Of a stretch of 35,457 nt of DNA, positions 1 to 35,457 are shown piece by piece. The position numbers and the translations under genes were made by a program. The first letter of the stretch is position 1, and each line of letters starts with the position of its first letter. The notes beneath the pieces were generated by a model. That model worked only from the letters and a program-made list of their open reading frames with translations. It made no database searches and had not been told where the DNA came from. Origin of the DNA: a virus; IMG/VR virus record IMGVR_UViG_3300032285_003627, positions 1 to 35,457 of that record. The stretch is one strand, 5' to 3'.

Positions 1-594
1 AGTAGTTCCAATACCAATATTAGTTGTAAATTCTGCAGTATTTGTAGATGAGTTCCAAACCAATACACCTCCATTATAATAATTTGAATTGGTTGCAAGT
101 CCTACAACATCATCCAAATATCTTAGACGAGTTTCACCACCACCACCTAATGTGGAGAGTTGTTGTTGAATACGAGAAAGAAAGAGTTTATAATGTTTCT
201 CTAAATCCTCAAGTGTTGCGAACTTTTGGTCCAGAGGAGTTAGTGGGTCATTTTGTTGCTTAACATTTGAAGGTTCAGCAAGAAGACCTAATGACCTTTC
301 AATCAGTTCATTTTTTGGTTCTTCTAGTTCTTCTTGAAGTTCCTCTACTACTTCAAAAATTTCTTCAATTTCTTCTTCAATATTTGGTTCCATCTCTTTG
401 GAAGACAACAAGTCCTCAAATACTTTGAGTGCCTTATATCCCTTTTTATTTTTTATTTTACTCTTCGTTTTGAGAATAGAAACTTCTTCAAAGATAGAAT
501 CTAATCCCAAGTCACCAACCAAAGATTCATATTCTTCTTTTTTTCGTTTTTTTTCTTCTGCTACTAATTTAAAAAGTTCTGAGAGTTCGTTCAT
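1..594 (-). CDS. Cyanophage virion or tail-fibre-like protein, C-terminus cut by window edge
   Basis: An open frame runs without a stop from an ATG at 594 to the left edge, giving 198 visible residues. Residues 1-60 are highly charged (EEKKRKKEE). Residues 69-100 are very acidic and predicted coiled coil (EEEIEEIFEVVEELQEELEE). A helical stretch at 125-147 leads to GGGGETRLRYLDD (150-162), a motif I associate with cyanophage structural and fibre-like proteins. After it the sequence becomes beta-like and rich in Asn, Gly and Thr. It starts 7 nt after the stop of the 521-aa gene and probably belongs to the same late unit. In T4 the large terminase gene 17 follows gene 16, so a structural protein here is unexpected. 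Exact function unknown; the coding assignment is firm from frame length, spacing and composition. Confidence 0.8.
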   Translation of the reverse strand, partial: MNELSELFKLVAEEKKRKKEEYESLVGDLGLDSIFEEVSILKTKSKIKNKKGYKALKVFEDLLSSKEMEPNIEEEIEEIFEVVEELQEELEEPKNELIERSLGLLAEPSNVKQQNDPLTPLDQKFATLEDLEKHYKLFLSRIQQQLSTLGGGGETRLRYLDDVVGLATNSNYYNGGVLVWNSSTNTAEFTTNIGIGTT

Positions 595-601
595 TTAATT
601 T

Positions 602-2167
602 TTACCATTTCACTTTATTTGCCCAATATGCTGCGGACATTTTACCTTTAGCAATATTCTTTGCATGTCTAGTTTGAAATTTATGACGACGACTTGCATA
701 TGCCTTTGATTCACCTTCTTTTTTTGGTGAACCTTTTACACCTCTTTGACCAAAACGAATGAGTTTTTCTTTCCCATTCTTACATGCTTTAACTACATGA
801 GATTTTCCCGTGAGTGAATTGCCCACGGGTTCGGCCTTTGGGGAGTTGCATTTCATCTCAGATTTCTTTGCTTCAGTCATAAAATTTGTGAATGACTTTG
901 CTTCTCCAAGCATCCTGCTCCCAATACCTTTGCTTGCTTTTAGTGGTTCTGGTTTAATAATATCAATAAACTCCACATAATGATTTCCATGGGCATCTTC
1001 AATAGATACAGATTCTTTTGCAACATCAGATGTTTTAGGCCCTGCCTTAGCAGCTAACATTAATTTATAAAGTTGTTCTGTTTTGCTTCTTATTTGTTGT
1101 TGCGTTAGTGGTTTTTTGGGTTTTTTGGCAACCGCAGTCTCTTCTTTCATTTCACCACTATCAACATAATCTGCTGCAGTATCGATATAATCTGCTGCTT
1201 TAGTGATTTTTGATTGAACCCATGCTTCAAGATTACCTTCACCTTTACCAATTTTTTTCTTTAATCTTTTTGCTGCACTAATAATTGTAGAAAGTTCGGA
1301 ACGAGCCATCGAATACTCATGATCATAAGATTCTGGAAAATTTCCTGGATGTGGAGTATTTGGAGTATATTTTTTATCAGGAGCAATATTTATTGGATGA
1401 GAAAACATCTTCCAATATTTTTCACCATATTTACATTCTGAAGCTTTTTCATTTTTTTGACACATAGGACAATATCTAATTACACCATCATGAAAATGAA
1501 TTTGTAATGGATTATCCATATCATCTACTCCATCAGAAGTATTTTCAGCATCTTCCTTAATTGATTTCTTAATTGGTTTACAATCTGGAACTTCTATTCC
1601 ATTTTTTATTTTTGTTCCTTTAGCAACTTTGCCAGGCCAGCACTTACTAGCACCTACATTTTTACGCGCTTGCTTCAAACCTTCTTCAATATCTAAAGTT
1701 TTTGGATATCCCTTTTCTCCCGGTTTTGCTGGTTTTTCTCCGCGCTTTCTTTTTGCACGAATATTTTCCCAAAGACCCATCTTCTCTTCAGAAATATCTT
1801 TAAATTTTTTATGTTCTCTCTTTGCAGATGCTTCCATTTTTTTAAGTCTTGTGTAGTAGTCTGGTATTTCATCAAGATGTTGTAAAGCAATATCAGTTGC
1901 AAGATCTTTATCTTTAGTATGCTCATGTTCAATTGGAATTCCCATTTCAAGTTGGTGCTTTACAAAAGAAACTTCAAGACGATGTTTCTTTGCTATTTGT
2001 TCAATTGATCTATGGGATTTGACTTGATGCATTTCATTAAAGGGGGACCTTGATTTAGTATTTTCACCTTTTGCTCTTTTTCTTCGGGCAGCACAATGAG
2101 CACGTTGAGAAAACCCTTTTGGGGAATCGCAATTTATTGATCTTTTGTATTTGTTAGACCAACTCAT
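602..2167 (-). CDS. Mosaic basic protein built from several short cyanophage modules
   Basis: 521 aa, Lys-rich, without a signal peptide or membrane segment. It reads as a string of short modules that I recognise from small stand-alone phage proteins. These are a basic N-terminus with INCDSPKGFSQRAHC (11-25); a helical block with IEHEHTKDKDLATDIALQHL (79-98) resembling DUF5661; GLWENIRAKRKRGEKP (131-146); a Cys-containing segment YCPMCQKNEKASEC (232-245) that could bind metal; a helical block with MARSEL and LEAWVQSKITKAADYID (287-329); an internal start-like stretch SFTNFMTEAK (425-434); and a basic C-terminus, KLIRFGQRGVKG and HAKNIAKGKMSAAYW (468-515). It follows gp16 by 12 nt. A nucleic-acid-binding or head/packaging role is possible from charge and position, but unproven. 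Module boundaries are by eye. Confidence 0.85.
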   Translation of the reverse strand: MSWSNKYKRSINCDSPKGFSQRAHCAARRKRAKGENTKSRSPFNEMHQVKSHRSIEQIAKKHRLEVSFVKHQLEMGIPIEHEHTKDKDLATDIALQHLDEIPDYYTRLKKMEASAKREHKKFKDISEEKMGLWENIRAKRKRGEKPAKPGEKGYPKTLDIEEGLKQARKNVGASKCWPGKVAKGTKIKNGIEVPDCKPIKKSIKEDAENTSDGVDDMDNPLQIHFHDGVIRYCPMCQKNEKASECKYGEKYWKMFSHPINIAPDKKYTPNTPHPGNFPESYDHEYSMARSELSTIISAAKRLKKKIGKGEGNLEAWVQSKITKAADYIDTAADYVDSGEMKEETAVAKKPKKPLTQQQIRSKTEQLYKLMLAAKAGPKTSDVAKESVSIEDAHGNHYVEFIDIIKPEPLKASKGIGSRMLGEAKSFTNFMTEAKKSEMKCNSPKAEPVGNSLTGKSHVVKACKNGKEKLIRFGQRGVKGSPKKEGESKAYASRRHKFQTRHAKNIAKGKMSAAYWANKVKW

Positions 2168-2179
2168 TAAAATATTTGT

Positions 2180-2605
2180 TTACTCTTTATTATTTAGAAA
2201 ACCTTGTTTGAGTAATTTTGAGAGTTCTGAAGTTGAACCAACAAATACTGCATTATTCGTAACGTTATTAGTTGTTTTAACAGTATCCTCTTCAACATCC
2301 TTAAGTTTCTTTTGAAGATCGATTAATTTATCTGTTGTATCAGCAACACTTTTAATTAATTGACCAGCAACTTCATATGCTCTTGGGGAACCTCCTTCTC
2401 CAGCAAGTTCCATAATTCCATTAATTGCTTCTTGACCTTTTTCAATTAAAGAATACAAATTTGCTCTTGTATATTCATAATCTTTTTTTATATCATTTTC
2501 TTCTCTGGGTTTAATAATTTCTAGTTCACAACTTTTAGAATCACTTTCAACTAATTGACTGTCAATATTTAATGCTTTATCCAATTTATTATAACTATTT
2601 TTCAT
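2180..2605 (-). CDS. 16: Terminase small subunit gp16
   Basis: 141 aa, mostly alpha-helical and charged, close in size to T4 gp16 (164 aa). The small terminase forms a ring that recognises phage DNA and regulates the packaging ATPase gp17. The central region (about residues 45-105) has the family look: YEYTRANLYSLIEKGQEAI, then a helical segment with ELAGEGGSPRAYEVAGQLI and KLIDLQKKLKDVEE. The C-terminus (TSELSKLLKQGFL) resembles the short tail that touches gp17 in relatives. It lies directly after gp15 (5-nt gap), as in the T4 order 13-14-15-16. The following gene is not gp17, which is unusual. Identification rests on sequence resemblance and synteny. Confidence 0.85.
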   Translation of the reverse strand: MKNSYNKLDKALNIDSQLVESDSKSCELEIIKPREENDIKKDYEYTRANLYSLIEKGQEAINGIMELAGEGGSPRAYEVAGQLIKSVADTTDKLIDLQKKLKDVEEDTVKTTNNVTNNAVFVGSTSELSKLLKQGFLNNKE

Positions 2606-2610
2606 ATTAT

Positions 2611-3408
2611 TTAAATGTCAGTTTGTTGAGTTGAACTATAAGTTTTACCGTCATCAAAATATTCCCAAGAACCATCAAATCCAAAATCATCTTCTGGTCC
2701 AGCATTTATTGGATTTGGTTGAACGGTATACCTGACTTCTCTTTTTGCAGATACTACATCAGTATTTGTATGAGTATCAACTTGAACTTTACGAATTAAT
2801 CCATCGGTAGTAGTGTCAACAGGACCAAATAAGTATGTTTTTGCTGTAAATTGTAATGTATAAATTAAAGCTCTTCTTGAAGAAAAATCACCTTCATAAT
2901 CATCTTGAAAGGAAATATTTTCTAATACTATTGGAATATCTCTTTTTTCTCCAATTGAATCAACTAAATCTACAGTTAATGTAAATGCTGGTTGAAAATA
3001 TGGTAATATTTGTTCTATAATCTGTAAAGAATCGTCATTTAATTTACTTAAAATATTTAATTCAAAACCAATATTATATGGTACTGGTAAATATACTTTT
3101 TTTAAATTATTTCCATCAGATGCTTTAAATGTTTGTGTTATTCCAGATTTTCTTGAAGAATCATATTGTATTGAGTTCATTTCAAAAGACATTCTAGGTA
3201 ATGTAATTTGAACTGGTTTATTTAAATCTGGTTGCTGCTCAATTCTTGCTAGAAATTTTTGACATGGTCCATATGAAATAGGAACTCGCATATCACTATA
3301 AGTAGCTCCATCAGCATCTTTATGCTTTATGTGCAATTGATTGAACAAAGTTCCAAATGAAACTATTGTTTTTCTGATGATTTCGTGGTAGTAATAAGTT
3401 CCTAACAT
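2611..3408 (-). CDS. 15: Tail sheath stabiliser / tail completion protein gp15
   Basis: 265 aa, about the size of T4 gp15 (272 aa). It caps the tail tube and sheath and forms the joining surface with the neck (gp13/gp14). The N-terminus MLGTYYYHEIIRKTIVSFG and the stretch MRVPISYGPCQKFLARIEQ are characteristic of the cyanophage gp15 family. The protein is soluble and beta-rich in its middle, ending in an acidic tail (GPEDDFGFDGSWEYFDDG). Its ATG overlaps the gp14 stop by one base (TAATG), pointing to coupled translation. Position between gp14 and gp16 agrees with T4 synteny. Confidence 0.88.
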   Translation of the reverse strand: MLGTYYYHEIIRKTIVSFGTLFNQLHIKHKDADGATYSDMRVPISYGPCQKFLARIEQQPDLNKPVQITLPRMSFEMNSIQYDSSRKSGITQTFKASDGNNLKKVYLPVPYNIGFELNILSKLNDDSLQIIEQILPYFQPAFTLTVDLVDSIGEKRDIPIVLENISFQDDYEGDFSSRRALIYTLQFTAKTYLFGPVDTTTDGLIRKVQVDTHTNTDVVSAKREVRYTVQPNPINAGPEDDFGFDGSWEYFDDGKTYSSTQQTDI

Positions 3409-4808
3409 TAGTAATTTCCGAATGGGTTTGATTCTGTAAAATCTATAATTAGATCTGCTTCTTTCTCTATTTCATCGTTTTCTTCATATTTATCAGCAAA
3501 TTGAGTTTTAGATGTTACTTTTAGTGTATATATGGATGAAGATGAAGTTCCTACTATACTTTCTCCCGGAATAAAGTTTCCATCAATTACCCCAACAGTT
3601 AAAATACTAGTATCTTTGTCCCAAGATTTAACTCTAGAAGTTGTTCCAGATTCCGATCCTCTTATCACTTCATTAAATGTATATGTTCCTATACCAGTTA
3701 AAAGTGGTGGAGGAGCAATTGTTATTGATGGGGATGTAGTATAACCAATACCAGCATCTCTAATTAATATTTGAGTTATAGATCCAGATGCTCCAACAAC
3801 TGCAATTCCTTTTGCAGTAATTCCAAATCCAACTGTAGGATTACTAAATGTTACTACTGGAGGTCTTACGTAACCTTCACCATAACTACTAATTCCAACA
3901 ATACCAACACCATATGATCCCTCTATAACTTCTGCGGTTGCGGCTGCACCAACACCACTTCCATTAGAATAAATGGTGACAGAAGGTATAGAAGTATATC
4001 CAGATCCTGGATTGACTAATAATATTTCTTTTATTGAACAAACTCCACCTTTACATGTAGTAATTGCTACTGCAGAAGCTGATGTTCCTCCAGGTGGTGC
4101 TGGTGTAAATCCTACTGTTGGAATTCCAGTATATCCATTACCATCATTATTAATAATTATTCTTCTAACATATCCAGTAGAAGTTGAAGTTGTAGCTTTT
4201 GCAATTTGCCCAAGAGAAAATAGTTGCAAAGATGTAATATATCCTTGATTTTGTAAAGTTCCATCTATTTCAGCAACTGTAGCATTAATATCAGAAAATC
4301 CTCCAATCTCATCTTCATATTCAAATAGTTCACATTGTAATTGATAAACATATGTTTTTCCTAACTGATAAAATGGTTGCTCATGCTCAACAAATTTAAT
4401 TTCAAATAATCTTTTACCGAGAGGAAAATATATAATATCACCTTCCCTAGGTCTTGTTGTTAAAAGTATTTCATTTGGGTCCATACCCTCCAAAAATGGA
4501 GAAATAAAATCTTCAAATCTTTCTTTTGAAATTATTAAAGTTAATTCATCTCTTAAACTCATTCCAAATTTTGTTAAAATATCACCAGATCCACCATAAC
4601 CTTCAAAATTACTAACATATGCTTCGATAGAATAATTGTCATCAAATCTTGATGATTGAACTTCTCTAAGAATATTATCCGTTTTAATAAATTTTCTAGG
4701 TATATACAAAACTTCAACACCATATATTTTTAGGTGTTCGTTTATCAATTCTTGTATTAATCTTTGTTCTCCAGGAGATCCTTGAAGAAAAAATGGATTT
4801 AATGCCAT
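3408..4808 (-). CDS. 14: Neck protein gp14, enlarged by a GxGY repeat domain
   Basis: 466 aa from the ATG at 4808; a TTG nine bases upstream is also in frame, but the ATG gives the expected N-terminus MALNPFFLQGSPGEQRLIQ. gp14 forms the neck with gp13 between portal and tail. Residues 1 to about 175 look like the conserved gp14 core, including GDIIYFPLG and FEIKFVEHE. Residues about 215-370 carry four tandem beta-type repeats (DGNGYTGIPTV, PGSGYTSIPSV, YGEGYVRPPVV, AGIGYTTSPSI), followed by a linker and an acidic tail (EEND...PFGNY). T4 gp14 has 256 aa, so roughly 200 residues are extra. The same repeat type occurs in gp8 and two large virion proteins here. It begins 1 nt after the gp13 stop. 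Confidence 0.88.
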   Translation of the reverse strand: MALNPFFLQGSPGEQRLIQELINEHLKIYGVEVLYIPRKFIKTDNILREVQSSRFDDNYSIEAYVSNFEGYGGSGDILTKFGMSLRDELTLIISKERFEDFISPFLEGMDPNEILLTTRPREGDIIYFPLGKRLFEIKFVEHEQPFYQLGKTYVYQLQCELFEYEDEIGGFSDINATVAEIDGTLQNQGYITSLQLFSLGQIAKATTSTSTGYVRRIIINNDGNGYTGIPTVGFTPAPPGGTSASAVAITTCKGGVCSIKEILLVNPGSGYTSIPSVTIYSNGSGVGAAATAEVIEGSYGVGIVGISSYGEGYVRPPVVTFSNPTVGFGITAKGIAVVGASGSITQILIRDAGIGYTTSPSITIAPPPLLTGIGTYTFNEVIRGSESGTTSRVKSWDKDTSILTVGVIDGNFIPGESIVGTSSSSIYTLKVTSKTQFADKYEENDEIEKEADLIIDFTESNPFGNY

Positions 4809-4809
4809 A

Positions 4810-5655
4810 TTAACCAATCATATCTAATGGTGGAAGTTCATATTCTAGAGACATTCTTTGGGAAATATCTGCTAGTTCTCTTTCAGCATCTTCATATATT
4901 TCTCTACCATTTAATTCTATTCCACCTGGAAGTTTAACACCTCTAAATTTTATTAGATTTTGACCCCATTGTTTTTTAATTAAGGCAGTTAAATACTTTT
5001 TAAGAAAACTGTCATTATATACTTTGGTAAAATCATTTGGATCTAAAATTCTATAGCAATCTATTACTAAGAAATCTCCAACATTACTTCCTTGCCAATC
5101 AAAATCTAGATATAATCTATTTTGTCTTTTATTAAATCTAATTTGTTTATCTGTAGTAAGTAAAAAATCAATATCTTCAAGATATGTTTTCACCATAGAA
5201 TACTGAAGAAGTTCTACAGAATTGAAAAAATACAAATCATTTAAAAATAATTGATATTTAATACTAAACATTCCAGAAGATATTGTACTAGCATTAAACT
5301 TAAATATTTTTTCAATACCAATTACAGAATCTGGAACTTGTATAAAATTTGAAGCTTCATAAAAATTAAATGTTCTAGGAACTCCATTAACATTTGATGT
5401 TCCGGTTGTAGTAACTATTCCAGAATTAACTGCAGATTTTGAATTTCCAGGTCCATTATCAATATCGTCTTGAGTTAATTTGTATTTTAAATACATTCTT
5501 TCAACACCATCAAAGTGTCTCTCATGAAAATACTGTAATGCATCATCTACTGCATCATCTATCTGGTCATCATCAACATTAATTTCTAATATAGGAGCAC
5601 CTAATTTTCTTAAACAATAATCTATTAAATTTTGTCTGGAAGATGGTTTAGACAT
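4810..5655 (-). CDS. 13: Neck protein gp13
   Basis: 281 aa (T4 gp13: 309 aa). The N-terminus SRQNLIDYCLRKLGAPILEI and the helical DDQIDDAVDDALQYFHERHFDGVE are typical of the cyanophage gp13 family. The C-terminal region contains FDWQGSNVGDFLVIDCYR and LTALIKKQWGQNLIKFRGV. gp13 assembles on the portal-proximal head vertex and, with gp14, makes the connector that receives the tail. It starts 4 nt after the preceding 112-aa gene and is followed at once by gp14, matching T4 order. Probably transcribed from the late promoter at 6028-6035. Confidence 0.88.
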   Translation of the reverse strand: MSKPSSRQNLIDYCLRKLGAPILEINVDDDQIDDAVDDALQYFHERHFDGVERMYLKYKLTQDDIDNGPGNSKSAVNSGIVTTTGTSNVNGVPRTFNFYEASNFIQVPDSVIGIEKIFKFNASTISSGMFSIKYQLFLNDLYFFNSVELLQYSMVKTYLEDIDFLLTTDKQIRFNKRQNRLYLDFDWQGSNVGDFLVIDCYRILDPNDFTKVYNDSFLKKYLTALIKKQWGQNLIKFRGVKLPGGIELNGREIYEDAERELADISQRMSLEYELPPLDMIG

Positions 5656-5659
5656 ATTT

Positions 5660-5998
5660 TTACCTTGTAACTCCTTCTCTAACTAAAGCCATACCTTCAA
5701 CAACTCTTGTGGTTGAACTATTATCAGTAAGTAAAACATCATAAACGTATCTTCCTGGTTTCAGTAATGATGTTATACTGGACCCTAAACTAATTCTAAT
5801 ATGACCAGTTTCGGAATTGACAATAGAAGATGTGAAAGTTGTTACTCCCGTACTTCCAGACCATTTTCTCATTTGAGATTCTACACTTGCTGAAGATAAA
5901 TTCAACGCAGAATTTGTCGAACTATTTTCTAGAAAAAAATCTTGATTAAAAGAAGCTCCAGAATTAATAACCAAATTACTTACATAGATTGAGGCCAT
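5660..5998 (-). CDS. Small beta-rich virion protein (unnamed)
   Basis: 112 aa, Ser/Thr/Asn-rich, with alternating hydrophobic residues suggesting a single beta-sandwich: IYVSNLVINSGASFNQDFFL near the N-terminus and GHIRISLGSSITSLLKPGRYVYDVLL in the second half. No signal peptide or membrane helix. Similar short proteins sit next to gp13 in cyanophages and are usually called virion structural proteins; I have no firmer function. It is the first gene after a TATAAATA late promoter 29 nt upstream of its ATG, so it heads the neck/terminase unit. Confidence 0.75.
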   Translation of the reverse strand: MASIYVSNLVINSGASFNQDFFLENSSTNSALNLSSASVESQMRKWSGSTGVTTFTSSIVNSETGHIRISLGSSITSLLKPGRYVYDVLLTDNSSTTRVVEGMALVREGVTR

Positions 5999-6027
5999 TA
6001 TTCTAGGTTCATAAGTAATATATAAAA

Positions 6028-6035
6028 TATTTATA
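6028..6035 (-). promoter_or_regulatory. T4-type late promoter TATAAATA (neck/terminase unit)
   Basis: An exact TATAAATA on the minus strand, in the only gap in this neighbourhood, 29 nt before the ATG at 5998. It overlaps the stop codon of the 62-aa gene. The motif is the sequence used by the T4 late sigma factor gp55. Two more exact copies head the other two structural units in this window. Confidence 0.7.
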
Positions 6036-6219
6036 TTTCATTTGGATTAAAATATTCGAGTGAAGATAAAACTTCTTGTTGTTTTAAATATAATTTAAAG
6101 TAAGACTTTGCTATATTTTTTAAATGATCGATATCATTAATATCATCTATTTCTGAAGTAAATTTAAAATATTCAAAACTTTTACTTAAATTTTGTAATT
6201 CAATTTTATCAGGATCCAT
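6031..6219 (-). CDS. Small acidic helical cyanophage protein
   Basis: 62 aa, charged and helical (IELQNLSKSFEYFKF, KNIAKSYFKLYLKQQEVLSSLEYF). No known domain recognised. Its first 11 bases overlap the end of the 65-aa gene in another frame, so the two are probably translationally coupled. It closes the gp8 transcription unit; its stop codon lies inside the next late promoter. Size, charge and pairing with the 65-aa protein recall small cyanophage genes next to DUF4815 proteins. Function unknown; a chaperone-like or trimerisation helper for the long neighbour would be speculation. Confidence 0.7.
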   Translation of the reverse strand: MDPDKIELQNLSKSFEYFKFTSEIDDINDIDHLKNIAKSYFKLYLKQQEVLSSLEYFNPNEI

Positions 6220-6406
6220 TTAATAACTCCTTTAATAAAGATTTAATTTCAGACAGTTCTTTTTTTAAACTATCAATTTCATTTTTTTGTTTAAGTTTTT
6301 CTTGTTTTAATTTAATATAATTGTTATATTCAATATTATCGGCATTTAATATTGCCCCAGTATTTTCATCTCTATATAAATTTTTATGACCTTCTATTGG
6401 TATCAT
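6209..6406 (-). CDS. Small coiled-coil protein next to DUF4815 protein
   Basis: 65 aa. The N-terminal third (GHKNLYRDENTGAILNADN) reads like a short phage head or tail motif. The remainder, from about residue 30, is a Lys/Glu coiled coil with Leu/Ile at heptad spacing (LKQKNEIDSLKKELSEIKSLLKELL). Its ATG overlaps the stop of the 2361-aa gene by one base (TAATG), so expression is probably tied to that gene. Small proteins of this kind recur in this position in cyanophages; role unknown. Confidence 0.75.
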   Translation of the reverse strand: MIPIEGHKNLYRDENTGAILNADNIEYNNYIKLKQEKLKQKNEIDSLKKELSEIKSLLKELLNGS

Positions 6407-9400
6407 TATGCTAATGCAATTGCTCTAATATCTTTAAATTTTAATGGTCTAGCTTCATTTGAACCACTCATAACTATTTTAATAACAAATCCAACAAATT
6501 GCCCCAAATTATCTGCAGTAAATTCATATTCTGAATATTCACCTTCTGCAGTTGATCCAACATAAAAATCAGATGTTCCATCATTAAGTGAAGTATCTAT
6601 AATTGTATCACCAATACCATCTCCATTTGTGTCTTTCAGATTATTATATCCTGGGAAAAATTCATACGATTGCTCAACTCCACTAGAATCTGGGCGTATT
6701 AATTTGTATAATATTCTAAAATCATTAGATGAAGATTTATAGCAATTTGTTATTACTTTAAGAGAAGATGCTGGTTTTAATAATGTAATTTGATTGGATA
6801 TGTAAATTGATGAATGGGGATCATTTATTAATAAATTTGATCTATTGTCAGAAATATAATTTGATATAGGAGTATTCAATTTATTTCTAATAAATGCAGT
6901 TGTAGCACCTTCAACAGTATCTATAACTGGAGAAATATTTGGATCTCTTGTTCTTAGAGTTAAAGAAACTAACATAGATTTTAATCTGGGAGTTGCAGAA
7001 AGATTGTTAATTTCATTAATTCTGGAAGCTATTAATTTTGGCGTATCAAAATCATTTTTTGAATTTAAAGCTAGTGGGAGAAGACCTTGATCAACAAAAG
7101 ATGATTCTGATCCAGAAGCACTAGTTCCAGATATTGTTCTAATTGAACTATTTAAAGATGTTCCAGGTGGAGTTAATATATTAAATTTTGGAATAATGGA
7201 ATTATATTGATAATTTTGAGTTATTTTGCAATTAGATCCTCCAAATGTTTTTTCCTCAATAAATGTAGAATTACTAAAATCTTCACTAGAGAATTGTAAA
7301 TAATAACTGTCTGAAGTTTCTAATGATTTTAAATATTGAGAATTTGTTTTTTTGTGTGTTGTGTTAATTCTCATCAAAGAAACACCATCACATTCGTACT
7401 TATAAACCATATCACCAGAATTGTGATTTCTAATTACAGAATTATTAACTCCTCTGGCAGAAATTTGTAAAGTATTTGTATTAACTGAACTATATGCAAT
7501 AATTTCATTATTAATTAAAACATATCCCGTATTAAATCCAACAACAGATGAACCATCAAAACTAGAAAATGTTGAAGTACTTGCAACAGATATTGTATTA
7601 GTTTGTGCTGTTATATTTGATGTTAATACTTGTGGAAGTGTATCTGGAAATACACCACTAATTGTAATATAGTTATTACTATCGTGCATACTATGATTAT
7701 AATGGTCAACTTTAAACACATTTCCACTATACAAATCACTTAAGATTTTTGGATTTTCTGTAACTGTAGTTCCAGCTAGTGCAACCTGAGTTCCATTTTG
7801 ATCAAAATAATATAAAGTATTGCCCAATTCAATTGTTTTTGAGGGGACATTAGTTAATATTAAAGTATCAATTCCATTTAAATCTGAAACTGATATTAAT
7901 GCTCCAGTTCCTTGTGGATTGTATCCAGCAGAAATTCCCAATAAATCACCCTTTGAATACCCACTTCCAGAATTTACTATAACTGTGCTACTTAATTTTC
8001 CGTTAGTAAATGTTAGATTAGCAGAAGCTCCATATAAATTGGGACCAAATCCATTTTTTGTAAATAAAGGAACATTTAAATAAGTACCATCAGAATATCC
8101 CATCCCAACATTTGTTGTTGTTATTCCAGATATTTTTCCACCTGATTTTTCTATAAATCCATAATTCCCATTTGAAAATTGTATTTTTTTTCCAAATGTA
8201 TAGAAATCATTAGCATAAGAAGTAGAAATTCCAATTATATATTTTTTAGGAAAACCTGTTATTGGGTTTGATACTAATTTATCATTATTGCTATCGTAAA
8301 ATTCTCCAGAAGATGTGTCAGAAAGAATAGGATTTGTAAAAAATACTGTTCCAGCAGAAACAAATTGGGCTTTATATAATTTAAATTTTAAATCTTGCAA
8401 TAAAGAAGATAAAGGAATTGCTCCATTTTGTGGTTTATATAAATTACCACCTATAAATTGATTAGAATATATTACTTGTTGTGAATTAGGATAATTTTGA
8501 GTACTAACAGTTGCTTCATTTGATATTGCAGTCCAAACAGAATATAAAGCGGATGATGGTGAATAAATTCTTATACAATATTGTTTATTTGGTTCCAAAT
8601 AAAGTGGAGATGGTAATTTAACGTTAGTGGCAACTTCACCATTATCAGAAACATTAACTTGACTTGGTAAAAGTTGAACTCTAGCAAAATCTTGAAGTAA
8701 TTTATTTGTTGGAATTCCACCAAGATCAACTTCTCCTATTTCAACAGTTACTTTTTCATTATTATCTTTTTGTGCAAAAAATAAATCAATAGAAGTTAAA
8801 AATCCACCAGAATTATCAACTTTAAATGTTTGGGACAAATAACTTCTTGTTGATGAAGATGAAGAACTAGTTAGAATTGGTCTTCTAATAATACTATTAT
8901 TTGAGAAATTTGAATTTTCTGATAGATATAATGTAGATTCGCAAAGACCCTGTTTTATTTGTATTGATGATGTAGATTGTGTATTCGTTGAAGTTATTAA
9001 TTTAAAGGTTTTATCTCCTACACTAAAAACATTTGATGGTAATAGCGGTAAGAATGGATTTCTAATAAAGAAACATCCTATTAAATCTCCATATTTGTCA
9101 GAAATAAGATCTTGATTATTTACAGTACATTGAGCTCCGCTAGATCTTCCAACTAAAACCATATTATATGAAATATAACCATAAAATCTACCATCAGCAC
9201 TATCTGCTAAAGAGTACGTATCTATATTTAAAACTGAGGTTGATTGTGAGTAATCAGAAAGTATTTCTGAAATTTGATATGGATTAACTGGATAAGTTTC
9301 TGATGGTGAATTGTATGAACCATATTTATGATTTGGAGTACATAATCTTGCAGAAAATACTTTTACATTTCCTTCATAACCATCTATAGTTTCTCCAATA

Positions 9401-12400
9401 CTGAAAATACCAGATATCATGGATATTTTCAATAATTTTGGAATTATATCAAAGGATGTTGATCCATCAAAATATGGAGTATATTTTGAAAAAGGAAATA
9501 AATTTGACCCAAGAAATTCAATATTTCTTGATCTCATTTTATTACTGGTTTCTCCACTTAAATATAAATTTGATAGGTAATTATTTTTCCACTCACTTTG
9601 AGTTCTTATAACTTTACCCTTGGTTGAATTTATTGTTTTAACCCAAGTATCAGTTGAAGGGCGAAGTCTAACGTTTCCATTATAATCAGATAATCCATGT
9701 GGATTAATATATTCTTTATTTGTCGCAAACGGTTGAGATATATCTCCCCATGAAACTTCGGAATAATTTAAAGTAACTAAATCTCCTGTTTTTTTAACAT
9801 TAGAATCAATTAAATCTAAATTTTGAGAATAGTCAGCATTTTCTAAATTTGTTCCTTGACTTGGTAATATTTGAGTTTTGAGAGACGTAATAGATACATC
9901 CGTAGTCATCTCACCATCTTCAGAATTAATTGAAACTTTTGCATCTGGATTTTTATAATCGACTAAATTGGAATTTACAAAACTATCTGCAAAAAATCCG
10001 CATTTATATTTTGACAATCCTAGTCCTTCATTATCAATAATTTGTAATGATTTAATATCCAATTCCAATAAACTTAATGATGCAAAATTTTCAAGATTTT
10101 TAATTCTATTTTCTAAAGTTCCAATATCTCTCATAGTATATCTTTTATTTTCAACTAAAGAAATTTCAATATCATTTACATTATAAACATAAGCTGGTAT
10201 TTTTATAATTGCAATATCCATGCCATCATCTAACGAAGAAGGTTCTTGTGGATTTAATGCTGATGAACCAGTAATTAGTTGGAAGTTACCATTTTTATTT
10301 AAAATTAATCTATCTATTCTAGGAACATAATGAGAATATGAAACTTTAGTGGATTCATTAGGTGATACAACTATTTGTATATTTGATTGTGTTGTTGAAA
10401 AATTTCTACTAGAAAAATCAAAAGGAGAAGATAATTCTGATGTAAATTCAGATACTCTTGGTCTAAAATCTAAAACATCAGAAGATCTATATCCATTTTT
10501 TAAAATAGGAACATCATTTTTAAAATTAGATGAATTGTAACTATTTGCCGTGTATAAATCTCCAGAATCTGATTCGGAAACTTTAAAATAATCAAAAATT
10601 ACTAATAATTTTTTTGCTGGCGAATTGGATCCAAAGTTTCTAACTATTTTGGAATAATCATAATATTGATCTTTTTGTCCCTTATCTAAAGTAAAATCAT
10701 GTGTTCTATTTACATAAACTCCAGGAATAACATTTAATACGGAAGTTGATATTTTTGATTCTTCAAAATTTATAATATCGTTAGTTTGAAATTTATTTGA
10801 ATTTAAATAAACAAAATTAATATCAGTTCCTTGAACATCTATAATTTGACCAACTGCTTCACTCGAAGATCCGTAAATTTTTTCTCCAATAATTGCATTT
10901 GATATTGATTGTGATGGAAATACTAATTTATCTAAAATTGGAGAATCTGAAGTAGATGATTCATATATTGCTAGAATGTTAGAAACATCTGGAACATTCA
11001 AACATATTTCATCATCTTCTATTCTAGTTCCATAGTGTATACTAGTTGTTAATCCACTAATTCCATTTGAAATACCTAAAGATGTTTTTGTAATTAATAA
11101 TTTTTGACTTTTTTTGTAAAGTTTTGTTTTATTACGAATAGAATTTTTTGTTATTGTACAAATAACAGATACATTTCCAGATTGAGATGGTTTTAAACCA
11201 TAAAAAGATATGTCTGATCCATTATTGTTTATTTCTACTTTTTCTGAAGTTAAATTTTCTACTGTTCCATCACTATAAAAAATTGAATATCTTTCTGGAG
11301 AAAATGGTTGAAAATTACCGCTACTAATTGAAAAATCTCCAGAAACAGATAATGAAAGTGTTCCAACACTTGAAGTACTTTTTTGCGATATTTGTTTTGT
11401 TATAGTTATTGATGAAGATGATAAATCTACGGAAGAAACGTCTTTATTTGGAAGATTAATATATAAATTTGATTTATCTTTATTTTTAATAGTTGATTCG
11501 CCCAAAGAAAATAATGTAGATACTGGAGATTCTGATGGAAGAGAACCATCACAAACGTTAGGAACAGTTGTAACTCCAACTACATTCATACTTAACCCAT
11601 CATCACTTATCGATAAAACTTTATTATAAGTTTCTGTAGAAAATCCTGCTACTTGATATCGTATGATAGAATCAGTTTTTATTCCCGAAAAAGCTTTTCC
11701 CGAAGAAATAACTGTACTAATTCCTAAAACTGATGGTTGAATTGTTATAGTATCTGATGGACTAAATCCAGGAGCAATATTTTTCTGTAAAAATACATCA
11801 GCAGAAAAATCAGTAGATAATCCACTTGAAGAAACATCTGAAGATTTTTGGTATATTGATTTTATATCTTTTGGATTATAAACTTTTATTTGCTCTACAG
11901 TTCTTATTAAATTTTTATTATTATTGAATATTATTTGTTCATTTTTAAGAAAAGATCCAGAAGTTTGATATAAAAATAATGTTCTTCCACTATTAGGATC
12001 TTCTGCCAGATAACCAGAAGCTCCACTACTTAAACCTTTTACGAATGAAGATTTTACAACTTCACTTGTAACATTTGAATTTGTAGTTATAGTTGTGTAA
12101 GTTTGTAAATCGTAGACATAAAGATTCCATCTACTAGATTCATTCTCATATGGACTATCACTAGCAGAAAAAGAATATACTCTAGCTTTTCCTATAGTTG
12201 TTCCAGATCCAACAATATTGCTAGATTTTCTATCACCAAACAATCTAATTTCGTAGTTATTATTTAAACCAATTGCAGGAGATCCTGAAACATTATTCAA
12301 TACTATTAAATTTCCCATTTCAAATAAAATAGGAGCATTTAATACGGTATTTACTGATCTTGTTTTTTTCGCATCTAATATTGAAGTTGAAGATTTTTCA

Positions 12401-13491
12401 ATATCATTTCCATTAACGTAAGCTTTTCCTGAAGAAATTTTAACACAAATTAAATCTTCACTTGGTGTATTATTTTGTTCGGTTTTTTGATTTTGTTTAA
12501 AAATTCCTTTTTGATCTGTTAAATTATTTAATGAATCTTCAACAAAGACTGAAAAAGGACTTAATGCAAAATTTCCAGATTGTTCATAGGTTCTTTTTGC
12601 AATATAATCTTTTATTAAAGAGTAATCGCTAGTATCTTTTACTTTTTTAACAATACCATCAGTAATTCTTAATATTTCTATGAAATTGGTATCTTGATAA
12701 TCTGTTAAAAGTTGTTTCGATAATGTTGTTTTTAATCTGAATCTATCTGCTCCTGGAGCTGAATAATTTGTAAATCCTTTAGCATTATCGTATAAAGAAG
12801 GGTCATCATATGGAGATATAAATGTCTCAGATACTGATAAACCAACCCTGTATGACGGTTTATTGTCATACTGATCTAATATAATTGTATCATGATCAAC
12901 AGTAACAAATAATCCACGTATAAAATAAATTCCTGGGGAAATTGATACTGCAGATCCAATTGCGGTTGAATTTGTGCTTGATAGTGAAGCAACAGTATTC
13001 CCAGAAGTTATAGTTGTGTTTCCATATTTTACATTATCTAAGGTTGTTAAAGTTTCTCCATCAATAAAACTTAAATTTTCATTATTGGAATTGGAATTTA
13101 AATATTTTACATATAATGTCGTTATATTTTCAGTAGAATTATTTCTAGAAATAACATTTTGAACTACTGCAGTAACTTGAGAAATATCCCCTAACAAACG
13201 TTTTCCTATTAATTCTTTATAGTAAAATTCTACATCTAATCCTAAATGGATAGGGTTTATTTTAACTGCATAATAATTTGGATCGTAAGAAACTTCGCCT
13301 GGAACGACAACTGATCCATCTTTAAAAATACTTTTTCCTAAAGAAGATATTTGATCTTGTAATATAGATTGTAATGTAGTTAATTCTCTAGCCTGAACTG
13401 GATATCCTGGTTTAAATAAAACTTTGTAAAAGTTTTTATTTGCATCAAAATCATCAAAATATGGTGATACGTTTAAATTTGTTTTTGCCAT
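6406..13491 (-). CDS. Large DUF4815-containing virion structural protein
   Basis: 2361 aa. The N-terminus (VSPYFDDFDANKNFYKVLF, then KPGYPVQARELTTLQSILQ) matches the DUF4815 family of phage structural proteins, which in T4-like cyanophages lie beside the baseplate genes. The rest is long, Ser/Asn/Thr-rich and beta-dominated, as in fibres or peripheral baseplate proteins. At about residues 1780-1850 there are two GxGY repeats (GMGYSDG, GSGYSKGD). Further on is a module with VGFNTGYVLINNEIIAYSS and SARGVN that also occurs in the 4239-aa protein. By position it takes the place of T4 gp9/gp10-type proteins after gp8, but I see no clear homology to those. It starts 6 nt after the gp8 stop. Likely assembled at the baseplate rim. 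Confidence 0.85.
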   Translation of the reverse strand: MAKTNLNVSPYFDDFDANKNFYKVLFKPGYPVQARELTTLQSILQDQISSLGKSIFKDGSVVVPGEVSYDPNYYAVKINPIHLGLDVEFYYKELIGKRLLGDISQVTAVVQNVISRNNSTENITTLYVKYLNSNSNNENLSFIDGETLTTLDNVKYGNTTITSGNTVASLSSTNSTAIGSAVSISPGIYFIRGLFVTVDHDTIILDQYDNKPSYRVGLSVSETFISPYDDPSLYDNAKGFTNYSAPGADRFRLKTTLSKQLLTDYQDTNFIEILRITDGIVKKVKDTSDYSLIKDYIAKRTYEQSGNFALSPFSVFVEDSLNNLTDQKGIFKQNQKTEQNNTPSEDLICVKISSGKAYVNGNDIEKSSTSILDAKKTRSVNTVLNAPILFEMGNLIVLNNVSGSPAIGLNNNYEIRLFGDRKSSNIVGSGTTIGKARVYSFSASDSPYENESSRWNLYVYDLQTYTTITTNSNVTSEVVKSSFVKGLSSGASGYLAEDPNSGRTLFLYQTSGSFLKNEQIIFNNNKNLIRTVEQIKVYNPKDIKSIYQKSSDVSSSGLSTDFSADVFLQKNIAPGFSPSDTITIQPSVLGISTVISSGKAFSGIKTDSIIRYQVAGFSTETYNKVLSISDDGLSMNVVGVTTVPNVCDGSLPSESPVSTLFSLGESTIKNKDKSNLYINLPNKDVSSVDLSSSSITITKQISQKSTSSVGTLSLSVSGDFSISSGNFQPFSPERYSIFYSDGTVENLTSEKVEINNNGSDISFYGLKPSQSGNVSVICTITKNSIRNKTKLYKKSQKLLITKTSLGISNGISGLTTSIHYGTRIEDDEICLNVPDVSNILAIYESSTSDSPILDKLVFPSQSISNAIIGEKIYGSSSEAVGQIIDVQGTDINFVYLNSNKFQTNDIINFEESKISTSVLNVIPGVYVNRTHDFTLDKGQKDQYYDYSKIVRNFGSNSPAKKLLVIFDYFKVSESDSGDLYTANSYNSSNFKNDVPILKNGYRSSDVLDFRPRVSEFTSELSSPFDFSSRNFSTTQSNIQIVVSPNESTKVSYSHYVPRIDRLILNKNGNFQLITGSSALNPQEPSSLDDGMDIAIIKIPAYVYNVNDIEISLVENKRYTMRDIGTLENRIKNLENFASLSLLELDIKSLQIIDNEGLGLSKYKCGFFADSFVNSNLVDYKNPDAKVSINSEDGEMTTDVSITSLKTQILPSQGTNLENADYSQNLDLIDSNVKKTGDLVTLNYSEVSWGDISQPFATNKEYINPHGLSDYNGNVRLRPSTDTWVKTINSTKGKVIRTQSEWKNNYLSNLYLSGETSNKMRSRNIEFLGSNLFPFSKYTPYFDGSTSFDIIPKLLKISMISGIFSIGETIDGYEGNVKVFSARLCTPNHKYGSYNSPSETYPVNPYQISEILSDYSQSTSVLNIDTYSLADSADGRFYGYISYNMVLVGRSSGAQCTVNNQDLISDKYGDLIGCFFIRNPFLPLLPSNVFSVGDKTFKLITSTNTQSTSSIQIKQGLCESTLYLSENSNFSNNSIIRRPILTSSSSSSTRSYLSQTFKVDNSGGFLTSIDLFFAQKDNNEKVTVEIGEVDLGGIPTNKLLQDFARVQLLPSQVNVSDNGEVATNVKLPSPLYLEPNKQYCIRIYSPSSALYSVWTAISNEATVSTQNYPNSQQVIYSNQFIGGNLYKPQNGAIPLSSLLQDLKFKLYKAQFVSAGTVFFTNPILSDTSSGEFYDSNNDKLVSNPITGFPKKYIIGISTSYANDFYTFGKKIQFSNGNYGFIEKSGGKISGITTTNVGMGYSDGTYLNVPLFTKNGFGPNLYGASANLTFTNGKLSSTVIVNSGSGYSKGDLLGISAGYNPQGTGALISVSDLNGIDTLILTNVPSKTIELGNTLYYFDQNGTQVALAGTTVTENPKILSDLYSGNVFKVDHYNHSMHDSNNYITISGVFPDTLPQVLTSNITAQTNTISVASTSTFSSFDGSSVVGFNTGYVLINNEIIAYSSVNTNTLQISARGVNNSVIRNHNSGDMVYKYECDGVSLMRINTTHKKTNSQYLKSLETSDSYYLQFSSEDFSNSTFIEEKTFGGSNCKITQNYQYNSIIPKFNILTPPGTSLNSSIRTISGTSASGSESSFVDQGLLPLALNSKNDFDTPKLIASRINEINNLSATPRLKSMLVSLTLRTRDPNISPVIDTVEGATTAFIRNKLNTPISNYISDNRSNLLINDPHSSIYISNQITLLKPASSLKVITNCYKSSSNDFRILYKLIRPDSSGVEQSYEFFPGYNNLKDTNGDGIGDTIIDTSLNDGTSDFYVGSTAEGEYSEYEFTADNLGQFVGFVIKIVMSGSNEARPLKFKDIRAIALA

Positions 13492-13497
13492 TTTAAT

Positions 13498-15060
13498 TTA
13501 AAATTCCAGTACTACTTTAATGTCTTCTTTTTGTTTTGGATTTCGATTGACAATAGGTCTACTGTCAATATATAATACTTCACCAGATCTTTTATTTATT
13601 TCTGGTTGAGAAATCCCATTAACAAACGTTGAATTTAAATCAATAGATTTTGTATTAGATACAAATAAAATACTTTCTTGAAATGTAGGATCAATTGCTG
13701 CACTAAAACCTTGTTCTGAGGTTATTAAACTTCCTGCAGTTGAAAATCCAATATTATTTGCTTGAGTAAAAATATTTTTTGAATCTTTTTGATCATAAGA
13801 TAAATCATTATAATATAAAGATCTATCTGTAAAATATTTCAAAACCTTTGTCTCATTATCATAAGAAGCAACATATCCAACTGCAGTTCCAACTCCAGAT
13901 ATTGGTTGATATATTTTTGTTCCGGATGTTAATGATTCTGGTAATGAAATTGTATTTGGATCTAATTTTATAGAATATAAATTTGAAAAAGTAGTATCGT
14001 TATATATTGATGATGCAGATCCAGCTATCGTTGGATTTTTAAGAATTCCTATTTGTGCAAATTTTATATCAGTAGGAAAGTCTTTTGTAGAATCATCAAA
14101 TCTAGCATAAACTAAAACTTTTTCACACCCCAACTCCTTATATAAATCGAATCCGTGACCTCTCGATGGAGGAATAATTGGAATTAAATGTGCAAAAGAA
14201 GTTGCACCTTGATTTATTGGTGACAAATCAACTCTACCATAAGTATAATTTTTTCCACCATTTGAAACTAATACATCATTTATTTTTCCACCAACAACAT
14301 CAACAATAACTTTAGCCCCTTCACCATCACCCAATACATCTAAAGATTCTGTTGATGAATTGTATCCAGATCCTGGATTTTCTATAAAAACTTTTTTTAT
14401 TTGGTTTTCATTTATTAAAGAATCTCCACTATTTCTAACTGCCCTAACATCAGGATCATTTGAAGTTTCCCAATCTGGGGGAACTGGTACATATTCAATA
14501 GAATCAAATTTAATAATATCGCTAGGAGAAACTGTAAATAAATATTTCCAAACATACCCATCTCCACTTTCTCCAGCTCTTGATGGTTCCAAATCTATAA
14601 AAAGTGGTTCATCTTGAGAAGGATTTCCTAATCTATTGGATGATTTTGATCCATTATCAATACATACGTAAACTCGATAATCTTTATTAATTACATAATA
14701 ATTTGAGTCATATAATCTGTATGAATTTGTTTTGGGAGATGGATTTTGTACAGAATAATCATGCCTATACATCTCATATATTGTATTTTTTTGCCACGAA
14801 ACTTTTCTTATTAATCTTCTGACGTTATCTGAAGTTATTCTTTTACCAAAAAGAATAGTATCTTTAACATGATCTAAGTAATTAAAACTATCTTCAGGAG
14901 TTGGAATTCCAGAATCCCAAGTTACAGTTCTGCCAAATCCAACTTGAGAAGGATTTGCCAGAGATAAAAATATATAATAAGAGTTACTTGGATCTCTAAC
15001 CGAATCTAGAAAATTTTTAGAATTCAATATTCTAAATTGGTCAGTAACTATTGCCGCCAT
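13498..15060 (-). CDS. 8: Baseplate wedge protein gp8
   Basis: 520 aa, longer than T4 gp8 (334 aa). The N-terminal part has the cyanophage gp8 signature: VTDQFRILNSKNFLDSVRD, NSYYIFLSLANP and GDGYVWKYLFTVSPSDIIKF with EYVPVPPDWE. gp8 is a dimeric wedge component that connects gp7 and gp10 in T4. At about residues 225-280 there are two GxGY-type beta repeats (PGSGYNSS, NGGKNYTYG). The C-terminal half is an extended beta-rich addition relative to T4. It is preceded by a TATAAATA late promoter 25 nt before its ATG and followed closely by the DUF4815 gene. Confidence 0.88.
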   Translation of the reverse strand: MAAIVTDQFRILNSKNFLDSVRDPSNSYYIFLSLANPSQVGFGRTVTWDSGIPTPEDSFNYLDHVKDTILFGKRITSDNVRRLIRKVSWQKNTIYEMYRHDYSVQNPSPKTNSYRLYDSNYYVINKDYRVYVCIDNGSKSSNRLGNPSQDEPLFIDLEPSRAGESGDGYVWKYLFTVSPSDIIKFDSIEYVPVPPDWETSNDPDVRAVRNSGDSLINENQIKKVFIENPGSGYNSSTESLDVLGDGEGAKVIVDVVGGKINDVLVSNGGKNYTYGRVDLSPINQGATSFAHLIPIIPPSRGHGFDLYKELGCEKVLVYARFDDSTKDFPTDIKFAQIGILKNPTIAGSASSIYNDTTFSNLYSIKLDPNTISLPESLTSGTKIYQPISGVGTAVGYVASYDNETKVLKYFTDRSLYYNDLSYDQKDSKNIFTQANNIGFSTAGSLITSEQGFSAAIDPTFQESILFVSNTKSIDLNSTFVNGISQPEINKRSGEVLYIDSRPIVNRNPKQKEDIKVVLEF

Positions 15061-15085
15061 TTATTATCTTATACCATTTTAACTA

Positions 15086-15093
15086 TATTTATA
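15086..15093 (-). promoter_or_regulatory. T4-type late promoter TATAAATA (gp8 unit)
   Basis: Exact TATAAATA on the minus strand in the 35-nt gap between the stop of the 4239-aa gene and the gp8 ATG at 15060. Motif and placement match the copies at 6028-6035 and 30128-30135. It would drive gp8, the DUF4815 gene and the two small genes after it. Confidence 0.72.
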
Positions 15094-15095
15094 AG

Positions 15096-18000
15096 TTATT
15101 CGACAATTATTTTTATCAAACCACCAAGATTTCTTAATCCATATCCACGTCTTTGAATAGTTGGGAAAGTTGATAGACCAGAAGTTGCAGTATATCCACT
15201 CAATCCAATAGATATGGGTGAAGATGACCTTTTTATATTACTAAATCTTCCCCAAGAAAATCTACCTCTTTGAATTAATCCATAAGTATTAATTCCACTT
15301 ATATTTGTATTGTTTGAGATATTGCATATTAATTCTCCACTTAAATTTAAATTTACTATACCGTGAATTTCATATACATTATCCAAGTAAGAATTTCCTA
15401 TTGAAACAATAGAAGATCCATTAGAATTAACAGAAGTTACTCCATTACCAACAACAGTATCAAAAACATAAATTGGATAACCAACTTTTAATGTTTCTAC
15501 TAATGAATTTTGATCATATGATGTAAAAAATTTAATAGCCATATCTGTTCCAATTCCTGGACATGTAGTAATTCCAGTAATTATTCCTGCAAATCCTTCA
15601 ACAAATTGTATTTTTTCCACCAATTCATTTTTAAAAGATGGCATGGGTGCTATAATTTGGGGAGGATTATCTGTAGTATATCCATAACCACTATTCACTA
15701 TATTGAATGGAGATGTTATCGTACCTGCGGAAGAAACTGTTGCATATATAATTGCATTTTCAGATACTCCTGAAGTAGAATTCATTTTTATCAATAAACT
15801 AGTTCCAATACCAATATATCCACTTCCACCATCAACAATATTGATGTCAGAAATAGTAGATGATGACGAAACTGTAGCAGTTAATGCTGCAGAAACCTGT
15901 ACAATAGGATCGATTACAAGTGCATCAAATGAAACGATGTTTAAACCAAAATTATTTTCTTCATAATTAAAAAATTCTGCATCATCTACGAATATTTCAT
16001 CATCTGAAGAATTAATTGATTTTATTACTTTAGCAGTTGGAAGTACTAGAGGTTCCAAAGAATCTCTATCTTTGTACTGAAAAATATTATTTGTTATTAT
16101 ATCTGTTTTTTGATGAATTAAATTTATTGGTTTTGGATTCAATTCATCAATTCCCTGTCCAAAATATATTCCAGTTTCAAATGTATCTGAAGAAGTAAAA
16201 TAAGAAATTACCCTAGGATCTTGATCTAAAGATGTTGGTAAAGAATTATTTTTCTTAATTTGTACAGTATCTCCAGGTTTAATTGATGGATATACTGTAA
16301 TTTCGGTACTATCAATATCTTTAGTTCCTCTATAGAAAAATATAGAAATATTATCTGCTGCTTTAGGTGGTTCTACAAATTTAAATGTGGTTCCTCCTGT
16401 ATAGGTATACGAAACACCAGGTTCTTGCATAACACCATTAATAAAAATAAGTAATATTGTAGAAAAATCAATTATTGCTGCTGCAGGATCTGTTTTGCTT
16501 TTTTCAAAACTTAGTAGTTTATTATTTGATACCAAAGGAAATCTTGTTCTATTACCATCTTGTAAAGATTTTATACTATCAATAAAATCAAATTCTCCAA
16601 CTTGCCAAGAAGCCAAAGTATCTCTTTTAACTTCAGTAACAGTAAAGAAAACTTTTTCAAGTGGATTTATAAGACCTTTTTCTGTAGTCAATCCAGAAAC
16701 TGTAAATATATCACCTAATTCGAAATTATAACCAGGTTTTGAAATTGAAAAATTACTTATGTATGATGCTGTTGAACCAATTCCAATTCCTTTTGGTGAA
16801 GAAATTTCTATACTTAATGAAAGACCTATTCCAGTTTGTTTTGTATATCCTATAGAAGGTCTATATATTCCTTCTATAGGTAAATTTTGATAAGAGGGAT
16901 CTGAAATTGATACTTCTGGATTGGTATAACCTGTACCACCTTGAATAATATTAAATCCTGTTATTGATCCACCTGAACCAACATTGGCAATAATATTCGA
17001 AGCAGAACCAACATGAGAAGTATCTGCAATTGCAACAGAAACTGCACTATAATATCCAGATCCTCTAAACTCTTCACCAAAATCAAATCCAAATGATGTT
17101 GTTAATGATGATGTATTTGTAGTTGTTTTTGATAATGTTATTGAATTTGATCCAATACCAGAAACTAAAGTATCAAATTGTAAAATATTGGTTTGATTTG
17201 GAACTTTTAAATTTACATATTGTGGTACAAATTTAATTTCATCAATATATTTGTTCAAAATATTCATAACTTTTTGATTAATTTTAATACCACTTGTATT
17301 AATTCCAGTTATTTTATTTGTAGTTACTCCAATAACTCCAGTTGCTGCTAACCCAACTATTATTGATGTTGTAAATCCAATATAACTGATTGATCCTCCA
17401 GTTCCAACTCTAATATCCAGAACTTCTGATGGTACACCTATTAATGGTGCATATCCATATCCACCAGTAAATGCTAATGAAACTAATATTCCTCCCCTTG
17501 GAAGATCATTTTGATTTATATCATAGTCAACTGTAAATGATTCTGAAGTATTTGGTAAAGTTATTCCTGCAAATCTTATACTAGAAATTCCATTATTTGT
17601 TAATGTTTCATAATTATTTCCATTATTAGTTTCAGTATTTGGAGTTTGGAATATGTCATTTAATATAAGAATACTATTTCCTGGTTTTGCATCAGAAACA
17701 ATATTACCTTGATTATATAAAGTAAATGTTCTACCAATACCAGTAAATTCTAATGAAATATCATCATAAATTTTATTAGTTGTATAATCTTTTCTCAAAT
17801 AAACTCTTCCATTAAAAGTTGATTTTGGTAAAGGTAAATAATTGTCAGCAAATAAAGCATTATTTCCTTTTCCATCAGGAGCTTCAGAAAACCATACTTT
17901 ATTTCCAACAATATTATATGAACCTTTATAAATTCTTATTTGTGAATTATCTAAATGAGTACTTGGAATTGAACCTAAAGTTCCTCTATTAACATTACAT

Positions 18001-21000
18001 AATTGAAGAGTACCAATTCCAGTAATTGGACCAGATGGGGTAGTTCCAATTCCAACACTAATAACTGTCATATATTCATCATTAATTTTAAGAATGTCTA
18101 TAGGTTGAATGGAAGATATTCCGGATAAAGAAATAAATGTTGTTCCTGTGCTAACTAGACCATCAATATTTCCACTTAGTGTTTTAGTTAGTGGTGTATA
18201 AGTTAAAGGTGCCTGCATAACACCATTAACTGTTAGAACAGTTTTTTCAAGTTTTTTCTTCATTTCTAATTTGTGAGTATTTCCAGATCCATAATTTGTA
18301 AATGTAAATCCTATTCCATTTTTAGTTCCAGTTAATGTGAAAGTATTTTCTCCCAATTTTTTCGCATATACTGTGGATGGTAATATATCAGTTATTATTC
18401 CAACTTGATATTCACTTCTAAAAGTTGTTGCTGTTGAAACATTATTTAATGTTACTGAATAATTTAAATTATTTGTATAATATAAGATATTATTAGAAGT
18501 TGGAAGATTGACTGAAGATGTTATAGAATTAATTCCTATGGAAACTATAGTTCCATATTGGGTATTGTTGCCAGAGAATATTCCAGAACCAATCTTCAAA
18601 ATCGAAGTATTTGCAATTCCCGTAATAACAGTAGAACCGGAAGAAACGCTACCTACAAAATAACTATAAGTTTGTCCAACACTAACAATTTTTGTTCCAT
18701 TTGGAATATTTGGTCCATAAAACACATTAGAATCTGAAGTTATTATTCCTTCAGATGAAGCTATTCCAGTTACAGTTTTAAATCCAACTATAGAGTCTCC
18801 AATAAAATATGTGCCCCCAACAACAGTAGTTGATATTCCAATTGCGGATGCAGCAACACCAATAAGAGTAGATCCTGGTGTGTATATTAGTTCTTCATTA
18901 TCTTCAAAAAGATGATTGGTTATTGAAAATGTTCCTGTTGAAATATTTAATTGTTTAATATTTTTTGGATTAAATGTTTTTTCAAATATGGGAATTCTAT
19001 TCCAATTTAAATCAAAATCTAATCTATCTTTTCCATAGTTATTAATGGAACCATATTTATTAATATATAATTGTTCTTTTGTTGGACCATAAGATAAAAT
19101 TTCTGGAATATTGAATTCATCGTTTTCAGAATATATAAAATGATCAATTGATTGAATTAAAAGTTTTGTTGAAGCAAATTTAGAATCTGGATAGAATATA
19201 ACATTCACTAAAGATCCATCATTTACAGTTGAAAATGTTCCCAATCCAGCAGAAGTTCCGGCAGTAATAAATGGATCAGTTTGAATTTTTGTATAAACTT
19301 GATCACTAATTACTAATATTTGGTACACCGAAACAGTAGATCCTACAGAAACTCTTACTAATGATTTTAATCCAGATTCTATAGAACTATCAAAAGTTTT
19401 AATTGTACTTATACCAGTAGTGTATAAGTAGTTACTTTCAATTCTACAAGTTTTTTCTGATTCTGGTAATTGATCTTGAACCAAAAATCTATACACACCT
19501 TCTCCAAAATCAGTTTTTCCTATTGCAACAGTTTTTGTTTTAATAACAAGATTGTCATTAGTTTTATTTGTAAAATTTAAACTTAAAATTCCAGAATTTT
19601 CTACTAATCCAAAAGTTCCAATATATCCTCCAGAAAATCCACCTAAATGTTGTGAAGAATCAAAATAAAATTCTGACAAATGAGTATTATTTCCGTCATA
19701 AGTTCCAACAACTTCATAGTAATTTAAAGAATAATCTTTAGTATTAATAACTAAACATGATGAATGTATTGTATGATAATCTGCAGATAAAGCTCTAAAA
19801 ACAGAAGTTGTAAATCCAATTTGATTTTTTACAGTTCTTGCCTCACTAAAAAATCTAAGAAATCCATAGTTAGTAATTCCAAATCCAGTAACATTTGGTA
19901 AAGTGAAATATTCTCTATAAATTTTTAATTCATATTTAGTATCATAAGGATCTGATGGAGTAAATCTTAAAGTAGGATCTCCAACATTATTAAGTGTTCC
20001 TTCAAAATATCCAAGATTAAAATTGGTATAAAGATCGCTTTTATTTAAAGTGTAAGTATTTTTAAAATCATTTAAAACTACTAAATCGGAAAGTTGAAAA
20101 GATTTTTCTTGTGCTTCAGTTTGAGGTGAATTATAAACTTGAACTAAAAATTTGGAATAAAATCCACTTATATCATAAGAAACTGAATCTAAAAATTGAT
20201 CTTTATTGAATTCTGAACTAGAAAAACTATTACTAATATCATCTATTTGTAAAACTCTATTTGATCTACATTCAATAAAATTACTTAATTTTTTATTAAA
20301 TAATTTTATATTAGAAGAAGATCCAGAAAAAGAATCATAATCAATTGCCAAATCAAAATTTTTAATAACATCTACACTACTTTCATTATCTAAATTTAAG
20401 ACAGTAGTTAATGAAGAAGTTCCACCAATTGAAGTTTTGGATGAAGAACTAAATCCTATTTCTCCAAAATTCTTAGTACCAATTGGATGTACCAATTTAT
20501 TAACTGCTTCCGAAAATTTATCATATTCTACATTACTTTTAATCGAATATGATAAATTTTGATAATAGTCATTATCTGGTAAAGATTGGGTATCAAAGTT
20601 TAATTTTCCAGTATCATTAGACCATCCAACAGATGCTCTAGTAAAAGAAGAATAATTAAATCTTGCAGAATATTCAAATATATCGGATATTAACGCTTTT
20701 GAATTGGAAACAGCACCTTTTATAAAATCAAATTTTTTAATTTTATCTGATGTTTTAGAGACATTAATTGAACCATTTAATACACTTTTAATTTTAATTT
20801 CTGTTGGTGTATCATTTACGTATAAATTTTCACCATCAATAAAAGTACTTTTTATTTGAGTTATTTTAAATAGAGGATATACATTTTCATTTATAGCAGA
20901 ACTATATGTTGTTTGACTTATTACTGGTATTCCTGGGTTTAATGTATATGGTGATACATCATATTTCAATAATCCATTTCCAGCATCATTTACAAACTCA

Positions 21001-24000
21001 ACAACTTTAAAGAAATTATATCCATGATCTTCAGAATTAAATCCATCTCCAGGAAAAGTAACATTTCCAAATTCATCTACTGATGGTCCCTTTTGAACAC
21101 CTTCAACAAAAATATAATCACCAGGAACAAATGGTGGGGTAGAAAATCCAAAAATTGGAGGAGTTCTAATATTAGCATGAACTATTCCATCTATTGTTGT
21201 TGTTATACCAGTAATTGTCACTCCATTACTATTATTAATAGTATATAATCTATGGTTAGATGATGCCAATCCTTTTGGTCTTGATATTATTTTTATATTT
21301 CCAACTGAACTTCCATTTAATTCAAGTTGCATTACACCAGAAGAAACTTTTTTTCTTGATAAAGTATCAACTAAAACAAAATTTGGTTTTGATAGATAAT
21401 TTTTTCCACCATAAACAACTTTAATTTCTGATATTTCTTCATCATTTGATAATAATAATAATGTATTTAAATTTGCTGACGGGCGCAGAGTTTTATCAGA
21501 TGGATAATCAAAACCATCATTCGGAATTTCTATTGATTTAAATTTACCAATAGAATTGGATTGTATAGAAAGTAAAGCACTATTTCCTGATATTCTTTTT
21601 GAAAAAGAAGTATCAATTCCTACTATTTTTGGTAACTGTGTATATCCCGATCCACCACTTAGAAGTTTTATCGAATGTATTGGTCCAGTTGTATTTTTTG
21701 AAGTTGTATAATAACGTATACTTACATCTTGTCCAGAAATATAGTGTAAGTTTTCTGGTATATTGTTTAAACTAACATAAAAACTATTATTCGATGCTTC
21801 AGAAACAATATAATTTGTATTGTTATATAAACTTTCTGTAAATATTATTTGATAATCATTTGTATTTACATTTGAGAATATTGGATAACCATCTTTAGTT
21901 AATGTATAATATAGTGATGGAATTGAAGTATCATAATTAATTGTAATAGATCCATTAGTACCTGGAATTCCATCAGTTACAACGTTAAATTTTGATGTTG
22001 ATCCAGTTGAAACAAAATTCTTATTAAATTGTTTATCATAAAAAATATTAAAATTATATCCATTTAATGAAGAATCTGAAAGATCAAAAGACAAATTATT
22101 ATTTCTTATTGATACTATTTGTGGATTTATTAATGATAACTCTTGACCATTACCACCAACATTTTCTATATTTAATTCTTGTGCTGGAAAAGATACCGAA
22201 TCATAATAAGTTTCACATAATTTAATTGTATTGCTGTCAATTTTATTTACATAGTAAATACCTGTTGAAATTCCACCATTAGTATAATTTTGCGTATCGT
22301 AAAAAACTTTCTGACCGTTATAAAATTTATGGGAAAGTATTGTAATAGTATTTTTTGAAGTGTTTATTGCAGAAGAATTAAAAGTTATTGGATCTACTAA
22401 AAGTTTATGGAAATTTGAATTATATTTTACTTTTAATGGTAATGAAGTAGTTATTCCACCAGAATTTGTTTTAGGAATCACCTCAAGATTAACAGATTCA
22501 CCATTTGTTAAACCATGTGGATTTAAAGTAGTAATTTTTGATTTTATTTTTGATGCGGTTCCAGTTATTACTTTATTGGTAGATTCTACTTTTTCAAATT
22601 TATAATCATAATTATTTGAACCGTTTGATATAAAATATAAACCAGAAGATGTTGTTGTTAATCCAATTTGAGTTACTATACCAATAAAATCTTTTGATTT
22701 TTTAATTACATACAATTCCACACTTTCGTTAACATCAGCAGGAATTGAAAATTGACTAGAAGATGGGGAATTAGAAACTGTAATTGATACGCTACCTAAT
22801 GCTGGACTTACTGCTAATGATATTACATCATTAGTTTCAAATGGATGATTTGGCAAATATATTGATCTTGTTGGTATGGAAACTTTTTTAGAAAAATCTC
22901 CATAATATTGAGTAGAAAGAATATCAAGTCCGTCAGCAGTTCCCACACCAATTGAAAGTTGTGGATTAAAATAAACTATTGATTTATTATTAGAAACAAA
23001 ACTATTTGTATTTAAATTTATTTTAAATTTACATGGTATTTCAGTTACCGTTGATGATGCTGTATGAGATATTCCCGTTTGATTTCTTTGACATCTTAAA
23101 ATATTATCATCTAAAATATTTAAAATAATAAAATTTTCATTTCCTATTGAAACACTACTACCAATACTAACATTTGGTAAAGATTTATCCAAATAAATAT
23201 CCGTAATTACACCAACTGAATTTGCTGAACTTAAATCTCTAAGTAAAATTGACGATGCAGTATCAAAGTTTATTTTATGATTTCCATTCAATCCTTTTAT
23301 TGATGAAGTACTTAAACCACTAATTTGAATATAATCTTGATCTGAAAACTTATGAGAAGGTAAAATTGTTGCTATTATAGAATTGTTGTTTTCCCAAGAA
23401 AATACAACGTTTTCATATATTGCATATGTGGTATTAATTTCTTCTATATCTACTCCATTAAAAATACTAGAAACAACTGCAGATGCTCCTGATCCATCAG
23501 TATATGTGTTATCAAAAATAACATTATCACCCACACTATATCCACTTCCAGATATTTCAACATTTATATTTTCTAATGATCCAGTTTCTATAGATTTTAT
23601 TTCACAGTTTTGTTTTAATCCATAATTTCTAGGTAAAAAGTAATTTCCAGAATTTTTTCTATTAACTCTATATGGAAAAGTATTTCTTAATAATTTATTA
23701 TCATCTAAATCTAAATTTTGATCCAATACAAAATTATCAATTGGTTTAGATCTAAAAGAATTTCCAATAAAATATGGAAATTCACCAACTATTTCTGTCT
23801 TAGCGGAAGTAGTAACATCTAATTTTGTACTAGCAAAATATGCATATATTCCGTTTGGAAATTCTGGGGTTTTGGTAAATCTACCATTATGTTCATCCAA
23901 ATCTCCAGAATTTGTGAATTTATAATCTTCTATAAAAAATCCAGCAGGTAATATATCCAAAGATGGTCTATTATTAATATTTGATGGTTTTAACTCATAT

Positions 24001-27000
24001 CCAGTTTTTAATCTAATAGATTGTGAAGAAAAATTGAAGGGATCTTTATATCCATACGGTCCATATATTGGATTACCATCTTTTGCCCATCCAATTATTT
24101 TAGAGTGAAATGTATTTGGGTCTGGATCATTAAATTCTATACCTTCTCTGTTTGAATAATAATCATTTACACCATATGTTAATGCTGTTTTTTCTTTATT
24201 TTCTAAATAAAATTCGCCAGGATATCTAAAATGATCATTAACTGTTAATGATCTTATAGTTGGAATTAAAACAACTCCTTGTCCAACTGATGATACAGTT
24301 ATAGTTGTATTATTATCATATCCAATACCAGAATTTAAAACTATAACCGAATCTATTAATCCATCAACTACAACCGCTCTTAATTTACAACCTATCCCAC
24401 TACCAATTACTACTAAATCTATAGATTTATCATAATTTGATCCTTTATTTTGAACTTGAACTGATATTATTTTTCCGTCAAAAATTAGGGGTTTTAATTG
24501 TGCCCCAGAACCTTTTTTTATACTTATCAAAGGTTTAATATTTAAATTAAGTGCAGTAGATCCATAATCAGATCCTGGATCATACAAATATGCACCAGTA
24601 ACTTTTCCTCTAACTATTGGTGTTAATTGTATAGAAGAACTAATTCCGATGTATTCTGCAATTACCTCAACAGAAATTTTTGGATATGAAAATGTATGGT
24701 ATCCATTTCCAACCGAAGATATGATAGTTGGATTTCTTTTTATGTAATTTAATTTACTAATTGGTGTTTCGTTTTCATTTATTTCTCCACCATCGGATAA
24801 TTGGAAAGAATTATCATTAATTTTTAAAACATAATATTTTTTGTTTGTTGATAATCCAACAATAGGTTCTTGGTCATAAGAATAATTAATTAAATCACCA
24901 TCATTAAAACGATGTTCTTTAAATGTTATAATACTTGTTTGTGTTGATATTCCAGATGGATTAACATTTAAAGATTTGTAAGAATATCCTTTTCCGGGAT
25001 TAACAATCCTAACATAAGATAAAACTTTAATAGGTTCAAATAATCTAAATTTATGAATGCCATAAGTATTAACCGTTGTTATACCGATGGTATTAATTCC
25101 ACTATTTAAATCTGAAGAGGTTGAGAATATTTGAATACTCTTGGGATTAAGAACCTTTGTTAAATAAATTCCACCATTAATTAAATATTGACCACTATCT
25201 AAATTAGAACCAGCAAATGATCCAATACCAATTCCCAAATTTCCATTAGAATTATAAACTATTTTTTGTCCATTGACTAAACCATGTGGTTCTTTAAAAA
25301 TAAAAGAATCATTTACAACATCAACAGATCCCCCAAAATCTAAAGTTTCTCCACTAAAAGGAATTTCTCTATATTGTTTTTTAATAATGGGCTCAAAAAC
25401 TGCATTTTTACCATTTCCACCTTTTGCAGAAACAGATATAATTCTTTCAATTCCAAATTGTTGAGGATCAACTAATACTTCTTTGAATTCACCTTCTACT
25501 ATTAAATTTATTTTTGCAGTAGTTCCAATCCCAGTATTTGGAGAAGTAATTTGAACTTGGGGAGGATTGATTACATCATAATCAAAACCAGGGTTTGAAA
25601 CATCAATTCTTTCTAGTGGTCCATAATAAACTTTATCAGTCGATTTATAATTGATAATATCTACACCATTAATTAATGTTCCGATTATACCATGCTCTGT
25701 TTCTACTTGCTTTTCATCCGAATTAAAATCTTGATTTAAAGAAATTCTTTTGAGAGAATTTGATGGATTTATAATTTCTGATGCATGTTGAATAAGAACA
25801 AATTTATGCTGTCCAACTTGATTATTTTTATCAAATCTTAAAAAATCTTTTACTGGTAAAAAAGAAACAGCAGAATATAATCTTATTTTATTTTTTTGTG
25901 GTAAAACTTCAACATAAAATTCTGAATTATTTTGCAATCCATTTATGGGTGAAGATGTGGTATAAAAATACTTAACTACATCTCCAGTTAAAAATGGAAC
26001 TTCATTATCAAAAGATAATATAGTATACTTACCACCTAAACTGCCATCAAAAAATTCATTTGCATCTTTAGAATTGGTTATAGTTTTTGAAGATTGTTTA
26101 ATATCTAAAGATATTTTTCTTGATGGTAAAGAATTTGAGGCAACATACATGTCGTCTTTGTACACGTATGTATTTTGAACATTCGATAATATATTATTAT
26201 ATTTTAATGGTATAATAGAACTAGATGCATAATTATATTTTCTTCTTATTGCTATTTTTTGTTGTGGTAAAATACCAGATATTGGAGTATCTAAAGTTAT
26301 TTTATTATTTAAAATAGAATTAACAACAACATCTTTTAAAACTACCATTTCGGTATCTTTTAATAAGATGTCAACAATATCATTTGTTTTTAAACTAGTA
26401 GGATGAGGTTCTTCATAAGTGTCTATTACTGGACTTCCTACAGAAAAATATTGAATATCATAACTAGTTCTAACATTATAAATGAAAGAATTAAAAGCAT
26501 ATTCTTTTATAGTTTTATTTTGAACATCAAATCTAATATCTTGACCAAATTCTCCCAAGTTAACTATATTATTTGGTTTTAATAAATTAAAATTTTCTAT
26601 TCCTTCAACATCATGTAATGATCCAATAACAAGAAATTCTATTTTTTTAGAAGTATCTCCATTTTCATATCCATATACTACATAATCTTTAAAATATAAA
26701 TCTTTTCCAGAATCTATTGATTTTAAAACTCCAGTACATCCGTAAAGTTGATTAACACTTTTGCTCTGATATGTAATTTCTTGTCCATCACATACAAATA
26801 CTCCTGAATTTTTAAATCCTACAGTTGAATCAACGGTAATTGTTGATGCTCCTGCTTTAACAAAATCAGTAATCTTGGTTTTTGGAGTAATTACAAAATT
26901 ACCTTCAATTAAATCATCATCACCATATCCATAAAATAAACCAATTTTATAAACTGTTTTATTATTTTTTGTTGATATATCTACTTTTGATATTGGACCT

Positions 27001-27815
27001 GAAAAACTTCCATCGTTGCTTTTTATTTGCTGACCAACTAATTTAAATGGATTTCCATTTTTTGTAATTAAATCACATACAACTACACTTCTACGCAAAT
27101 ATTCTGCATCGGATGGTTTTATTAAAAAATTCTCAAGGTTTATAATTTTTGGAGTTTCATTATATAATACTTTAAAAAGAATTTTTATTGATTCATCAGT
27201 TCCTTTAGATTGATAAAAAGATTTTATTTTTGAAATAAATGTATTGATATTTAAGTCTGGTGAAAATTCAAAATCTTCAAATCCTGGAGCAAAAATATAC
27301 TTTAGTTTTTTATAAAATTCTTTTAAAAATAAAGAACTTAAATTGGTAACAACTGAATTAGATTTATGTAAACTTGCTTTAGATGAAGAAAAAATCAATT
27401 CTTCTGGATTTTGAGAATCATTAAAAGACGTTATTGCCGAAAATCCACGAGAACATCCTATAAAAGTATTATTATTAATTTCTTCATAAGTAATAATTTC
27501 ATCATCAATTTTTAATAATCCATATTTTTTTGGAAACCCATTTGTCGATGAAACTGTTATTGATTTTGAATCTGTTGTTATATCAGATGATAAGTAAATT
27601 TCATCTAAAACTAATTTATCATTTAAATAATCGAAATTTAAATATTGATCTAAATTTTCTATTAAATCTGTTGGAGCACCTTCAAATTCCTGCGAAATAT
27701 AATATTGACGTAAAAATTCTAAAAATTTAGGACTTTCTTCTAAAATAAATTCTGGTATTTGATTATCAATAATTTGATTTATTTTTATTCTGCTTTCAAA
27801 ATTTGTCGATATCAT
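15096..27815 (-). CDS. Giant baseplate wedge protein in the gp7 position
   Basis: 4239 aa, uninterrupted over 12.7 kb, between gp6 and gp8 where T4 encodes gp7 (1032 aa). The N-terminal 250 residues look like a conserved wedge-binding domain (FLRQYYISQEFEGAPTDLIE; YQSKGTDESIKILFKVLYNE). After that it is a long series of beta-rich, Ser/Gly/Asn-rich modules. It holds about fifteen GxGY-type repeats (for example GGSGYTQLPKI, GGTGYTNPEVSI, SGYGYTTDNPPQI), at least two modules of the type KIDDEIITYE followed by GCSRG or GCTGV, and a YHYH-like segment WAKDGNPIYGPYGY at about residue 1243. It starts 1 nt after the gp6 stop. Likely a wedge scaffold with a long outward extension. Homology to T4 gp7 is by position, not shown by sequence. 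It could also carry host-contact functions. Confidence 0.85.
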   Translation of the reverse strand: MISTNFESRIKINQIIDNQIPEFILEESPKFLEFLRQYYISQEFEGAPTDLIENLDQYLNFDYLNDKLVLDEIYLSSDITTDSKSITVSSTNGFPKKYGLLKIDDEIITYEEINNNTFIGCSRGFSAITSFNDSQNPEELIFSSSKASLHKSNSVVTNLSSLFLKEFYKKLKYIFAPGFEDFEFSPDLNINTFISKIKSFYQSKGTDESIKILFKVLYNETPKIINLENFLIKPSDAEYLRRSVVVCDLITKNGNPFKLVGQQIKSNDGSFSGPISKVDISTKNNKTVYKIGLFYGYGDDDLIEGNFVITPKTKITDFVKAGASTITVDSTVGFKNSGVFVCDGQEITYQSKSVNQLYGCTGVLKSIDSGKDLYFKDYVVYGYENGDTSKKIEFLVIGSLHDVEGIENFNLLKPNNIVNLGEFGQDIRFDVQNKTIKEYAFNSFIYNVRTSYDIQYFSVGSPVIDTYEEPHPTSLKTNDIVDILLKDTEMVVLKDVVVNSILNNKITLDTPISGILPQQKIAIRRKYNYASSSIIPLKYNNILSNVQNTYVYKDDMYVASNSLPSRKISLDIKQSSKTITNSKDANEFFDGSLGGKYTILSFDNEVPFLTGDVVKYFYTTSSPINGLQNNSEFYVEVLPQKNKIRLYSAVSFLPVKDFLRFDKNNQVGQHKFVLIQHASEIINPSNSLKRISLNQDFNSDEKQVETEHGIIGTLINGVDIINYKSTDKVYYGPLERIDVSNPGFDYDVINPPQVQITSPNTGIGTTAKINLIVEGEFKEVLVDPQQFGIERIISVSAKGGNGKNAVFEPIIKKQYREIPFSGETLDFGGSVDVVNDSFIFKEPHGLVNGQKIVYNSNGNLGIGIGSFAGSNLDSGQYLINGGIYLTKVLNPKSIQIFSTSSDLNSGINTIGITTVNTYGIHKFRLFEPIKVLSYVRIVNPGKGYSYKSLNVNPSGISTQTSIITFKEHRFNDGDLINYSYDQEPIVGLSTNKKYYVLKINDNSFQLSDGGEINENETPISKLNYIKRNPTIISSVGNGYHTFSYPKISVEVIAEYIGISSSIQLTPIVRGKVTGAYLYDPGSDYGSTALNLNIKPLISIKKGSGAQLKPLIFDGKIISVQVQNKGSNYDKSIDLVVIGSGIGCKLRAVVVDGLIDSVIVLNSGIGYDNNTTITVSSVGQGVVLIPTIRSLTVNDHFRYPGEFYLENKEKTALTYGVNDYYSNREGIEFNDPDPNTFHSKIIGWAKDGNPIYGPYGYKDPFNFSSQSIRLKTGYELKPSNINNRPSLDILPAGFFIEDYKFTNSGDLDEHNGRFTKTPEFPNGIYAYFASTKLDVTTSAKTEIVGEFPYFIGNSFRSKPIDNFVLDQNLDLDDNKLLRNTFPYRVNRKNSGNYFLPRNYGLKQNCEIKSIETGSLENINVEISGSGYSVGDNVIFDNTYTDGSGASAVVSSIFNGVDIEEINTTYAIYENVVFSWENNNSIIATILPSHKFSDQDYIQISGLSTSSIKGLNGNHKINFDTASSILLRDLSSANSVGVITDIYLDKSLPNVSIGSSVSIGNENFIILNILDDNILRCQRNQTGISHTASSTVTEIPCKFKINLNTNSFVSNNKSIVYFNPQLSIGVGTADGLDILSTQYYGDFSKKVSIPTRSIYLPNHPFETNDVISLAVSPALGSVSITVSNSPSSSQFSIPADVNESVELYVIKKSKDFIGIVTQIGLTTTSSGLYFISNGSNNYDYKFEKVESTNKVITGTASKIKSKITTLNPHGLTNGESVNLEVIPKTNSGGITTSLPLKVKYNSNFHKLLVDPITFNSSAINTSKNTITILSHKFYNGQKVFYDTQNYTNGGISTGIYYVNKIDSNTIKLCETYYDSVSFPAQELNIENVGGNGQELSLINPQIVSIRNNNLSFDLSDSSLNGYNFNIFYDKQFNKNFVSTGSTSKFNVVTDGIPGTNGSITINYDTSIPSLYYTLTKDGYPIFSNVNTNDYQIIFTESLYNNTNYIVSEASNNSFYVSLNNIPENLHYISGQDVSIRYYTTSKNTTGPIHSIKLLSGGSGYTQLPKIVGIDTSFSKRISGNSALLSIQSNSIGKFKSIEIPNDGFDYPSDKTLRPSANLNTLLLLSNDEEISEIKVVYGGKNYLSKPNFVLVDTLSRKKVSSGVMQLELNGSSVGNIKIISRPKGLASSNHRLYTINNSNGVTITGITTTIDGIVHANIRTPPIFGFSTPPFVPGDYIFVEGVQKGPSVDEFGNVTFPGDGFNSEDHGYNFFKVVEFVNDAGNGLLKYDVSPYTLNPGIPVISQTTYSSAINENVYPLFKITQIKSTFIDGENLYVNDTPTEIKIKSVLNGSINVSKTSDKIKKFDFIKGAVSNSKALISDIFEYSARFNYSSFTRASVGWSNDTGKLNFDTQSLPDNDYYQNLSYSIKSNVEYDKFSEAVNKLVHPIGTKNFGEIGFSSSSKTSIGGTSSLTTVLNLDNESSVDVIKNFDLAIDYDSFSGSSSNIKLFNKKLSNFIECRSNRVLQIDDISNSFSSSEFNKDQFLDSVSYDISGFYSKFLVQVYNSPQTEAQEKSFQLSDLVVLNDFKNTYTLNKSDLYTNFNLGYFEGTLNNVGDPTLRFTPSDPYDTKYELKIYREYFTLPNVTGFGITNYGFLRFFSEARTVKNQIGFTTSVFRALSADYHTIHSSCLVINTKDYSLNYYEVVGTYDGNNTHLSEFYFDSSQHLGGFSGGYIGTFGLVENSGILSLNFTNKTNDNLVIKTKTVAIGKTDFGEGVYRFLVQDQLPESEKTCRIESNYLYTTGISTIKTFDSSIESGLKSLVRVSVGSTVSVYQILVISDQVYTKIQTDPFITAGTSAGLGTFSTVNDGSLVNVIFYPDSKFASTKLLIQSIDHFIYSENDEFNIPEILSYGPTKEQLYINKYGSINNYGKDRLDFDLNWNRIPIFEKTFNPKNIKQLNISTGTFSITNHLFEDNEELIYTPGSTLIGVAASAIGISTTVVGGTYFIGDSIVGFKTVTGIASSEGIITSDSNVFYGPNIPNGTKIVSVGQTYSYFVGSVSSGSTVITGIANTSILKIGSGIFSGNNTQYGTIVSIGINSITSSVNLPTSNNILYYTNNLNYSVTLNNVSTATTFRSEYQVGIITDILPSTVYAKKLGENTFTLTGTKNGIGFTFTNYGSGNTHKLEMKKKLEKTVLTVNGVMQAPLTYTPLTKTLSGNIDGLVSTGTTFISLSGISSIQPIDILKINDEYMTVISVGIGTTPSGPITGIGTLQLCNVNRGTLGSIPSTHLDNSQIRIYKGSYNIVGNKVWFSEAPDGKGNNALFADNYLPLPKSTFNGRVYLRKDYTTNKIYDDISLEFTGIGRTFTLYNQGNIVSDAKPGNSILILNDIFQTPNTETNNGNNYETLTNNGISSIRFAGITLPNTSESFTVDYDINQNDLPRGGILVSLAFTGGYGYAPLIGVPSEVLDIRVGTGGSISYIGFTTSIIVGLAATGVIGVTTNKITGINTSGIKINQKVMNILNKYIDEIKFVPQYVNLKVPNQTNILQFDTLVSGIGSNSITLSKTTTNTSSLTTSFGFDFGEEFRGSGYYSAVSVAIADTSHVGSASNIIANVGSGGSITGFNIIQGGTGYTNPEVSISDPSYQNLPIEGIYRPSIGYTKQTGIGLSLSIEISSPKGIGIGSTASYISNFSISKPGYNFELGDIFTVSGLTTEKGLINPLEKVFFTVTEVKRDTLASWQVGEFDFIDSIKSLQDGNRTRFPLVSNNKLLSFEKSKTDPAAAIIDFSTILLIFINGVMQEPGVSYTYTGGTTFKFVEPPKAADNISIFFYRGTKDIDSTEITVYPSIKPGDTVQIKKNNSLPTSLDQDPRVISYFTSSDTFETGIYFGQGIDELNPKPINLIHQKTDIITNNIFQYKDRDSLEPLVLPTAKVIKSINSSDDEIFVDDAEFFNYEENNFGLNIVSFDALVIDPIVQVSAALTATVSSSSTISDINIVDGGSGYIGIGTSLLIKMNSTSGVSENAIIYATVSSAGTITSPFNIVNSGYGYTTDNPPQIIAPMPSFKNELVEKIQFVEGFAGIITGITTCPGIGTDMAIKFFTSYDQNSLVETLKVGYPIYVFDTVVGNGVTSVNSNGSSIVSIGNSYLDNVYEIHGIVNLNLSGELICNISNNTNISGINTYGLIQRGRFSWGRFSNIKRSSSPISIGLSGYTATSGLSTFPTIQRRGYGLRNLGGLIKIIVE

Positions 27816-27816
27816 A

Positions 27817-29697
27817 TTACCTCGTTATTTTACCGTTTGAATAACTTGATGTTACTGGAAAATCAACTCCAGAAATTTGTTCGCCAGAAACAATAGTATC
27901 TCTTAGCATATTTATGTTATTTGAACTAGTGTTAACATCAAAAATAACATATAAATCTTTTAAACCTATAATATCATTAGATTCTGGATATGCTTGAACT
28001 TCTATTACACCATTATTTAAATCTGTTGATGTTATATTAATTGTATTAATTAATATTTCTCCTGTTTTATAATTAACAGTTCCGATTGATTTTTTAACTA
28101 TTTGATAAGTCTTTAAATCTTCTAATGGTTTAACTATAGTTAAATCTCCAATATCGTTGGTTGTAGCAACATCAACAAAGAAGCATGTCCCAGTTTCACC
28201 TAAAATAGTAAATCCAGTACTTTTAATATTATATTTTCCAATTTCTTTATGAAATTGATTTCCAAAACACAATTCATATTGTGCAAAATTATTTAAAACG
28301 CAATTTAAGTTGCGTCTCATTTTAACTTTAGTAATGTTAGATGTTACGGATGAGTCAATATTATCAATTAATTGAACAACTTTACTATATCTAAATCTTC
28401 CTGCTATTTTTGTAGAATTTATAGATTTTGCATAAGATTCTAAAGATGTCAATACTTTTTCTTTTAATACAGAAGAATTTAAAATTCTATTTGGATTATA
28501 GTAAATAGAACTATCAATTTCAACATATAGAACTTTAAGATCCATTATGTGATGGTTTATTCCTATTACAGAATATTTTTGTATTTTTTTCAAAATATCA
28601 CTTTTTGTAAAATCTGATAATTTATATGAATCTTTTGGTTTAATACTTATAAAAACATTACCATATTGAGGTGGATTCATAACTTCACCACCTATAACAG
28701 TTACTGCTTCAGCTTCTGGATAGATATACTTAATTATAGATTCATAATCAACCGAAGTAACTGCTCTATATTGAGAAGAGTATAATCTTGGAGCAAAATA
28801 TTTAATAGAATCGATAGATTCTAAATCATTACCTCCAGTAGCTGAAGAAACTGTTGTTATTGAAATTGGTGATATAGGAGTTTTAATTTGATCTAGATTG
28901 TTTGTTAAAATTCCAGAAAAAGAAAATGAAGATGGACCATTTCCATTTTTTCCATCAGTAATTATATAACTAACATCTACTGTCGATCCTCCTTCTAATT
29001 TTTTTCCTAAAATGCCATCTCCAAATATAATTTGATATCTGTTATCCTCTATTTCTTGTATTAAATAAATCTCAGAAGAACTATTAAGTTCCGTAATATT
29101 ATCAATCATATTATATTGAATACCATTTACTTTGACTACAATAGTACTGGTATCAATATTTGCATTATTTAAAATAAATTTAGAATTTGATGTAGAAATA
29201 TCTGTAAATTGTTGAGTTACTAAATTTCCTTGATAAATTTCTACATTTGTAAAAGAAGCTATTGCTGAATCTGCATTAACTGTAGTAATTGCATTTTCTG
29301 GTATAGAAAATGCATATGAGCTGTTATCTGTTGGAGCAATACAAACTAAACCAGATTTGAGTATGAGTTGAGTTGGTGCAGTAACTGGAACTCCTAAATT
29401 GACGTCAAATGATATTACTGCTTTTGCACATCTTCTTGATCTAGGAACATAACCTACGTTTCTTGCTAATGAAACGACATTTTCTCTTATAGTTGCCGAA
29501 TCTAAAAAAGATTCATTTGCAACCATATTTGCATTAAATGCAGTAATATAAGTATTATATGCTAAAATATCTATTAAAACGGAAAAATTAGATCCTTCGA
29601 AGTCAAAATCCGTAAAATTAGAATTTGCTCTAAGATAATCTTTTATTGATGTTTTGATTTCATCGAAATCTAAATTAGCAAATCTGGTAAAAGGCAT
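27817..29697 (-). CDS. 6: Baseplate wedge protein gp6
   Basis: 626 aa, near T4 gp6 (660 aa). The N-terminal signature is clear: FANLDFDEIKTSIKDYLRAN, FEGSNFSVLIDILAYNTYI, ANESFLDSATIRENVVSLA and NVGYVPRSR. Further motifs include IIFGDGILGKKLEGG and ATGGNDLESIDSIKYFAPR, typical of gp6 and the wider phage baseplate J family. gp6 dimers form the inner ring that links wedges around the hub. It starts 1 nt after gp25, the T4 partner it binds, and is followed at once by the giant wedge gene. Confidence 0.92.
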   Translation of the reverse strand: MPFTRFANLDFDEIKTSIKDYLRANSNFTDFDFEGSNFSVLIDILAYNTYITAFNANMVANESFLDSATIRENVVSLARNVGYVPRSRRCAKAVISFDVNLGVPVTAPTQLILKSGLVCIAPTDNSSYAFSIPENAITTVNADSAIASFTNVEIYQGNLVTQQFTDISTSNSKFILNNANIDTSTIVVKVNGIQYNMIDNITELNSSSEIYLIQEIEDNRYQIIFGDGILGKKLEGGSTVDVSYIITDGKNGNGPSSFSFSGILTNNLDQIKTPISPISITTVSSATGGNDLESIDSIKYFAPRLYSSQYRAVTSVDYESIIKYIYPEAEAVTVIGGEVMNPPQYGNVFISIKPKDSYKLSDFTKSDILKKIQKYSVIGINHHIMDLKVLYVEIDSSIYYNPNRILNSSVLKEKVLTSLESYAKSINSTKIAGRFRYSKVVQLIDNIDSSVTSNITKVKMRRNLNCVLNNFAQYELCFGNQFHKEIGKYNIKSTGFTILGETGTCFFVDVATTNDIGDLTIVKPLEDLKTYQIVKKSIGTVNYKTGEILINTINITSTDLNNGVIEVQAYPESNDIIGLKDLYVIFDVNTSSNNINMLRDTIVSGEQISGVDFPVTSSYSNGKITR

Positions 29698-29698
29698 T

Positions 29699-30100
29699 TT
29701 ATCTAATTGCCTCTAAAATGTAGGTGAATATTTGTTTTGGTGTGTTTTCACCAATAATGTTAAAATAAACAATAATTTCAAAAGAATTTGAATCTGGATA
29801 TGGTGTAACATCAACTTCAACATCAGTAACACGCGATTCAAAGTTGGATATTGCAATTTCAACATAACTTTTTAATATTGAAGCAGTACCAAAATCTATA
29901 AACTCAAATAAAGTAGGTCTTACCTCAGATCCAAATAAAGGATTAAAAAATCTTTCAGTTGGAATTGTTTGAATAATATTTTTGATTGATTTTTTAATTG
30001 CAATTTCATTAGTTAAAACGAGAATATCTTTGGTGACAGGATGCATGTCAAAAGACAAACTAATATCCTTAAATCCTTTTGATATTCTCGTTGTTGCCAT
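29699..30100 (-). CDS. 25: Baseplate wedge protein gp25
   Basis: 133 aa, matching T4 gp25 (132 aa) and the GPW/gp25 family found in contractile tails and type VI secretion (TssE). The family pattern is visible: a central stretch NIIQTIPTERFFNPLFGSEV with the conserved Glu-Arg and Asn-Pro-Phe-Gly-type loop, followed by SNFESRVTDVEVDV near the C-terminus. gp25 binds gp6 and the sheath-proximal core bundle and helps trigger sheath polymerisation. First gene after a late promoter, 27 nt downstream of TATAAATA. No strong Shine-Dalgarno sequence is evident. Confidence 0.92.
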   Translation of the reverse strand: MATTRISKGFKDISLSFDMHPVTKDILVLTNEIAIKKSIKNIIQTIPTERFFNPLFGSEVRPTLFEFIDFGTASILKSYVEIAISNFESRVTDVEVDVTPYPDSNSFEIIVYFNIIGENTPKQIFTYILEAIR

Positions 30101-30127
30101 TAACGTATTATGTTATATACTTTTTTT

Positions 30128-30135
30128 TATTTATA
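30128..30135 (-). promoter_or_regulatory. T4-type late promoter TATAAATA (gp25 unit)
   Basis: Exact TATAAATA on the minus strand, beginning right after the stop codon of the 81-aa gene (30136-30138) and followed by an A-rich stretch. It lies 27 nt before the gp25 ATG at 30100 and would drive gp25, gp6 and the 4239-aa gene. Confidence 0.72.
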
Positions 30136-30381
30136 TTAGGACCAGGGACGTCCGTAAATTGGTTCAGTTCCATAATCCCAGTCATCATAATCAACATCAT
30201 TTCTTATTGATTTATGAGATACTTCAGATAGTTTGAATTTATTCTTTTCAATTTCATCATGCATGATTTCCTGAATTACTTTTTTCTTTTCTGGAAAGGA
30301 AATGTAATCAGTAACCAATTTTGTAGTGCCCCACATTTGGTGCATGTAATTTTGATCTCTATCAACTGGTAAATTTGACAT
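30136..30381 (-). CDS. Small acidic cyanophage protein upstream of gp25
   Basis: 81 aa, soluble and charged. MHQMWGTTKLVTDYISFPEK and IMHDEIEKNKFKLSEVSHKS are followed by an acidic, aromatic tail (DVDYDDWDYGTEPIYGRPW). I do not recognise a domain; short proteins like this occur at the head of baseplate operons in cyanophages. It has a good ribosome-binding site: AGGAG lies 6 nt before the ATG. It is separated from speD by about 68 nt containing a stem-loop. It may belong to the accessory unit upstream rather than the late unit that starts just after it. Confidence 0.75.
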   Translation of the reverse strand: MSNLPVDRDQNYMHQMWGTTKLVTDYISFPEKKKVIQEIMHDEIEKNKFKLSEVSHKSIRNDVDYDDWDYGTEPIYGRPWS

Positions 30382-30389
30382 TTTAGCTC

Positions 30390-30408
30390 CTGTTTTTTGT
30401 AAAAACAG
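30390..30408 (-). other. AT-rich stem-loop next to the ribosome-binding site of the 81-aa gene
   Basis: Perfect 8-bp inverted repeat CTGTTTTT / AAAAACAG with a 3-nt loop, between speD and the 81-aa gene. Its 3' arm on the minus strand runs into the AGGAG ribosome-binding site. Read on the plus strand it is followed by a run of seven T, so it could stop antisense transcripts. Role uncertain. Confidence 0.35.
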
Positions 30409-30449
30409 AACTTTTTTTGGAAGGAGGTTGCTATCTCCCCTACCAGTAT

Positions 30450-30776
30450 TTAACGATATAGGTATCTTAAGTTATAGTTGTCAGAATTTAAGTATTTTAA
30501 CAGTTCAAGTGCAATTAATTTTGGATTTCCTTCACCACAAGTGTAAACATCTATTGCCAAACATCCATTTTCTGGCCAAGTATGACAAGAAACGTGACTT
30601 TCTGCAAGAGCAATTACAATCGTACATCCTTGTGGGGTAAAACAATGTGTAAAAATGTTCAAAATTGTCATTTTTGCACGATCAATACCCCTTTCCATCG
30701 CCTCTTGAAGAGATATTGCATCATTTAAAAGATTATGTTCTACATCATAAACCTCTAAAAGAAGGTGATTGCCCAT
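30450..30776 (-). CDS. speD: S-adenosylmethionine decarboxylase SpeD (phage auxiliary metabolic gene)
   Basis: 108 aa from the ATG at 30776. A longer frame from a TTG at 30791 exists, but MGNHLLLEVYDVEH is the family start. SpeD decarboxylates SAM to supply the aminopropyl donor for spermidine synthesis. Bacterial-type signature: AESHVSCHTWPE contains the Glu59-Ser60 self-cleavage site, where Ser60 becomes the pyruvoyl group, and His65. Cys80 in DVYTCGEG is the expected proton-donor cysteine. All key residues are present, so the enzyme is probably active. speD is a known auxiliary metabolic gene of T4-like cyanophages. It sits in the accessory block with small proteins; no speE or other polyamine gene is visible here. 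Confidence 0.93.
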   Translation of the reverse strand: MGNHLLLEVYDVEHNLLNDAISLQEAMERGIDRAKMTILNIFTHCFTPQGCTIVIALAESHVSCHTWPENGCLAIDVYTCGEGNPKLIALELLKYLNSDNYNLRYLYR

Positions 30777-30816
30777 CGAAAACTGTTCCAATACACCAGA
30801 ATCCCAAAAAATCTAT

Positions 30817-31026
30817 TTATTTATTAAAATCAGAGATGTTTTTACGAGAAAAGGTGCGATTTTTTTGAATTCTGATGTCACTATTTCTAAAAGTCCAACA
30901 AATTCCTCCATCATCGAGAAAAACGACCCATTCTAGATCATGTTCTTGAGATCTATCGATTAAAAAAAATGCCCAACCATTACCTTTAGGAGTAACGACT
31001 GGGATTGTAGGATTTAATTGAATCAT
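30817..31026 (-). CDS. Conserved small cyanophage protein (IQLNPTIPV type)
   Basis: 69 aa. The N-terminal IQLNPTIPVVTPKGNGWAFF and the central EWVVFLDDGGICWTFRN resemble a short protein I associate with many T4-like cyanophages; function unknown. Probably a compact beta fold, rich in Trp and Phe, without a membrane segment. Its ATG overlaps the stop of the preceding 40-aa gene (ATGA), a sign of coupled translation. The C-terminus (QKNRTFSRKNISDFNK) is basic. Confidence 0.82.
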   Translation of the reverse strand: MIQLNPTIPVVTPKGNGWAFFLIDRSQEHDLEWVVFLDDGGICWTFRNSDIRIQKNRTFSRKNISDFNK

Positions 31027-31145
31027 TTTTTCTTTCTAGCATTCGATGCTCTTCTTTGAGCATCACTACGACATTGTCCAGTTGCTTTTCTTTTATCACC
31101 ATTACCAAATGTAGGATTCTTTTTTGGTTTTTTTGGTGTTGCCAT
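31023..31145 (-). CDS. Tiny basic cyanophage protein, 40 aa
   Basis: ATG at 31145, stop overlapping the next ATG. 40 aa and very basic: ATPKKPKKNPTFGNGDKR followed by GQCRSDAQRRASNARKKK. Overlapping start, AT-rich codon use like the neighbours and tight packing (5 nt after the 50-aa gene) support it as a real gene. The composition suggests nucleic-acid or ribosome association, but there is no recognised domain. Confidence 0.72.
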   Translation of the reverse strand: MATPKKPKKNPTFGNGDKRKATGQCRSDAQRRASNARKKK

Positions 31146-31150
31146 CTTAA

Positions 31151-31303
31151 TTACTTACCTTGACCTCTATAAGGTTTACGAGCCTTATTGCGAGACGTAG
31201 CAGAATACTTAGTGCCATCTCCATCACCTTGCCGACTTTTCTTCGGAGGACCAGGAATATAAGAAGTTACCTTATTTAAACCACCTTTTGATTTTGTTGC
31301 CAT
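31151..31303 (-). CDS. Tiny basic cyanophage protein, 50 aa
   Basis: 50 aa with the recognisable cyanophage pattern SKGGLNKVTSYIPGPPKKSR, then TKYSATSRNKARKPYRGQGK. Basic, low in hydrophobic residues and probably unstructured alone. The start at 31303 has a strong ribosome-binding site (GGAGAATAAC before ATG) that lies over the end of the 52-aa gene. Function unknown; DNA-binding or virion packaging is possible from charge only. Confidence 0.78.
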   Translation of the reverse strand: MATKSKGGLNKVTSYIPGPPKKSRQGDGDGTKYSATSRNKARKPYRGQGK

Positions 31304-31304
31304 G

Positions 31305-31463
31305 TTATTCTCCTATAATTTCAGTTTCAATTTCGTCTTGATTTGGAGAATTTGACTGATAAAATTCATCTGCCAAATCCTCCATAATATCGAAGTACTC
31401 TTCTTCTGTAAGATTAGTGTAAATTTTACGTCCCTTACATAGTATATTGTACTTGTCTGCCAT
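31305..31463 (-). CDS. Small acidic protein, 52 aa
   Basis: 52 aa: ADKYNILCKGRKIYTNLTEE, then EYFDIMEDLADEFYQ and an acidic tail (DEIETEIIGE). Looks like a small beta-hairpin followed by one helix. It begins 4 nt after the glycosyltransferase stop and ends 1 nt before the next ATG, so it is part of a continuous operon. No known domain; coding status is supported by packing and composition. Confidence 0.72.
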   Translation of the reverse strand: MADKYNILCKGRKIYTNLTEEEYFDIMEDLADEFYQSNSPNQDEIETEIIGE

Positions 31464-31467
31464 CGTA

Positions 31468-32229
31468 TCAAATCACTCTTGTTTTCTCGTGACCAACTCT
31501 GATGCGAGGATCGCACCAAATTTCAAAACCTGCTTCTTTTGCATCCAGGCAGAATGATACATCTTCTCCACACATGTCTTGAACCTCTCCAGATTCAAAA
31601 ACTTGCATTTTAGGTGCAAACCATGGATACTTCATTTCGGTATGTTCAAATACACCGTGCTTGATTAACAACCAACCAAATCCAGTATAATCAACTGTAA
31701 ATGGTTTACGACGTTTGGAAATGGTTTCGATAGTTTCATGATTCATGACTCCACCATTACCACGGAAATCTTCTTCGTCTAACCAGTGTGCAACAGAAGT
31801 AGTCATACCATCTTCAGTTACATACCAACCTGCGGCAATATCTTTGTCCATAAGAACTAATCTATAGAATAGTTCAGTATTGAAAACGATATCAGAATCA
31901 ATCCAAAGTTGATAATCGTATTTTAACTTACCGTCCCAAGGAAGTTGATCGGGACCTCTAAGTACATTTGCTCCAAGGCACTTGCAACGGGCAAAGTTAA
32001 CCATGGAACTGTAATCTTGTGAAATTTGAATACTTGCTCCGTTCTGAACAAGATCAAAACAGAGTTGAACAAAATTTTTCAAATACGTGTATGAAACTCC
32101 TCTTCCAGGTAAACAGAAAACGATTGATTTACCACGGATAATCTCACGTGCTGCTTCATAATCAAATTCTGCTTCGGGCGAACTTGATGGAATTGGAGTC
32201 TTTGCTTTTACTGTGAATCCTTTAGCCAT
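31468..32229 (-). CDS. GT-A-like glycosyltransferase of T4-like cyanophages
   Basis: 253 aa. The frame shows a nucleotide-sugar transferase pattern: a beta strand SIVFCLPGRGVSYTYLKNF (35-53), a helix with the Arg-containing SSMVNFARCKCLGANVL (74-90), a DXD-type metal site LWIDSDIVF (108-116), an acceptor-side stretch DYTGFGWLLIKHGVF (180-194) and a catalytic-base-like GEDVSFCLDAKEAGFEIW (221-238), ending with a conserved-looking His247. No signal or membrane segment. Homologues are common in cyanophages; the target (DNA base, LPS or virion protein) is unknown. It has its own sigma70 promoter and leads an operon of small genes. Confidence 0.78.
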   Translation of the reverse strand: MAKGFTVKAKTPIPSSSPEAEFDYEAAREIIRGKSIVFCLPGRGVSYTYLKNFVQLCFDLVQNGASIQISQDYSSMVNFARCKCLGANVLRGPDQLPWDGKLKYDYQLWIDSDIVFNTELFYRLVLMDKDIAAGWYVTEDGMTTSVAHWLDEEDFRGNGGVMNHETIETISKRRKPFTVDYTGFGWLLIKHGVFEHTEMKYPWFAPKMQVFESGEVQDMCGEDVSFCLDAKEAGFEIWCDPRIRVGHEKTRVI

Positions 32230-32252
32230 AATAGGAATAATTTTACTTCAGT

Positions 32253-32281
32253 ATTATACAGGATTATCTATAAGAAGTCAA
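32253..32281 (-). promoter_or_regulatory. Sigma70 promoter for the glycosyltransferase operon
   Basis: Minus-strand -35 TTGACT (32276-32281) and -10 TATAAT (32253-32258) with an exact 17-bp spacer. Transcription would begin around 32246, about 17 nt before the ATG at 32229. This is a host-sigma (early or middle) promoter, unlike the late TATAAATA sites of the structural genes. Confidence 0.8.
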
Positions 32282-32287
32282 ATGCAG

Positions 32288-32461
32288 TTATCTTTGACTT
32301 TCACTTAAAACTAATTCATCCCCGTCGATTTTCAATTTTATTTCAGTATCTTCATACCATGAAAATTCATTCACAATACATTCAGGAATAATCACATAAT
32401 ATTCACCACTTACTGGATCAACTTGCAATAGTTGGTAATTTTCCTCAAGATTTTTTTTCAT
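32288..32461 (-). CDS. Small AbrB/MazE-like protein, 57 aa
   Basis: 57 aa. After a short N-terminus, GEYYVIIPECIVNEFSWYED then TEIKLKIDGDELVLSE follows the AbrB/SpoVT swapped-hairpin pattern: strand, proline, helix with Glu, Trp-x-Glu-Asp turn, strand, DGDELVL. Proteins of this fold are dimeric DNA-binding regulators or antitoxins; shortened versions occur in cyanophages. It lies just upstream of the glycosyltransferase promoter, so it could be a local regulator (inference). Start at 32461 with an AT-rich leader and no evident Shine-Dalgarno. No toxin partner is visible. Confidence 0.72.
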   Translation of the reverse strand: MKKNLEENYQLLQVDPVSGEYYVIIPECIVNEFSWYEDTEIKLKIDGDELVLSESQR

Positions 32462-32481
32462 TTATTAATTTACATTTCGTT

Positions 32482-32604
32482 TTATATAGTAAATTTAAAA
32501 ATTATAATCGACTTATTTTGAGAATTTTTTATGGGAAAAATTTTTTCATTTTGAATGTAATATAAGTCTTGCTTGGGTAACACTTTATAGCTTAGGGGAT
32601 CCAT
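32482..32604 (-). pseudogene. ORF open across the composition junction, probable 3' end of a cut phage gene
   Basis: From an ATG at 32604, 40 codons run to TAA at 32482: DPLSYKVLPKQDLYYIQNEK, then IFPIKNSQNKSIIIFKFTI. Everything after the first few codons has the Lys/Ile/Asn-rich composition of the phage part and ends 20 nt before the 57-aa gene, a normal gap here. The ATG lies on the GC-rich side of the junction, next to GGATCC (32597-32602), and an in-frame TAA sits two codons upstream of it. I read it as the C-terminal remnant of a phage gene whose 5' part is missing. It could also be chance. Confidence 0.35.
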
Positions 32605-32610
32605 CGGTTT
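32591..32610. other. Junction between AT-rich phage DNA and GC-rich DNA
   Basis: Up to about 32,595 the sequence is strongly AT-rich and coded like a T4-like cyanophage. From about 32,605 it is GC-rich with different codon use, promoter type and gene style. The change happens within about 20 bp around a GGATCC at 32597-32602. No transposase, integrase, tRNA or direct repeat is visible at the boundary. Confidence 0.75.
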
Positions 32611-32677
32611 TTAGCCACACGGCCCCCGCCGCAACGGACCCCGACCCCCATAATACTGCCCCCTGCCACGAACGAAC

Positions 32678-32698
32678 GGGGGTGGGTGTGCCACCCCC
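32678..32698 (-). terminator. GC-rich stem-loop after the 63-aa gene
   Basis: Perfect 8-bp stem GGGGGTGG / CCACCCCC with a 5-nt loop, 7 nt downstream of the stop at 32706. No T-run follows, so factor-independent termination is not certain. The remaining spacer 32605-32677 holds only C-rich sequence with no recognisable gene. Confidence 0.5.
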
Positions 32699-32705
32699 TG
32701 CTCTG

Positions 32706-32897
32706 TCACTTCACGTCGCCCAGGGCGCTGGCGGTGGTGCTCATGCGGGTGGCGCTGCTGCCTGCTGCTCCGCCATGAGTGCGGACCCTGCTGCTGCCGC
32801 CCTTGATGCGATCTGCCCAACGGAGGGCGGAGGCGCCATGAGCAACGGGCAGGCGGGTGATCGTGAACTCGGCGCCGTTGATGGTGGTGGTGGTCAT
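32706..32897 (-). CDS. Small protein of the GC-rich array, 63 aa
   Basis: ATG at 32897, 25 nt after a TACAAT -10 element. A longer frame would run back through the promoter and is rejected. Sequence TTTTINGAEFTITRLPVAHG, then ASALRWADRIKGGSSRVRTH; the C-terminus is Ala/Ser/Thr-rich. The N-terminal part looks like one beta-hairpin plus a helix. No domain recognised. Its GC-rich codon use differs from the phage genes to the left. Last gene of the array before the junction, followed by a strong stem-loop. Confidence 0.65.
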   Translation of the reverse strand: MTTTTINGAEFTITRLPVAHGASALRWADRIKGGSSRVRTHGGAAGSSATRMSTTASALGDVK

Positions 32898-32922
32898 CGG
32901 GTGCGTTGTGGTTTGCTCTGGA

Positions 32923-32928
32923 ATTGTA
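32923..32928 (-). promoter_or_regulatory. -10 element TACAAT of the 63-aa gene
   Basis: Minus-strand CCGACTACAATTC, shared almost letter for letter with the promoter at 33230-33235. 25 nt separate it from the ATG. No convincing -35. Confidence 0.6.
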
Positions 32929-32947
32929 GTCGGTCGGGTGGCAGGCG

Positions 32948-33205
32948 TCAACCCACCAGGGCGGCAACCAGGCGATCACGTTTGCGGATCGCGTTGGGGT
33001 AGATGAACCACTCTGCCCGTTTGCCGTTGCTGAGGCGGATCGCGTCGATGATGCCCTGCTTCTCCATGTCAACCATCACGGCGTGGATGGTGCCCTTATG
33101 GCGGCGGGGGTCCATGCCCAGGGAGCGAACCAGGTCGGAGCAGGTCATGGGTCCGTTCTGAATCAGAGCGGAGCGAACGGCAGCGCGGATGATGGTGGTG
33201 AGCAT
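32948..33205 (-). CDS. Small winged-helix-like protein, 85 aa
   Basis: 85 aa from the ATG at 33205, 24 nt after TACAAT; the longer open frame upstream passes through the promoter and is not used. TTIIRAAVRSALIQNGPMTC, then SDLVRSLGMDPRRHKGTIHAV, MVDMEKQGIIDAIRLSNGKR and EWFIYPNA read as helix, helix, recognition helix, then a wing: a winged-helix fold (MarR/ArsR-like size, but shorter). It is the only gene in the array with a DNA-binding look, so it might regulate the repeated promoters (inference). Stop at 32948, in the loop of a weak GGTGG/CCACC stem. Confidence 0.72.
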   Translation of the reverse strand: MLTTIIRAAVRSALIQNGPMTCSDLVRSLGMDPRRHKGTIHAVMVDMEKQGIIDAIRLSNGKRAEWFIYPNAIRKRDRLVAALVG

Positions 33206-33229
33206 CGGTTCAGGTGGCGAACTGAGAGA

Positions 33230-33235
33230 ATTGTA
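33230..33235 (-). promoter_or_regulatory. -10 element TACAAT of the 85-aa gene
   Basis: Minus-strand CCGACTACAATTCTCTCAG; 24 nt to the ATG at 33205. A weak stem (G-run 33243-33247, C-run 33259-33262) lies just upstream. Confidence 0.6.
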
Positions 33236-33254
33236 GTCGGTCGGGGGCGGATGG

Positions 33255-33431
33255 TCAACCCCAGGCGAAGTTGTCCTCCAGGTACTGGCGGCGGCGGTTG
33301 CGGGTGCGGATCTCATCCAGGATCCGATCGTAGAGGGCGCCATTCTCATTGGTGATGGGTTGCCCCTCCAGGAACTGGAGTTCCTCCCAGAGAGCGTTGG
33401 TGCTGAGGTCGTGAAAGGCGGTGGCGATCAT
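33255..33431 (-). CDS. Small helical protein, 58 aa
   Basis: ATG at 33431, stop TGA at 33255, 58 aa: MIATAFHDLSTNALWEELQF, LEGQPITNENGALYDRILDE, IRTRNRRRQYLEDNFAWG. Two amphipathic helices joined by a turn, the second ending in an Arg-rich stretch. Below the usual size cut-off, but well supported by its own promoter 25 nt upstream with the shared leader, by codon use like its neighbours, and by exact fit between adjacent genes. Function unknown. Confidence 0.72.
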   Translation of the reverse strand: MIATAFHDLSTNALWEELQFLEGQPITNENGALYDRILDEIRTRNRRRQYLEDNFAWG

Positions 33432-33466
33432 GATGCTTGGGGTTGGTTGCTTGGATACTGTAGCAT
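33429..33466 (-). promoter_or_regulatory. Promoter-leader repeat copy A
   Basis: Minus strand: TGCTACAGT, an extended -10 (TACAGT at 33457-33462), then the leader ATCCAAGCAACC and AACCCCAAGCATC, directly to the ATG at 33431. The 25-nt leader is identical to the copy before 35257. Confidence 0.75.
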
Positions 33467-33469
33467 GGA

Positions 33470-33655
33470 TCAGGCGGCAAGCGCCGAATCCATGCAGATC
33501 TCCCGATCCTCAATCAGCACGTAGTCGGTTCCCCGTTGCTTCAGGTGCTCAGCGTATGCCTGGGCGGTGGATTTGCAATCGAACAGGCGGAGGGTGGAGA
33601 AGATCTCCCCTTCATAATTGGCGCCAGCGATCACGGCGTAGACTTTCTGGTTCAT
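33470..33655 (-). CDS. Small protein of the GC-rich array, 61 aa
   Basis: 61 aa from the ATG at 33655, 26 nt after the TACAGT element. NQKVYAVIAGANYEGEIFST, then LRLFDCKSTAQAYAEHLKQR, GTDYVLIEDREICMDSALA. It reads as a beta-alpha-beta unit: strand KVYAVIAG, strand with LRLFDC, helix AQAYAEHLKQ, strand YVLIEDREI. Similar short KVYAVI...GE...STLRLFD proteins seem familiar from cyanobacteria, but I cannot name a family. Stop at 33470, 7 nt before the next promoter repeat. Confidence 0.78.
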   Translation of the reverse strand: MNQKVYAVIAGANYEGEIFSTLRLFDCKSTAQAYAEHLKQRGTDYVLIEDREICMDSALAA

Positions 33656-33668
33656 GGTTCGGGGGTGT

Positions 33669-33691
33669 CGGTTGCTTGGATACTGTAGCAC
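33669..33691 (-). promoter_or_regulatory. Promoter-leader repeat copy B
   Basis: Minus strand GTGCTACAGT (TACAGT at 33682-33687) followed by ATCCAAGCAACC, then a diverged C-rich stretch to the ATG at 33655. A stem (G-run 33697-33702, C-run 33710-33714) lies 9 nt upstream. Confidence 0.75.
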
Positions 33692-33705
33692 GGATCGGGG
33701 GGAGG

Positions 33706-33915
33706 TCAACCCCCACCGTAAACGTAGGAGACCAGACCAGCGGGATGGTCAACCCCTTCGATCACCTTGACTTGAGCGGAGTCGAAGTCGCCACCGCCGC
33801 AGACGCCAAACTCCTCAACAAAGATGGAGCGGGCAGCGTCGCGGGATTCGGCAGCGATCACCGCCATGCCTGGGGTGTAATCGTAGAGCACGTCGTTCAG
33901 GATGTAGAGGTTCAT
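33706..33915 (-). CDS. Small protein of the GC-rich array, 69 aa
   Basis: 69 aa from the ATG at 33915: MNLYILNDVLYDYTPGMAVI, AAESRDAARSIFVEEFGVCG, GGDFDSAQVKVIEGVDHPAG. It looks like a beta-alpha-beta fold with a helix ESRDAARSIFVEEF and a tail of Gly and Tyr. No domain recognised. Its promoter has TACAAT 22 nt upstream and a partly matching leader (CAGCAACCAACCC). The stop codon lies inside a G-run/C-run stem. Confidence 0.75.
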   Translation of the reverse strand: MNLYILNDVLYDYTPGMAVIAAESRDAARSIFVEEFGVCGGGDFDSAQVKVIEGVDHPAGLVSYVYGGG

Positions 33916-33937
33916 CGGGTTGGTTGCTGTTGAGAGT

Positions 33938-33943
33938 ATTGTA
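33938..33943 (-). promoter_or_regulatory. -10 element TACAAT of the 69-aa gene (repeat variant)
   Basis: Minus strand CCTGCTACAATAC, an extended -10 with TG; the leader keeps AGCAACCAACC. 22 nt to the ATG. Only 12 nt separate it from the stop of the preceding gene. Confidence 0.65.
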
Positions 33944-33955
33944 GCAGGTCAGGGG

Positions 33956-34135
33956 TCACCGCCACTCCAGGTAGGGGGTGGGGTTGCCATACTCCCCGAT
34001 CACCATCCCGTTGCAGCGGATCTCAGCGTACCCGTATTCCTCAGAGAGGGAGTAGCAGAGGTCCCAGGCACGGTCCTCATCGGTGGTGGTGTTCTCCCAG
34101 GGAGCAGAGGGGCAGATCACGTCGTAGCGGGTCAT
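33956..34135 (-). CDS. Small acidic protein of the GC-rich array, 59 aa
   Basis: 59 aa from the ATG at 34135: MTRYDVICPSAPWENTTTDE, DRAWDLCYSLSEEYGYAEIR, CNGMVIGEYGNPTPYLEWR. Pattern: strand YDVICP, helix DEDRAWDLCYSLSEEYG, strands AEIRCNG and MVIGEYG. An apparent N-terminal extension MLQYPSNQPSI is just the promoter leader translated and is not used. No domain recognised. Confidence 0.75.
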   Translation of the reverse strand: MTRYDVICPSAPWENTTTDEDRAWDLCYSLSEEYGYAEIRCNGMVIGEYGNPTPYLEWR

Positions 34136-34168
34136 GATGCTTGGTTGGTTGCTTGGATACTGTAGCAC
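34133..34168 (-). promoter_or_regulatory. Promoter-leader repeat copy D
   Basis: Minus strand GTGCTACAGT (TACAGT at 34159-34164), ATCCAAGCAACC, AACCAAGCATC to the ATG at 34135; 23-nt leader, two C shorter than copies A and E. Confidence 0.75.
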
Positions 34169-34171
34169 GGA

Positions 34172-34357
34172 TCAGAAGTGGACTGCCCAGTTCGGATCGG
34201 TCAGGCAATTCACCCAGGCGCACCAGGTGCGGTTGCTGCTCACGCAAAACAGGTCGTTGCCGTCGCGTTGCTCAACCACCACCACGGGGTCGCCTGCCAT
34301 CTGGTTTGCCAGGCGGTTCTTTGCCTTGGCGGAGATGGGGGTCAGGGTCACGGTCAT
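34172..34357 (-). CDS. Small protein of the GC-rich array, 61 aa
   Basis: 61 aa from the ATG at 34357: MTVTLTPISAKAKNRLANQM, AGDPVVVVEQRDGNDLFCVS, SNRTWCAWVNCLTDPNWAVHF. Helix SAKAKNRLANQM, strand PVVVVEQRDG, strand DLFCVSS, then a Trp/Cys-rich end (TWCAWVNC) that resembles small beta-sheet cyanobacterial or phage proteins of unknown function. Promoter TATAGT 24 nt upstream; stop at 34172, 7 nt before the next repeat. Confidence 0.72.
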   Translation of the reverse strand: MTVTLTPISAKAKNRLANQMAGDPVVVVEQRDGNDLFCVSSNRTWCAWVNCLTDPNWAVHF

Positions 34358-34381
34358 CGGTCTGGTGTGAGAGTTGAAAAC

Positions 34382-34387
34382 ACTATA
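34382..34387 (-). promoter_or_regulatory. -10 element TATAGT of the 61-aa gene at 34172
   Basis: Minus strand GCCTCTATAGTGTTTTC; 24 nt to the ATG at 34357. It lacks the shared ATCCAAGCAACC leader. A GC stem ends 10 nt upstream. Confidence 0.6.
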
Positions 34388-34397
34388 GAGGCAAAGG

Positions 34398-34442
34398 GGA
34401 GGGGCGGTGCCCTCCGCTGTGCCACCTAGCGGGTTGGCACAG
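34398..34442 (-). terminator. Two GC-rich stem-loops between the 49-aa and 61-aa genes
   Basis: Stem 1: CTGTGCCA / TGGCACAG, 8 bp perfect (34417-34424 with 34435-34442). Stem 2: GGAGGG / CCCTCC, 6 bp (34398-34403 with 34410-34415), 10 nt before the next -10 element. Both lie after the stop at 34448; no T-run. Confidence 0.5.
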
Positions 34443-34447
34443 TATGC

Positions 34448-34597
34448 TCAGAAGTCGATGGCATCAAGTGTAGAGTCTGCATCGCATTCAGCGCATTCGT
34501 CAACACTATCGCCCAAAACAATAGAGTCAAGAATCTGCAGGATTTGGTTGCCGTTTTTGCCAGTCTTGAGGAGAGAAAGCGCAATTTCAGAAGTCAT
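34448..34597 (-). CDS. Small acidic protein, 49 aa
   Basis: 49 aa from the ATG at 34597 to the stop at 34448: MTSEIALSLLKTGKNGNQIL, QILDSIVLGDSVDECAECDA, DSTLDAIDF. A helical start with GNQILQILDSIV and an acidic, two-Cys C-terminus (CAEC). Below usual size cut-offs but in place between its own TACAAT promoter and a pair of stem-loops, with array-like codon use. Small proteins with this GN-IL-ILDSIV pattern seem familiar from cyanobacteria and their phages; function unknown. Confidence 0.68.
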   Translation of the reverse strand: MTSEIALSLLKTGKNGNQILQILDSIVLGDSVDECAECDADSTLDAIDF

Positions 34598-34608
34598 GGG
34601 ATTTTGGA

Positions 34609-34614
34609 ATTGTA
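34609..34614 (-). promoter_or_regulatory. -10 element TACAAT of the 49-aa gene
   Basis: Minus strand AAACTACAATTCC, only 11 nt before the ATG at 34597, so the mRNA would be nearly leaderless. No shared leader. The 39 nt between it and the 36-aa gene's stop hold nothing recognisable. Confidence 0.5.
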
Positions 34615-34653
34615 GTTTGTTGGCAGTCTTTAAGGCGCTGCCATTCCTGGAAA

Positions 34654-34764
34654 TTAACGAGCGTTTAATGGTTTATGAAGGAGTCTAAAATCCTCCTCAA
34701 TCCAAGAGAAGTACACCCAAACCTTGTCAAGGTAGAAGTTGGGGCGGATGACCTTATGCTTCAT
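34654..34764 (-). CDS. Possible tiny protein, 36 aa, coupled to the gene upstream
   Basis: ATG at 34764, 2 nt after the stop of the 53-aa gene; stop TAA at 34654. KHKVIRPNFYLDKVWVYFSW, then IEEDFRLLHKPLNAR: aromatic and charged, plausible as a real small protein. It is the one gene in the array without its own promoter and seems to form a two-gene operon. Codon use is less GC-rich than the neighbours. Could be non-coding. Confidence 0.5.
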   Translation of the reverse strand: MKHKVIRPNFYLDKVWVYFSWIEEDFRLLHKPLNAR

Positions 34765-34766
34765 GA

Positions 34767-34928
34767 TCAGCGTTGCAGTTGTGCCAGGGATGATGGAGCG
34801 ATGTGAGCAGGAGATCCGCAGGAGAGATAGAACTCTACCATGCGCTCTGCCTCATCCAAACCTTTGAACCATTGAGAGCGCCACTCACAAGAATTGTAAG
34901 GGGTCTGATAGCGAACTTCGAAGCGCAT
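34767..34928 (-). CDS. Small protein of the GC-rich array, 53 aa
   Basis: 53 aa from the ATG at 34928, 23 nt after TACAAT: MRFEVRYQTPYNSCEWRSQW, FKGLDEAERMVEFYLSCGSP, AHIAPSSLAQLQR. Strand FEVRYQT, strand with WRSQWFKG, then helix DEAERMVEFYLSC: a typical small beta-beta-alpha arrangement. A second ATG at 34943 would add MQPIP, but leave only 9 nt after the -10. No domain recognised; the GLDEAERMVEFYLS helix recalls array proteins such as the 61-aa gene at 33470. Confidence 0.72.
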   Translation of the reverse strand: MRFEVRYQTPYNSCEWRSQWFKGLDEAERMVEFYLSCGSPAHIAPSSLAQLQR

Positions 34929-34951
34929 GGGGATGGGTTGCATCTGAAAGA

Positions 34952-34957
34952 ATTGTA
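34952..34957 (-). promoter_or_regulatory. -10 element TACAAT of the 53-aa gene
   Basis: Minus strand CCCGTGCTACAATTC, an extended -10 with TG, 23 nt before the ATG at 34928; the GTGCTACA part matches the repeat copies at 33669, 34133 and 35255. Confidence 0.65.
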
Positions 34958-34966
34958 GCACGGGAA

Positions 34967-34986
34967 GGGGGGCAGCGGTGCCCCCC
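34967..34986 (-). terminator. GC-rich stem-loop between 87-aa gene and the next promoter
   Basis: Perfect 8-bp stem GGGGGGCA / TGCCCCCC with a GCGG loop, 7 nt after the stop at 34994 and 9 nt before the next -10 element. No T-run on the transcribed strand. Confidence 0.55.
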
Positions 34987-34993
34987 GTGAGAT

Positions 34994-35257
34994 TCAGAAG
35001 TCGAACACGTCGCCGTTGAGTTCAACACGGTTGACTTCGGGATCTGCCCACTTTACACCATCGGGAGTCTCCGTGCTGCCGCAATCGTAGAGCATTTCCA
35101 GCAATTCTTCGTAGCAGCAGATTTCACCTTCCTGAATGAGATTGTAGACGCTTTCGTCGTTGTTGATGTACAGAGCAACGTTCCAGGTCTTGTAATTAGT
35201 CCAACCGTTGTAGGTTTCGTCCAGCAGGTTGGTTTGGTAACGGGTTGCGGTTGCCAT
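34994..35257 (-). CDS. NGWTNYKTWNVALYINND family small protein, 87 aa
   Basis: 87 aa from the ATG at 35257. The stretch YNGWTNYKTWNVALYINND (about 16-34) is the signature of a small protein family spread through phages and bacteria; I recall it under DUF numbers (possibly DUF7249) but am not sure. It continues with an acidic helix NLIQEGEICCYEELLEMLYD and a C-terminus ADPEVNRVELNGDVFDF. Function unknown. Promoter copy E lies directly upstream; a strong stem-loop follows the stop. Confidence 0.82.
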   Translation of the reverse strand: MATATRYQTNLLDETYNGWTNYKTWNVALYINNDESVYNLIQEGEICCYEELLEMLYDCGSTETPDGVKWADPEVNRVELNGDVFDF

Positions 35258-35292
35258 GATGCTTGGGGTTGGTTGCTTGGATACTGTAGCAC
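35255..35292 (-). promoter_or_regulatory. Promoter-leader repeat copy E
   Basis: Minus strand CCCGTGCTACAGT (TACAGT at 35283-35288), ATCCAAGCAACC, AACCCCAAGCATC to the ATG at 35257. Leader identical to copy A at 33429-33466. Confidence 0.75.
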
Positions 35293-35298
35293 GGGGAA

Positions 35299-35318
35299 GG
35301 GGGGCAGGAGCGCCCCCC
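35299..35318 (-). terminator. GC-rich stem-loop upstream of promoter copy E
   Basis: Perfect 7-bp stem GGGGGGC / GCCCCCC with a 6-nt loop, 7 nt after the stop of the right-edge gene and 10 nt before the next -10 element. No T-run. Confidence 0.55.
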
Positions 35319-35325
35319 AGGGCGA

Positions 35326-35457
35326 TCAGATGGCGCTGGTGCCCTTGCTCACCCAGAGTGCCAGGCGCATGGTGCCTGCCTTGCTCACCTGCTGGGCGGT
35401 GCGCCCGTGGGCGATGGCAGCAGTTTTCAGGCAGGTGCGCTGGGCATCGGTCATGCC
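35326..35457 (-). CDS. Small basic protein at the right edge, possibly partial
   Basis: Stop TGA at 35326; open to the right edge, with an ATG at 35454 giving 42 aa: MTDAQRTCLKTAAIAHGRTA, QQVSKAGTMRLALWVSKGTSA. Helical and basic. Whether the ATG is the true start cannot be seen, because the promoter would lie beyond the edge. Codon use and the following stem-loop match the rest of the array. Function unknown. Confidence 0.55.
   Translation of the reverse strand, partial: GMTDAQRTCLKTAAIAHGRTAQQVSKAGTMRLALWVSKGTSAI

Follow-up and report, generated by a model that had tools for sequence, protein, structure and literature searches.

Architecture of the micro-gene array

The window, meaning the whole analysed stretch of 35,457 nt, is a 35-kb T4-like cyanophage fragment whose flank matches T4-like cyanophages (S-SRM01, 71% over 79%). 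It carries at one end an array of micro-genes that lies on the minus strand throughout. At ~32.6 kb, the late baseplate module, AT-rich with a GC3 of 0.08-0.27, borders on the GC-rich array (47-68% GC). The step is abrupt (from 26% to 68% GC), and the array genes have GC3 values of 0.47-0.85, far higher than the phage core. The array comprises eleven complete ORFs of 36-87 aa, arranged head to tail and named by their start positions, and a twelfth ORF truncated at the edge of the window (Table 1).

A sigma-70-type -10 hexamer (TACAGT, TACAAT or TATAGT) lies upstream of ten of the complete genes, 34764 being the one without its own. The distance from the end of the hexamer to the ATG is 22-26 nt in nine of the ten and 11 nt in the tenth (34597). 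The sequence TGCTACAGTATCCAAGCAACC occurs exactly four times in the window, always on the array strand, and the leaders of 33431 and 35257 match over all 25 nt past the -10, in a match that runs via TGCTACAGT to the ATG. No AGGA, GGAG, GAGG or AAGG was found within 20 nt of any array start. A preliminary description of this DNA had claimed the eleven genes plus one at the edge, the ten hexamers with these spacings, four leaders with a shared sequence, two leaders identical over 25 nt and the lack of a Shine-Dalgarno; ORF recovery, counting and direct comparison reproduced them. Beyond what it had said, six of the ten promoters have an extended -10, with TGC before the hexamer (TGCTACART).

TGCTACART was observed six times, against 0.014 expected and a maximum of one in 500 dinucleotide shuffles. 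TAYART with an ATG 20-26 nt on was observed ten times versus 0.09 expected, and the shared 21-mer four times versus zero expected. Late promoters (NATAAATA) lie 33-37 nt ahead of three structural genes; no late promoter was found within the array, where all promoters are sigma-70/early in appearance.

Table 1. Features of the array and its boundary.
Feature	Position	Strand	Remark
Edge-cut micro-gene, at least 42 aa	35326..35457	-	L063 homologue, 88% nt identity
G+C-rich stem-loop ahead of promoter, 7 bp	35299..35318	-	-17.2 kcal/mol, z -1.6; also in L063
Extended -10 TGCTACAGT (gene 35257)	35283..35291	-	
25-nt leader ATCCAAGCAACCAACCCCAAGCATC	35258..35282	-	Same as that of gene 33431
Gene 35257, 87 aa, DUF7249 (PF23907)	34994..35257	-	Cassette inserted or deleted relative to L063
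G+C-rich stem-loop, 8 bp	34967..34986	-	-18 kcal/mol, z -2.6
Extended -10 TGCTACAAT (before 34928)	34952..34960	-	
Gene 34928, 53 aa	34767..34928	-	
Gene 34764, 36 aa	34654..34764	-	No own -10; starts 2 nt past preceding stop
-10 TACAAT (gene 34597)	34609..34614	-	ATG 11 nt on
Gene 34597, 49 aa	34448..34597	-	
G+C-rich hairpin ahead of promoter	34390..34423	-	-19.4 kcal/mol, z -1.7
-10 TATAGT (before 34357)	34382..34387	-	
Gene 34357, 61 aa	34172..34357	-	phrog_1653 (unknown function)
Extended -10 TGCTACAGT (before 34135)	34159..34167	-	Leader ATCCAAGCAACCAACCAAGCATC
Gene 34135, 59 aa	33956..34135	-	phrog_17176
Extended -10 TGCTACAAT (before 33915)	33938..33946	-	
Gene 33915, 69 aa	33706..33915	-	
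Extended -10 TGCTACAGT (before 33655)	33682..33690	-	Leader ATCCAAGCAACCGACACCCCCGAACC
Gene 33655, 61 aa	33470..33655	-	phrog_17343
Extended -10 TGCTACAGT (before 33431)	33457..33465	-	
25-nt leader	33432..33456	-	Same as that of gene 35257
Gene 33431, 58 aa	33255..33431	-	L010 has another gene after same upstream gene
-10 TACAAT (before 33205)	33230..33235	-	Leader TCTCTCAGTTCGCC...
Gene 33205, 85 aa	32948..33205	-	Weak winged-helix-like match PF03965, E 0.009, below cut-off
-10 TACAAT (before 32897)	32923..32928	-	
Gene 32897, 63 aa	32706..32897	-	Last in array
Conserved boundary, GC-rich array / AT-rich late module (GGATCCCCTAAGCTATAAAGTGTTAC)	32560..32640	-	

Cassettes in related viruses and their exchange

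The comparison set comprised more than 100 related virus fragments. Related viral contigs yielded 307 distinct cassettes with TGCTACART; in 94% of them, the ATG follows the motif at 18-32 nt, and 69 protein families lie downstream. Within each array, the motif is confined to one strand. The seam consensus covers TGCTACAATnCTCTCA and extends from close to the preceding stop up to the ATG, and in many seams ~2 nt are left between stop and TGC. The -35 is weak, with 4-5 matches to TTGACA in 26% of cassettes versus 10% in shuffles. The leaders are G-poor (15% G), carry SD-like words in 5% of cases and vary in sequence beyond the discriminator; TGCTACAATnCTCTCAG is the commoner leader form. The array occupies the same genomic place in many relatives, and the isolate S-PM2 carries a version of it at 21.4-25.1 kb.

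According to the preliminary description, the one-promoter-per-gene model would fail if the motif were absent elsewhere. Its presence in other viruses removes that objection; the proposed search was positive for related viral contigs and negative for cyanobacterial genomes and plasmids. One degenerate leader pattern, other than the commoner TGCTACAATnCTCTCAG, was submitted against 84,980 species genomes (257 Gb) and hit no cyanobacterial contig; its nine scattered matches were all non-cyanobacterial. The plasmid search returned no match either, and on these two results we rejected the idea that the leader came from a host or a plasmid.

Across cassettes, 23% of the upstream stretches tested fold with z < -2, and this share depends on the stop-to-promoter gap (50% at 21-60 nt, 8% at 0-8 nt), so a stem-loop is not present at every seam. 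Since only about a quarter of these stretches are unusually stable, multi-gene read-through transcripts are possible. The leaders are almost unstructured (mean MFE -1.5 kcal/mol, z +0.4), and a structured RNA in the leader was rejected, as Rfam gave nothing credible.

The comparison of neighbours resulted in 95 distinct swap events (65 + 30) at a gene seam versus 2 inside an ORF. One upstream family precedes 16 different families, another family has 20 different predecessors, and the gene order is reshuffled between relatives. Additionally, eight clean one-cassette indels were found, the best with flanks ~98% identical. In the relative L063, the edge gene is followed directly by the 34928 homologue; in the window, the DUF7249 cassette separates the two. 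The L063 junction keeps the same stem-loop and TGCTACA seam as the window.

For the same downstream gene (at least 85% nt identity) with a different upstream gene, leader identity was 0.80 versus a 0.50 baseline. For the same upstream gene with a different downstream gene, it was 0.60, no higher than among unrelated same-locus cassettes, and therefore homology-driven leader exchange is unsupported by these pairs. Unrelated genes of one locus share leader identity of 0.573 versus 0.513 expected, and 0 of 1000 permutations reached 0.573. Leader type as a lasting family property found no support over long divergence (0.541 versus 0.534 permuted); it holds for recent copies. Sequence comparison shows that promoter, leader and ORF are acquired, dropped and reshuffled as one piece, with breaks between a stop and the next start. 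The earlier proposal that promoter and gene travel as one cassette is borne out by the seam breaks, the leader identity of 0.80 and the clean indels.

Interpretation of the shared leader

We consider it quite probable that this part of a T4-like cyanophage genome is its early hyperplastic region and that the array consists of autonomous cassettes with one gene apiece. A cassette would comprise an optional stem-loop, an extended -10 (TGCTACART), a 20-30 nt A/C-rich leader without a Shine-Dalgarno, a micro-ORF and a stop. The unmodified sigma-70-type RNA polymerase of the host would transcribe each gene early, and an incoming cassette, if so read from its own promoter, would be expressed wherever it is inserted. 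The near-identical leaders might, more tentatively, double as short homologies for recombination. That the promoters are active, that they act early and how the cassettes recombine is what we infer from the sequence. A more far-reaching version, which we regard as rather unlikely, is a dedicated cyanophage gene-exchange zone, in which dozens of GC-rich micro-gene families would pass from phage to phage separately from the AT-rich core. The promoter-leader would serve as both expression signal and recombination seam, and within each genome the leaders would be homogenised to a 'dialect' of that genome; any cassette that arrives could then be expressed early and be swapped out again.

A serious alternative, to which we give somewhat less than an even chance, is that the leader is conserved merely as a good promoter and translation start, takes no part in exchange, and that cassettes move by random illegitimate recombination, with selection retaining those recombinants whose genes are intact. 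Breaks at gene borders only are also expected from such a process. The identity of 0.60 at the same-locus baseline and the ~2 nt between stop and TGC are in line with it, but unrelated genes of one locus share leaders above expectation, and the 25-nt identity past the -10 in the window is not obviously needed for promoter function. It is distinctly less probable that the leaders act as operators or RNA elements in a single regulon, through which a phage or host regulator switches all micro-genes together. Leaders that are nearly invariant before unrelated genes and similar per locus would suit such a coordinated regulon, the other reading offered in the preliminary description; however, the leaders are variable past the discriminator and nearly unfolded, and neither a regulator nor a structured RNA was identified.

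The acquisition of the array as a whole genomic island from a GC-rich picocyanobacterial host appears very improbable: the GC and GC3 of the array would fit, but the leader pattern occurs in no cyanobacterial contig searched, the tested micro-proteins have cyanophage relatives, and gene order is not conserved. Bacterial or plasmid DNA fused to a phage contig by chimeric assembly, as the abrupt GC step might suggest, has a negligible chance and was ruled out because a similar GC junction with a conserved boundary element recurs in many contigs that are independent of one another and also in S-PM2, an isolate; the plasmid and cyanobacterial searches also speak against it.

Comparison with known systems

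The PeSLs of T4-like phages (Arbiol et al. 2010; Comeau et al. 2014) are promoter-early stem-loops, as cited in PMC4503421. The array resembles them in a putative early-type promoter repeated between genes of a T4-like hyperplastic region, in gene swapping at seams and, in part, in the stem-loop at some seams. It differs from that account in being mostly without a stem-loop, in conservation that extends via the leader to the start codon, in its resolution to single micro-genes and in forming a GC-rich island. Of the PeSL hallmarks, we found a variable T4-like region (S-SRM01-type flank; gene content differing between relatives) and seams as exchange points (95 versus 2 breaks; clean indels). 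An early, host sigma-70-like promoter in the seam is predicted from the -10 and its spacing, both of which are highly conserved among the 307 cassettes. By analogy with the PeSL architecture described there, the array may work like PeSL cassettes. Puxty et al. (2015) considered the PeSLs of S-PM2 too sparse for PeSL shuffling, and promoter/stem-loop shuffling was set aside as explanation (PMC4503421); the S-PM2 island at 21.4-25.1 kb is left unconsidered in the available part of that paper.

The intergenic repeats of halovirus HF2, promoter-tested by reporter assay, are a further likeness, although HF2 is an archaeal virus and no single-gene cassette shuffling is described in the accessible portion of the source (PMC8707807). 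The cyanophage 'ORFanage' or hyperplastic regions (S-PM2) are likewise clusters of small ORFans in T4-like cyanophages whose synteny is often lost, but they are described without per-gene promoter-leader cassettes (PMC2984593, PMC4503421). ORFanage genes 017-050 of S-PM2 are packed and overlapping, unlike the micro-gene array. In Cluster K mycobacteriophages, SAS/ESAS also place a short conserved element before the starts of different families in one genome; however, SAS is a GGGATAGGAGCCC element of 13 nt, and about half of the copies have a 17-bp inverted repeat (PMC3203893), whereas the array has an extended -10 and a leader without a Shine-Dalgarno. No GGGATAGGAGCCC-like element was found before the starts: across the cassettes, the leaders are G-poor, SD-like words occur in 5% and the consensus is unrelated.

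Morons of tailed phages are extra genes that bring their own promoter, in many cases also a terminator, and differ from neighbouring genes in base composition; they are mostly isolated insertions in prophages. The array shares the added gene with its own promoter and deviant base composition; it differs in that its genes sit head to tail in a T4-like phage and have a leader in common.

Phage genomes are rich in tiny ORFans. In these arrays, the sequence directly reveals what is gained or lost as a unit, namely one promoter, one leader and one small gene, and the array may enable the virus to go on altering its set of early genes. The same architecture in cultured S-PM2 (host WH7803) makes promoter mapping, cassette deletion and exchange rates testable in the laboratory. 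From the arrays, dozens of micro-protein families that are presumably early can also be listed, and the seams help gene calling where annotation misses or mis-starts genes. For the micro-proteins, Pfam and PHROGs returned hardly anything but unknowns; the product of gene 35257 matched DUF7249 (PF23907) with an E of 2.4e-16 and 61 bits against a curated cut-off of 27. Elsewhere in arrays, a HicA-like family was seen below threshold.

The array in the window

The window, a linear fragment of 35,457 nt, comprises an entire viral contig. Its first 32.5 kb carry structural genes of a T4-like cyanophage, those of the baseplate among them. For positions 27,000-32,600, the freshwater isolate S-SRM01 is the closest phage record, with 71% identity over 79%. 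GC content is 24-39% in the structural part near the junction (GC3 0.08-0.27) and 47-68% in the array part (GC3 0.47-0.85). One uninterrupted ORF of the structural part, 4,239 aa long, probably encodes a large structural protein of the virion, by analogy with the same place in other cyanophages. Another ORF lies between the glycosyltransferase-like gene and gp25, where S-SRM01 has an annotated S-adenosylmethionine decarboxylase.

The preliminary description reported eleven complete minus-strand micro-genes and one at the edge, and every element it described was found in place. Ten have their own -10, with the ATG 22-26 nt on in nine and 11 nt in one. The sequence TGCTACAGTATCCAAGCAACC is present four times, two leaders match each other all the way to the ATG, and the array leaders contain no Shine-Dalgarno words. 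Gene 34764 (micro-genes are named by start coordinate) lacks a promoter and begins 2 nt after the preceding stop. Against dinucleotide shuffles of the array, TGCTACART was seen 6 times with 0.014 expected, and a -10 placed 20-26 nt from an ATG was seen 10 times with 0.09 expected. The TGC of the extended -10 is present at six of the ten -10s; an extended -10 can compensate for a weak -35 in sigma-70 promoters.

Positions of the array, the boundary element and other features
Feature	Record	Position	Strand
4,239-aa ORF	Window	15096-27815	minus
ORF between glycosyltransferase-like gene and gp25	Window	30450-30791	minus
Boundary element	Window	32560-32640	minus
Micro-gene array	Window	about 32.6 kb to end	minus
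Boundary element	L116-L193 (compared loci)		
Micro-gene island	S-PM2, NC_006820 (L274)	21400-25100 (about 21.4-25.1 kb)	
Boundary element	S-PM2, NC_006820 (L274)	about 25.15 kb	

Related cassettes and their genomic place

The preliminary description proposed a search for the motif elsewhere, and the exact 21-mer was found in 10 other viral contigs, while the sister leader TGCTACAATTCTCnCAG occurred in 91 stretches. The motif totaled 277 copies versus 15 for the reversed control, with up to 11 copies in 8 kb, nearly confined to one strand per locus. In the isolate collection, no match to either leader covered 80% of the leader; S-PM2 came closest (27 nt, E 0.01). From all loci, including those retrieved via the neighboring glycosyltransferase-like gene and the DUF7249 micro-protein, 307 distinct cassettes were gathered. 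Their consensus begins with an upstream stop, mostly 2-50 nt ahead, then TGCTACAAT, then (A/T)CTCTCA with its final A at the expected start site, and an A/C-rich stretch up to the ATG. The distance from -10 to ATG was 18-32 nt in 94% of them, with peaks at 22-23 and 26. Single linkage of BLASTP matches grouped the downstream proteins into 69 families.

Thirty-nine loci were examined upstream of the glycosyltransferase-like gene. In most of them GC, at first 26-50%, reaches about 45-66% over the 0.5-1.5 kb nearest that gene. Others show a slight GC step or none and lack TGCTACART; the array is therefore common at this place, not universal. TGCTACART is absent from the corresponding 30 kb of the nearest isolate, S-SRM01. 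In isolate S-CREM1, where two of the tested micro-genes have relatives in this region, the genes are packed, with GC of 36-48% and hardly any per-gene -10. A boundary element around CTAAGCTATAAA(GTGTTAC/CGACCC) is common to the window and most relatives compared. Where the GC-rich array meets the AT-rich late module, this element reads CTAAGCTATAAAGTGTTAC or CTAAGCTATAAACG, and in many cases GTTCGTTCGTG...GCAGT repeats come before it.

Isolate S-PM2 harbors an island of 50-60% GC before gp25, in which the leader TTCAGTTCAAACGAAACGACCC is repeated before unrelated genes, with 32 nt identical in two pairs. The island has -10s of TATAAT, TAGGAT or TAGACT, a comparable boundary element and several stretches that resemble stem-loops. 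Portions match metagenomic arrays at about 70-80%, and gene orders differ. Among 12 isolates surveyed, the full pattern was seen in S-PM2 only, with weaker GC rises in S-RSM4, ACG-2014i and S-CAM3. Puxty et al. 2015 sought PeSLs (promoter-early stem-loops of T4-like phages) in S-PM2, found few and held the mechanism unlikely for genes 017-050 of the ORFanage, a small-ORFan cluster (PMC4503421). The island falls outside these genes and apparently went unremarked before. Some of its genes have accession numbers (YP_0040307xx) later than their neighbors', and gaps remain.

One and the same array is present in contigs L007 and L008, which come from different metagenomes; the cassette seams compared are identical. 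The HicA-like micro-protein family F6 (PF07927, E 1.7e-4, under the Pfam cut-off) forms one cassette in the arrays of L142, L224, L136 and others. L021, L049, L084 and, near 7.7 kb, L007 contain an ORF of about 50 aa that is rich in Asp and Tyr (MYDDYDLDYTY...); its promoter is TGCTACAAT or TGCTATAAT, flanked by an inverted repeat around CTCGACGAG.

Cassette gain, loss and exchange

The suggestion that promoter and gene move together as a cassette was supported by the breaks between related loci. These were counted from DNA identity alone because gene-calling artefacts were to be avoided; a seam event was a pair that matched in the final 135 nt of the upstream side and differed in the initial 135 nt of the downstream side, or vice versa. 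There were 95 distinct seam events (65 + 30) versus 2 breaks 45-90 nt inside an ORF, counted as distinct family combinations, not independent events on a tree, from contigs that are fragments and single-linkage families. A single upstream family stands before 16 different downstream ones, and a single downstream family follows 20 upstream ones. Leader identity was 0.80 with the same downstream gene and a different upstream gene versus 0.50 for unrelated cassettes of other loci; promoter and leader therefore travel with the gene they drive.

Eight clean one-cassette indels were seen. L055 and L061 differ by exactly one additional promoter-leader-ORF unit between flanking genes 98% identical, and another such indel separates L214 from L038. 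In L063, a homologue of the gene cut by the window end (88% nt identity) is followed by a stem-loop and TGCTACA seam and directly by a homologue of gene 34928 (82%); in the window, the DUF7249 cassette sits between the two. In L010, a homologue of gene 33655 (96% identical, last 120 nt) precedes a gene other than the window's, behind the same promoter.

For unrelated genes of one locus, leader similarity was 0.573 versus 0.513 (0 of 1000 permutations of locus labels within families as high), and a shared broad protein family did not raise it (0.541 versus 0.534); as leader pairs are not phylogenetically independent, these figures describe the sample. The leader thus travels with its gene at first, and over longer times leaders resemble their genome. 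Gene conversion between leaders and a common donor pool could both explain this within-genome likeness. The leader may guide recombination as well; selection for intact genes would give identical breakpoints.

Predicted expression and known systems

The late motif NATAAATA lies 33-37 nt before the ATG of three structural genes, and none was found in the array. Since cyanomyoviruses are without the T4 genes that retarget the host polymerase, the unmodified enzyme is presumed to transcribe their early genes (PMC2984593). From these two points, we infer that each micro-gene would be an early gene transcribed from its own predicted promoter. The short, unstructured A/C-rich leader without a Shine-Dalgarno probably supports initiation on an open 5' end. 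Stem-loops (z < -2) were found at 50% of seams with a stop-to-promoter gap of 21-60 nt and 8% of those with 0-8 nt; since they are frequent only at long gaps, read-through is likely, with transcripts probably overlapping.

The array appears to work like the PeSLs of T4-like phages. The PeSL definition includes a stem-loop, which many array seams lack, and the comparison was by description; we therefore set the array beside PeSLs, as a variant of this type of system, and not among them. Looser analogues are the SAS elements that Cluster K mycobacteriophages carry (PMC3203893) and the repeats of halovirus HF2, which bear promoters (PMC8707807). T4-like enterophages, too, have early promoters ahead of novel ORFs (PMC1524935).
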